DNA of 64,000 bases from Diphasiastrum complanatum (Eukaryota; Streptophyta; Lycopodiopsida; Lycopodiales; Lycopodiaceae). The notes under the pieces were generated by a model, which saw only the letters and a list, made by a program, of their open reading frames with translations, made no database searches and was not told the origin of the DNA. The translations under genes were made by a program, and so were the position numbers. Where the stretch lies: positions 38,156,036-38,220,035 of the forward strand of contig CM055106.1 in the NCBI GenBank assembly GCA_029204225.1, read 5' to 3'. Below, piece after piece: positions 1 to 64,000 of this stretch. Each line of letters starts with the position of its first letter. The first letter of the stretch is position 1.

Positions 1-24
1 ATGAACACAAGCAAACAAACTACA

Positions 25-1078
25 TTAATATTTAATGCTTGATCGTATTAAATTAAATAAAATTGACGTCAAAATACAAACCACATTAGTATAAATACAA
101 AAACTAGTACTTACATTTGGAGGATGACTCTCGCTCTTTAGTTTGTCGACTAATGCGTCGTACGATTCCTTGAAGGTAAATTCGTACTCCTCCTTAGTTG
201 GCAGACGTCCATAGTCCACCAACTATCCATGCATTCAATTGAAGTTGAAATTAATTTAGGGCTACGTTGAAGCAGCTAGTCATAATGCATATTAAATAAT
301 AAAAGCATATAAAATCAAAGATAAACTATAAGAGTAGTGTAAGTTCACTTACCATGCTTGCTTGCAATCCCACCTTTCCGCTCGAGCCCAACCTAGGATT
401 GCCTATCCTATGCATCCTAGCGGCCGCAACATCTTTCTGAATCTTGTATTTATCTGGTGTTCGTTCATCCGCTTTTACACAGTTTCAATCACTTTTTGAA
501 CACCAGGAAGGCTTGGATTGCCCATCCCTATAAGCTCATCGTGCCATATCACAACGATGCCTAATCCATAAGCTCATATGCTTATGAATTTCCTTCTCCT
601 CAAATTTCTCTTCTTGTTGGAATTCGTCACGAAAGGTACTAATAACCTGTCGTTTATCGGCGGCAGGTTGTTCGGACCATTTACTAAATAATCTGTCGCC
701 AAAATGACGTTGGCATAAAGAATAGAGTTGGTCCAAAACCACATTTCCTTTTCTATTGGCAATTATATTGCCTTGAGGATCCACGTCATAATAAGGATTT
801 GTGGATGACTCTTCGGTGGGGGCGGGAGCCACCGCCTCTTGTGAGGGACCACCCTCATTTTGGCTAAGCATATTTTGCAGTTGTGTTCTTTGCTCGGAAG
901 TTAATGATTCATATAAATTTTTTACAAAGTCTCTCAAGCTTTCACCACTGCCTGATCCCGACATGATTACTACATTTATAAACATACAATAAATTACAAT
1001 AAATCCTAATATATTGAAATAAAGTAGAAAAGAAAATCGATTACAAAACTTTAATGCATATTGGAGTGGGACTTTCAT
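25..1078 (-). pseudogene. En/Spm-type plant transposase (Transposase_24-like) relic
   Basis: I read this as a broken minus-strand relic of the plant Ptta/En/Spm transposase family (Pfam Transposase_24), the accessory protein of many CACTA elements. The open part at 536-1078 carries an acidic, Gln/Glu-rich leader and then a segment with GNVVLDQLYSLCQRHFGD, KWSEQPAADKRQVISTFRDE and a charged helix ending in SLWIRHRCDMAR. That spacing of Trp and charged residues resembles the family core. A further minus-strand piece at 25-222 (MVDYGRLPTKEEYEFTFKES) could be its continuation after in-frame stops around 360-535. It lies head to head with the tnp2 relic at 1633, as expected if both come from one rearranged CACTA element. 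Family membership is by eye only and no terminal inverted repeats were found. Confidence 0.5.
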
Positions 1079-1632
1079 ACATGTGTTAACAAAAGGAGAG
1101 ATATGCGTGTAGAGCTCGAACCTGCACCAAGATTGGCATAAGAATCATGTAAACAACAATGTATAAGAATAGTTATATCTAAAAATTAAAACTATTTGTG
1201 TTTTGTACTTGTGCATATATGCAGTTTATCACAACGAGATGAATTACATTCAGATCAGTCTAGCGATGAAGACAATACTCACGTTAACAGGGTAAGTAAT
1301 AAACACGCATGTGTTCTTGTTCATAAAACCTTTGTTATTATAAGTTAAAATACTGTGCTAAAGTGACATGTACTTGATTTTTGTTTCTTGTAGAGAAATT
1401 ATTTTCAAAATAAAATATGGTGCACATGCCTCAAGTGTGATGAACAAAAGATGCGTGAAAGACGCATTGTTGAAAATCATTTGTGGAAGTTTGGACGAAA
1501 AGAAGAAGGTTAACCATCGAATTCGGAAGACGTTGAGATTTGTTAATTTTATATGATTTTTTTATTATAATCTTGGTCAATCTATATATGTCACTTATGA
1601 AATTTGTTTCATGTGTGTAACCAATACATTGA

Positions 1633-3860
1633 ATGCCATTCCACGGAGTTGATCCATCCGTGTTTAGTTACAATCAACGTCAAGTTTTGATGGACATGAG
1701 AAAACAAAGAATGAAACAAATTGAAGAGGCAAACACAATTGGAAAAGAGAATAATCAACTTGATTCTAATGATTATGATGATGAGGTGCAACATGATGAA
1801 GCAATGCACAACATGTTTGAATCTTACTTTGAAACAAATGAGAATGATGATATGCATGCATCTTCTAATGAAAACGGAGATCACGAACAATTTGAGATGG
1901 ATGAAGACGAGATTCTATTGCACAAGGAGACAGACACTCCTTCATATCCTGGAGCATCCATTTTGAGACTAGCTACGTCAATTCTTATTCTAAACCTTCA
2001 AGCAACATACATATGGAGCGATCGTAGCGTGACATCTTTATTCGGGTACTTAATGCATAACACAACTATTATACTTTATAGCATATTTACATTAAGTTAA
2101 TTTTTTTTTCCTTTTCTAACAACTCACATTGCTCTTTTTTTAGGTTGTTGCATCGAATACTTCCGAAAGAAAATGTGATACCTAAAACACGGAAAGAAGC
2201 ACGAAAGATGATGACCGTGCTTGGAATGGATTACGACACAATACATGCATGTCCAGAAGACCATGTTCTATATAGAGGTGAGCATTCAGAAAAGCTTCAA
2301 TGTCCAATGTGTAACACTTCACGTTTTCGAGATGACGTACAAGGGGATAAAGTGCCACGAAAAGTGTTACGACATTTTCCAATTATCCCATGATTGCAAT
2401 GTTTATTTTGATGTAAATTTTTGGCACAACTACACATGTCAAAAATTGATCTACGGATGATGTGATGCGAGTACCAAGTGATTCACCTGCATGGAAACAT
2501 ATTGAAGACCAATGGCCCGAGTTTAAAAACGAACCTCGTGATTTGAGATTTGGCCTTGCTATGGATGGCGTAAATCCTTTTAGCGTTCAAGCATCAACTT
2601 GGTCCACATGGCCAGTTGTGCTCGTTAATTACAACATACCTCCATGGTTGAGTATTAAAACGGGACACTTGTTATTGGCTTTATTGATTCCAGGAAAGTA
2701 CAAGGCCAAGAACATGGATGTGTATCTTGCACCTTTGATCGATGAATTGTGCATTCTTTGGAATGGTATTCACACTTACGACATCTCGAGACCTTTACAA
2801 CAACAAAACTTCGTTGTTCATGAAATTTTAATGTGGACGATGCATGGCTACTCCGGTTTAAGCGAATATTCAGGTATCTATATAATGAATCTAATCCATT
2901 TTAGGGTTTAACGTTTGAGTATATTTAACTAAGCTTATGTTTAATTTGGTTTATGAAGTATGCAGGTTTAACCACATTGGGTTACAACGCATGTTATATT
3001 TGTGGACCACTTTTGGAGGGTCGACATAGCACAAATATGCTAAAAAAAGTGGTGTACGAAAATCATCGCAAATACTTGCCGCTTGATCATCCTTTTCAAA
3101 GGTTGAATAGGCGACTTTTTGGAGGGTGAAGAGATAATCCTCTAACTACACCACCACCTTTACGCATGGGAGTAGCGGAATGGCATGGTGAATGGCTTAA
3201 ACATCACGACGTTAATTCTTCATGGAATGAATCCATTGATGATATGAAACAGTTGTCTATTTTTCATAAATTACCCAATTGAAAGAATTTATTGATAAAC
3301 CATCTATTGGATCCTATGCACATATTCAAAAGCATCGGTGAATCCTTATGGAACCACATCATTGGCATAAAAGACAACTCTACAGCTTGTAAAGATCTAC
3401 AAGCGGCCGATGTGAAAAGACCCTATTGGATTCAATACACCGAAGGTGGAGATGAGATTCTACCTAGCGTGCCGTGGATTCTTACAAAAGAGCAACTCTC
3501 ATATGTTAAACATCTCATAAAACAAATGAGAACTCCAACAGGCTATGCACATTCTTTATGCAAGTCATTTACCAAAGATGGTAAATTAAGTGGATTGAAA
3601 TCACATGATTGGCATAAGATGTTGCAATTCATACTTCCACTTTCTATTTGAGGTCTCTTCAACGATGACGTACGAAATACGCTTTACAATTTGTCATTGA
3701 TGATTAGGTTTGTAAAGTATTAAGCACTTGTATAAATATGTGATATTTTAAATTTTTTATGTGTTAAACAACCTAATGTACTATCAATCTTGCAGGTGGA
3801 TTTCCTCAAAAGAAATAAAAAATAGTGAATTGGATTCCATGAAAATCCAAATGATTGAAA
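1633..3860 (+). pseudogene. CACTA (En/Spm) transposase tnp2 pseudogene, introns retained
   Basis: This is a degenerate tnp2-family (Transposase_21) gene, the DDE transposase of plant CACTA elements. Collinear family blocks are readable: an acidic N-terminal exon 1633-2046; then LPKENVIPKTRKEARKMM and the Cys-rich HACPEDHVLYRGEHSEKLQC block; VPRKVLRHFPIIP; DLRFGLAMDGVNPF followed by WPVVLVNYNIPPW (2460-2870); a CYICG/HRKYLPLDHPF block; and LLDPMHIFKSIGESLWNHI to GLKSHDWHKMLQFILPL (3292-3651). Plausible GT-AG introns fall near 2047-2142, 2873-2966 and 3709-3795, and they join frames correctly. A stop after FPIIP at 2394, a frame change before 2460, and stops at 3128 and 3281 show it is dead. 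The C-terminal DUF4218-like part is missing beyond about 3860. Confidence in the family is high. Confidence 0.88.
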
Positions 3861-4255
3861 TCCAAATGAGAAAAATAAGGGCTACACACCTTCCTAGGAT
3901 TGGGGATTTTGATTATCTACATTTCACCTTTGCATATTAATTAATTGCTAGTGTATGCAATAAAATACGATATTGCTTTGAACAAAATGAAAATTATGAA
4001 TTACATTTAATTTCTTACTATGTTAGATAACGTATTCTAATAATAAAACAAATTGAAACAACACAAACTCACTAGTAAACTCACTCGAAGCTTAAGTGCA
4101 AAGGTGCAATTGCTCGCTCTTTAAATGCTTGCTCTCTTTTTTTTGAATATTTTTGTCACATGCACAAGCAATTAAAAAATAACATTATATTACACAATTG
4201 AACCATTATTATAAGCAAATTCAAATATACAATTACCATCAAACATTATCTAGTC
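3861..4255. other. AT-rich spacer without recognised gene
   Basis: No open frame or known repeat signature was recognised between the tnp2 relic and the microsatellite block. Confidence 0.5.
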
Positions 4256-4415
4256 ATCTACTACTATAAATCTTAATCAAAACACACGCACACATACACA
4301 CTCTCTCTCCCTCTCTCTCTCTCTAAAAATCTAACATAAATTCAATCAAACACTATTTATTTATCTATCACTCTTAAATACCCTAAACTAATGCATAATA
4401 CAAAACACACACACA

Positions 4416-4521
<106 letters not shown>

Positions 4522-4639
4522 TTAAATTCAAAATGCAAACACAACACATACACACTTTCTCTCTTTGAAACCCCCCCCTCTCTCTCTCTCTCAAATCTTA
4601 AATCTTAAATCAATGTAAAATGCTAAACATGTTCACAAA

Positions 4640-4641
<2 letters not shown>

Positions 4642-4674
<33 letters not shown>
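4642..4674. repeat. (CT)n microsatellite, about 33 bp
   Basis: Uninterrupted CT run. It occupies the same framework position as the much longer array at 5519-5651. Confidence 0.95.
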
Positions 4675-4677
<3 letters not shown>

Positions 4678-4784
4678 TCTATTGTTCTTAGTCCAAAATA
4701 AATATAAATGTAACAATCTATTACTACCATAGACTATGTATTTATCTATAATCTTAAATTTTAAATTAATGCAAAATGTTAAAC

Positions 4785-4918
<134 letters not shown>

Positions 4919-5145
4919 TTATAAATTTAACAATCTATTACTACCCAACACTATCTATATCTATTTGTGTATTAACTTAAATTATAGATCAATGCAAATT
5001 TCAAAACACATACACATCCTCTCAAACACACATACACTATTTTAAATAATTCTAACAATCTATTAATAACAATATTTATAGTTTTATATCAAACACTATT
5101 TATTTATCTATCACTCTTAAATATCCTAAACAAAAAACAAACAAA

Positions 5146-5148
<3 letters not shown>

Positions 5149-5189
<41 letters not shown>
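5149..5189. repeat. (CA)n microsatellite, about 41 bp
   Basis: Uninterrupted AC dinucleotides that follow a short (AAAC)n run. Confidence 0.95.
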
Positions 5190-5192
<3 letters not shown>

Positions 5193-5331
5193 TATTCATC
5201 TACTATCCTAAATCTTAATCAAATCACACACACACACTCTCTCTCTTTCTTCATTATCTTAAATTCAAAATGCAAGACACAATACATACATACACACTTC
5301 TTCCCTTTTCTCTCTTCTTTGTCTATCTATC

Positions 5332-5474
<143 letters not shown>

Positions 5475-5513
5475 TTAAATCTTAAATCAATGTAAAATGA
5501 TTAACATGTTTAC

Positions 5514-5654
<141 letters not shown>

Positions 5655-5841
5655 CTTGGTCCTAAATAAATAAAAATCTAACAATCTATTACTACCATAG
5701 ATTATGTATTTATCTATAATCTTAAATTCTACATCAATGTAAAATGTTAAACATTATCTCAAATAATTCTAACAATCTATTATAAACACTATCAAAAATT
5801 AATCTATTATAGACCCTATCACAATCTATTATAGAAGACAA

Positions 5842-5952
<111 letters not shown>

Positions 5953-6389
5953 TTTATTTTTAAAAAAAAGACTCCAAAATCTTTCAATATCTTTAACCAT
6001 ACATGTACACTTCACCTCCTCTCTCTCTTTCTCTCTCACAAATTACAAATCTAATAACCATAAATCTACCATCCTAAATAATACTAATAATCTATTACAA
6101 GACCATTCAATGCAAAATTTAAAAACACACACACACACAGTCTCTCCCCATCTCTTTTGTTCTTTCACACTCTCTATCTCCTCTTCAAACAAACAAACAA
6201 ACATCAACCTCAAACAAACAAACAAAAAGCAAAACAAACAAAAATCAAACACCAACATCAAACAATGATCTTCAAGCACCTTCAAGCCCTCAAGCACTGA
6301 TCGCCCTCAATCGCTCCAAAGACGTTCAAATCTGCAAAAGACAAAGTGAAAGAGAAGGCGCTGGATCGCGCGAATTGGAAGATTGAAAC

Positions 6390-6745
6390 AGATGTCGGAT
6401 TCCGACGGCCTCCAAACACGTCGAAATCTGACGTCTGTGCCCATTCAGGCCCGGACAGATTCCGTGGACAGGCTTTTGGCATGCTGACGTGGACGTCGAA
6501 ATCCGACGCACGTCGGATTCCGACGTCCACATCGGATTACATGTATTTTTGTTTTAAAAAAATGTGTGACAGGTCATATCCATGTCTGCAAGTCGGAATT
6601 CGACATGTTGGACTCCGACGTGCCTTTGAAAAAATTGGTTGCTGCCCATATTTCTCGATCGCCAGACTGTGAATTTTGGATTTTTTACTGGGACGTCGAA
6701 GCTCGACGTGTCAGATTGCGACGGATTATGAAATTTTTGATTATA
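6390..6745. repeat. CpG-rich field of short inverted TCGGA/TCCGA motifs
   Basis: A local GC- and CpG-rich island in AT-rich DNA. The self-complementary word GTCGGATTCCGAC and variants occur repeatedly (near 6393, 6420, 6494-6525, 6592-6625 and 6691-6725), often as paired GTCGAA...TCCGAC words. Both strands have open frames here, but I attribute these to the low stop-codon content of the motif, not to a gene. No known family was recognised. Confidence 0.6.
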
Positions 6746-6750
6746 CGTCA

Positions 6751-8176
6751 GACGCGAACATCGGAATTTGCGCGATGTGTTATTGTGAGATAGTTCTTTT
6801 TCTTTCATACCATCAAGATGCGAACTCTCGTCATTTGGTGTTATATGTTTTTTTCAAAAATTTGTAAACATGAGTTTATTATCGGGAACACTTTCTATTA
6901 ACGGATTATCTTCGTCATCTTCTTGTGTTTGCTAAATATCATCCAAATTTATGTTTTCCAAAAGACTCACGGGCCCAATTGAGGAAGTGGCCACCTTATC
7001 ATCCGATTGTTGATGGTCTACATTTTTTCTTCCATCATTATTTTCATGGCTAAATTGGGTATTATAGTCACCATAGTTGAACAATAGGCCTCCAATAAAC
7101 ATTTCTCTTCATTGTTGCAAACCAAGACGATCGTTTGCATATTTTTTTGCAAGGCAGAGACATTTAGGACACTCTGCTAATCGAGAGTAATACCAAGACT
7201 GATGAAAAAAAGGCCTCTCGGTATAAAACAGAGTGTAAATGGATCTCACTTTTGGAATTTGTTACCTATCAACACATTGAATTCCATTTTCTATCAACAT
7301 TGGTTGCCATATGCACAAGTGAATTAAGAAATTTATGTATGACAAAAAAATGATGATCACAACATGCATCGACTTCTTCATTTGGTGGTTCGACTTGAAT
7401 TGTATGGTTTTCAGATATTTAGGGTGGATAGACTTGTTGGCCGAGAAAAATTTCAATAAGCACACGTAAGCTTCTTATTTTTGTTTGCAAGGATCACACA
7501 TCACCAAACATGGCCCTACATAGCGTATGCGGTGGCAACTTTGGCATGCCATTTAGGGGCAAGTCAAGGGATTTGTTGGCCATGTCACCTTGCAATAAAG
7601 TGCATTTGTGGGGCATTAAATCTTGAAACTACCCTTAACTAAAAGACATACTTTATTATTTTTTGAAATTCAAGCCAAAAATTGGATTGGAGGACCAGCC
7701 AATCCACCCTAGATGCCAAACAGGCGTCATCGACAATGCCACATGACCTAATTTCCAATAGGACAGCTAGTTCTGCAGGTGAGAATAGAGCTGCCCAGAT
7801 GATATATGCGTGTATTGATAATCACTACCAAAGACGTTCTACAATGGAGTGCATGCCGCGGTTTTGATAGTCTACACTTTGTACATCTCATCGCAGTGAT
7901 CCTTTACTTTGTGCGTGGCAGTCTGAAGTCAAATTCCTCAACATATCTTGATGATGATGAAGCTCTGTTTGTTTAGATGCATAAGTTTATTTAAGTGTAG
8001 AGTTATAACTTATAATATTTAAGCTTTTGGAGGCTTTCATTTTTGTCTTGTTGTTTCCCGATTACACAGAAAATTTTCCTTCAATCTGCTGCATAAGATT
8101 GCTGAGCTTGTAGAGCAATGAGATTATAGATCCTTAATCCTGACTGGCCATTGCGACAGAGTTCCACTTGCGAGCG
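6751..8176. other. Unassigned region upstream of the NPH3 relic
   Basis: No recognised gene. Short open frames (minus at 7262-7465, plus at 7682-7867) match nothing I know. The stretch 8069-8176 directly precedes the NPH3 start and could hold its former 5' leader: a TTACACAG acceptor-like site sits at about 8062-8069. Confidence 0.45.
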
Positions 8177-10420
8177 ATGGATGGTTTGAAGGAACCCATA
8201 TACGTAGATAACCACGTCAATGACAATGCTACGTTCATTATGAGTCCTGTCAAGACGGGTACGAAAATCGACGGCTTCCAAAGGAAAGGAGAGGCTTGGT
8301 AAGTACTTATACGGCCTGTACAAATTCCTGTAACTCTTATTAAGCCTAAAGATTAATTGAAGTTTATGGTGAGCGTTCTGGTCAGGATTCAGGAATGTAT
8401 GAGAGATGCAAAAGGTTTTAAATTTTATTCGCACGTCTTCCATGAAATAGCCTGATTTTCTGGATAATTTTCCGTCCTTTTACATCTCTGTTACATACAA
8501 GTAATATTGAACCATTTCGCTTCATCATTATATAAGCTTTTGGCATGATATAACAGTTCGGTGAGGTTTAGCATTGTATTGATAATTATGAAACTTAGCA
8601 TACCGGTACCCTTCTTGTAGGTTTGTTGCCACCGAGCTACAAAGTGACCTGATTGTGGAGGTTGGCGGGTTAAGGTTTCATCTCCACAAGGTTCGTTGTA
8701 GAGTACGCTTTATGGTGATATGTGCAAGAAAAGAAAAAGTAGTGAATATTTCACTTAAGACTGCTCAAATAGTTGGGGATTCTGCGTACGTTGATCAGTA
8801 ATCAAAACTATCTGCTACTTTCTGGTCAAGGATGAAACTATATCTATTGGACTTGTAATGTTCTGACAAACTTTTGAGATTGTGCAGTTTCCATTGGCAG
8901 ACAGAATCAGAATCCATTGCTCTCCAGAAGTGGCCGTATCAATCGGCTTGTGTTTGAGTCACGTGATGCGGAGAAGACTCAAATTGTACTTGCTCATATG
9001 CCTGGCGGCGCAGAAGCTTTTCAGTTGGCTGCTCGATTTTGTTATGGAATGCCTGTAGATCTGAGTGCTTCAAACGTCGCTGCAGTGAGATGCATGGCGG
9101 ATTACCTTGAAATGTCTGATGATCTTGAAGAAGGAAACCTGATCTCAAAAGCAGAAACGTTCATAAACAATGTTGTTCTTCAGTCTTGGAAAAGATCCAT
9201 ATCAGTACTAAAAAGCTGTGAACGCCTTTCTCCTTGGGCTGAAGATCTGAAGATTGTTCAGAGATGTTGTGAATCAATCGCTTGGAAAGCTTGTACAGAT
9301 CCCCGAGGTGTAAGATCTCTCGGTACCAAAATAACCTTAGAGACCAAGAATCATCCTTCCTTTGCCAATGATACAAGACGTTTCGGTGTTGCAAGCGACA
9401 TCGCGCAAGACTGGTGGTTTGACGATGCGGTGTCCCTCAAGATAAGTCACTTTACCAAAGTAATAGCTGCCCTCTCGGCGAAGGGAATGAATCCTGATTC
9501 AATTGGATCCGTCATCGTACATTATTCTCTAAAATGGTTGCCTGCCGTGGCAAGAGAGTATGAAATTGTTATGCATTACCCTGAAGAAGACGAAGAAAGA
9601 TCGGTATCTGGCTCAGGAATAAGTGATTCAGTTGTAAAAGGTTTCTCTACTTTACATCGTCAAGAGTTAGCGCTGTTTGAGCACATTGTAAGAATACTTC
9701 CTCGCGAGGACAATGCAATTGCTAGCAAGTTCCTAATTCACTTGATAAAAATTGCGAATATGCTGGATGCTGATGCAGGTTGTAAAGCGGACCTAGAAAA
9801 AAGAGTTGATCGCAACTTGATCATGCAACACTCGATGACATGCTCATACCTTCATTCTGTAGTGAGTATGAAACTTTGTTTGACGTGGAGCTTGTTCGGC
9901 GGCTCGTAGAGTATTTTTTAAGCAAAGAACAAAGTTATCATTCGAACTCTTCACCATCGCTAGGCTTGGATGATTCGCCAAGGACCATCTATCCTTGTCA
10001 AAATTTGAAAGTTTCGCAGAACTAATACCAGATGGTTCCCCCCTTTCTCACGATGGTCTCTACCGCGCTATAGACATCTTCTTGAAGGTATATTCCTCAG
10101 CTTATTAGGCAGCATTTCTTCATGTAGAACATATTCTGATGCAAGCCTAGACTTTAATTGTAAGCAGACATGTGGATTGGGCTACTTCTCTACAGAGTTT
10201 TGTACTAACCTCTAGCATAATATTCCAATTAGAGTATCGACTAACGACTTCTAGTGGCTTTGTGATTTCAGACCCATCCAAGTTTAACAGAACATGAAAG
10301 AAAAAAGGTATGCAGAATTATGGACTGTCAGAAGCTCTTCAGGCATGCCTGCATGCTTCTCAAAATGAACGCCTTCCACAGCGAACAGTGGTTCAAGTTC
10401 TATCATCCTTAGTACCTTTC
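8177..10420 (+). pseudogene. NPH3/RPT2-like BTB-NPH3 gene, decayed and 3'-truncated
   Basis: NPH3/RPT2 proteins are plant-specific CUL3 adaptors with an N-terminal BTB domain and a central NPH3 domain, acting in phototropin and auxin-transport signalling. Exons can be traced with GT-AG borders: exon 1 8177-8298 (MDGLKEP to KTGTKIDGFQRKGEAW), exon 2 8621-8690 (FVATELQSDLIVEVGGLRFH, BTB), exon 3 from 8888 or 8911 to 10087 (SRSGRINRLVFESRD, FCYGMPVDL, YLEMSDD, then NPH3-domain blocks DWWFDDAVSLKISHFTKVI and DGLYRAIDIFLK), exon 5 from 10272 (THPSLTEHERKKVCRIMDCQ). It is broken by frameshifts near 9807-9812, 9970 and 10335. A 23-bp duplication disturbs the exon 3 start, and the C-terminal coiled coil is absent after RTVVQVL (about 10405). 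Most of exon 3 remains open for 330 codons, so the decay is fairly recent. Family is certain; loss of function is strongly supported. Confidence 0.93.
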
Positions 10421-10429
10421 TTAAAATCG

Positions 10430-10605
10430 AAATTTTTTAATTACTTGTTTTGTACATCTTATGCTAAGCATAGTTGCATTCTCTCTTCTTTCAGTTGGTT
10501 CAAGACAAGAAAAATAAAGTCCTTCCAAAGCAATTCAAACGACATATTCTTAAATCGAAGGCAGAAAAAAGAGACATAGAAAGATTGGCATGGGGTGAGA
10601 GTGCA
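10430..10605 (+). pseudogene. Unit X fragment, related to 17.3 kb minus strand
   Basis: An exon-like piece begins after a TCTTTCAG acceptor at about 10496 and reads DKKNKVLPKQFKRHILKSKA followed by EKRDIERLAWGE. The same block, intron end and a shared word (ATGCTAAGCATAG) occur on the minus strand around 17290-17440. It abuts the truncated 3' end of the NPH3 relic on one side and the copia fragment on the other (junction about 10606). The protein family is not recognised. It could be a host exon spread by duplication or part of an unfamiliar transposable element. Confidence 0.55.
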
Positions 10606-12240
10606 CATAGCAAGTGGATCCAAAAACTTTGAGATCCTTGAGATTGGGCTTCTCTCCAAATAGAGCTTCAAATGGTGTGATTCCTCCAATGGCTTGGTTT
10701 GGCAATTAATTGCACAAATAATTAGCACAAGTTATTGCTTCCCCCCAAAATGGTTTGGATAGAGAAGCATCTAGCCTTAAGGCCTTAGCACACTCACAAA
10801 GAGATCTATTTCTTCTCTCACTCACTCCATTTTGTTGAGGGGTGTATGGACATGACAGCTCCCTCTTTATGCCATTAGAACTACAAAAGTCAATCAACTT
10901 ATTGGAGATATATTCACCTCCATTATCACTCCTTAATACCTTAATCTTAGTACTAAGTTGATTTTCTAACAAAGTCTTGAACTTTACAAAATAATCAAAC
11001 ACCATTGATTTGCTAGACAAGAGGCACATCCAACAATATCTAGAATAGTCATCAATGAAGATTACTTAATATTTGGCACCACCATTAGACTCATGTGAAA
11101 AGCTATGAACATCCGAATGGATGAGTTCAAGAGGAGAGCTTGATCTTGATGTAGATCTTGAGAAGGGTAGTTTGTGAGCCTTTGAAAGGCTGCATGCTTC
11201 ACATCTCTTCTCACACTCTGACAAATTCTTGGGGAGTCCAACTGCAAGCTCCTTTGCAACCATAGATTCCATGGCTTTGAAGTTGGGATGGCCCAACCTT
11301 TTGTGCCATAGCTCCACCTTTGATAACTCCACCTTTGCCAAGTTAACACTCTCCACTGCAATATTAGCATCAAGCTTAAACAATTTACCTTGATTAAAGC
11401 CTTTGGATATACATTCATCATTTCTAAGGATGGAACAAACTCCATGCTTAAATTGTACATCAAGGCCATTATACATTAATTGGCCAACACTAAGCAAAGA
11501 TCCACTTGTTTTCCTTTGTACAACATATGAGAGCCTCTTAGGATCGGATCTATCTCTCATGGATATTCTTGGTGAGAAAATCCGAGGAGAGTCTTCTTCA
11601 AATCTTGACCCCATCACATCATGATTGTTTTCAAAATCAATAATTGGTGATGCATCCATAGACTTCTTGATCTCGGCCTCTTCAAAAGATGAGTGTTGAT
11701 CTTCATGAAAGACAACATCTCTACTTTCAATAACTTGAGAAATAGAGAGTACAAAGTCTCTATAGGCCTTCTTGGTGGATGAGTATCCAACCATGATCCC
11801 TTTGCATGCACTAGGATCTTCCTTCTTCCTTGTTTCCAAGGGAATATGGGCAAAGCATATGCATCCAAAAACTCTAAGGTGATCAACCTTAGGCTTCTTC
11901 AAATATAAGATTGCATATGGTGACTTTCCTCCAAGAGCTATACAAAGATAATTTGCACAATTAATGGCTTCTCCGCAAAAATCTTTGGGCAAAGATGCCT
12001 CAATTCTCATAGATTTTGCACATTCACATAGAGATCTATTCTTTCTCTCGGCCACTCCATTTTGAGATGGAGAGTAGGCACAAGAGAACTCTCTTTTGAT
12101 GCCTTCAAGCTCACAAAAATCATGAAATTTATTGGAGATATATTCACCCCCTCCATCACTTCTAAGGACTTTAATCTTGAATGAGAATTGCTTCTCTACA
12201 TAAGCTTTGAAAATAAGGAAATGATCGTAGGTCTTATAAA
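10606..12240 (-). pseudogene. Ty1/copia pol remnant with permuted domains
   Basis: Minus-strand copia polyprotein pieces. From 12240 downward: integrase core (SDGGGEYISNKFHDFCELEG, PSQNGVAERKNRSLCECAKS), the integrase C-terminal region (KPKVDHLRVFGCICFAHIPL, GIMVGYSSTKKAY, SRDVVFHED) and a linker ending at DPKRLSYVV. At about 11500 the frame runs without a break into SLLSVGQLMYNGLDVQF and the GAG-pre-integrase block LWHKRLGHPNF...CEACSLSKAHKLPF (to about 11066). Those blocks normally precede the integrase core. After a stop, a second integrase core follows (10706-11029: SDNGGEYISNKLIDF, PYTPQQNGVSERRNRS). The open permuted frame spans 11066-12271, 401 codons. No RT or RNase H is present. It ends at the unit X junction near 10606. 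Confidence 0.88.
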
Positions 12241-12480
12241 GTAGAGATGACCACCAAATAGACATGACCAACTCTCTTGACTTGACCTAACCTACATTAG
12301 GAGTGGTTTTCCACGTGGCATCTTGGCCTTCCATGTGTGGAACCCAATTATACACAATATTTACAAAGTTCTACATGGCTAGATTTGCCAAAATAGGCTA
12401 GTTTTCACACTCCTCCTCAAATCTAACCTTGGAAACAATAATGTATCTATATACAATTCTAAGATCTGTGTGGAGCCTCA
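12241..12480 (-). mobile_element. Copia 3' end: polypurine tract and LTR fragment
   Basis: Read on the minus strand, about 12480-12421 resembles the last residues of a copia RNase H. It is followed by the polypurine tract TTGAGGAGGAG (12410-12420) and an LTR beginning TGTGAAAACTAG at 12409. The LTR continues to about 12241 and is then joined directly to integrase sequence of the element at 10606-12240, so it is truncated. Confidence 0.65.
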
Positions 12481-13212
12481 TGATCCCACATTATCCAAAG
12501 TTATTGTTTTATACTATAAAAATTTTCAATTTTTATACATGTAAATGTGCTATAGTGCCTAAATTCATGTAAAGGCCTATTTGCATCTTGTAAATTCACT
12601 TCTAAGTTATAACTCGCAAAATTTTATGCTCCATTCTATAGAGACATTAGCGGATCTCAACCAACATCTTAATGGTTGATAAATGTCATTCAAGCCAGTG
12701 ATCGTTCCTATAAGGTCCACACTTCGTGCCATTGTACACACGCACAGATTTGAGTATCAATAGAGAGAAGAGAGCCAATTTCTATAAGCTTGAGCATTCT
12801 TTCCCTCTGCCATCTCTTACAACGTTACTTCTTATTAATTGAGCGAATACACTCTGAACGATCTATAATTGTTTGTGACACTTGTCTGTCAACGTCACAC
12901 ATACTTTTAATTTCTTACTAAATTTCAGTTACTCTAACTTGGATTTTCAGGCATCACCAGAGAGCGACAATTCTAAGTAATGTGTGCAGAGAATTTGCTA
13001 AAGCTGCTAAGTGAAACTTCTTTCAATTTTAAATGAGCTATGTGTTCAGATAACGAACTTGTCTGATGCTCTGTTCTGTGTGCTTCCTGTGATAAGAACT
13101 AGTTCTCTGTGTTCGATTAAGAGGAATCATTAGCCAATTCGTTCAGCTTCAAAATGTCTATCATGACAAAACCTGCATTGTTGCACAGTCCTAGTGATGT
13201 TTCGACTTTTGT
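12481..13212. other. Unassigned spacer
   Basis: No gene or repeat family recognised. It could include LTR or leader sequence of the minus-strand relic that follows, but no primer-binding site or terminal repeat was found. Confidence 0.4.
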
Positions 13213-14590
13213 TCATGTCGCTCGTTCCTCCTGCAGAAGTTTCTGGATAGCAACATTGTCCCAATTTGCTTTCAGCACTTGTTGTTTTAAAGAATCAATT
13301 GTTGTATGAAAATTCAAAAACTTGGCTTCAATCGCCTTATTGATTTTTTTCAAAGAATCAACTTCCTTTATTGAGGTTTGAAGTTGATTTTTGAGCGAAC
13401 GATCTCGTTCGAGCAGTTGACTGTTGTCTACTTCGAGCGAGTTGATCTTCTCGTAGGATTCTTTGATAGATTCATGGAGCTTTTTCTCTGCATCGATCAG
13501 CTCCATAGTGCTTTTCTGGTTATATTTATAATATTCATAAATTTCAACAACTAAATTTCTGGCTATGGCGGTCATAGTGTTGAACCACTGGGGGTGTTGG
13601 TCAGATTCATCTTCATCTGCGTCACCTACCCGACTATCGCCCTCTACAGTTTTGCAAGTCTTGCCAGAAATATCTGACTGAGTTTCTTCTCGATCTGAGT
13701 CACTTGAGCTCTTCTGCTTTTGTGAGATTGAAGCATAAACTAGCTTTGTTAAGTCAGGTGCAGCAGCACCATCTATGTCCATGGATGTGGTGGTATCGAC
13801 ATCCTTTTGTGAAGCAGCAACATCGACTTCCATAGCTATCATGTCTGCTACTTGGATTGTTGGTGCAGTTGTGGTGGATGTGGCAGGTGTGGTCAGGAGG
13901 CTAGATAGGTTGACTGATGTTGTAGGCAATAGTCTTCCCATCAGAAAACTCTTTTTCTCATCGCTTAGGATTCCAAAATATTTGCACAGTCACGAAAGGT
14001 GCGCTCCTACTGCCGAAAATTTCTTGTGCTTACTCCACCTCAAAAATGCCTTGTAGGCTATGCTTCCAAAACAGACAGGATTACTGGCTATTGCGTCTAA
14101 TAGATATCCAAAATTTTGCGCCGATATGGTGGCATCAGCATCCGTCAACGTCTGTCAAAAAGATTACTTGATTCACATATTTACAAAAAACTTCTGGCGT
14201 CCTTGATTATGGAAATCTTGTATCATTTCATGGGTACGAAACAGTTGCTCAGAAAGTAAGTGTTTTCATCGACCGCATCCCTGTTTGTAGAAATGACATT
14301 AACATCTAGTGGTAATCCAAGGGCGGTGGAGAAAACTTCCGCCAAAATAGTGAAGGACTTTCGTCGAACATGAACTTATAAATCAGATTCAGATACCAAG
14401 TGGATGGAATGAATGAACTCGGTGCTGACTTTCGAGAGTATAGCTGAAGGATCCACCTTCAAATTTCCCAACTTGCATTGATTCAAAAGAGACTGGATTG
14501 ATGCCAATCGAATGCCTACGAGTGCTTTCCATGTAATGGTAGAGCTTGATCCCGAAGCCATTGTACAAATAATAAATGAAAGCTCCAAAA
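13213..14590 (-). pseudogene. Unrecognised coiled-coil, gag-like coding remnant
   Basis: The longest open piece, 13213-13941 on the minus strand (242 codons), has a Thr/Ala/Ser-rich start, an acidic middle (KQKSSSDSDREETQSD) and a C-terminal heptad-rich region of about 100 residues likely to form a coiled coil (ELIDAEKKLHESIKESYEKI). Upstream minus-strand frames to about 14590, interrupted by stops, read MASGSSSTITWKALVGIRLA and RRKSFTILAEVFSTALGLPL. That is reminiscent of gag-like 'putative plant transposon protein' sequences and similar in style to the relic at 47.3 kb. I cannot name the family, and no pol domains flank it. Confidence 0.4.
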
Positions 14591-14844
14591 ATCGTGATCG
14601 AAGGCTTGATCACAAAGATAATGATCATAAATAAGCTAAGAAAGCATAAAAAAACAATGCAACAAGAGATCGTGAGAAGGAAAATAGAAAAATGGCAATG
14701 ATATGTAGTGGCAGTGTGGAGAGGATGATGACATGTCCTTTTGATGTGACATATGTCACTTCCTTTATCAATGGCATGCATGGCTCATAGTTTCATAATA
14801 TGATTGACAATATAGTCTTTATTGTGGTAAGACTATTTGTGAAA

Positions 14845-14877
14845 ATGAAATAAATAAATAAATAAATAAATAAATTT
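14845..14877. repeat. (AAAT)n microsatellite
   Basis: About eight tandem AAAT units. Confidence 0.9.
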
Positions 14878-14969
14878 TATGATGACGTCGTTTTTATGTG
14901 TGGACATAAACACGTGTGAATAATGATAACCACATGGCCATCATCTTTAATAGATGGATACAAAAAGTT

Positions 14970-15185
14970 CGTCAAGAGATTCTTGAAAGACTCTAGAAAA
15001 GATGCTAGAAAGATTCTAGAAAAGGTTTTCGAAAGATTCTAGAAGAGATTCTCGAAAGAGCCTAGAAAGCTTCTCGAATGGTATTCCTAGAAAGATTTGC
15101 GAATGATTCTAGAAAAGATTAGACGCTGTGGATTCTCGAATGATCCTAGAAAGATTAGACTAGAAAGATTCTCGAATGCGAATGG
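14970..15185. promoter_or_regulatory. Cluster of heat-shock-element-like TTCnnGAA motifs
   Basis: About nine inverted half-site pairs of the form TTCnnGAA or close variants (TTCTAGAA, TTCTCGAA, TTCTTGAA) occur within roughly 210 bp, each in a short AGATTCTAGAAA-like repeat. TTCnnGAA is the core of plant heat-shock elements bound by HSF trimers. The cluster lies immediately upstream of an LTR-like sequence (15210-15500). A regulatory role is inference; a simple degenerate tandem repeat would look the same. Confidence 0.45.
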
Positions 15186-15209
15186 TTTATGAAGGAATAA
15201 CTATTGATT

Positions 15210-15500
15210 TTTTTCTTATTCGTGAAATATTATCAAACCCTTTGTGTTTCGTGTAAAAGATTCAACTAGTTTGATCATTTTGTCAATATTTCCATATTTG
15301 GCATATTGAGACCAAAACTTATTTTAGACTTAGAAAATAACTTTTCAAAGTTCATTAGTCTAAATTTCATTTGAATAAACACTTTTTGAAAGTGTGATAA
15401 AGTTTGGAGGCGAGTTTTAGGAGATCCAAATTTGAATAGTTGGGTACATTGAATCTAGTCCCAAAAATAGCACAGTTAAAGCAAAAAAACATTATTTGGC
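15210..15500 (+). mobile_element. Diverged LTR fragment related to the 41 kb LTR
   Basis: Phrases around 15350-15470 (TTTGAATAAACACTT, GAAAGTGTG, TTGAATCTAGTC) match, in the same order, the reverse complement of about 41405-41530 in the LTR at 40745-41628. The two are clearly diverged. Boundaries are not defined. Confidence 0.5.
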
Positions 15501-15925
15501 CATGTAATTATGTCATCAAATTATATTAGATCTATGACACCTAGATTATTAATAAACTAATTGTTTTATGACATCACCGATTTGACATAATATTATGTCA
15601 TAAAATCTTTAAAAACTTGTCAAATTACTTGTTTATTAATAATATGTACTATTTCTTATCTCATGATTTTGTCTTGTATGTCAAATCTCAAGAAAAATAA
15701 AATTTATAACAATATAAAACTAGTTTTAACCACTAAATACTACCATAATGATCTTTGAATTGATTTTTTTACATATTAAAGAATATATTTTATGTAAAAT
15801 CCTACAATAAAATATTCTCATAAAATCTAGGAAAGATTACGAGAATATTGAATGACATTTGAAGCATGCAAGCCCATGTGGGGGACCCTCTCACGTGCCA
15901 AGAGAGGGAAAGAAAATGCGTGAAA
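15501..15925. other. AT-rich spacer
   Basis: No gene or defined repeat recognised. Confidence 0.5.
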
Positions 15926-15980
15926 CATCCACGCGTGGATCATCCACGCGTGGATAACTTCTGCGTGGATAATCCACGCG
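15926..15980. repeat. Tandem palindromes with core ATCCACGCGTGGAT
   Basis: Two adjacent perfect 14-bp palindromes ATCCACGCGTGGAT are followed by a third, GCGTGGATAATCCACGC. The same words form a larger cluster at 21272-21790. Confidence 0.85.
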
Positions 15981-16989
15981 AAACTTGAATGCCAATAAAA
16001 TAGCATTTTCGCGAGCATTCTTGCTCCTCTTCTTTTGCTTTCAAGTTTTATAGGTTTTCTAATCTAGTGTTTAATGCTCTTGCTTGCTATTGCTCTTCTA
16101 AGCTCTATAGATCTTGCTTGCTTGCTTGCAACATGATGACCAAAAAAAAGAAAAATAACTTGAAGACCCATTTTTTTTTAAATTTATTAAATCTTTTTAA
16201 AAAGTATCCAAATTTAAAATGCCTCAAATAAATATATTGTAATGGTAAAAAAATGTTGTATTTTGCAAGAAAATAATTTAAGCTACAAAAATTTGGTCAA
16301 TAGATTTTTATAAATAACTTAAAATTAGCTTATATTAAATAATAGTACTATTTAAAATAAAATCATTAGATACACAACCACTAAAATACCTAAAAAATAG
16401 TTTTTGCTTACTAAAAACAAAAGTTATAGTTTTTTTTTTTGGAATTTTAAAAGTTTTCTAAATAACAATTTTTGTGTTGAAAAAAATATTTTTAAAATTA
16501 TAATAATCAATATTTTTTAAATTTTAAATTTTTGAAAATCTTTACTTACACCCACGTAACTTAATTAAATATTTAAACATTAAATAAATGCAAATAAAAT
16601 TACTTTACAATAATCAAGATTTAATTATTTGTGATAATATTTAAATCACCCTAAAAAATATATAATTTTTTTTTTCATTTCCTATAATTTTTAACAATTC
16701 TTTTTTACAAAAAATATTATAAAAACACATCTAAAACTAAAATATTGTAAACTTGACAAATCATTACAATTTTAATTTTTGGTAATGATTATCAATGTTA
16801 AAATTTTTCAAATATTTAAAATTTAAAATTTAAATCGTTCAAAGAAAAATTTAAAAATATTAAATCAATTAAAAAGAATTCAAAACACAATACATCAAAA
16901 AATATAAACACAATTATTTTTTAAAACAAAAAAGAATTTTCTATTTACAAAAATCATCAATGTCATTTACATCTTTTTCTTTTGTTTTT
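15981..16989. other. Very AT-rich spacer
   Basis: About 1 kb of almost pure A/T-rich sequence with no open frame or recognised repeat. The last 0.8 kb is the most AT-rich part of the window. Confidence 0.6.
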
Positions 16990-19698
16990 TCTTGAGTAGC
17001 CACTATACTATCAAGTGGCAGCTCTTCTACAATTTTCTCGACTACAGTTACTACATTGTAATCTTGAACCAAGACATCAACAAGTATCATCATTTAATGA
17101 TTCCTTTATCTGAAATCCATATGATATATCGGCGATGCAGAGTGTACAAGGTCTTTTTCTTAAAAAATTTAAAATTTTTTTACAATCATCCTCCTCAACA
17201 GAGTAAAAACATGGCTGATCATCGACACTTTTGGGAAAGTAGGTCTCTAATGGATCCTCCTCCACAATGGACTCACCCCGTGCCAATCTCTCTTTGTCCC
17301 TTTTTTCTTGCTTTTGCCTTCAGAATATGTCTCTTGAATTGCTCAGGAAGAACTTTGTTTTTTTTTGTCTTCAGGAGACTGAAAAGGAAAAAGCTATGCT
17401 TAGCATGGGAGACAAAAAATATAAAATAGAATAGGAGAATTAACTTATCAAAAAAAGATAATTAAATTAAAAAAATATATGCTTAGCATAGGAGACATAG
17501 AATATAGAAAAGAAACAATTAATAAGCACCTATGCTAAGCATGGGTGAAATAAATACCATGTCTCTAAACAAAATAAAAAATGGACTCAGGGCTTTATTT
17601 TGGCTGTTCAGAGGATAAAGCCTCTGGCACTCATCGAAATTTTGACAATTTAACCCTATCACAAGCGCTTCTTGAACTTTCATAAATAATTTGTGCATGC
17701 ATTACAAAATATAATTGTTAAAAATCCAATCAAATTATGAAAATCATTTTATTGAAAAAGGTAACATGAAAATAAATATTTAAATTATGATTATTACCTC
17801 TGAAATTCTTTTCCCATTTCTGCCAGGGGAAGTTGACAATCGGCAACTCTTAAAAGAACACTTATTATTAGCTCTGAAGAGCTAATCCCTTGCATATTCT
17901 TCCACTCTGATATTCTCATTTCAGTAGAAATTGGCTTCAGAGTTTGAGTGCTCACAACCTTTTTTTTGGACTTTGAGGCATCCTGAGCAGGTTGGCCTTA
18001 AGAAAATTGTTCCACTTATCAAAAATTTTATCAACAAGGGCCAACACCTGAAATAAAATAAAAAATTAATTAATAAAGAATTTAACCAATATTAAAATTG
18101 AGCTCAAAATTTTAGTTTGACAAAAACATTTTAAAAAGATTATAACATATATTATGACCAGAGCATTCCATGACGAGCATAGTCAAACAAATTACCTGGT
18201 CACTAGGAAAAAAAAATTATCATATTTAGTAAAGCTCTGCGTAGGATTTTTCGAATCACAAGACAGGCTTGTCTCTTGAGCACATAGTGCTTTTAGCTCA
18301 AGTTGATTCACATCTCCTGCTTTGGAGACTCTCATGTATTCTTTGTGAAAAAAACGAATTCTTTGTATCACGGTCATCTTCATCCGATAGTCCTAATCAA
18401 TATTATGGTCCCAAGCCAATAATTTCGCTTCTTCCACTGTTAGGCCAACAAATGCAATGACACTCACAATTCGAAAGCTTGGGATATGGGGATATTCTTG
18501 AGATAATTATTTTTGAGCTTGTAAACTGTGTATCCCCCCAAGAACAAAAAAATGATATGAATCTAATAAAGACAAATCAAAATTTTCAACATCGTTGCAT
18601 TTGTTGGGATCAACCAAAACAACAAAGGGAGTAACTATGGCTTGTGTATAATCTTTAGATTTTATTTTTTAAATTATGTACATGTGCTTCATTAGGCTCT
18701 CTAACTTCCATTGGCCTGTCTCCTGTTATTGGGTCTGCAAGTGGCCTATCACACTGATTTATGTCTAAAATTAAAGTTGTTTCTTTTATTTTTTTTGTTT
18801 TATAGATATCCTCTCTTAATTTGGCAAGTTCAAAGTTGTCTTGTAATGGGCGGATGGATGCACCAGGTAGCAACAAAGATGGTTCGGTGACGGCTTTTTT
18901 GCTTTCAGCAAAAGGGATGGACTTATGGCGATGTGTAGCCATGGTCTTTGGGCGTGACTTAGGTCTAGTGGACGAAGTCTCAGAAATATTATGAGATCTT
19001 TTCTTTTTTGGGATGAGGGACAACTACGGTTTCATCTTCAACATTTTCAGAGGCCGGCTTTGTGACCTGAGCAGTGGTAGAAGCGGGCTTGCGAGGTCCA
19101 ATAGATACACCTTTTGAACTCCGTAATGAATAGACCGGATCTTTTCCCTCAACAATAGTAGCTAAACCATTTTTAAGCATTGCTTCATGCTCTGAACAAA
19201 AACAAAAATCGAGTTTAAAATATAATGACTAAAAGCTTAAATCTAAAAGTTTAAATAATTTTATATCTAATAACAACTATGCTAAACATGAAACAAACAT
19301 GATTAAAAATATATTTTATAATTACTCACCAAAGTAACTAGAGCTTTATCAAAATAGGCTTTGATGGCCTCGTCCTGACAAAGTCGGATCTTTATCATAG
19401 TCTCGTTCAGAATGAAAATAGAACAACACTTATCCGTCTCCTTTACAAGTACATTCACAAAACCTTCTTCTTGATCGTCATTTGGTTGATCAGCAAGCAA
19501 TCTTTCTTGAACTTTGAATTGCGAGTTTCCTCTGCCAGGCTTCTCAGCTAAATGAATAAAAAGCTCCGAAAGCTTTGTGTTGTTGACCCCTTTGGTGAAA
19601 TAGTACATGAATTTTTTCTTATCTTTTAACAAAATATCTTGAGGTTTTCCCGAAATTTTAAAAGAAATCCTTGACATTTTGGAAATTATCAAAGACAA
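16990..19698 (-). pseudogene. Unit X: unrecognised multi-exon coding remnant
   Basis: Several minus-strand open segments look like exons of one split gene. The first, 19303-19698 (MSRISFKISGKPQDILLKDK...), ends at a GTGAGT donor near 19327. The second starts after a TTGTTCAG acceptor near 19190 (EHEAMLKNGLATIVEGKD, basic Pro/Ser-rich) and shifts frame near 19015 into PKKKRSHNISETSSTRPKS. Another segment near 17800-17990 reads MRISEWKNMQGISSSELIIS up to an AG/GTAATA donor. The last, 17290-17420, has KNKVLPEQFKRHILKAKA and continues, after a likely one-base shift, as ARGESIVEEDPLETYFPKSV with several Cys residues. The block at 17290-17420 recurs at 10430-10605. No known domain was identified. 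Frame damage suggests a pseudogene, but a gene with small introns cannot be excluded. Confidence 0.42.
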
Positions 19699-19861
19699 TT
19701 GAAAATCTGCAAAAAAAAAAAAACTTTTTAGGAAAATTTAAAACGCTATCTTAATGAAAATACTGAAAACTTTAATAAAACAAGCCATTTTTTGTGAAAA
19801 AAAAATAAAAAACAAAACTACAAATTCAACATATTTTCTTATTAAAATATCTCAAAAGGAT

Positions 19862-20476
19862 CACTTTTCTGAGACAAAAGGTGAAAGGGGAATTGTTGCA
19901 AAACAATCCCCAAAAGTATGAACAACAACGTAGGGCCTCCGCCGAGAAGCTCTTAAAACATGGCCAAAGTCACTTGGGATCGGGAGGAAGGGGCATCTAG
20001 AAGCCCAATTTGTAAGTGCAATATTTTTTAATATGATTCTATTTTTGTAGTGAGATTGTTAATGTTTTTTATTGCTAAACTATGTTTTTTTGTTGACTGT
20101 AGCTTAGTGATTTTGGAAGACACCTGACCGCCGCGGAGTACAAGCAAGGTTATGATCATGGATATGCCGGCCTTAAGGCTTTTATGGAATCCCATGGATT
20201 GTTTCCAATCGTAAACTCTTAACCTCTATTATTTTGTGATTGTTTACTTTGTGGTTTACAAGTAAGTTTAATCTCAATTTAATTAAATCTTTGATTCTAT
20301 TTTGTAGAGAGGCTCTACAACTTCAAGTGTTCATGATGTGGAAGAAAATATGAAAAATGTGGAAGAGAACGTAGAAGAGTACGTGAATGAGAGCGAAGGG
20401 GAGTTTGAAGATGTGGACACCAACGTACACCTACAAGATGAAGGAAGCGAGGAGGGAAGAAGTGATGATGAGTAGA
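19862..20476 (+). pseudogene. Unrecognised three-exon coding remnant, acidic C-terminus
   Basis: Three collinear plus-strand segments with plausible splice sites. 19877-19992 reads LQNNPQKYEQQRRASAEKLL and KHGQSHLGSGGRG before a GTAAGTGC donor. 20102-20219 begins after TGACTGTAG and reads SDFGRHLTAAEYKQGYDHGY. 20308-20475 is strongly acidic (VEENMKNVEENVEEYVNESE...) and ends in GSEEGRSDDE before TAG. Such a basic, Gly-rich then acidic layout occurs in En/Spm-type accessory transposases, but I cannot assign it. It is divergent from the minus-strand gene at 16990-19698, with about 160 bp between them. Confidence 0.4.
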
Positions 20477-20599
20477 GGTTTTTAAATTAAATGTAAGGCC
20501 TTGTAGAAGGCAATGTAGGAAGAGAGAATTTATTCTCTCATCAATGTACTTGTTTTTAAATCAATCAATATAATGTTTTGGCATCACATCATTCTTGCA

Positions 20600-20775
20600 A
20601 AATTTTTGAATGCATATATTTTTAATCCATGAATGCAAATGTCTATTGAATACACATCTATTGATTGCAAATGTATCTATTGATGTATTCAATGCAATGT
20701 ATAGTCTATTTAATGCACATCTATGCAATGCAACTGTATCCATTGATGAATTCAATGCAATGTATCTATTTTAGC
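20600..20775. repeat. Degenerate AATGCAATGTATCTATTGATG tandem repeat
   Basis: The words AATGCAATGTAT, CTATTGATG and variants recur about six to eight times with irregular spacing, as in a degenerate minisatellite. Confidence 0.6.
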
Positions 20776-21271
20776 ACTTGATTTGCATGCTAGAATGCAC
20801 AATAAAAAGTAATGGAAAGCACAATGAAAAATAATGGAAACCACAATATAATGCTCAATAGATAACACATTAAGTTATCAACTAAATATCAAATGAATCA
20901 AAATAAATGTGTGTTTACCTTTACTATTGTATCTCCACTGTTTTGCAATCTTTGTTTTTCCTTTTGCATGCACTTGGTCTTTGAATCCTTTGCAATGAAA
21001 GCTCATTTTTCATTTTTCATATCCAAACCTACATCACAAACAAAAAAGATCTTAAAACTTATGATCACAAAACACATATTATTAACATCCATCAATGAAC
21101 TAAAAATCCTAAACACTATCAATCTTCTCACTCACATTCATCCTCATCTCATTCTCACTCCCATCTATACTCTCTTTTTCTCTCTCACACACAACACAAA
21201 AATAGAAAGTCACCTCTAGTTTCGGAGCGAACCACATTTTGGTTCGTTGCAAATGTTTTTTTTTTGGACAA
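20776..21271. other. Unassigned spacer
   Basis: No gene recognised. The stretch contains a pyrimidine-rich segment at 21125-21190. Confidence 0.5.
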
Positions 21272-21790
21272 AAAATGTTGCGTGGATTATCCACACGCCA
21301 AATGTTTTTTTTTTGGACAAAAAATGTTGCATGGATTATCCACGTATGGATAATCCACGCAAATTCCAGAAACCCATCCGCGTGGATATTAAAAAAAGTC
21401 TATCCACGCGGTATCCACGGCCTCAACTCTCTGGATTTTGTGTGGGTAAAGCAAATTTTGCGTGGATCATCCACGCATGGATAATTATCCATGCAATATC
21501 CACGTAAAAGCCGAGCCTTTTTTATCTAATTTTTACTATGGCGTGGATAATCCACTCGTGGATTATCCACGCAAATTAGAATTCCTATTTCCGGCTCCGA
21601 GTGTCGGAGGTTTTCCCGGCTGCCGGTAGTCGGACTTGGTGTGGATAATCCACGCGTGGATAATCCACGCATTTTGAATTTTACGACATCCGGCCGATCT
21701 GCTGTCGGAAATGACATTTGCGTGGAACATCCACGCGCGGATAATCCACACGTATATCCACCCCAATCCATGGCTATATGCACGCAAAAA
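21272..21790. repeat. Cluster of GCGTGGATAATCCACGC palindromes
   Basis: About ten occurrences of the inverted word pair CGTGGAT/ATCCACG lie within 520 bp, near 21281, 21332, 21380, 21405, 21462, 21542, 21641, 21720 and 21745. Several are perfect (GTGGATAATCCAC, CGTGGATTATCCACG). The apparent reading frames (MDNPRVDNPR-like on both strands) are simply translations of the palindrome. A short CpG-rich TCGGA/CCGGC segment lies inside at about 21593-21710. The cluster abuts the copia relic at 21838. Confidence 0.85.
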
Positions 21791-21840
21791 AAATTTTGTC
21801 CACGCATCCTCCTTTGTATTGTGCGTGGTCCCCAAGAAGC

Positions 21841-22176
21841 CGATCACCTGACAGAAAGCTCCCTAAGTGGTTTGAGAGATTGTTGCAGAGCCGCAACATG
21901 GATGACTTTCCAGGATCATGTAGCCAGGGAGAGCTACGAAGATCAACAAAAGAGAAGACACAATCTGAAAGGTATGAAGCAAATTATGCTCTCTTATCCA
22001 GTATTACTCCAAGCAAAGAACCTTCGACTTATGGTGAAGCGAAGGATGATGACATTTGGTTCAAGGCCATGGGAGAGGAGATGGAGCCAATTGCTAAGCA
22101 TAGCACATAGGACTTAGTGGAACCATCAATTGGCAAGAAACCCATTGGTTGTAAATGGGTATACAAGACTAAGTAC
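21841..22176 (+). repeat. Tandem duplication of copia linker/RT start, copy 1
   Basis: This roughly 336-bp block is repeated at 22206-22543 with many substitutions. Both run from the AAGCTCCCTAAGTGG word through GATGACTTTC to TAAATGGGTATA. Copy 1 has a stop where copy 2 reads STRDLVEPP, and ends at AAGTAC before a 30-bp unrelated joint. Confidence 0.85.
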
Positions 22177-22205
22177 TGTCGAATAAATTTTTACCAGGAA
22201 ACCAT

Positions 22206-22543
22206 TCACCCGATAGGAAGCTCCCTAAGTGGTTTGAGAGATTGAGGGAGAGTCACGACATGGATGACTTTCTAGGGTCGTCTATCCAGAGAGAGCTACG
22301 AAGATCAACAAGAGAGAAGACACAACCTGAAAGGTATGAAACAAATTATGCTCTCTTATTCAACATTATTCAAAGCAAAGCACCTTCAACTTATGTTGAA
22401 GCAAAGGATAATGACATTTGGGTCAAGGCCATGGAAGAAGAGATGGAGTCAATTGCCAAGTATAGCACACGGGACTTAGTGGAACCACCAATTGGCAAGA
22501 AACCCATTGGTTGTAAATGGGTATATAGGACTAAGTACCATGC
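22206..22543 (+). repeat. Tandem duplication of copia linker/RT start, copy 2
   Basis: The second copy of the block at 21841-22176. This one continues into the rest of RT. Confidence 0.85.
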
Positions 22544-23839
22544 AGATGGAAGTATAGCAAAGCACAAAGCAAGATTGGTGATGAAAAGGTATGCACAAAG
22601 TAAAGAGATCGACTATGAGGAGACCTTTGCGCCAGTATGTAAGTGGAATACTCTACTTTTACTTGTTGCTTTAGCTTCACATTTTGGTTGGCCTTTGCGT
22701 CAGATGGATGTGAAATCTGCTTTTCTAAATGGTGATTAGAAGAAGAGGTGTTCATGGATCAACCTGAAGGCTTTGTAGCGAAAGGATAGGAGAATAAAGT
22801 ATGTCACTTGAAGAAAGCGCTTTATGGTCTTAAATAGGCACCATGTGCGTGGTATAGCAGGATTGATGCCTACTTTCGTTCTAAGGGGATGGTGAGAACA
22901 CACTCTGATCCAAATCTTTATGTCTTATGCTTTGACAGTATGGTTGCTTTGATTGCTCTTTATGTTGATGACTTGATTATTATGGGAAATAATCAAGAGA
23001 TGATAGACATGATCAAGAAAGACCTCATGGAACAATTCAAGATGACAGATCTCAGCCTAATGCATTATTGCAGGTGTGGCAAAAAGGACACGAAGTGGGT
23101 TTAACACAGGTGAAGTATGTCAGAGAGTTGTTGCACAAGTTCAGGTTGTAGGATTGCCAGCCAGTGAACACTCCTATTGAACCAGGTAAAAAGCTTTCTA
23201 AGCTTGATGAGTCACAGCCATTTGATGCTACGCTGTATAGGCAATTAGTAGGGAGCTTGATTTACCTTACCACAACTAGACCAGATATATGCTATGTTGT
23301 TGGTATTGTAAGCCAGTTTATGACAACACCTATGGAAGCGCATTTTGCATTATGTCAAAGGCACTTCAAATTATGGCTTGATTTACAGGAAGCATGAGGG
23401 TTTACCAAAGTTATGTGGCTATGTGGATGCGGATTGTGGAGGTGACTATGACGATCAGAGATCTACCACAGTTTATGTAGTCCAGCTTTGTGGCAGTTGC
23501 TTTTCCTGGTCTAGTAAAAGAAAAGTACGATTGCTCTATCCACCATAGAAGCAAAGTATAAGGCAATGTGTAGTGCAGCACAAGAAGCTATATGGTTAAG
23601 ACAGATCTTTGAAGAAGTTGGCATGAGACAAAAAAATCTCACGACTATACATAGCAACAGTCAGAGTGGCATTCAACTAGCAAAGAATCCAGTATTCCAT
23701 GCGAGAACCAAACACATTGAGATTCAGTATCACTTTATACATGAGAGGCTACTGAGTCTTGAAATTTATGTTGTTCATTTAGTACGGAAGAACAACTAGC
23801 TGATATTTTCACTAAACCGCTTGTTAAAGTTTGATAAGT

Positions 23840-24170
23840 TTAGATCAAAACTTTCTATACTTAAAGTTTGTTGACTTTAAAGCTATGTATATAACTGTAT
23901 AAAAAGTAGACTCTACTTTAAGAGAGAGAGCTAGAGCTAAAGTAGAATCACTGTGTTACTGTACTGTGAGTCCTATCAGTCGATAGGGATCAGTTGGCCT
24001 CGCCACGAGGTGAGTTGGGGGCACATGGTTTTGGGTGAACCATGAACCCTAACTCTAGGAATGTCTATATAACGGCATGTAACACCATTTTTGAGCCACC
24101 TTTTTCATTTGAAGAGAATAGAGTTGAGAGAGAGAGGTCTTTCTTTTTTGGACGTGTGTAATATCTATGT
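23840..24170 (+). mobile_element. LTR H, 3' LTR of the copia relic
   Basis: LTR-like sequence directly downstream of the RNase H end. The segment 23875-24020, including AAAAGTAGACTCTACTTTAA and GTTGGCCTCGCCACGAGG, recurs in reverse complement at about 63860-64000 at the window end. Exact LTR ends are not resolved. Confidence 0.65.
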
Positions 24171-24480
24171 CGATGATGAATGCTTATTTGTTTTTGTTAA
24201 TCTAGCTATCACAATCATGAATAATATTTAGCACAAGCACTCATCAATCTAGTTTCATAAACTAATCAAATTTGATTTTCAAATTTACAGGTCTGAAAAA
24301 CAGAACTTCAAAATAAAATCAGAACTTCAACACTTTATTTATGCAAAAAAAACACTAGTTTTGATCAAAACACATAGCTAGAATCAATCTTTTTGCAGAA
24401 GACTTACTCTAACCATCCCACACATATTTTTTCAAAATTTTTAAAAACCCAAAGCCTACTTTAAAACTTCTCTAACATGA
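24171..24480. other. Unassigned spacer
   Basis: No gene or known repeat recognised. Confidence 0.45.
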
Positions 24481-24635
24481 TAAAAATTCAGCCCCTAAAC
24501 AATTCTATAAGCATCACTATTCTTTGGATAAAATACACCATAGTCCTTCTGGAGAACTCATCAATAAAAGTTATGAAATACTTTGCATCCTTCAAAGAAG
24601 GATTCTTCATTGGGCCACAAATGTATCTATGCATA
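24481..24635 (-). pseudogene. Copia integrase fragment fused to LTR C
   Basis: The minus strand reads RYICGPMKNPSLKDAKYFIT then FIDEFSRRTMVYFI, the start of a copia integrase core. It begins directly at the inner end of LTR C (24636). The primer site, gag, protease and pre-integrase region are therefore deleted. Confidence 0.75.
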
Positions 24636-25095
24636 TAGTGACCCCAAAGGGGATAGGAGAATATAATAGAAGAGACTATAGAGCCAAACCGCCCAACCAA
24701 ACCTAGATCAAAACTGGATCTAGCCTCCAAGTCATGCCATGTGAAGCAAGAGGAGAAGAGAGAAAATGGTGATCTAAACCCAATATGTCGACGGGAGAAT
24801 TCCCACCTCATTATATAGAGAGTAGAGTCATGTGCATGAAACCATGCAACTCCCATGCATGTCAATTATAAATAGATCACATCTCTTCATGCAGTCCTTC
24901 TGCCTATATCTGTCACACAGACATGCAATACTCCATATGTCTCAATTAGAGTGTCTGGGTCCTCTCAAGGTAATTAGTCACAGACAGGACTTGACATGGA
25001 ATTAAATCATGGCGTGACCAATAATCTTGAGTATTGGAGGGCTGGTCTACCATATTAGGACTATTCCAGGTCCTTAACCAAATATGGCCATAACA
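24636..25095 (-). mobile_element. LTR C, antisense copy (about 460 bp)
   Basis: On the minus strand this LTR begins TGTTATGGCC at 25095, directly after a purine tract (AAGGAGGGAAGAA, 25096-25110), and ends CACTA at 24636. It matches the plus-strand LTR at 58534-59842, which ends CACTACA and is followed by the primer site. This copy carries the uninterrupted ATATAATG target (24809-24823) where the other copy has a SINE-like insert. Confidence 0.8.
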
Positions 25096-25115
25096 TTCTT
25101 CCCTCCTTAAACTGT

Positions 25116-26330
25116 TTCTATCCTTAGAAGCTCCTCAAACAGGGAAGAATTACAAGAATAGTTCCTTTGACTTTAAATATTAACCGAGAAAGCTCATGTG
25201 TTAGTCCCAGAACAATGTTTTGCACAGCACTGGACTGGAAGAATGAAATCTTAGTCATTGTCCTTAGTCTAACTTCCATATCAAACAAGTACTCAGAGAT
25301 AAACCATTTCCAATCGTTAATCTCATTAAGATATAAAACGATTAAAACTCAACTCTGAGCATCCCATATACTCTTTTGAGTTAAATGCTCCTATTCCTAG
25401 CACCAAATACAAGAAAATAGCATTCATTCATCTTAATAGACTTGTCTGAGTCCTATGATAACTGGAGATCCAATCAAATGAAGAATTGTACTCAAGCGTC
25501 TGCAGACCATAAATTGTAGTAGAATAACATCCACTAGATAAATTAAATTATCCACAAGTAAAATACTTATCTTGTGAGAATGTCTGTGAGATCCATAGAT
25601 TCTCAATAATACTGGAGTAAAGAGGTTCAAAACATTGATCTGAATTCTTACTCAATTAATAGGTCAAGAATTGATCATCACACTTAAGAACCAATATAAT
25701 TCCTTATAGTCCTCTGACAATAATTAAGTATCTATTTATGATCCGTCAATCATAAATATTTAGATTCATATGATTTGTCAATCATAATTTTCTAGAATCC
25801 CAAAACCATAATCATTTATAGGATACTGGAGTATATGTCCACATAACTCAAGAAAAGTAAGAATTATTCCAAATCTTTCCACTAAGAAAATACTGGATTT
25901 AGAATTATTCTTCAAATAGGATTCTTTAGTTGAAGTGCAAGATTCAAGTTCTATAAAGCATTGGTAATCAAAGACTGAACGCATACCAAAATGACAATCA
26001 TCTTCAACTACAAAAACTTTAGATCACAATCCAGAATCACATCTAGATACCCAAAGTCATGCTGAATATCAATTTAGTTATTATTCTTGGATCCATTATG
26101 ATTCGTTATCCAATTGAGCTCTCTGGGATACAATCACTATGAGCTGAGTCCCTTCCTTAACTAAGGAATACTCTATCTCAAAAATACTATATATCCAATG
26201 CACACAATTTTAACTGATAAACTCAAATGATTCACTAGTCATGCGTCTTACAAGCAATATAATTCAAAATCATCAGTTCCCAGTGAATCCACATCACACT
26301 GATCATTATGCAAGGCCAAACTTGACTTAT
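25116..26330. other. Unassigned internal sequence upstream of LTR C
   Basis: Probably internal sequence of the minus-strand retroelement that ends at the purine tract 25096-25110. No coding domain could be recognised on either strand. Confidence 0.35.
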
Positions 26331-26762
26331 TATGTTTTTTAATAAGGTTGCCATTAACCCTAAGGGTTTCACCCCGATGCATCTGGGCCGCCACAGTTCA
26401 TTCACAAAGTGTCAGCCGCATCCTCCATCAATAGAGAGAGAGCATTTCCATAGCTGGATCGCAAGGAGACAGGACAGGAACAGTGTCAATCCTCTTCCAC
26501 AGCTCACATCGAACTCCAACTCATTCATTCTGCCAAGGGGAAGCGCAACAGCCCCTTCTTCGCCAACGTTTTTCACAAGACAAGCCTGTGGTGGATTCCA
26601 CACCAGCCACCCCTCTTCAAGTCTGAGCTCAACATCACATTGATACAGCGCTAAGCAGAGGCTTCAAAGATGCTTCTGACATTTACCCCTCAGCTGCACC
26701 TTTACTAGGAATATTCCTCTCATTTCGGATCGCAGTTATTGGTAAAACGGACATATCTTACA
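26331..26762 (-). mobile_element. Probable LTR fragment with purine tract, family unknown
   Basis: On the minus strand, a purine tract (AAAAGGGAGGAAAGA, 26763-26777) is followed by TGTAAGATATG at 26762, the usual geometry of a polypurine tract and 3' LTR. The inner LTR end was not found. The segment is richer in GC than its surroundings. Confidence 0.35.
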
Positions 26763-26970
26763 TCTTTCCTCCCTTTTGAACTGTTTCAAACTAGTCAAAA
26801 TTCCCGAACCATACGGTTGTATCCTATCCAGAATGTCACCACAATGCTCTTCCCCAACGACATGGCCTTCCTTGTGGATGTTTCAAGTCCAACAAAGAAC
26901 CGTTTATGATACCATGTCTTCAACAAGGGAAAAACAAGGGCTACACTCCTTCCTAGAATTGGGAACATTG

Positions 26971-26996
26971 ACTCTCTCTCTCTCTCTCTCTCTCTA
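26971..26996. repeat. (CT)n microsatellite, 26 bp
   Basis: Uninterrupted CT run. Confidence 0.95.
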
Positions 26997-27289
26997 ACAA
27001 AATCTGCTGAAACCACATCATAAATTATAATTATATTCCAGGATACAATCATAAACACACTGGTTCAGCTCAATACAGTGTTGGTTCACTCAAAACTTCT
27101 TAAATATTCTTCCTACATTAAAGTCATTGTTAACATCTTCAAAGTGGAGGAGTATTTTCGTTATCACCGATCTATATTCAAGAAGTCTTATCGTGTTACA
27201 TGACATAAGTGATTTCAAACCCTCTCCAAATCTTGGATGTTTATTGATATTACAGATTTTGCTACTTCCCTTGAAAAAATAGTACCAAA

Positions 27290-27660
27290 AGTGCCATAAA
27301 ATCGTGTGTGGGCGTGAGGGACAACGGAAGCTCGAGGATTGGAGCACGACGGGTAGGAATAGAAACACAATAGTTAGTAGTAGAATTATTCAAGTAGAAG
27401 AATTCATACAGAATGCGCAAATGAATGATGCAGTAGTGAGACAAAAATTGCACTTTGATAAATATCAATAGTGAGTACAATAACTTGAAGTAATAACTTC
27501 AACTTGCTGAGCGTGATAACGCTGGCTACAGATCAAAACTCTAATTGAAAGAGAAATTCAATCAACTCAATTCAAAATTAACCCTTACATAGCTTGAATC
27601 AGCTAATATATAGATTTACAACTGTCGAGAAACAAAATTTCTTACAAGTTGCAGTCTGGT
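27290..27660 (-). mobile_element. LTR G fragment (copy of 63289-63650)
   Basis: This segment matches 63289-63650 almost throughout in the same orientation (for example TGAGGGACAACG/TGAGGGGCAACG, GAATTCATACAGA, AAAAATTGCACT, TAGATTTACAA). The 63 kb copy sits next to a copia primer site, which identifies the sequence as an antisense LTR. Here the primer-site side is degraded. Confidence 0.75.
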
Positions 27661-27794
27661 TGTGTAGGATTGAAGTCTAGAGATCTTAGAAGACCATCGA
27701 GCTTCTTATACCAAGCTCTGATGCCTGTTTTAGACCATAGATGCATCTTTACAACCGACAGATATATTGTCGATTGTCAGGGTCTTCAAAACCT
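27661..27794. other. Junction sequence
   Basis: A short stretch between the LTR G fragment and the copia pol relic, with nothing recognised. Confidence 0.4.
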
Positions 27795-30645
27795 TCAAGC
27801 TACTTCATGAAGATTTCCTCTAGATCTCTGTGAAGAAAGGCTGTTTTCATGTCAATTTGGTGAATTTTCATATTGTATTGTTGTGTGGCGTATGCAAGGA
27901 GTAGTCGTATGCTTTTCATCTTGACCATTGGCGAATATGTGTCAAAATAATCAACACCATATCTCTGCATGTAGCCCTTCGCTATAAGCCTTGCTTTGTA
28001 GCAGCCAACGGTGTCATCTGATTTCATCTTTTCTTGTATACCCACTTGCAATCGACTATTTTTCTATTTTTTGGCAGTGGCTCTAATGTCCATGCCTCGT
28101 TTCGTCTCATCGACTCGATCTCCTCTGACATTGCCTACTTTCAAAATTCTCCCTTTGGACTCTGGATAGTTTCTTGATATATTGTTGGCTCTTCAGTGAA
28201 GCTTTAGTACTCGAATTGTGTGTCTTCGCTCCACTGAAGATTGTCAGAGTAACTGTATTGAGGTCTTCTCTGTCTTTTTGACCTTCTAGATTTCTTTCAT
28301 CGCTGCTCGAATGTTTCTTGTTTGTGGGTTTGATCTTTTGCTTCTTGCTGCTCTGGAGTCTATGGCTCTGCATTCTGATTTGATGTTTGTTCTCGATTTT
28401 CCTCTTGAATGGGCAGCAATGTGAAGATCTCATGCCCTCTTTCGTCTTTCAGTCCAGGGAATGTGGACTCATCAAACTTCACATCTCTGTTCGAAACAAC
28501 CTTTTTCGTGGTTGAATTGTAGAGCTTGTACACTTGTGTTCCGTTCGAGTAGCCGACCATGATTGTTTGCTTTGACTTGTCATCGAGCTTGCTTCTTTTT
28601 TCTTTTGGAATGTGCTTATATGATGCACATCCGAACACACGTATGTATGATAGATCAGGCTTTCTACTTGTTCACATTTTGTATGACGTCTTGTTATCCA
28701 GCATTGTCGTTGTTGATCTGTTCTGCAGGTGTACAGCTGCAGCTATTGCCTCAGCCCATAATTGACTTGGCAATTGAGCCTGTGCCATCATGCATCTGGC
28801 TCCTTCGACTAGCATTCTGTTTTTTCTTTTGGCAACACCATTGTACTCTAGAGTGCATACATGAGTGAACTGGTGTTTGATCCCCTGTTCTTCATAGAAT
28901 TTTGAGAATTCTTTGCTTTTGTATTCACCTTTGTTGTCAGATCTGAGAATCTGGATCCTTTTTGAGGTGTGTCACTCTGCAAATGCCACAAACTTCTTGA
29001 AGGAATCATACACTTCAAATTTCCTCTTTAAGTAGTAGATCATGGTCATCCGGCTGTAATCATCTATGAATGTCAAAAAATATCTCAAACCTGAGAGCGA
29101 ATCCATCTTCATCGGTCCACAGACATCAGAGTGGACGAGCTCAAGAACTTCCTTGGCTCTTCTTCCCTCATGCATGAATGGATTTTGATGTTGCTTGCCT
29201 TTCTGACAGACTTTGCAGTAATCAATTTCAGGACTTGATATCTTGAGACTTGTGACTATGTCTTTCTTGCACATATCATACAGGCTCCACATGTTCAGAT
29301 GATACATTCGCTGGTCTTCATTTTCTGATGCATTTAATATGCTATCAAAGTTGCTGATTATTTTGACCTGATAGAGGTGTTCTTTCCTGCATCCAACCAT
29401 CAGCAACTTGTTTGTCGTCTTCTCGATCATGCGGCATGTGTTGCCGTCGAACAAAACTCGAATGCCAAGATCTGCCATCTTGGAGATAGATAGCAGATCT
29501 TTTCTGCGTGAGGGCACATAGAGTGCTCTTGGCAGCTCTGCTTGGCCTGACAATGTTCGCAGTTGTAGAGTGCCGATGCCTTTGACATCGTGTTTGCTCC
29601 GATCACCTAGAATCACTGCTCTATTGTTTTTGAGCTCTCTAAAGTTGATCAAGATCTTCTTGTTGCAAGTGATGTGTGACGTTGCTCCTGAATCAATGAC
29701 TACATCGTAGTCGTGTTCAGTGTAGCTCGTTGAAGCTTTATCAAGTATTATAAAGGCTTTGTCAACTCTATCTGCATCCTTGGATGACTCTGCAACATTA
29801 GCTTTTTCAGTTTTGTTCTTTCTTTTTGGGTTGAATCTGCAATCGTATGCATAATTACCCTTCTTCTTGCAGTGCATGCAAGGTATTGCTGGATTGAACC
29901 AGCATTTGTTGGCCGTATGGCCTGGTTTGTGATAGTGATCACAGGAAGAAGATTGTTGATTCGAGGATTTCATCTTCTCGAATCTGTGTTCTTGTTTTTC
30001 TTCTTTCCTTTCATGAAGAGGGCCTTTTCTTGTTTTTCTTCTTTCCTTTCATGAAGAGAGACTTTTCTTGATCACTGCTTCCCTCTCTTTCGTCTCTCAT
30101 CAGCGACAAGACTGACTGCTTTGTTGAATGTCATATCTGGTAGACTCAGTATGAGCATTCTCAGCGGTTGATAGGACGTCGGTAGAGATTTCATGAAGTA
30201 CATCAGCTGTTGTGGTGCTGGGACCTGGTGCTCTTGTTTTGATGTAGCGAGTTGAGCGAAGATCATTATGATCTTCTCAACATGCTTATCTAACTGGTTG
30301 CCATCCCATCATATGGATTGTAGTTGATTGTGAAGGTGCATGACTAAAGCTGTAGTCCTCAGTTCATACTTCTGTTTCAATCTTTCCCATGCTACATGGA
30401 TGCTTTCGCAGTCTTCAATCTGCATGAGTAGACCTTCATTTACGGATGAAATGATGATCGCCATTGCGTGCTCATCTTTTCTGATCCATTCAACTCTCCT
30501 CGAGTCTCCCTCTGGAGGATGCACCTTTGAGAGTTCGGTCACCGACCAGATGCCTTCGCCCTTCAGAAGTGTTTTGATCTTGAATTTCTAGATCCTGTAA
30601 TCTGCGCCATCAAGACTGATTGGTACTCTTGTCTAGATTATTGTA
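27795..30645 (-). pseudogene. Ty1/copia gag-pol relic, truncated in RT
   Basis: A minus-strand copia polyprotein can be followed for about 2.8 kb. Gag runs from about 30645 (TELSKVHPPEGDSRRVEWIR; LEDC-like block with ERLKQKYELRTTALVMHLHN), then a zinc knuckle HYHKPGHTANKC and CMHCKKKGNYAYDC. Protease is VVIDSGATSHIT near 29690; the pre-integrase block has DYCKVCQKGKQHQNPF; the integrase core has HSDVCGPMKMDSLSGLRYFL and TFIDDYSR (28972-29973). The integrase C-terminal part is FGCASYKHIPKEKRSKLDDK...SNRDVKFDES (28360-28638), and the RT N-terminal half has YKARLIAKGYMQRYGVDYFD and QIDMKTAFLHRDL (27800-28051). The YVDD part of RT and RNase H are gone. Stops and frame changes separate most blocks; the 333-codon protease-integrase piece is intact. 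Confidence 0.92.
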
Positions 30646-30964
30646 GCCATATTGTGTTTGTTTCTGTTGTCACGAATGATTTTGTGTCTTTGAATTTTCA
30701 TTTGCAAGGAAGCTTTACAGGAACCTAGACACATGACTGCACATCACAGAACACATTCTATTCTAGCAATCAAGACAGATGGCACAAGACAAGGAGATGC
30801 ACAAAAATAGAACGATTGTATTATCAGCTTGATTTGGGAGTGAGATCGTCAGTGTCTCGCTCGTTGGAGGCCTGACGCTCTGCTCTTTCGCTGTGTTCTG
30901 CTCATTGGCAGACTTTCATGCATAGCTCTTTCGTTTCTAGTGTTTTTCTTTTAGGCTCTACTCG

Positions 30965-30967
<3 letters not shown>
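30646..30967. other. Unassigned spacer 5' of the copia relic
   Basis: Would be the leader side of the minus-strand element, but no primer-binding site was found. Confidence 0.4.

Positions 30968-31043
<76 letters not shown>
30968..31043. repeat. (CT)n microsatellite, about 76 bp
   Basis: Uninterrupted CT run. Confidence 0.97.
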
Positions 31044-31048
<5 letters not shown>

Positions 31049-31639
31049 GAAATTCTGTCTATTCAGATTCTATTTTTATGATCCAGAAAGGATAGTTTTA
31101 TATCTCCACTATGTGGAGTTTACAAGATAGCTAAATGCAGAATCACAAGACTAGTTAAGGCTAATAATTAATCAGTTACTCTTCGTTGTTGCCACTCATT
31201 TTAGCTGGGCGTGAAGTCTACGACTCCAAGCCCGTTGAGCTGCTAGTTGGCAGTGTGAAAGATTCCCCTTCGTTTGTTTCATTTCTTTCGTTTGCTTTCG
31301 TTCTTTTCGTTTCTTTCGTAGCCTTTTGTTTTGCGTCCCTTTGCGGTTGCGGTCCTGGAGGTATGTTTACGATTTGCAAATGATTTGTGAATCATTCGTC
31401 CTTCGTTCGTCCCTTAAGCATGCTAACTTTTGCGAATCGTTCGACCTTCGAATCAAAGTTCGTTGACTTTCACGTTGCGGCAAAGTTGCAGGAGTTCACC
31501 ATTTCTGACAGTTTAGCCAAGAGTAGGACTTAAGAAACAAAAACCCATACATCAAGCTTGCAATAGTTTAGTGGCTTATTAAAGATTGATTTACTATTTT
31601 GGATCCTCTGATAGGAAGTGGCTTAGGCTATTGTAGAAG
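31044..31639. other. Unassigned region with TTTCGTT-rich stretch
   Basis: No gene recognised. TTTCGTT/CTTTCG words are repeated irregularly at about 31266-31325, and ATTCGT/TTCGTCC words follow to about 31460. Confidence 0.45.
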
Positions 31640-31913
31640 TGCATGTGCCTTGTGACATCTTCCTCTTCTCCCATTGTAATGATTAGGTTTTGTCCTTAAA
31701 TTATCTTCTCCATTCTTCTAGCATAATCTTGATGGGTTCATTGACAAACTGAGTCCTATGATCTTTCACAATTTCCATTAAACATCCAAATTTGACTAGC
31801 ATTTTCATATAGTGAACTGTGAGAAATTTAGATCCAAAAGATCTTATTGGATCACCTAGACCTTTGGCTAAATTTGGATGCACATCTATAATCATTCCCA
31901 AGCTAAAATTCAT
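31640..31913 (-). pseudogene. Ty3/gypsy integrase fragment
   Basis: The minus strand reads VKFGCLMEIVKDHRTQFVNE followed by PIKIMLEEW. This resembles the gypsy integrase core block around its second catalytic Asp (consensus style FGxPxEIVSDxGTQF). Only about 30 residues are convincing and no other gypsy domain is attached. Confidence 0.5.
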
Positions 31914-32531
31914 TCATTGGCCATGCTAGAACTTAGAAATTCATGTAGATCTGATCATAATCACTAAGATATGATATAGAACGTTGGAACTTGGCAAATG
32001 CATTGCAAGAGAATCCAATTGCTTGACAGGAGTTGGAGTATACTCTCGGCCTCATTTTGTATGTTTGGTCTAATAGATAAAAAACTAATTTTAGCTATGG
32101 CTATGGGTGTGGCCGCAATTGGGATCTTTCATGAAGTGTGACGATACCCAAATATTTACAGAGTTTGGTGATATGCATTAATTTTGTTTTGCTTGGATAT
32201 GAGAATATTTGAGAATAGCTTGTTGCCTTTCCATCTTAATCTGCTTCAAAACAGAATTCAAGATGTGAAGATCATAAAGTTGATGACACTAGTTCTTAGA
32301 TTGAGTTTATGTTTTGGCTCTTGCACATGAGAAAATTATTAATAATAACAAATCACTCAACACAATTTTTTGTGTGCAAGACTTAAAGATACTAGTGTAT
32401 TTTCACAAATGTACAAGTACAAAAAGAAGGTAACTCAAGACCAGTCTAGTTACATTGACTACAGAGGCAAGTTATACATATAGGAAAACACTATAGATCT
32501 CCTCGTAGAAGGAGATAGTCCAACATCACTA
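31914..32531. other. Unassigned target region of the 32.5 kb element
   Basis: No gene recognised. It ends with the target site CTTTT. Confidence 0.45.
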
Positions 32532-32536
32532 CTTTT

Positions 32537-33331
32537 TGTTAAACCTGAAAAACAATCCATATTGAGTTCTTGGCTTGCTACAAATGTTGTACCATGCAAG
32601 TATGTAGCTCATTAATGCAAAATGCCAAGTTTGGCCTACATAGAACTCAAGCTACATGGTTATGTATTATCTAGTTTGATAAATGCAACTTGCATATAGT
32701 TTGTAGACATAGAATTAGCATGATTATGCTTGTAGAAACTCGTGGCAACTCACATGCATTAATTGTAAGTAATCCATAGTGACATGCATGGCATGCACAA
32801 AGTTTAATGGACACATGCATGATGATTTGGACATTTCTAGTTAGAACTAGTACACTTGTAAAAAGTTGGTAGAATTTCATGCATGACAAGTGACAAATGT
32901 CACATAGACTCTAGATGTCACTTTAGATGTCCTTTTGGAATGGATAGATATGGTTCTACCTTGAGCTACCTCAATCTCCATAAATATGTGTAGCTCTCCA
33001 CACAATAAATAATGAAGAACCAAAGTTTTGTAGCTATCTCATGCCATTTTGGATCTAAACAAATATTGCTTGTTATCTCTCTAGCTCTCTCTCTCTAACT
33101 CGTGTTGAGGCTAATGCTCATACATTGAAATCTTGTATTTTTATTCAGTCTTTGATTCATTGCTATTATACTCTGTTGATTAGCATGCTAGATTGTGGAT
33201 TAGCCATTTCTTCTGAACTAGATTTTGTTGATCAATCTAGAATCGGGTTATAGTGCCAATCACAAAGCTTAATTAAGATCAGTCACTCTTGTGGACATTC
33301 CCCACACGTGTGAATTCTGGAAATATTGTCA
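32537..33331 (+). repeat. 5' LTR (795 bp) of the 32.5 kb copia element
   Basis: Begins TGTTAAACCTG and ends ATATTGTCA, followed at once by the primer site. Near its 3' end it carries the palindrome CACACGTGTG. Confidence 0.95.
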
Positions 33332-33344
33332 TGGTATCAAAGCC
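33332..33344 (+). other. Primer-binding site (initiator Met tRNA)
   Basis: TGGTATCAAAGCC, one mismatch from the standard copia primer site TGGTATCAGAGCC, directly after the LTR end. Confidence 0.9.
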
Positions 33345-34101
33345 ACATTAAGCTTTGCATGCTAACAACTCTGATTGTACAAGAAACTGAGAGCTAAATC
33401 AAGCAAAAAAGTAGTTTTGCACTTTTTCTAACCTTTCTTTGAAGTGTATTTGGATCAAATCGGACTTGCACTGAATTTTTAGACCTGAATTGAGGAAGTA
33501 TGGAATTTTGGAATTTCGCACGTGTGAAAATCAGAGTTTTTCAGTCCCTTTGTTCTCCTTACTTATAGATCCAAAGATAGCAGTCTTATAGCTTGATGGA
33601 AAACATTTGATCTGCACTTTCCTTAGAAATTGAAATCAAATCAATCTGATGTGTCTAGCAAGAATTATAAGCTCTTAAAGAGGATAGGGATAGGTCCAAA
33701 ATCCGAGTGACAGCATTTTGATTTGATTCAATTATACTTTGTTCTAAATCCATTGTTTTGAGCATCCAACACAAGAAACTATAGATCAAGACTGAGTTTG
33801 AAGTATTTGAACACCCTTTGATCCTTCTGAGTGTCAATAGTGTTTTCTTTTGAAGCATTTCACACGTGCCAAAAGTAGGATTCAAACCAGCCAAAGTGTC
33901 TCAAACCACTTTTTGTGTCTGATCTAGATAACTTGTCTTGTTGAATATTTGAGATTCTTCTCATATATAGTTGCAAGTGTTTCACATAGGAAAGTAGTTT
34001 AACCTTGAAAATACCTATAGTAAAAGAGAGCAGCAACTCTAAGTCTGATACGAACAAGCTCAAGCCTATTTCAATCCAATAACTAAGAAGTCTTCATTAT
34101 A

Positions 34102-35265
34102 ATGGCATCTCAGGGAGGATATCTTCTAGAAGCCAGTGAAAGACTAAACACTTCTAATTACTCAATTTGGAAGTTAAGAATGGAGTCTGTTTTGATTCTC
34201 CAGGATGTTATGGATATTGTGCTTGGTGTTGAGGAGGAGCCTCAAGCACAAGTTGAAATTCCTAAATATAAGAAGAGAGCTAGAATGGCTCTACATTTCA
34301 TTAAGATGAATGTATCTAATGAAATTTTGAGAGAGATAGGACCTTGCACTACAGCCAAAGAAACTTGGGATGCACTAAAGACCATCTATGAAGCAAAGAA
34401 TAATTCTAGAATACTCACTCTTAGGAATCAGATTTTCCAAAGTTTCCAAAGAAGTGAAGAGAGTGCATCTAACTATGTTTTGAGAGTTAAAGATTTACAT
34501 AGAGAGCTTTCCTGTGTTGGTATTACCATTAACCAAGTTGAGCTAGTTCAAGTCATACTGAATGGCTTGAGAGATGACTATGATAATCTTGTTCAGTCTT
34601 TTGCTATGAAGGAGGAGTTACCTAATCTAGAAACTCTCCAAGGAATTCTTATTTCTGAAGAATCTAGACAAAGCTATAAACTCTCCAAGATGAACGAACT
34701 TGAACATGGTGGAAGTGACAAAGTCCTCTTTGTCAAAGGCAAGCAGAAAGGAAGGAGTAAGAACCAATTCTCTCAAGCATACAACAAAGACAAAGCCAAA
34801 GATCGAGATCAAGACGGTGAAGAGGATGAAACATCTCATCCCTCTAACTCAAAAACCAAGAAGAAGAAAGTGAAGTGCTTCTTCTGTGGCAAAAAGGGGC
34901 ACTATGCCTCTAATTGCTTTAAGAAGAAAAACCAACTCAAGCAAGCTAATCTCTCCAAGGAGATTGAAGAAGATTCTGTTGCAAGTGATGGAGAAGGATC
35001 ACTTATGGTGTCCAGTTTTTCTTCATCACCTTTCAAGAAAGATGGAGCTTGGTACATAGACAGTGGAGCCTCTTCACATATGTGCTGTTCAAAAGAGTCA
35101 TTTGACTCAATCTTACCTTTCAAAGGACTCAAGAGATCTATTTACATAGCTAATGATCATGAGTGTCCAATAGAAGGAATTAGCAACATTCCATTGAAAC
35201 TTGCCTCTTCAAAAGTTCTTGCACTTTCTAATGTTCTTTTTATTCCAAAACTTCAAAGAACTTAA
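34102..35265 (+). CDS. Copia Gag-protease, 387 codons
   Basis: The open frame begins MASQGGYLLEASERLNTSNY after a roughly 760-bp leader. The Gag retrotransposon domain (UBN2-type) occupies about residues 10-200 (SIWKLRMESVLILQDVMDIV, LVQVILNGLRDDYDNLVQSF). A zinc knuckle CFFCGKKGHYASNC sits near residue 260 and a lysine-rich stretch precedes it. The aspartic protease starts at WYIDSGASSHMC near residue 320. The frame stops at LQRT because of a one-base shift; the expected continuation (ISVGKLLDNG) is in the next frame at 35271. Gag itself is intact and could still be made. It packages RNA and forms virus-like particles in the cytoplasm in related elements. Confidence 0.92.
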   Translation: MASQGGYLLEASERLNTSNYSIWKLRMESVLILQDVMDIVLGVEEEPQAQVEIPKYKKRARMALHFIKMNVSNEILREIGPCTTAKETWDALKTIYEAKNNSRILTLRNQIFQSFQRSEESASNYVLRVKDLHRELSCVGITINQVELVQVILNGLRDDYDNLVQSFAMKEELPNLETLQGILISEESRQSYKLSKMNELEHGGSDKVLFVKGKQKGRSKNQFSQAYNKDKAKDRDQDGEEDETSHPSNSKTKKKKVKCFFCGKKGHYASNCFKKKNQLKQANLSKEIEEDSVASDGEGSLMVSSFSSSPFKKDGAWYIDSGASSHMCCSKESFDSILPFKGLKRSIYIANDHECPIEGISNIPLKLASSKVLALSNVLFIPKLQRT

Positions 35266-36975
35266 TTAGTGTGGGAAAGTTGCTTGATAATGGTTGTGAT
35301 GTAAAGTTCAACTCCAATACTTGTTTTATCAAGAGAAAAGATGAGATCCTTGCTGATGGAACTAGATGTGGTGGAATTTTTAAGTTGAATTCTTATGAGA
35401 ATGCAAACCTTTGTGAAGTTGTTTTGTTATCTAAGGAGGAGCTGTGGCATAGAAGGTTGGGACATCCTAACTTTACATCTATGTCTTCTATGGTTAAGAA
35501 GGAGAAGGCTATTGGTCTTCCAAAATCTCTTTCTAAAGATTTCAAGCCTTGTGAGGCTTGTGCCATTGCAAAGTCACACAGAAAGCCATATCAGAAGTCT
35601 TTTATAAAGACTACTTATCCATTGGAACTCATACATTCAGATGTACATTTTTTCTCTTCTAAAAGTATTGGTGGTGCAACATGTTTTGGCACCTTTATTG
35701 ATGACTTTACTAGATACACTTGGTTGTATCTACTTTCTTCAAAGGCTATGGTTTTTGATCACTTCCTTATCTTCAAAGCTTATGTAGAAAAATAGTTTTC
35801 TTGCAAAGTCAAAGCTTTAAGATGCGATGGAGGAGGTGAATATATCTCCAACAAGTTTCATAATTATTGTGAAGGTGAAGGAATAAAGAGAGAATTTTCT
35901 TGTGCCTATTCTACATCTCAAAATGGAGTAGCTGAGAGGAAAAATAGATCTTTATGTGAATGTGCTAAAGCAATTCGAGTAGCAGTTTCTTTGTCTATTG
36001 AATATTGGGGTGAAGCTATAAATTGTGCAAAGTATTTGTGCAATAGATTACCTCACAATGCTCTTGCTGGAAAAACACCTTTTGAAGTCTTGTTTCAGAA
36101 AAAACCTAAGGTAGATCACCTTAGAGTTTTTGGTTATACTTGCTTTGTTAATATGCCCTTGGAAACAAGGAAAATAGATGATCCTAATTTTGTTAAAGGG
36201 ATCATGGTTGGATATGCATCCAACAAAAAAGCTTACAGGATCTATGTTCCCTCTACCTCAACTACAATTGAGAGTAGAGATGTGATATTCCATGAAGATC
36301 AAAAATACATTCTTGAGAAGGCCTAGTGTTACAATAACTAGACCTGACATAAGCTTTAGTGTCCATAAGTTGAGCCAGGCTATGCAAAATTCTTCAATTT
36401 ATCATTGGAAAAAGGCCAAGAGAGTGCTTAGATATATATCTTCAACTTTTGATTTTGGTTTATTATATAGAAGTGAAGATATTTCTATTATTGGTTATTC
36501 TGACTCAGATTTTGCAAGTGATAAAGCATATCGGAAATCTACAAGTGCTTATGTCATATATCTTGGAGGAAACTTGATATCTTGGCTTTCCAAAAAGCAA
36601 GATATTGTATCACTCTCATCATGTGAAGCTGAGTACAAGGCACTCACTACAACAACAAAGGAAGTGCTTTGGATCAAGAGGTTACTAGTAGAGCTAAAGA
36701 CAATCATGGAAGAAAATATACCTATGATCATGTGTGACAACATTTGAGCTCAAGCCCTTGCCAACAACCCAATATTCCATGCAAGGAGCAAGCATATCGA
36801 AGTTGCACATCACTTCGTGAGAGAGAAGCTCATTGGAGGTGAAATCAAATTGGAGCACATCGACACATCATCTTGCATTGCAGATATGATCACCAAACCT
36901 TTGAGCAAAAGTTCCTTCAAGAAGCATAGAGCCAACCTTGGCGTTATACCAAGATCCATGTTCAAATCAATATAG
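35266..36975 (+). pseudogene. Copia integrase and RNase H, RT deleted
   Basis: This continues the polyprotein in another frame. 35271-35795 holds the protease end, the GAG-pre-integrase block LWHRRLGHPNF...CEACAIAKSHRKPY and the integrase start (LIHSDVHFFSSKSIGGATCF, FIDDFTRYTW), closing at a TAG at 35793. Integrase continues with CDGGGEYISNKFHNY, SQNGVAERKNRSLCE, PKVDHLRVFGYTCF and SRDVIFHEDQ to about 36315. There the sequence jumps directly to the RNase H side, TRPDISFSVHKLSQAMQ, GYSDSDFASD, SSCEAEYKAL, and after a stop at 36746 to HARSKHIEVAHHFVREKL and SMFKSI. The whole RT catalytic region, including YVDD, is missing. Confidence 0.93.
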
Positions 36976-36980
36976 ATCAT

Positions 36981-36992
36981 TTTTAGGAGGAG
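36981..36992 (+). other. Polypurine tract
   Basis: TTTTAGGAGGAG immediately before the 3' LTR, the second-strand primer site in copia replication. Confidence 0.85.
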
Positions 36993-37787
36993 TATTAAAA
37001 TTGAAAAACAATCCATATTGATTTTTTGGCTTGCTACAAATGTTGTACCATGCAAGTATGTAGCTCATTAATGCAAAATGCCAAGTTTGGCCTACATAGA
37101 ACTCGAGCTACATGGTTATGTATTATCTAGTTTGATAAATGCAACTTGCATATAATTTGTAGACATAGAATTAGCATGATTATGCTTGTAGAAACTCGTG
37201 GCAACTCACATGCATTGATTGTAAGTGATCCATAGTGACATGCAAGGCATGCACAAAGTTTAATGGACACATGCATGATGATTTGGACATTTCTAGTTAG
37301 AACTAGTACACTTGTAAAAAGTTGGTAGAATTTCATGCATGACAAGTGACAAATGTCACATAGACTCTAGATGTCACTTTAGATGTCATTTTGGAATGGA
37401 TAGATATGGTTCTACCTTGAGCTACCTCAATCTCCATAAATATGTGTAGCTCTCCACACAATAAATAATGAAGAACCAAAGTTTTGTAGCTATCTCATGC
37501 CATTTTGGATCTAAACAAATATTGCTTGCTATCTCTCTAGCTCTCTCTCTCTAACTCGTGTTGAGGCTAATGCTCATACATTGAAATCTTATATTTTTAT
37601 TCATTCTTTGATTCATTGCTATTATATTCTGTTGATTAGCATGCTAGATTGTGGATTAGCCATTTCTTCTGAACTAGATTTTGTTGATCAATCTAGAATC
37701 AGGTTATAGTGCCAATCACAAAGCTTAATTAAGATCAGTCACTCTTGTGGACATTCCCCACACCTGTGAATTCTGGAAATTTTGTCA
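36993..37787 (+). repeat. 3' LTR (795 bp) of the 32.5 kb copia element
   Basis: Same length and sequence as the 5' LTR apart from about 18 substitutions. Its first bases have decayed from TG to TA. Confidence 0.95.
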
Positions 37788-37792
37788 CTTTT

Positions 37793-38601
37793 GCCTGAAT
37801 AATCAGACTTTGTGGATTTCTTTGACTTGAATTTTTTATTTTTCTTTGTGTATAGATTCTAAGGATTCGATCTTGAACCTGAAGAGGATGCATTTCGTCT
37901 TATCTCCTCTTGTAACAACATTGAGATAATTCTTGAGAGAGTGAGTTGTTGTTGGGTCGAAATGCCCATGGCCCAAGTTTCATAGGCATCAGACAGACTC
38001 GATAAAAGAATCATTACTACATCTGAATCTTCAATGTTCGATCCTGTTGCAGTCAACTGCTCCATGAGAATTTTGAAGGTATTAAGATGGCTGAAAATAG
38101 TGTCTGCATCAGTCATCCTCAATGTAAAGAATTTCTTTCTCAGATGGAGTTTAGATGTGACCCTCTGATGTCATAGAATGTAGATAGAATGTCCCAAGCA
38201 TCCTTAGCTACCTGAGAAGATCAAATGTGACTAATCTGAGAGTCTTTGATGTTTAGTGTGATTAGGACAAACGTCTTGTCATGTCGTTGCCTCCATTTAG
38301 TGATGCCAGCTGCATCAGCCTCTGGCTTGATTTCAATACCATCAACAATGTCCCACAACTCCTTGGCTAATAGAATGACTTTCATCTTGAATTTCTAGAG
38401 ATGGAAGTTCTCTCCATCGAGCTTGTCAATCAGAGAGGGACTAGAACTCGAATCCATTCTGATATAGTTCAATATTGTTGGTAGAAAGAACAATAGTGTG
38501 ATACTGTTGGTTGCGCGCTTGCTGAAATGAAGTCTTGGTAGAAACAAGACTACATCCGCAGTAGAAATGCAGATTATTAAGACACCCGCTCTGATACCAT
38601 G
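37793..38601 (-). pseudogene. Copia gag relic (family J) with leader and primer site
   Basis: On the minus strand an antisense primer site (TCTGATACCATG, about 38591-38602) is followed by a leader and Gag from about 38455: MDSSSSPSLIDKLDGENFHL, then WKFKMKVILLAKELWDIVDG, LRMTDADTIFSHLNTFKILM and SRIISMLLQEEIRRNASSSG. A stop and a frame change near 38155-38220 break it. The rest of the element is cut off at 37793 by the insertion of the 32.5 kb element. Leader and Gag closely match the relic at 62190-63288. Confidence 0.88.
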
Positions 38602-39045
38602 TAATAAATCAAAGAAATTTGATATTTGCAACGGCAAAGTAAAGAGCGGATAGATGACAGATCGGAAGCACGACAATTACTAGCAAGTATTCAAGACAAA
38701 TCGATTCACAATCAACAATGGAACAATCACATTGTAGACACAAATCTTGCATGCAGATTGATATTAAAAATGTGAGTACAAAGAGTGTCAAGCTGGGCGC
38801 AACAGTAGGCGCAAAATAGACTTCAGCTGAAAAGTTGATAGCCAGGGAAAAACCGAGCATCCTAACCGATTCTACAAAAACCTACTTAATCACAGATTCT
38901 TGTTACTAAATAATGTCTGAATCATTGTTACAAAAGATGCATGGGCGTTGACTCCATCATTGATGACTAGAAGTCAGTTGATCACAGTGCATTGGAATCC
39001 TAAGTTAAACTACTTATAGTTCACCAGAAGGCCGCCGTTATTTAA
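38602..39045 (-). mobile_element. Antisense LTR of the family J copia relic
   Basis: Inferred from its position directly outside the primer site. The sequence does not match LTR G, which flanks the closely related internal region at 63 kb. The outer end (about 39045) is not certain. Confidence 0.5.
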
Positions 39046-39052
39046 CGGTAAG

Positions 39053-39165
39053 TGGGTCGGATTTCTAATTACAAAAGGTCGGATTTCTACAAGAGGTCAA
39101 ATTCATACACTGGGTCAAATTTATACAAAGGGTCGAAAAATATACAGAGGGTCAAATTTATTAGA
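39053..39165. repeat. 19-bp minisatellite, about six copies
   Basis: A degenerate unit near GGTCAAATTTATACAAAG is repeated about six times head to tail. Related GGGTCAAA/GGGTCGAA words continue irregularly to about 39320. The plus-strand frame reads KRSDFYKRSNSYTGSNLYKG, a translation of the repeat. Confidence 0.7.
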
Positions 39166-39479
39166 CCCAATCGATCCAAGGTCGAAGATGCCCAAATTTA
39201 TCAGACCCGATTTGGGGTCAAAGACGCCGAAAAAAATTAGAACCAATCCGATCCAACCCAGGGTCAAAAAATCTCTCTTTGATAAGAATGACATTGGGTC
39301 GAAAATAGCCTTGGGTCAGAAAAATTTGATCCTGAATTTTTGATCCTTTGCTAAAATTTTGAGTCTTCATATTTTTTGTGTTTTCCAAGAATAAGTATAT
39401 ACAGATTTTTCAGGATGCTCATTACCTAATGGAATTGGGCTTGAGCATGAAATTCCAACATTATCAACCCGTGTCAGCT

Positions 39480-40095
39480 CGTCGTTATCCCCCCTGCCCC
39501 GTCAAATATTTGCCCTCCTCTGTTCTTTCTTAAAATGAGTGTTTGCTCCTTTTTTCCACTTCTTCCTTTACAATTCGCCTGCACATTTTTCCAACTCCTC
39601 TAGTTGACTTGGATGGCTGGACACCGCGCTTAGACTATGCCCTGCTCAGCTATCATGCTAGGCATCTTCTCAAGAATCCTTCTCTTTTTTCCACCTACCT
39701 CAATTCCCTTTGGTCGCTTATCCACTCGCCCTCTTGCTGGTGTAAAAGGCTTTCCATTGCCTGGTCACTCCCTATAGGGAAGCTTAGGTACCTTGCTTAT
39801 AGCATCCTTACTGAGTCCCTTCTCTTCTTAACTAAATGGCCTTTTTTGAATGATCGCCTTTGTTCGATTTGCCAATTGGAAGAGGAAACCATAGACCACC
39901 TATTTTTTCATTGTCACAAGACACTCTAGATGGAGTTCATGCATCTCCTGCATCATTGGGGATTTTTCTTATCTCTTTGGATTGACACCATACTACTGGG
40001 CGACCCCCTATCACTGATCGCTCTATTCTGACCGTCTGTCATGTCTACAGGATAGTGGTTCTACGAAATATTTGGACGATATGGAAGTAGTGATT
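39480..40095 (+). pseudogene. LINE 3' end: zf-RVT domain remnant
   Basis: The open piece 39543-39929 reads SIAWSLPIGKLRYLAYSILT, then NDRLCSICQLEEETIDHLFF and HCHKTL. That is the zinc-binding C-terminal domain (zf-RVT: CxxC...HLFxHC) of plant non-LTR retrotransposon polyproteins. Beyond a stop, RIVVLRNIWTIWK at about 40045-40087 fits the same tail. The RT and endonuclease domains are absent. 5' truncation is normal for LINE insertions. No poly(A) tail is visible. Confidence 0.75.
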
Positions 40096-40169
40096 TTTGT
40101 CGGCTCCCTCTTTCTCAACTTCTACTTGTTTTCGTTTTCCTACCCATGATCGAATTTTGGCTCAGGGTC

Positions 40170-40690
40170 GAATTCTGGCCCATGATCGAATTCTTCATCA
40201 TCTCATCAAAGATTGTAGAACACTCAACTACAACAATGAAAAGAATAAGTAGTTCCAACAATAAACAAATGCAGCCTCAACCAACATGAAGAGGAAGATG
40301 AAGCTGCCTTTATGACCAGGGTCAGAAATTTTCAAGATATCAATTCCAGGTACCTGGACTCTGGAGCAACTCAACATATGACCCATCATCGGGATTGGTT
40401 CCAAAACTACAAGCCTTTCATCCATTCTAGAGTTGTGTAGCTTGGAGACAACTCAACACATTCCATTGACAGTGAAGGGACAGTAAGGGTCAAATTTCAG
40501 AGAAGTGATGTTAAGTTGTTGTCCAATGTCCTATATATTTTGAACCTTACAAAGAATCTGCTTTCTATAAGAGAATCATTGATTCTGGTTGTAGGGGCGA
40601 ATTCGATATAGAGGGCTACACCATTTTTGACAAGACTAGGAAAGTCCTAGCTTATGTCAAATTTCAGAGTTTAAGGACTGAAATTGATCT
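40170..40690 (+). pseudogene. Copia zinc knuckle and protease fragment
   Basis: The plus strand reads HLIKDCRTLNYNNEKNK (second half of a Gag zinc knuckle), EEEDEAAFMTRVRNFQDINS and the protease active-site region RYLDSGATQHMTHHRDWF, followed by LLSNVLYILNLTKNLLSI. Frames change and stops occur. The EDEAAF/DSG block also ends the family J relic at 62 kb, so this is the same family. Confidence 0.8.
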
Positions 40691-40744
40691 ACAACGGATC
40701 ACAAAGAGTGATTGGTAGCTTGGGATCTTGATCTATATCAAGAC

Positions 40745-41628
40745 TAGCTTCGAAATCTAGCTTCTACTTGACAATCTTTGTGATTCCAAGCAAGAACAAT
40801 AAAAAAAGATGATCCACATCTTCACACGTGTGAAGTAAAGCTAATGTACGGCCTGATAATAGAGAAATAGTTTACTTATCATTTACAAAGCATTCATCCA
40901 CAAAGAAAGTGCTTAAGAGAGTCAAAACACAATGATAGCTCCACAAACCAAGAATTCTCATCATTAGCTCAAAAATGGATCCATCATGGATCAAGTACAA
41001 AATCACCATAATATCTCTCTAAGCTGCACTATCCATTACATCTCCAGCATAGTTTGAATCTGAAAATCCAAAAATATTAGATGACGATCCCTCATACAAT
41101 ATGCCAAAATCTCGAGCTCACTTCCCTCAAAACATAAAATAATGTTTTTTTTTCCGTACAAAAATAGTAAGCTACTATATTTCACACATGTGAATCTGAA
41201 AATAACATTTAATGAGCATTCTACACATAAAATTTGCAAGATACCACAAGTATAGTGCACCAATAAATAGTAGAACGCAAGAGAACCATGTATAAGCATG
41301 AATGAGATAAGAGAGAGAGAATGTCTTCTCTTCCCATGAGTTACATCCTTTTATAGTAGGTCCAAACCTAAATTCAAACTTTGGTTTTTCTCCATAATGA
41401 AAACCCTACTATTTTTGTGACTAGATTCAATGTATATACTACTCAAATTGAATCTCTCCAAAACTCGTGCTCTATAGTTTCCCACACTTTCTAGAAGTGT
41501 TTATTCAAATAATTTTAGACTAATATAACTTTTAAGCCTTCAAACTCTTAAGTCTAATATGAAAATTGCCCTCAATTGTGTATTTGGCAATTTATCAATC
41601 TTGACTAAACTAGTTGAAATTTCTCACA
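40745..41628 (-). mobile_element. LTR I, antisense
   Basis: Read on the minus strand it begins TGTGAGAAATTTC at 41628 directly after the purine tract GTTGAAGAGGGAG (41629-41641). It contains two TTCACACGTGTGAA-like palindromes (near 40830 and 41180). A diverged relative lies at 15210-15500. The inner end near 40745 is approximate because no primer site was found. Confidence 0.65.
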
Positions 41629-42140
41629 CTCCCTCTTCAACTAGTTTAAGCTTAATCATAGAACTTTGATCCAACTTTAGAATGACCTCCATTCTAAGTA
41701 TAGACCTCCTTTCTAATGTTATAAAGTAGTTTCCATAATTGATATAGAGAATAGTGTCCACTTGGGATGCTTCACTATTTCTTACATCAATTTAACATAT
41801 CAAGATGTAAATAGAACATGAAGAACCAAATAGAATGTAAATGAGATTATTCCTCCATGCTATCAACTTTGAACTCTCTGGCTTTTGACTTGATGAAGGT
41901 CCACCATCATCACCATCTAAAATAGGACCATTTACATCAACATCAAGAATGTTAGATCCATCCACATCGCCATCAATAATGCTTGAAGATACTTTTGGAA
42001 TGTTCCCCTCATCAAAAATGACATCTCTACAAACAATCACCTTGTGTCCTTCCATCCAAAATAGCACTCGGCCGCCTACTGCACAAGAAACTGGCACACA
42101 ACAAAGTTTGATCCCAAAATGGCTTATCAAGGTTAACACT
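41629..42140 (-). pseudogene. Copia pol remnant upstream of LTR I
   Basis: The minus strand reads GRVLFWMEGHKVIVCRDVIF then DEGNIPKVSSSI (41792-42139). This is the end of the copia integrase C-terminal region, where SRDVxFDE is typical. It then runs, with stops, to the polypurine tract. RT and RNase H are deleted. Confidence 0.65.
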
Positions 42141-42686
42141 TAACATCATGGCTTTCACACTTTCACATCTGTATCCATCATGTCAATCACAACAACATTC
42201 TGGAGGATTTTTGACCTTATTACTGAGGCTTTTATGAAGAATGTTTTTTTTAATAAAAGATCGTAAACTTCGGTATACACTATAAAGTATGCCTCAGAAC
42301 GAGATCCTCGATAATCAAGGCTTCTTCACCTCATTTTTGCGTTGTTTATAGCACGGGTATGTCGAGAGATATACCAAGGGCCGTCGGTATATCCCTCCCA
42401 ACAAGCTATTGGTGACATGTCATTTTTGAGGATTATACCGAAGGCCATCCCTTGGTATATCCCTATCAAAATGGCACCATGTTCTAAGGGTTATTTCGAG
42501 GGTTAAAAAATCAAAAAAAAAATTTAAGAATACAATGGAGCCAGTTTATTGGCTCCATGTTGCCCTAAAAATGGACTCAATCTGACCCCAAGAGTCTTTT
42601 GCACCACTTCTTATGAAGTTGGTAAGCAAATTCATTTGTTCATTATTTTTAATAAAACAATTTGCAAATTTTTTTTTTAAAATGTA
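42141..42686. other. Unassigned region with GGTATATCCCT repeats
   Basis: No gene recognised. Short inverted and direct repeats of ATACCAAGGGCCGTCGGTAT type occur at 42370-42470. Confidence 0.4.
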
Positions 42687-43475
42687 TAGATATATTTTCT
42701 TAAGTCCTAATTTAAAATAAAATTGAATGTATTCCTACACTACAAAACGTGCATCTACAACAAAAGATAGGAGATAAACAATTGCAAAAATTTATGAGCA
42801 TAGGTATACAATCTAGCATATAATCTGTTTATGAATTGTAAAAATGTATGAGCTGAGGTCGGAATGGACCTCGGAATAAGTGATGGTACACTACCTTAAA
42901 CAGATCCACATGTTCCGAGCTATGTTCTGACCTCCACTGATTCTCACCCGAGTTGATAGATGTACCCATTATCAACAGATTTATCAATAGAAGTATAGAT
43001 TTGTTTCTAAGATGTGTAGATCTATTTTCATAAATCCTAATGTAAATAAAATTAAATGTATTTCTACACTACAAAACGTGCATCTACAACAAAAGATAGG
43101 AGATAAACATTTATGTAAAAATTGATGAGCAGAGGTATATAATCTAGCATTTATGAGCTGGTAACAATCTAGCATATAATCTATTTATGAATTGTAAAAA
43201 TTGTCTGAGTAGAGACCTCGGGATAAGAGGTGGTATATTGCCTTAATTAGATCCACATATTTTGAGGTATGTTCCGACCTCCACTAATTTCCACCCCAGT
43301 TGATATATGTACCCATTATCAACAGATTTATCAATAAAAGTATAAATTTATATCTAAGATGTGTAGATCTATTTTCATAAATCCTTGTAAATAAAATTGA
43401 ATGTAGTCATACACTACAAAATGTGGATCTACAACAAAAAATAGGAGACAAACTGCTACAAAACTGTACAAGTAC
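42687..43475. repeat. Tandem repeat of about 340 bp, 2.3 copies
   Basis: Unit 1 is 42687-43016 (330 bp), unit 2 is 43017-43363 (347 bp) and a partial third starts at 43364. Each begins TAGAT(A/C)TATTTTC and contains CACTACAAAACGTGCATCTACAAC-like, AATCTAGCATATAATCT and CCATTATCAACAGATTTATC words in order. The units differ by scattered substitutions and one insertion of about 20 bp in unit 2. Confidence 0.88.
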
Positions 43476-44394
43476 CTAGAACTGCTACTAGTTGTGTTAG
43501 TTGGATGGTGTTAGAGCCAAAAAATTGACATACAAACCTGCAAAACAAATTTATAACAAAAACCCATACAACTATTGCCTCATGGGAAAATCATAGAACT
43601 AGTCATCACAATTGAAGATTCTACTTAAAAAAACAACTAAGCTTCACAAATGTATCATAAAATTCACATATCTGTCATTGGAAAGCTCAAAAAAACATGT
43701 AAGGAGAGGTCAGAACAGTCCTCGAAATAGGCATTGGTATATTGTTAAAATTAGCATGGTCTATTTCGACCTCAATTCTAACCCTGAAAGTACCTCTAGG
43801 ATCTGCTACAAAAGTTGTGCCTCAAATGCTATGATGGCCTCGTACCCAAAAATGAATCCTGCAAAACAAAAACCAGTATTGTAGTTTGTTAAGTTTATCA
43901 CCACAAAAAATAATTCTAACAAATAAATTTTACAAAAAGAAAGATCCATATGGAATCTTGTATATGCACCAAAAAACGCGATGGCCAGTTGAGAATTTGG
44001 CATCGAAATAGCCATCAAAATAGGCGCTGATTTAACAAATCCAATAGATCCGTATATTCCGATAGGTATTCTGACCCTCTGAAAGTCTGGATCTACATCG
44101 CATCGGAACAGCCTTCGGAATAGCAGATTCTATAGATCCACCTATTTCGACAGCCTTTTCGACCTGCCTGTTACGTTAAAAAACTCTTGTGGATCCGTCG
44201 ACTCCTTGCCTCAAAATAAGCCTTCATAGAAAATGTGGTGTCAATATAACCAAACTACAATCACATTGAGATGGATACTATGATGTAAGAGAAAGAGAGA
44301 GTGAGAAAAAGAGATTACCTTGTATCCAACAATCAAAAAGCCTCCATCTTCCACTTTTCCTTTTTTTTCTTGAGCTCACCACATTTGATTTTGC
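43476..44394. other. Unassigned region with recurrent CGGAATA/TATTCCG words
   Basis: No gene recognised. Short words such as ATTTCGACCT, CGAAATAG and GGAATAGC recur on both strands and resemble parts of the 340-bp unit, so it may be a more decayed extension of that repeat. Confidence 0.4.
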
Positions 44395-44560
44395 AAGGAG
44401 TAAGCAAAGAGGAAGAGCAAGAGGAACAAGTAAAGTGCAAGAGGAGCAAGAGGAACAAGCAACATACAAGAAGAAGAAACAAAGAGCAATAGCAAGAGAA
44501 ACAAGAGGAGAACTCAAATGTGAGGAGAATAAGGAGAGTGAGGAGGATAAAGAGGGTGAG
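44395..44560. repeat. Purine-rich AAGAGGAACAAG low-complexity tract
   Basis: A strongly strand-asymmetric A/G-rich stretch with irregular repeats of AAGAGGAACAAG. Confidence 0.75.
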
Positions 44561-45427
44561 CAAGGATCAACAAACAAGGGAGAGGAAAAAGGAAGCAGGT
44601 ACGTCCCTTGATACCATCACCCACTCCTCTTCCCTCTTCAAAAATGCGGCAACAATCTGTCAGACCCTCTGTATACATCTCACATTAGCTTCAGTATTCC
44701 GAGGGCCTCACTAAATTAGATTCAGTATTTCATGGTCTGTTTTGAGATGCATTTCGAGGCCTCCACTAAATGTTAAAATCAACTCAAAATTGTTGCATTC
44801 TAAAATCACACAATTTTCAAAGATTGTCGATCGTTATATTTCCAAGCCTTGTCAAAGAATATATAGTGCACTGAACCTAACCGGCGGGTACACTATTTCT
44901 CAAGAACCGACTTATGTGTAGAACAAACGGTTATGCTCTTTTGTAAGAACCGATCATGGTTGAGAACCCTCGGGTCCCTTTGAGCCTTGGATTGAGGGTG
45001 TGGCCGTCATTTGGAGGGGGTATATCCCGAGTATCAATTCACCCTACAAAACCTAACATTCATTAAGGGATTTTAGCAAGTGACTATTTATTCATGAGTA
45101 GGATGAGTAAGAGGATGTTACGATAGACAGTATTGTAACAAGACTTTTTTCAAGTTTCAAGGCTTCTTTGAGTGAAATTATTCAACCACAAGAGTGACAG
45201 GTACATGACTAGATGTGAGAATGTTATATATGGACTTGCTAGTCACCCAATTGTGCCCTTGGAAAATTGTGCTTGTTAACTACTATTAAAAAAGAGAGGC
45301 TTGCTAAGATATTTTGCAATCACCTAATTTCTACACATTTTTTGTTCCTTTGTGCCACCATCGTGAATCAATTTGCAGTATCTAAAACCCTATAGGAATA
45401 GTTATTTGACTTCCCCTCATCATAAAT
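44561..45427. other. Unassigned spacer
   Basis: No gene or repeat family recognised. The first 110 bp or so of LTR D may lie here, too diverged to see. Confidence 0.4.
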
Positions 45428-46155
45428 GTGAAGAATTGAAAAAGATTATCTATGTTAAATATAGGGGTCTTATGTTTTTTATATCAAGCATCTAGGTGTA
45501 GGATGTTGATAGGAACAAATTTGGCATAGATGGCATGCATTTCCACTTGTAATGCCACTATTGAGCCAAAATAGAGTAAGAGGCTAAACTCGTGCCAGTT
45601 AGAGTGTAGACAAGTGTAATGGATTTGTTTGATGAATTCTAAGAGGTTCAATAGGATTTAGAGGTGGAACCATGTGAGGTCCAATAGGAATTTGAGGTTT
45701 GCTTGAAAATAGTCCCATAGAATTTAGAGGTGCATGGATCAATGGTCCAATAGGATTAAGAGGTGGAAAAGTGTGGTCCAATCATAGTTAAGCATAGTGG
45801 TAGCTCGTGGATCTACTAGTATCATTGTACTCCTCATTTGGATCTAATTGATTTGGAGATTGTGTGGATTATGAGTGTCATTGGATTTCTAGCTCTCTCT
45901 CTTTAAACGAGAGCTATTGATGATTTTCTCTCTCTACCCAAGGAGAGTAGCTTGTTTTTACTTAGAATAATTTCTTAATACTTCCCACACATGTGAGTGA
46001 GAGTTGGAAGTGATTGAATGCATGTAGTAGTGTGTTTTTGCCATAGAATCAAAGATAGATCTTGAATCTCAATCTAGTCTTAATCTTGGTGCATCTACAC
46101 ACCTTAGGAGATCACATGTACATGTTGTGGACACTCCACACGTGTGAAATCTACA
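45428..46155 (+). mobile_element. LTR D, plus-strand 5' copy
   Basis: Matches the LTR at 55081-55870 and, in reverse, 52473-53291. It ends CACGTGTGAAATCTACA and is followed by the primer site TGGTATCAGAGCC at 46156. Its outer end is diverged or lost. It is more diverged from the other two LTR D copies than they are from each other. Confidence 0.85.
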
Positions 46156-46858
46156 TGGTATCAGAGCCTACCTAAGGTGACCATGCATTTTGATCCATTT
46201 AAGTGAAAACTATTCATCAATCTTGAGCTAGAAATTGTCAAGATCCATTTTCCTAACTATCTTGTCCAATTTTGGATCAAAAGAGATCAAAAGGGCATTG
46301 ATTGGATCTGGCCTGGTTTTGTACGGAATCAGGTACTCAGACATGTGTGAGGAACATTCAATTTCAGTTTAGAAGTTCTCTCTCATGCTTGATCCATTTA
46401 TCTTGCTTGATAGCTTGTTTTGAAGCTATTTTTGTCTCGTTTCTGATGCAATCAATTTCATTCCATTTGGTTGATCCAATCAAAAGTTATAAGCTTTTGA
46501 AGAGGGTTAGATAGGGCACCTAGACCTGGGTGGACACATTTGGTTTGGTCAAGAGATTGCTTGGTTGATCCAAAATCACAGGTGAATGCTTACCAATCTC
46601 ATCTATATGTGATCTAGGCACTGTTTTGAGATCTTAGCCATTTTGTTTCATGCAATATCATTGTATTTGAGTCAAATTTGTTTTCTTAGTGTACTTCACA
46701 TGTGCTAAGAGTGTTTGATTCTAACTTTGCCCATACTCCATCATTTGATGTGAAATAGATCTTGTTTTAGAGAGATTTGTGTAGCTAGTGAGAACCAATT
46801 CACAAATAGTTGCAAGATCTTTCATAGGAGAAGATAGTTCTCCATTATTGGATCCTAT
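46156..46858 (+). mobile_element. Copia D primer site and leader
   Basis: The primer site TGGTATCAGAGCC (46156-46168) is followed by a leader of about 690 bp, collinear with the reverse complement of 51780-52459. Homology stops at TTGGATCCTAT (46858), only about four bases short of the leader position where the plus-strand fragment at 53292 begins. Confidence 0.85.
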
Positions 46859-48830
46859 TGATAACCATCAATAGTAGCCGGTTGCACAAGTATTGGCCAC
46901 CGCAGTGAGATAGATCCAGGTTGGTGGTGGCATGTTACGAAAAGCTATTCTGCTAGGCCATCACAACTAGATCTAGGAAGATCAAGCCAAATCAAGCTAG
47001 ATCCATCAAGATTCAGCCAGATCTGGCAAGATCGGAGAAATCCATGAATTTGAGTCATTTGTCACCTTTGTTGACGAAGCTCTGTTCAAATTTTCACTAG
47101 AATTTTCAAGTTCTCTGATTGCGACCAGACTTCATACAAGCTATCATCTGCACATTCTAAACTCAGATTTCTGCTCTAAACTACAGTTCTTACCATCCGA
47201 CACTCATTATTCACAGTTTTTGTCATTTCCATCTCTTTTTATCTTTTCCATCGTTTTTTCTACTTTTTCACACTTTACGTATCACTGCTAACATGGCCTC
47301 TTCATCCTCTGAAGACTCTGGCACCAAGCAGGTGATCCAGCATGAGATACCCTCAACCACACAGATTTGGACCTTACCCTCTAACACTCTGATTCAACCA
47401 TGACTTCAGACTGCTGGCCTACTTCTTGAGGCAATGGATTTTTTTTCAGCGCTTTTCCATTTTGAGATTAACATGGGCCTCGCCCTTCATGCTTATGCCA
47501 CTTGGGACACGTCAAAGTCGCGCTTCCACTTCATGTACCAAGGTACCACGTACAAGGTCAGGATTAACGCGGACTCGATGGTCATCGTTGGCATTATGTC
47601 CCTGACCATCAGCCCATCTCCCATCGTCAGACAAAAAGCCTGATCAAATCTTTTGTCACCAAGACTGCACCAGAGATCTCCATCCAAACTAACAACGGTT
47701 ACCTGATAGAGACTATCACGGAACCAGTCATACAGATGGTTGTGCATTTGTTGAACAGCTTTCTAGTTGTTTCAACATTTTGCAAGGATAGAATCCAGTC
47801 CACGCTGCTGAGTCAGATAGTGGAGTCCTTCCTAGGATTCCCTGGCCCCACGGTTGTGCCATATGACTGGCATGTATTTCTCATTCACAAACTAACCATC
47901 TCCATCAAATCCAACAACCATGAGCATATCGCAGTAGGTCCCCTGTTGTGTAACTTTTCTTGCGCACTTCTCGAGGCAAAAGTGCACGATTTCCACCACT
48001 CCAACCTTCTATCTTCCATCGTGCCGCACACTAACCTTTATCTGCCATCTGTCGCATCCACATCCTCCCAACCTGCAGTTACTAACACAACGGCCAGCAA
48101 AAGAATGCGTGGCGCTGTCCCTTCCTCCTCATCTCCACCTACCACCAGACGACGTACCACCGCCACATCAGTAACCACTCCATCAATCACCACCACTTCT
48201 TCTTCTGTACAACCTCCATGAACGCGCACTTCTTGCCATGCACACGACGATCCAAATGGGTGGAATGCGGCACCCCTCTAGACAAGCTCACTATTCAAAA
48301 CTTCAATTGGCCAAGGATTCCATAAGATCATGGTTGGGATACAAATGTAGACGCCCGAAGGGCTCTCACCTTATTTGCCAATAAATATTTCAACTGCCCT
48401 GATCCAATAGTCCGCGTAGTAGCCACTCACGCCGGAGACTTAGAGCACTTATTGGGGATTGAAACCAAGTGGGACAATCTTCCCCCCCATATTCTTTGAT
48501 CCTAATAAGGCACTCGCCTCTGACAAAGTCGAAGATCAGCTGCCAGTCGCTCGAGTCTATTACCGAGCTGCATTCCTTGGCGATCCCTAAATGCGTAGAT
48601 TCCAAGCGTGAGTCGACCAAGACTGGTTGATAGGAGTCCACAAGTCCCTTCACATGCCCAAGGACTTGGACTGCATCAACTTCATGGAAGACGTTACAGA
48701 CTACCTGGTCCACCAGAGGTGGGCAAAGAAGACTCTTTACTGAACCGGCAGAGTGCCGAGGGACCGGCACTACTTCAGGGAGTGGGTCCTGTTGGGGGTA
48801 TTCCCGACGAATTGTAAATAAATAAAATCG
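46859..48830 (+). pseudogene. Unrecognised gag-like coding remnant
   Basis: Plus-strand open pieces read MASSSSEDSGTKQVIQHEIP (about 47293), EAMDFFSALFHFEINMGLAL then HAYATWDTSKSRFHFMYQGT (47434-47643). A further open piece, 47736-48221, has a Ser/Thr/Pro-rich end (SSSSPPTTRRRTTATSVTTP). Later fragments include RRALTLFANKYFNCPDPIVR at about 48356-48500 and DLDCINFMEDVTDYLVHQRW at about 48665-48725. The style resembles plant gag-like 'putative transposon protein' sequences. Stops and shifts are frequent. No pol domain was found. Local GC content is higher than its surroundings. It starts TGATAACC at 46859, directly at the break in the copia D leader. Confidence 0.4.
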
Positions 48831-49055
48831 ACCAGTAAAATGTGTTGCGAGGGCATGACATCTGGCACGTATAAGCCCATGGCCCAATGAGCACGCAAGC
48901 TTAAGTTGTAGATAAAATAAAATAGACTTGGGCCTTTGTAATTAAAATAAAAGTCAATTTTAAACTTAGAGTTTACTCTTTTAGAGTGGGTCCAATTTTG
49001 GACTCACATGAATCTTGTGATTTCCAATGTACTTTTTGTGGACCCTTGGATCAAG
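48831..49055. other. Spacer at the broken 3' end of the minus-strand copia D copy
   Basis: No gene recognised. The minus-strand element loses homology to its relative at about 49056, before the polypurine tract and 3' LTR. Confidence 0.5.
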
Positions 49056-49142
49056 TTGAGAAGTTTGTAAATCTTTTTTAGTGGATCCTTTGGTATGCAT
49101 AAGAAGTGAAGATCAGCCAAGGGATCCATCATAGCATCACCC

Positions 49143-51338
49143 TCACCATATCCATGATAAGATCTCTTTGGTAGAGATCTCTTGCCAATGCCTTTGAAGA
49201 GTGCTCCACCAATATGCCACTATTATCATGGGCTTCCTCCATGCTTGATGATGATCTTTGCCTTGAAAGTTCCACTTGCATGATGGATGCACCATAAATA
49301 GAGAAATCTGAGGCTTCCAAGCCTCATAAGAATCATGGAGATCAAGATCATAAGATGTGAAACAATGATGATTATCAAGATTATGCTTTCTAGCTTGACT
49401 AGTCCACATACAATGAACTATATCCATGATGGATCTAATCTTGATATCAAAGACTATCTTGATCTTTTTTAGGCTAGTTACTCTCTCAAGGATGTAAGTG
49501 TCCACTTTGGATGCTTCACTTAATCTCAAGAGGAGTTTACAATTTGCCTCAAAACATGTGAAAACATGATTTTCAAAAAAGTGAGTACCAAGCTCAATCT
49601 TGTTCTTACTAGAACCAAGAGCATACTTTTGACAATACAATATCTTGCTTTCAAAAAGTATTGGAAACACATCTAAGTCAATAATGACAAGAAACATGTC
49701 CATACCATAAGCATCATACAAAACTAGTATAGCTTTTCTTGAACTTTGAGATCCAAAAAATTCAATGAAGCAAGATAGCATTTCAAGCAAAGGAAGAGAA
49801 GCATTTATGAATGTGTTGTAGTAGATACAACATGAAAGATGCCCCTCTTTGCCATGTAAGGTGAGCCATAAAGACTCGGCCATGCATCTTGAAGATCTTC
49901 TTAAAATCATATGAAGAAGAAACTCCTCCTCACACATTGGCCCCATCATAACTTGAATACCTTCAAAAAGGATAACTTGTGATGCTTCTTGAGAAGCCTT
50001 GATCTCGGCCACTTCCAAGATTGAATCTTCATGCAATATGACATCTCTATTCACGATCACATTTGAAATAGAGAGTGTAAAGACACTAAAGGCCTCCTTG
50101 ATGGATGCATATCCAATCATGATCCATGAGCTTGGATCATCCTTCCTTCTTGTTTCCAAGGGAATATGTGCAAAGCAAGCACTACCAAGTTCACGAAGGT
50201 GATCAACCTTAGGCTTCATCTTGAATAAAACTTCATATGGTGCTATTCCTTTAAGAGTTCCAATACTCCTCAAAGCTTTGATCTTCAATGAGAATTTCTT
50301 CTCAACATATGCTTTGAATAATAAGGAATAATCATACACCATAATACTTGAAGAGAGAAGATATGTGCATCTTGTGTAATCCTCCTCCTTTGAAATATTG
50401 GAAATATAAGAAACATCAAGAGAGTTTGCACTCTCACTTGGATCCAATTTGTAGATGCCTTCAAATCTTGATCCATATGCAAGGATCTCACCATCCTTCT
50501 TAATCACACAATTGTCAATATTGAAATTGACATCAAAGCCACTATCAAGAAGTTGGCCAACACTTAAGATGTTCTTTGTAAGATTTGGGACAAAAAGAAC
50601 ATTGTTGAGAAAGAGATCTTTAGAAGATGCAAGCTTCAAGGGAATAATCCCTACTCCTTCAATATCGCACTCATGCTTACTTGCAAAGTATATGGCCTTC
50701 TTGACTCCATCATAAGGCATAATAGATGAAAAAAAGTGCTTGGAGCCACACATATGTGAAGATGCTCCATTATCAATATACCATGAGTCATCCTTGTTGA
50801 AGGTGGAAGAGGAGAAGCTTGATGCCATAAGAGAGCCTTCTCCATCACTTGCAATATAGTCTTCTTTCTCATTGGTGATGTTGGCTTGATTGAGTTGATT
50901 CTTCTTCTTGAAGCAATTGGTGGCATAATGGCCTTTCTTGCCACAATAAAAGCACTTGATCATCTTCTTCTTGAGATTTGAATTAGAAGCATGAGAGGTA
51001 TCCTCCTCCTCTCCATCTTGGTCTTTAGCTTTGTCATTAGAGAAGTGATGGTGTTGCTTCTTACTCCACTCTTTGTGCTTGGCAAATAGAACTTTGCCAT
51101 CATCATGATTGAGTGATAGCTTGTCCATCCTCAAGAGTTTGTACTCTTGTCTTGATTCTTCAGAAATAAGCACACTTTGAAGGGCCTCCAAACTTGGTAG
51201 CTCCTCCTTAATAGCATAGGATTGGACAAGGTTGTCATATTCATCTCTCAAGCCATTGAGAATGACTTGGACTAGCTCACTTTGATTGATTGAGTCACCA
51301 ATATATGCAAGCTCCCTATGAATATTCTTGACTCTCAA
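49143..51338 (-). CDS. Copia D derivative: 731-codon Gag-protease-integrase-remnant fusion
   Basis: One minus-strand frame runs 731 codons. In order it holds the Gag C-terminal half (SELVQVILNGLRDEYDNLVQ), a zinc knuckle CFYCGKKGHYATNC, the protease start with a changed active site (WYIDNGASSHMCG; Asn where Ser is usual), LLSVGQLLDSGFDVNF, then a jump over the pre-integrase HHCC region to SLLFKAYVEKKFSLKIKALR. A second jump over the integrase catalytic core leads to GIAPYEVLFKMKPKVDHLRE and SNVIVNRDVILHED. RT and RNase H are absent. The last 210 or so codons, from EFFGSQSSRKAILVLYDAYG to QEISTKEILSWIW, match nothing I recognise but are nearly identical in the copy at 54342-54984. All deletions keep the frame. 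The Gag N-terminal part lies in another frame at 51335-51715. Whether it is expressed is unknown. Confidence 0.8.
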   Translation of the reverse strand: MRVKNIHRELAYIGDSINQSELVQVILNGLRDEYDNLVQSYAIKEELPSLEALQSVLISEESRQEYKLLRMDKLSLNHDDGKVLFAKHKEWSKKQHHHFSNDKAKDQDGEEEDTSHASNSNLKKKMIKCFYCGKKGHYATNCFKKKNQLNQANITNEKEDYIASDGEGSLMASSFSSSTFNKDDSWYIDNGASSHMCGSKHFFSSIMPYDGVKKAIYFASKHECDIEGVGIIPLKLASSKDLFLNNVLFVPNLTKNILSVGQLLDSGFDVNFNIDNCVIKKDGEILAYGSRFEGIYKLDPSESANSLDVSYISNISKEEDYTRCTYLLSSSIMVYDYSLLFKAYVEKKFSLKIKALRSIGTLKGIAPYEVLFKMKPKVDHLRELGSACFAHIPLETRRKDDPSSWIMIGYASIKEAFSVFTLSISNVIVNRDVILHEDSILEVAEIKASQEASQVILFEGIQVMMGPMCEEEFLLHMILRRSSRCMAESLWLTLHGKEGHLSCCIYYNTFINASLPLLEMLSCFIEFFGSQSSRKAILVLYDAYGMDMFLVIIDLDVFPILFESKILYCQKYALGSSKNKIELGTHFFENHVFTCFEANCKLLLRLSEASKVDTYILERVTSLKKIKIVFDIKIRSIMDIVHCMWTSQARKHNLDNHHCFTSYDLDLHDSYEAWKPQISLFMVHPSCKWNFQGKDHHQAWRKPMIIVAYWWSTLQRHWQEISTKEILSWIW

Positions 51339-51715
51339 AACATAATTAGATGCACTCTCATCACTCTTTTGACTACTTTGGAATATTTGATTTCTAAGAT
51401 GAGGAGTCTAGAGGTGTTCTTAGACTCATAGATGGACTTGAGACAATCCCAAGCTTCCTTGGATGTAGAACAATCACCAATCTCCCTCAATATCTCATTA
51501 GAGACATTCATCTTAATGTAGTAGAGAGCCATCCTGGCTCTCTTCTTGTATTTTTGTACTTCTTGAAGGACTTGAGGCTCCTCCTCAATCCCAAGTACAA
51601 TGTCCATCACATCTTGGAGTATCAAGATGGACTCCATCCTCAACTTCCATATTGAATAATTGGAAGTAGACAATCTCTCACTTGGTTGCAACAAGTATGA
51701 ACTCATTGAAGTCAT
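51335..51715 (-). pseudogene. Copia D Gag N-terminal part, frameshifted
   Basis: It starts MTSMSSYLLQPSERLSTSNY and contains SIWKLRMESILILQDVMDIV, the Gag N-terminal block. Near 51405 the frame slips (LLILEIKYSK where the sister copy reads LLTLRNQIFQ). One indel therefore separates it from the 731-codon frame that begins at 51338. Confidence 0.9.
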
Positions 51716-52472
51716 GTAAAGTGGAGATAAATAAAAGTGATGAACAAAAAATGTTGCTTCTCTCTCACTATAGGATCCAATAATGGTGTGCTACCATCTC
51801 CTATGCAAGATCTTGCAACAAACTGTGAGATGATTCTCACTAGCTATCTCAATCTCTCCAAAACTAGATCTACTTCACATCAAATAATGGAGTATGGGAA
51901 AAGTTAGGATCAAACACTATTAGCACGTGTGAAATATACTAAGAAACCAAATTTGACTCAAATACAATGATATTGCATGAAACAAAATGGCTAAGATCTC
52001 AAAACAGTTTCTAGATCACATATAGATGAGATTGGTAAGCATTCAACTTTGATTTTGGATCAAACAAGCAATCTTTTGACCAAACCAAATGCGTCCACCC
52101 AGGTCTAGGTGCCCTACCTAACCCTATTCAAAAGCTTATAACTTTTGATTGGCTCAACCAAATGGAATGAAACTGATTACATCAGAAACTAGACAAAAAT
52201 AGCTTCAAAACAAGCTATCTAGCAAGATTTTTGGATCAAACATGAAGGAGAACTCCCAAACCGAAATTGGATGTTCCTCACACGTGTCTGAGCACCTGAT
52301 TCGGTACAGTACTAGGTCAGACCCAATCAATGTCCTTTTGATCTCTTTTGATCCAAAATTGAACAAGATAGCTAGGAAAATGGGCCTTGACAATTTCTAG
52401 CTCAAGATTGATGAATAGTTTTCACTCAAATGGATCAAAATGCATGGTAATCTTAGGTAGGCTCTGATACCA
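51716..52472 (-). mobile_element. Copia D leader and primer site (minus strand)
   Basis: A leader of about 740 bp without coding domains. The antisense primer site GGCTCTGATACCA lies at 52460-52472, next to the LTR. Confidence 0.88.
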
Positions 52473-53291
52473 TGTTGAATTTCACACGTGTGGACTGTCC
52501 ACTACATGTACTTGTGATCTCCTAAGGTGTGTAGATGCACCAAGATCAAGACTAGATTGAGATTCAAGATCAATCTTGAATCCTATGGCAAAAACACACT
52601 ACTACATGCATTCAATCACTTCCAACTCTCACTCACACATGTGGAAAGTGTTCCAAAAGTATTCTAAGTAAAAACAAGCTGCTCTCCTCGGGTAGAGAGA
52701 GAAAAACCGTCATGAGCTCTCAGGTAGAGAGAGAAAGCTAGAAATTCAATGACACTCAAAATCCACTCAATCTCAAAATCAATTAGATCCAAAAGAGGAG
52801 TACAATTATATCAATAGATTCATGAGCTACCACTATGCTTAACTATGATTGGATCTCACTTTGCCACCTCTTAATCCTATTGGACCATTGATCCATGCAC
52901 CTCTAAATTCTATTGGACTATATTCAAGCACACCTCAATTTTCTATTGGACCTCACAAGGTTCCACCTCTAAATCCTATTGGACCTCTTAAGCTTCATCA
53001 AACAAAAGCATGACACTTGTCTACACTCTAATTGGCACAAGTTTGGCTCTATTTTGGCTCAATATTGGCATTACAAGTGGAAATGGATAATTTGCCATCT
53101 ATGCCAAATTTGACCCTATCAACATCCTACACCTAAATGCTTGACTATGAAATTCTATGAGACCCCTATATGAAACATTTTGATTTACTTTACAATTCTC
53201 CACACGTGGGAACATCCTCCACACATGTGAGATTCACTTACAAACTTCTATCATGAAAAATACCAAGCTAGATTTTTGCCAATTTCTCACA
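52473..53291 (-). mobile_element. LTR D, antisense 5' LTR (819 bp)
   Basis: On the minus strand it begins TGTGAGAAATTGGC at 53291 and ends AAATTCAACA at 52473 beside the primer site. It contains G-box-like palindromes (CACACGTGTGG, CCCACGTGTGG). Its outer end abuts internal leader sequence of the plus-strand copy (AGAGAGAAGC at 53292). Confidence 0.92.
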
Positions 53292-54341
53292 AGAGAGAAG
53301 CAACATTTTTTTGTTTATCACTTTTATTTATCTCCACTTTACATGACTTCAATGAGTTCATGCTTGTTGCAACCAAGTGAGAGATTGTATACTTCCAATT
53401 ATTCAATATGGAAGTTGAGGATGGAGTCCATCTTGATACTCCAAGATGTGATGGACATTGTACTTGGGATTGAGGAGGAGCCTCAAGTCCTTCAAGAAGT
53501 ACAAAAATACAAGAAGAGAGCTAGGATGGCTCTCCACTACATTAAGATGAATGTCTCTAATGAGATATTGAGGGAGATTGGTGATTGTTCTACATCCAAG
53601 GAATCTTGGGATTGTCTCAAGTCCATCTATGAGGCTAAGAACACCTCTAGGCTCCTCACTCTTAGAAATCAAATATTCCAAAGTAGTCAAAAGAGTGATG
53701 AGAGTGCATCTAATTATGTTTTGAGAGTCAAGGATATTCATAGGGAGCTTGCATGTATTGGTGACTCAATCAATCAAAGTGAGCTAGTCCAAGTCATTCT
53801 CAATGGCTTGAGAGATGAATATGACAACATTGTCCAATCCTATGCCATTAAGGAGGAGCTACCAAGTTTGGAGGCCCTTCAAAGTGTGCTTATTTCTGAA
53901 GAATCAAGACAAGAGTACAAACTCTTGAGGATGGACAAGCTATCACTCAATCATGATGATGGCAAAGTTCTATTTGCCAAGCACAAAGAGAGGAGTAAGA
54001 AGAAACACCATCACTTCTCTAATGACAAAGCTAAAGACCAAGATGGAGAAGAGGAGGAAGATACCTCTCATGCTTCTACTTCAAATCTCAAGAAGAAGAA
54101 GATCAAGTGCTTTTATTGTGGCAAAAAAGACCATTATGCCACCAATTGCTTCAAGAAGAAGAATCAACTCAATCAAGCCAACATCACCAATGAGAAAGAA
54201 GACTATATTGCAAGTGATGGAGAAGGCTCTCTTATGGCATCAAGCTTCTCCTCTTTCACCTTCAACAAGGATGACTCATGGTATATTGATAGTGGAGCAT
54301 CTTCACATATGTGTGGCTCCAAGCACTTTTTTTCATCTTGA
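53292..54341 (+). pseudogene. Copia D plus-strand copy: Gag and protease start
   Basis: After a 51-bp leader remnant the start codon at 53343 opens MTSMSSCLLQPSERLYTSNY. The frame runs through the full Gag, a zinc knuckle with one change (CFYCGKKDHYATNC, Asp for Gly) and the protease start with a normal WYIDSGASSHMCG. It stops at 54340 where an internal deletion joins it out of frame to the EFFGSQ block. Gag is intact here, unlike the frameshifted minus-strand copy. Confidence 0.9.
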
Positions 54342-54984
54342 ATTTTTTGGATCTCAAAGTTCAAGAAAAGCTATACTAGTTTTGTATGATGCTTATGGTA
54401 TGGACATGTTTCTTGTCATTATTGACTTAGATGTGTTTCCAATACTTTTTGAAAGCAAGATATTGTATTGTCAAAAGTATGCTCTTGGTTCTAGTAAGAA
54501 CAAGATTGAGCTTGGTACTCACTTTTTTGAAAATCATGTTTTCACATGTTTTAAGGCAAATTGTAAACTCCTCTTGAGATTAAGTGAAGCATCCAAAGTG
54601 GACACTTACATCCTTGAGAGAGTAACTAGCCTAAAAAAGATCAAGATAGTCTTTGATATCAAGATTAGATCCATCATGGATATAGTTCATTGTATGTGGA
54701 CTAGTCAAGCTAGAAAGCATAATCTTGATAATCATCATTGTTTCACATCTTATGATCTTGATCTCCATGATCCTTATGAGGCTTGGAAGCCTCAGATTTC
54801 TCTATTTATGGTGCATCCATCATGCAAGTGGAACTTTCAAATCAAAGATCATCATCAAGCATGGAGGAAGCCCATGATCATAGTGGCATATTGGTGGAGC
54901 ACTCTTCAAAGGCATTGGCAAGAGATCTCTACCAAAGAGATCTTATCATGGATATGGTGCTGCTATGATGGATCCCTAGGCTGA
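54342..54984 (+). CDS. Copia D conserved C-terminal block, unrecognised
   Basis: An open frame of about 213 codons, from EFFGSQSSRKAILVLYDAYG through LGTHFFENHVFTCFKANCKL to EILSWIWCCYDGSLG. It matches the end of the 731-codon frame with only about three amino-acid differences by eye. A deletion of about 1 kb has removed the protease-integrase portion between this block and Gag, leaving it fused out of frame to Gag. The longest open frame containing it begins upstream, at 53953. It is Leu/Ile/Phe-rich with several Cys and His but shows no motif I know. It may be captured or scrambled pol sequence. Confidence 0.5.
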
Positions 54985-55066
54985 TCTTCACTTCTTATGC
55001 ATACCAAATGATCCACTCAAAAATATTTACAAACTTCTCAAGTGATCTAGTACCTTTCCAAGCTAT

Positions 55067-55080
55067 TTTTTGAGGAGGAG
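55067..55080 (+). other. Polypurine tract of copia D
   Basis: TTTTTGAGGAGGAG immediately before the LTR at 55081. Confidence 0.85.
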
Positions 55081-55870
55081 TGTGAGAAATTGGCAAAAAT
55101 CTAGCTTGGTATTTTTTATGATAGAAGTTTGTAAGTGAATCTCACATGTGTGGAGGATGTTCCCACGTGTGGAGAATTGTAAAGTAAATAAAAATGTTTG
55201 ATATAATTTCATAGTCAAGCATTTAGGTGTAGGATGTTGATAGGGTCAAAATTGGCATAGATGGCAAATTATCCATTTCCACTTGTAATGCCACTATTGA
55301 GCCAAAATAGAGTAGGAGGCCAAACTTGTTTTAATTAGAGTGTAGACAAGTGTAATGCTTTTGTTTGATGAATTCCAAGAGGTCCAATAGGATTTAGAGG
55401 TGGAACCTTGTGAGGTCCAATAGGAAATTGAGGTGTGCTTGAATATAGTCCAATAGAATTAAGAGGTGCATGGATCAATGATCGAATAGGATCAAGAGGT
55501 GACAAAATATGGTCCAATCATAGTTAAGCATAGTGGTAGCTCGTGGACCTACTAGTATCATTGTACTCCTCATTTTGAATCTAATTGATTTGGCGATTTC
55601 ATGGATTTTGTGAGTTATTGGATTTCTAGCTTTCTCTCTCTACCCGAGAGCTCATGATGCATTTTCTCTCTCTACCCGAGGAGAGCAGCTTGTTTTTACT
55701 TAGATTACTTTTGTGAGTTGGAAGTGATTGAATGCATGTAGTAGTGTGTTTTTGCCATAGGATCTAAGATTGATTTTGAATCTCAATCTAGTCTTGATCT
55801 TGGTGCATCTACACACCTCAGGAGATCACAAGTACATGTAGTGGACAGTCCACATGTGTGAAATTCAACA
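55081..55870 (+). mobile_element. LTR D, plus-strand 3' LTR (790 bp)
   Basis: Begins TGTGAGAAATTGGC after the polypurine tract and ends GAAATTCAACA at 55870. The next base enters the integrase region of another copia element, so this element is nested in copia E. Confidence 0.93.
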
Positions 55871-57812
55871 TTAAAGGACTGACACCTTATGAAGTATTGT
55901 TTGGCAAAAAGCCAAATCTTAGTGATTTGAAAGTTTTTGGATGTACTTGTTATGTACATATTCCTTTAGATACAAGGAAAAAGGAAGATGTCACTTCTTT
56001 CAAAGGCATATTTGTTGGTTATAGTGAAAGTAAGAAAGCTTATAGGATATATGATCCTATTACAAAAAAAGTTGTTGCTAGTAGAGATGTATTTTTTGAT
56101 GAATCTCTCCAAGCCAAAGGAAAGGTGACTTCCAACAACACTCAACTTGTCAAAGATCATGCTATGGCCGAGGAGGAGCTTCATGAAGATGAAGACCAAG
56201 TGGAACCTACTCCAAGTCCAAGGGTGCCAAGAAGATCAACAAGGACAAGGATTGAGCCATCAAGGCTCACTTATAGTGACAAAGGGGAGCAAAGGGAAGA
56301 TTCTCAACTACTCAACTCTTATACTTTCTTGACTAGTATGCTTGAATAACCAACTAGTTTTGAGGAAGCCAATAAGTCTCAATATTGGAGGAAAGCTATG
56401 CAAGTAGAGTTTGATGCATTAATGGAAAATCAACCTTGGAAACTTGTTGATTTACCTTATGGAAAGAAGCCTCTTACTTGCAAATGGATATATAGATTGA
56501 AATATAATCAAGATGGTTCCATTCATAAGTACAAAGCTAGACTTGTAGCAAAACATTTTTTGCAAGTCAAAGGCATAGATTATGATGAAACCTTTGCACC
56601 TATTGCAAAGCTTCTGACCATTAGAATAATCATATGTCTTGCAACTTCTTTCAAATGTGAGCTCTTCCAACTTGATGTGACAAATGCTTTCTTGAATGAA
56701 TTTTTGGAAGAGGAAATCTACATGTGCCAACCCGAGAGCTTCATCAAAGATGGAGAAGAAGAAAAGGTGTTGTAAGTTATTATGAACCATCATTGTACTA
56801 CAAATGTAATGATGGAAAGATCATTATCTTAGTTTTATATTTTGATGATATTATACTCACAGGAAATGATCTAGATGGCATCAAGAATGTAAAAGTCTCC
56901 TTGTCTAGTGAAATTAAGATGGTATATCTAGGACTTCTTAAAGTTATACTTGGAATAGAAGTCACTAGAAGTAATGATTTTACCCTCATATGTCAATCTA
57001 AGTATGCTAGATCAATCTTAGCAAGATTTGGCATGATTGATTGTAAAGGAGTTGAAACTCCTATGGAACTAAGTGTAAAAGTTTCTAAGGAAAGTGATGA
57101 GGCATCCTTTGGACATCACTACCTATAGAATGCTTATTGGTTCCTTGATATACTTAACCATTACTAGACCAGATCTTAGTTTTTGTGTTGGCAAGTTGAG
57201 TCAATACATGCAAAGTCCATTAATATGTCATTGGAAAGGAGCAAAAAGGGTGTTAAGGTACATGTTGGCTACAAAAGACTTTGGCATAGTTTATGAAAGG
57301 ACTAATATTTGTTTGAGAGCATATTCGGACTCAAGTTTTGCAGGTGACAAAATGAATAGAAGATCCATAAGTGCATTTGCTACATTTTTATGTGGAGGAG
57401 CTATATCTTGGCTTTCCAAAAAGCAAGATACCATCTTTCTTTCATCAACAAAATCCAAATATAAAGCTATGACAACAACAACAAAGGAGGTTCTTTGGCT
57501 TAAAAGGCTTTTGGAGGAGCTACATGTGATCAAGGATGAAGACATTTCATGCATATATTGTGATCAAGCAGCTCAACAACTTGCAAACAATCAGTCTTCC
57601 ATGCTCGAACAAAGCACATCGAGATTGCACATCATTTCGTGAGGGAGAAAGTTCAAGCAAAGGAGATCAAGATTATTCATGTTTCATCATCAGATTGCAT
57701 TGCTGATATACTCACCAAGGCATTTCCTAAAGATCCATTTATAAAATTAAGATTGGCTCTTGGAGTTATAGATAGATCTATGCTAGATTTACCAAGCTAG
57801 ATTTTTGAGGAG
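55871..57812 (+). pseudogene. Copia E pol: integrase end, RT, RNase H
   Basis: It begins mid-integrase (TPYEVLFGKKPNLSDLKVFG, GIFVGYSESKKAYRIYDPIT, SRDVFFDES), with a Pro/Ser linker ending RRSTRTRIEPSRL. RT follows: KPLTCKWIYRLKYNQDGSIH, RLVAKHFLQVKGIDYDETFA and QLDVTNAFLNEFLEEEIYMC (56398-56775). A deletion of about 90 bp removes the LYGLKQAPRAW block. RT continues as YFDDIILTGNDLDG (catalytic FDD rather than VDD) and GIEVTRS. RNase H blocks are LIGSLIYLTITRPDLSFCVG, AYSDSSFAGD and KSKYKAMTTTTKEVLW (57094-57642), followed in another frame by the tail to 57800. Stops at 56349, 56775 and 57128 and frame changes make it a pseudogene. The 5' half is missing, replaced by the copia D insertion. 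Confidence 0.93.
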
Positions 57813-58172
57813 TGTGAAAAATACAAAAATAAGCTTGGTAGAGGCCAAAAATATTGTATATAGGATAGACACACACGTGTGGAGCCTGTTCCCACGTGTA
57901 AAACTAGTGTACTTTTCATGTAACATAATCATATATGTTGTACATATGATTTAAATCAAGTTCTAGTGGCTAAAATGGCCAAAAACTAGTTTTTTAGAGA
58001 TATGACACATGGCACCAATCTAATGATTGCATGAGCCAAATATTTTGAATAGGTGTCACATCCCATGTGTAGAGGATAGCTCACACATGTGGAAATAGCT
58101 GAAGTAGACGAGTTTTTGCTTCTAGAAGATTTCCATGAAGATCTCCATATAGTCCAAAAATGCCCAAAAGAC
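57813..58172 (+). mobile_element. Copia E 3' LTR (family B), truncated
   Basis: It begins TGTGAAAAATAC after TTTTTGAGGAG and follows the solo LTR at 58659-59482 for its first 360 bp or so. It then loses homology after CTCCATATAGT. Confidence 0.9.
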
Positions 58173-58533
58173 CTATTTAGTTATGCAAAAAAGCTTCCAA
58201 TAAAAGCATGTTCTCAACAATAAGAACTTGAAATGCCTTACATAGTTACGACCTATAATATCTATTCATAATTTTATAATAGCGTTTAGCAGCTTACAAA
58301 GTACTAAAAAAGAATCAATATTTATCAAAGTAAAATATATTCCTTAAAAAATGAGACTTGCAAGAGTCTCAAATTTCCTAAAATTGTCTTAGTTAATAAA
58401 GTGGTTCAAACAACCTCGCTATTATTGAGCTAAATTGGGCCTTGCAACCATTATTACAATTTCGCTGCTCTCAATTATAGCGAGGTTGTTCGAACCACTT
58501 TATTAATTGTCCTATTGACTAGTTCTAATCTAG
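58173..58533. other. Spacer containing a foldback
   Basis: Apart from the hairpin at 58393-58508, no gene or repeat recognised. Confidence 0.5.
58393..58508. repeat. MITE-like hairpin with arms of about 37 bp
   Basis: The left arm 58393-58429 (TTAATAAAGTGGTTCAAACA...) and right arm 58471-58508 are inverted copies with about two mismatches. They are separated by a loop of about 41 bp. Size and AT-rich ends suit a small foldback element, but no clear target duplication was seen. Confidence 0.7.
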
Positions 58534-58653
58534 TGCTCCATGGCTATATTTGGCCATTCATTAGTAAGCTCATGGGCTAATTACATGCAACACATGACAA
58601 CATGTTTGTGTGACGGATATAGGCAGGAGGACTGCATGAAGAGGTGTGATCTC

Positions 58654-59487
58654 TTTATTGTGAAAAATGCAAAATTAAGCTTGGTAGAGGCCAAAAACCT
58701 TGTATATAGGATAGACACACATGTGTGGAGCCTGTTCCCACGTGTGAAACTAGCGTGCTTTTCATGTACCATAATCATATATGTTGTACATATGATTTAA
58801 ATCAAGTTCTAGTGGCTAAAATAGCCAAAAACTGATTTTCTAGAGATATGACACATGGAACCAATCTAATGATTGCATGAGTCAAATATTTTGAATAGGT
58901 GTCACATCCCATGTGTAGAGGACAGCTCACACGTGTGGAAATAGCTGAAGTAGGCGAGCTTTTGCTTCTAGAAGATGTCCATGAAGATCTCCATATAGTA
59001 GGAAAATAGACCAAAAATGTCCAAAATGGAAAGTTTTGATCCAAGTGTCAAATTGTGTGATGGTGACAAGGCATCCTCACGCATGTGAGATCTAATGCAT
59101 GATTAGTACCTCGAGCTCCAAAAGTGTATATATATAGAGGCTTATTTGGCCATAATCAATGTGAGACACCAATCTTGGTTTTGGAAGCAATTTTGAGTGA
59201 TTCTCTCCATTTGCCTACATTTGTTTTGATTGTTTTGAGGTTCTATCAATGTGTACTTGATTTTCAGGTTGGAGTTCGTACTCAGACAGTGTTTCACACA
59301 TGTGAAACCAAAAAGTACACCTACCTTCAATTAATGATTGTTCTTGTTAGGATTTTGTGTCTAGAATTGATCTAGATTGATCTTAATTTCAAGTAGATTG
59401 ATAGATCAAGTAAACTGACAACCAATCCCTCTTGAGGATTAGATTAGGATCCACTCTTGGTCCTTTTTGTACTTTTTTCACATTTAT
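58654..59487 (+). mobile_element. Solo LTR B (824 bp) with TTTAT target duplication
   Basis: The LTR itself is 58659-59482. It begins TGTGAAAAATGC and ends ACTTTTTTCACA, so its ends are inverted repeats (TGTGAAAA/TTTTCACA). It is flanked by TTTAT at 58654-58658 and 59483-59487. No internal sequence is present, so this is a solo LTR formed by LTR-LTR recombination. It is inserted in LTR C and belongs to the same family as the copia E 3' LTR. A TATA-like GTATATATATAGAGG lies at about 59126. Confidence 0.95.
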
Positions 59488-59531
59488 AGTTGACCTGCAT
59501 GGGGGTTGCATGGTTTCATGCACAAGACTCT

Positions 59532-59651
59532 ACTCTCTCTATATAATGCTTCTTGGTTTCCAAGGGGAGGCTCGAACCTGGGACCAAAGAAACTTTGGAT
59601 GCCAAGCTAACCAGTTGAGCCAACCCCGTTGGGTACTCTCTTTATATAATG
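59532..59651 (-). mobile_element. tRNA-derived SINE-like insert with 17-bp target duplication
   Basis: The insert is 59549-59634 (86 bp). On the minus strand it contains a pol III A box (TGGCTCAACTGG) and B box (GGTTCGAGCC) at tRNA spacing, and GGGG/CCCC acceptor-like ends. The anticodon arm is degenerate, so it is not a functional tRNA. It is flanked by ACTCTC(T/C)...ATATAATG repeats of 17 bp (59532-59548 and 59635-59651, one mismatch). The LTR C copy at 24636-25095 has the single, empty site (24809-24823). Confidence 0.88.
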
Positions 59652-59843
59652 AGGTGGGGATTCTCCCATCGCCACATTGGGTTTAGGTCACTAGTTTCTC
59701 TCTTCTCCTCTTGCTTCACATGGCATGGCTTGGGGGCTAGATCCAGTTTTGATCTAGGTTTGGCTGGGCGGTTTGGCTCCATAGTCTCTTCTATTGTATT
59801 CTCATATCCTCCTCTTAGGGGTAATCCTTTGGGGTCACTACAT

Positions 59844-59856
59844 TGGTATCAGAGCC
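59844..59856 (+). other. Primer-binding site after LTR C
   Basis: TGGTATCAGAGCC, complementary to initiator Met tRNA, directly downstream of the LTR end. Confidence 0.9.
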
Positions 59857-60971
59857 CGACTAAGATGCGATCTTGGATAGGTTGGAAGCAAGCTCTATGT
59901 CGGATTGAAAGCACATGGAGCTATATCCTGAATTGGTGTGCAGAACTCTCAAGGGGAAAATCAAGTTTTGGATCCTCTAATTCTGGTTTGAAGCATGTTG
60001 GCAAGAGGAGTGGTAGAGTGCACTTCCACCGAGTTATCTTTTTGTTAATATTGTCTCTAATTGAAGTGATTCACTTTTGATTTTTTTTGTAGAATCTTGA
60101 GAGAATTTCGATTGATGTAGTATGATTTGTGTAATGAATCCAATAAAGAGTAATAACAAGCAGAACTAGTTATGTTTGTTGATAGATTGTGTGTGTTCAA
60201 TTCATCCTCCTATAAAACAAACTATTAGAAACTAGTAACCATGGTTCTTCTATTTGCATACTGAGGAAATTAATCCTCCAGTGATGTATGCAAAGGATTA
60301 TTGATGGGAACTGCTATTATACAACTCTTTAAATGGTATGTTGTTTAAGCAAAGGCTTGCTAAACCTCATTTATATGATTTTTTGTTCCCTGAAAAATCG
60401 TTGACAGTTCTACTTCCTGGATGGTTGAACTTTTTAAGTTATGAAAAGTAGTTTTGTTTGTGAATGATTGGAATAGGGACCATGCAGGTCCGGTTGTAGT
60501 AATAAGGGAGTTGTAGCTGTGACTGGTGTCAACCCGTGATCTGATGGCTATGGTTTTTTCCATCGTAGGCAAGGAAGTGATGTTAAACTCTGGACCATTC
60601 TATTCTTCAGTTCACAGAGGTAGCAATAATGAGGATGGACAGTAAATCCTGTCTCAATTGCTATCATGACTGGAAGTAATGTTTCCTTTTACTTGTTGAG
60701 GGCAAGGAGATAACCCTGTTAGCAGTTCCAAATCACTCTTGCTTTTCATTTTGTGTATTTCCATCTGGAAGACTTGAGAACGAAGTAGAAAACCAATGAG
60801 GATTGAGCTCTTCTTCATCTATAAGTTTTTGCATGACAAAAGTGAAATCCTATTACCCTTCTCTTTGCAATTATGTTCCTATGAAACATCAGTGGACAGC
60901 AAGGAGTTGTCTGTGAAAATCTATACAAATGTTGTGTTGATGAGGACGGTTCTATCAAGAAGAGAAAGGAT
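59857..60971. other. Leader and unassigned sequence
   Basis: The first 220 bp or so should be the leader of the LTR C element. Beyond about 60080 the sequence is unrelated to any recognised retroelement domain. A plus-strand open piece at 60796-60978 may belong with the ORF that follows. Confidence 0.4.
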
Positions 60972-61319
60972 TTGGTAGTGCAAAGAATGCGGAGCACTAC
61001 TTTTGTTGACCTGGTTTCAGCACATCTGAAAAAATTCATGAAGCATAACTTTGTGTTTCGGTGGCAGTCACAACAATTTAAAGACTACTTGCTGAAATTT
61101 CCTTCGGATGTTGTTATTTCAATCATTGACTTTGCAAAGAATTATTCGTTCAAGATGCAGAACGAGATATTGTCCATGCATTTGTGGTCTAATCAGGTCA
61201 CGATACTTATGCACATAACGTATGTCAGAAACTTTGCAGGTGCAGCTGAAAAGTCTCTTCATTTTTACAAGGGGTGCAAAAAAAGCGAGCGTAAAAAAAT
61301 GAGCATCAAGCAAGCATAA
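60972..61319 (+). CDS. Unrecognised ORF, 115 codons, possible transposase-like fragment
   Basis: It reads TTFVDLVSAHLKKFMKHNFV then FRWQSQQFKDYLLKFPSDVV, IDFAKNYSFKMQNEILSMHL and WSNQVTILMHITYVRNFAGA. From memory, the layout 'FRWQxxQF ... DFAxNYxxxxQxEIxxxHWxxxQVTxH' resembles an uncharacterised protein family scattered in animal and plant genomes that may derive from a DNA transposon. I cannot verify this. The piece has no clear start context and ends in a Lys-rich tail. It is probably a fragment, with further frames at 60796-60978. Confidence 0.4.
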   Translation: MVVQRMRSTTFVDLVSAHLKKFMKHNFVFRWQSQQFKDYLLKFPSDVVISIIDFAKNYSFKMQNEILSMHLWSNQVTILMHITYVRNFAGAAEKSLHFYKGCKKSERKKMSIKQA

Positions 61320-61648
61320 TGCAGACAACATACAAAGATTACTAAATCTGTCAAAGTAAAGCTTTTGTAGTACAACTTCACCTATATAATTGTGATTTAT
61401 AGGTGGACCATTCATGACAAACTATAGAATTACCTCAAACAACATTCATAGATTACAGAAATAAAATAAAAAATTATTCATAACAAATCCATAGAAGAAC
61501 ATTACTTAAATTGCATAAAAAACCAAATTCAATGCAATACATTATTGAAAATTGAACTTGAACTACCATTATTGAAAACATTACTTGAATTACTACTAAG
61601 CAGTGCTTGCAGCTCATTGCCTTTTATTGTTTGCACCGAAAATGATAT
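61320..61648. other. AT-rich spacer
   Basis: Nothing recognised. Confidence 0.5.
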
Positions 61649-62189
61649 CTACCAGCCGTCTCTTGATGACTTGTGGGGATACTTGGCTAGGAATTCGTTG
61701 ATTTTCTCCTCCATGGACTTTGGGTGTCGGAAGGCCCGGCTGGTAGATATGGTACACGAGCCTCTTGATGAGGAGGCTTGTCCTTCCTCATGGCTATGGC
61801 TGGAATCGGCGTCTGTGCCTTGGTCCCGTGTCTCAGCCCTCGTATCAGCTGGTCCTTGGTCTTGGCCTTCGAACCCTTGATCTTGACTTATCACCCCTGC
61901 TGCTTGCTGGCCTTGGTCCTGGCTAGTGCTTGTCTGTGCAGCATCAAAACAAGTGGCAGTGGAATCACCATCGGGGTTGGTTGGGTCTTCTTCTCCATGT
62001 ACTGTTGGCAAGCCTTGAGGGCTTGTTTGGCCTAGGCGAGCTCGTGAGTTGCACTTGCCCGGTACTTGTCGAACTCCGCCTAGTAGATGTTCAATGTTTG
62101 GCTATATACCTACACCTGATGCCTGAAGAGATTCATTTCTGCTTGAGAGAGCAACCTTGAGTCTGGTGTAGGTTGAGCTAGCCAGGCGA
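61649..62189 (-). pseudogene. Low-complexity QDQG-rich coding remnant joined to copia protease start
   Basis: The minus-strand frame 61649-62011 is rich in a degenerate QDQG repeat (SQDQGQQAAGVISQDQGFEG) and ends EEKINEFLAKYPHKSSRDGW. Upstream, to about 62189, another frame reads SQAEMNLFRHQVYSQTLNIY then QAEFDKYRASATHELA and KQALKACQQYMEKK, probably helical. It joins the copia family J polyprotein just after YLDSG (about 62190), replacing the rest of the protease. Not recognised as a known protein. Confidence 0.4.
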
Positions 62190-63288
62190 GTCCAGAGTCT
62201 AGATATCAAGAATCGATATCTTGTTGTTCTCCAACTTTGGTCATGAAAGCTGCTTCATCTTCTTCTTCTTCTTGTCGTTGATTTGAGTGACTAGCTATAG
62301 CACTATGTGCCTGTTGTTGGAACTACTTCTTCTTTTCGTTGTTGTACTTCAAAGTTCAGCAATTCTTGATTTCGTGGCTAGTCCTCTTACAGTATCTGCA
62401 GAAAAGTTTCTACGTTGGTTGAAATGATGAAGAGCTTGAATTCGATCCTGAACCAGAATTTGGTCCAGACTGCATGTTGTTCTTCTTGTCAGTAGAGCCT
62501 GACTTTGTAGATCTCTTGGATCTAAACTTCTGATTTTTTGAATACAGAACTTGAGGATCCGATCTTGAGTCTGAGAAGGATGCTGATCTTCTGATCTTCT
62601 CTTGTAGGAGCAGCGAGATTACTCTTGATAGAGTGAGGTGCTCCTGGGTAGAAATTGCCATTACCCAATTTTTGTAGTCATCAGGTAGACTCAATAATAG
62701 AGTCATGAGTGCATCAAAATCTTTTATGATTGAGCCGGTTGCAGTCATCTGTTCCATAAGATTCTTGAAAATGTTGAGGTGACTCGAGATACTATCTACA
62801 TCAAACATTCTGAGGGTGAAGAATTTCTTCCTCAGATGAAGCTTGGAAGTAACATCTCTAATGTCGTAGAGAGTTGCTAGGATATCCCATGCATCTTTAG
62901 CCGTCTGAACAACACGTATGTGGCTGATCTGAGTGTCCTTGATATTGAGGGTGATTATGGCAAATGCTTTGCCAGTCTCCAATTGGTGATGACGGTTGCA
63001 TCACCTTCTGGTTTGAGCTTTGTGCCATCAACGATGTCCCACAGTCCTTTGGCTAGAAGTATAACCTTCATCTTGAATTTCTCGAGATAATAGTTATCTC
63101 CATCGAGTTGTCAATGAGAGATGAACTAGATGATGGATCCATTTTGGATAAACGAGTTCGTTGGTAAAAACAATAACTGTCGGAATACTGTTGGATACAT
63201 GTTTTCTAGAAAGTCGTCTTGATAGAAACAAGACTGATAATCCGTAGTAGAAATATAGATTATTGAAATGCCCGCTCTGATACCAAGT
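62190..63288 (-). pseudogene. Copia family J leader, gag, zinc knuckle and protease start
   Basis: The antisense primer site TCTGATACCAA (about 63278-63288) is followed on the minus strand by a leader and Gag from about 63140. The open piece 62410-62982 reads NIKDTQISHIRVVQTAKDAW, LRMFDVDSISSHLNIFKNLM and SRVISLLLQEKIRRSASFSD, then a Ser/Gly/Asn-rich tail. After a stop, the zinc knuckle FCRYCKRTSHEIKNC and EDEAAFMTKVGEQQDIDS precede YLDSG, where homology ends. It closely matches the relics at 37793-38601 (gag) and 40170-40690 (knuckle-protease). Stops at about 62407 and 62190-62200 and a shift near 62985 inactivate it. Confidence 0.9.
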
Positions 63289-63650
63289 CGTAAAATCGCA
63301 TGTGGGTGTGAGGGGCAACGAAATCTCGAGGATTGGAGCGTGGCGTGTAGGAACAGAAACACAATAGCTAGCAGCATAATTACTCAAATAGAAGAATTCA
63401 TACAGAGTGCGCAAATGAACGACGTAGTAGTGAGACAAAAATTGCACTCTCATAAATATCAACAGTGAGTACAATAGCTTGAAGTAATAAGTTCAGCTTG
63501 TTGAGCGTGGTAACGTTGGCTACAAATAAGAGCTCTGATTGAAAGAGAAATTCAATAAACTCAATTCAAAATTAACCTACATAGCTTGAATCAACTAATA
63601 TATAGATTTACAAGTGTCGAGGAACCTTATATCTTACAAGCCTTTAATGC
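63289..63650 (-). mobile_element. LTR G, antisense
   Basis: Directly outside the copia J primer site. The same sequence recurs at 27290-27660. The outer end near 63650 is approximate. Confidence 0.78.
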
Positions 63651-63849
63651 TATTTATGCCAATCTTTGCATATGTACAAAGACTTAGAATTTGCTTTGCA
63701 CAGGAACACAGATCATGCTACATAGTAACACAGACAGAAAACACTCTCCACAGCAAGCTCACATAGCAACTGTATTTCTCAAAATGAAATTACACTGTAC
63801 ATATAGTTGTTCACTCAGGCAACCCATGCATGACCCAGGTTGTCGTTGG
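63651..63849. other. Unassigned junction between two LTRs
   Basis: Nothing recognised. Confidence 0.4.
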
Positions 63850-64000
63850 CGGGATGCGTGTCCCGTTGCCTTGCCTCGTGGCAAGGCCAACTGATCCTTA
63901 TCCACTGATAGGACCCACAGTACAGTAACACAGTGATTCTACTTTAATTCTGACTCTCTCCCTTAAAGTAGAGTCTACTTTTTATACAGTCATATACATA
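63850..64000 (-). mobile_element. LTR H fragment, cut by the window end
   Basis: The reverse complement matches 23875-24020 with few differences (AAAAGTAGACTCTACTTTAA, CACTGTGTTACTGTACTGTG, GTTGGCCTTGCCACGAGG). It presumably continues beyond the window. Confidence 0.8.

Follow-up and report, generated by a model that had tools for sequence, protein, structure and literature searches.

A 731-codon open frame in a probably dead, RT-less copia copy of Diphasiastrum complanatum

The minus strand of the analysed window (64,000 nt of Diphasiastrum complanatum DNA) carries an open frame of 731 codons in the open reading frame listing, which extends to 754 codons (49143–51407) when measured from stop to stop. 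The element that contains it, designated A, is probably the truncated, dead remainder of a copia LTR retrotransposon, the frame of which has stayed open mainly by inheritance. A is most likely a genome parasite in ordinary decay and not an active one living on Gag only, and it is classed here among the decayed copia relics, a kind of element that is already known. Judging from its sequence, the frame is not a usable gene and cannot make a whole Gag protein, because the Gag start is cut off, the called start is a mechanical TTG, the protease motif reads DNG, and the element ends before the polypurine tract (PPT) and 3' LTR. The features referred to below are as follows.

52473–53291, minus: 5' LTR of element A, 819 bp, TGTGAG...TCAACA (start placed from the homologous 3' LTR of element B, end from the PBS)
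51716–52472, minus: PBS (TGGTATCAGAGCC) and untranslated leader of A (leader 90% identical to fragment C)
51335–51715, minus: N-terminal half of Gag of A, from the Gag ATG (51715) to a premature stop
49143–51338, minus: 731-codon frame with the C-terminal part of Gag, zinc knuckle, protease start (DNG), integrase remnants and about 256 further codons
49916–50384, minus: what two in-frame deletions (258 bp and 228 bp, measured against element E) have left of the integrase of A
49146–49915, minus: open 3' extension without homology found (most tests were run on 49146–49961)
46859–49048, no strand assigned: sequence of unplaced origin in the place expected for the 3' end, PPT and 3' LTR of A
45427–46858, plus: fragment C, with a 5'-truncated LTR, PBS and leader of the family of A, ending where B begins
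53292–55870, plus: element B, with gag, a 959-bp deletion, 3' region, PPT and 3' LTR (55081–55870), followed directly by element D at 55871

A Pfam scan of the frame, with matches accepted up to an E-value of 1, revealed Retrotran_gag_2 (PF14223; C-terminal part only, profile positions 106–168 of 172), zf-CCHC (PF00098), Pol_BBD around the protease start, and an integrase SH3-like domain, and returned neither RVT_2 nor an integrase catalytic domain. As in Ty1/copia elements, a copia-type Gag and zinc knuckle are present, and the LTR of A starts with TG and ends with CA, after which comes the PBS. The integrase SH3 remnant sits after the protease, with no RT left to order it against. The initial annotation had described an RT-less copia derivative with one 731-codon frame that skips the HHCC block, the integrase core, RT and RNase H; both the frame and the copia assignment were confirmed, and the four regions are missing. 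It had also listed Gag, zinc knuckle and protease start as the content of the frame, of which the latter two are found, whereas Gag is represented by its C-terminal part. The protease motif is DNG in A and DSG, the catalytic motif of the protease, in B and E. The first in-frame ATG (51128) lies downstream of the Pfam Gag match, and the frame has no ATG upstream of the C-terminal part of Gag.

The Gag coding region of A is split. A single base present in both B and E is missing near 51399, because of which the frame that opens with the Gag ATG stops at 51335, and the N-terminal part is therefore separate from the 731-codon frame. At the other end, the match between A and B stops at 49049 to 49056, which is 25–30 bp short of the position of the PPT in B; A has a 5' LTR only, and its PPT and 3' LTR are absent. 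The 2.2 kb found in their place contain two stretches, of 217 and 183 codons, that are open, and the scanned pieces yielded no family match above cut-off. The weak Pfam matches seen there (RUS6_N, E-values 0.059 and 0.01; Beta-barrel_SelB, E-value 0.005) are all below the Pfam cut-offs and were regarded as chance.

Two of the losses in the pol region can be measured against E (34087–36747). A lacks a stretch of 258 bp that runs from the end of the protease region to the integrase start and takes in the HHCC block, and in the integrase core it lacks another 228 bp; according to the alignment coordinates, both lengths are multiples of three, and the two junctions in A lie near 50385 and 50258. 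Close to the first junction, A has moreover lost one base and gained another in comparison with E and F, and the two changes cancel each other within a few codons. The third loss, that of RT and RNase H, is followed by nothing homologous, and only the two deletions can be scored for frame. It had been argued in the initial annotation that several frame-keeping deletions are unlikely to arise by chance. Both measurable deletions do keep the frame, but the chance of this is 1/9, and they thus favour that argument only weakly.

Comparison with E demonstrated that Gag was under purifying selection in the deeper ancestry of A and B. For the C-terminal part, the dN/dS of either A or B against E is about 0.095 over 224 codons; for the N-terminal part (102 codons) it is 0.034 for A–E, with dS near saturation, and was not computable for B–E, the computable Gag values of A and B ranging from 0.034 to 0.096 overall. 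No selection is apparent in the copies as they stand today. Over 102 + 225 codons, A and B differ by 15 nonsynonymous and 5 synonymous changes, a ratio which fits neutrality (binomial p = 0.57) and not the ancestral ratio (p = 2 × 10−5). Selection on the frame, as proposed in the initial annotation, is therefore seen in the past ancestry of Gag and not in the present frame, where the neutral A–B differences are found together with a frameshifted Gag, a changed protease motif and a missing 3' LTR. A dN/dS near 1 between copies had been named there as evidence against selection, and the A–B comparison, which is a single pair, comes out near-neutral.

The integrase remnant gave a different picture. 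On the branch to A, its dN is 0.172 (95% interval, 0.107–0.249) versus 0.069 for F, as estimated from two relatives and 78 of the 84 gap-free codons, after the six trailing ones had been dropped as ambiguous; the dS of the same branch, 0.084 (−0.646 to 0.42), has too wide an interval to be informative. In bootstrap replicates, the dN of A was not above that of F in 7 out of 1000, and the dN/dS was not above in 27 out of 1000. The dN of A also exceeds half of the leader divergence between A and C (0.102/2), and the remnant holds no stops versus approximately 2.4 expected under neutrality. The excess of change without stops hints at a longer life without integrase, and the remnant was, to judge from these sequence estimates, probably less constrained; an integrase-less, Gag-bearing non-autonomous phase may thus have occurred in the ancestry of A. 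On the other hand, A keeps 22 of 34 conserved residues shared by E, F and D, the corresponding counts being 34/42 for E, 34/44 for F and 34/54 for D, so that by this measure A resembles the outgroup D.

The copia homology of A, as detected with F, ends near 49916, which leaves about 256 of the 731 codons without an identified relative. From 49915, these 256 codons are open, while the other two sense frames contain 14 and 25 stops. Most of the tests were performed on the last 272 codons (49961–49146), the first 15 or so of which still align with F; here 15 and 26 stops fall in the two remaining sense frames, and none of 20,000 order-2 simulations of the 816 nt was fully open (median longest run, 76 codons). 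The 3' extension is open beyond chance, and simple decay gives no account of this. Over the 201 codons comparable with B, it is open in both copies and differs at 5 of 603 nt, affecting four codons, three of them nonsynonymously. The codon score of the extension is approximately zero, about equal to that of one off-frame, versus 0.17 for the part from Gag to integrase. Nine copia stretches from the window served to train the score; they are partly decayed and include the gag of B, and since that gag is 98% identical to the gag of A, the Gag score of A is flattered. Searches with the extension returned nothing from Pfam at an E-value of 0.5, one match far below cut-off from NCBIfam (E-value, 0.1), and one from PDB (E-value, 0.4). 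RNase H was considered as its origin and rejected: when the 272-codon piece was aligned locally with nine frames from E, D and X22, the z-scores ranged from −1.2 to 2.6, the best of which (X22, frame 2) was reached by 4 of 200 shuffles, and a tblastn search with RT and RNase H pieces had no match in the extension. A Peptidase_M48_N match (E-value, 0.1) in an off-frame piece was below the Pfam cut-off and was treated as chance.

Elements C (plus), A (minus) and B (plus) form an inverted trio of one copia family at 45427–55870. B, on the opposite strand, is 98% identical to A (K2P, 0.0205 over 1042 sites of gag and 0.0157 over 709 sites of the 3' region). Its gag opens with an ATG at 53343, an ATG further upstream (53253) falling within the LTR of A, and closes at 54339–54341 with a stop made at the 959-bp deletion; this yields a Gag frame of 332 codons, ending just after the protease motif. 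The 959 bp absent from B are kept in A, and B has lost with them the entire stretch that carries the deletion junctions of A. The divergence between C and A is about 0.10 (K2P; 0.102 for the leader). The purine run GAGGAGGAG (55072–55080) directly precedes the 3' LTR of B, which begins with TGTGAG, and the LTR of the neighbouring D likewise seems to come after GAGGAG; the start of the 5' LTR of A was placed at 53291 because the homologous LTR of B begins after its purine run. An arrangement of A and C as tandem copies, which rested on an LTR start at 53126, was abandoned once these purine runs moved the start to 53291, and autointegration of A, suggested by early coordinates, was rejected as well, ordinary insertion explaining the junction with the corrected start.

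In the numbering of A, the points where C stops and B starts are four bases apart, and the LTR start of A abuts the gag-side sequence of B; A has thus probably landed inside an element made up of C and B. B has no adjoining 5' LTR of its own and carries a 3' LTR only, unless C is its 5' LTR. Their position leads us to infer that C and B once formed a single element, which A has split into two halves, whereas the divergence speaks against it: the LTRs of C and B diverge by 0.108, versus 0.02 between A and B internally, which conflicts with the C–B pairing. Across the whole LTR alignment, the informative sites group A with B at 52, A with C at 25, and B with C at 21. In mid-LTR (columns 320–479) the counts are 3, 14 and 10, respectively, the three copies being about equally distant and B no closer to C than A is. 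Gene conversion or recombination would reconcile the likeness of A and B inside the elements with its lack in mid-LTR.

Element E (32539–37787) is the closest relative in Gag, with 66–76% protein identity to A. It belongs to a related family and has two LTRs, which are identical at 97.9% over 793 bp; sequence of gag, integrase and RNase H is retained, and the frame is broken in several places. Like A, it is a copia relative from which most of RT has been deleted (no RT match was found between 34087 and 36747); unlike A, it has both LTRs, which share only short pieces with that of A, and still contains integrase and RNase H. The LTR of D also shares only short pieces with that of A, which within the window is matched at length only by B and C, and no autonomous partner bearing the LTR of A was found in the window. 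The integrase of D, which adjoins B, is 41% identical to the integrase remnant of A. D (55871–57800) begins directly where the 3' LTR of B ends and consists of pieces of integrase SH3, RT and RNase H; upstream of C, no 5' half of D was found. F (10553–12286, minus) is a scrambled copia integrase, in which the C-terminal end is followed by protease/pre-integrase sequence and then by a second integrase stretch (10957–10583). A search for relatives of the 271-aa Gag–protease part in viral_contigs, a viral rather than plant genome collection, gave six pattern-matching stretches, none of them confirmed, and the DNA of the 731-codon frame had no match in the plasmids collection, which likewise holds no plant genomes.

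According to the literature, TR-GAG elements are non-autonomous LTR elements of plants, defined in Inpactor by GAG alone or GAG and AP (PMC6022998), and transposition of a copia-type TR-GAG has been reported in Arabidopsis ddm1 (PMC8704663). That A is a recently dead member of such a non-autonomous copia family, with Gag selected and integrase and RT borrowed from an autonomous relative, is unlikely, although the strong conservation of Gag against E, the two in-frame deletions, the PBS, 5' LTR and leader of A, and an integrase remnant that seems to have been little constrained for longer than A and C have been separate would all suit it, as does the Arabidopsis precedent. AT5TE33540 of ATCOPIA63 is, like A, an LTR element with a Gag coding sequence and without RT, and copia-type members are known (PMC8704663); A differs from it and from TR-GAG in having one LTR, a split Gag and no PPT. 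Neither copy has two LTRs (A has the 5' and B the 3', with the proviso on C given above) or an intact Gag frame with an adjoining 5' LTR, and the integrase SH3 remnant of A falls outside the definition of GAG or GAG and AP (PMC6022998). In addition, the window contains no independent copy with the junctions, the A–B differences are neutral, Gag is broken in A and the frame of B ends just after the protease motif. The branch estimates come from 78 codons and two relatives with a dS interval that includes negative values, the conserved residues of A are no worse kept than those of D, and E and F are themselves decayed. The suggestion in the initial annotation of a Gag-type parasite of an autonomous copia may hold for the ancestor of A, but given the neutral A–B differences and the broken Gag it finds no support in the 731-codon frame itself. 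A wider version, in which a long-lived copia Gag parasite with its own extra 3' protein of about 200 codons or more, its integrase core and RT lost in frame, its Gag selected and its integrase remnant drifting, left A, B and C as relics, appears rather improbable. Other non-autonomous copia elements, namely BARE-2 and degenerate RLC_Angela subfamilies of cereals, are thought to use the proteins of an autonomous partner (PMC9744471). In BARE-2, the reverse of A is seen, with Gag disrupted and other genes kept, and the RLC_Angela subfamilies are element populations, whereas here only A, B and C are known. RLG_Sabrina_SA of wheat (GAG-Pro only) resembles A in keeping Gag and protease and losing RT and INT, and differs in being gypsy-type, with an intact GAG-Pro frame and a family of which 15,427 full-length elements were analysed (PMC9744471).

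Two further readings are both very improbable. The frame might be a new host or element gene, with the 3' extension captured and fused to Gag remnants; the openness of the extension beyond chance, shared with B over 201 codons at 5 of 603 differing nucleotides, would favour this, but the extension has no acceptable match in Pfam, NCBIfam or PDB, its codon score is near zero in frame and about equal to one off-frame, no ATG precedes the C-terminal part of Gag, and the window offers no independent copy that could show selection. It is equally doubtful that the A/B inverted repeat, the arms of which (approximately 1.05 kb and 0.7 kb, 98% identity, spacer of approximately 1.5 kb) provide the inverted duplication of element sequence expected of a hairpin silencing locus, would be read from the LTR of C into a long hairpin RNA and give small RNAs against the family. 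This reading is by analogy with Mu killer, a duplicated and inverted part of MuDR that produces hairpin RNA (PMC2563033). The LTR of C does lie upstream in the right orientation, but it is truncated at its 5' end, and nested insertion alone produces inverted retroelement pairs. Such pairs are common in plant genomes.

For the decayed copia copy, which is the preferred reading, the direct observations are the anatomy of A, the frameshift, the in-frame sizes of the deletions, and the neutral-looking A–B differences; the openness of the 3' extension, the excess amino-acid change without stops in the integrase remnant, and the divergence between C and B count against it. An ancestor would have lost the HHCC block, integrase core, RT and RNase H through internal deletion, and any spread in the RT-less state would presumably have needed the proteins of an autonomous relative, no such partner having been found in the window. 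A would then have inserted in minus orientation where leader and gag meet in another copy of its family (C and B), and afterwards would have come to be without its 3' LTR and with the 1-nt deletion in Gag, in what we infer to be the order of events. The frame would be open owing mainly to inherited Gag, protease and integrase coding sequence, two in-frame deletions, and too few changes since constraint ended. A long open frame in a retroelement relic thus need not imply selection, since it can result from inherited coding sequence together with a small number of in-frame deletions. Should the lineage have persisted on Gag alone, the contrast between the conserved Gag and the drifting integrase remnant, which share a frame, would be of help in dating when autonomy was lost.

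The content of the window is plant-like, with an NPH3 gene fragment and many copia pieces. Just after D, there is a direct repeat of about 358 bp (57813–58169 and 58659–59016; 93% identity), which is probably LTR sequence. CT-type simple repeats with strong strand asymmetry are located at 4352–5964 and 30956–31046, and the GC skew reaches −0.83 at 4001–6000.
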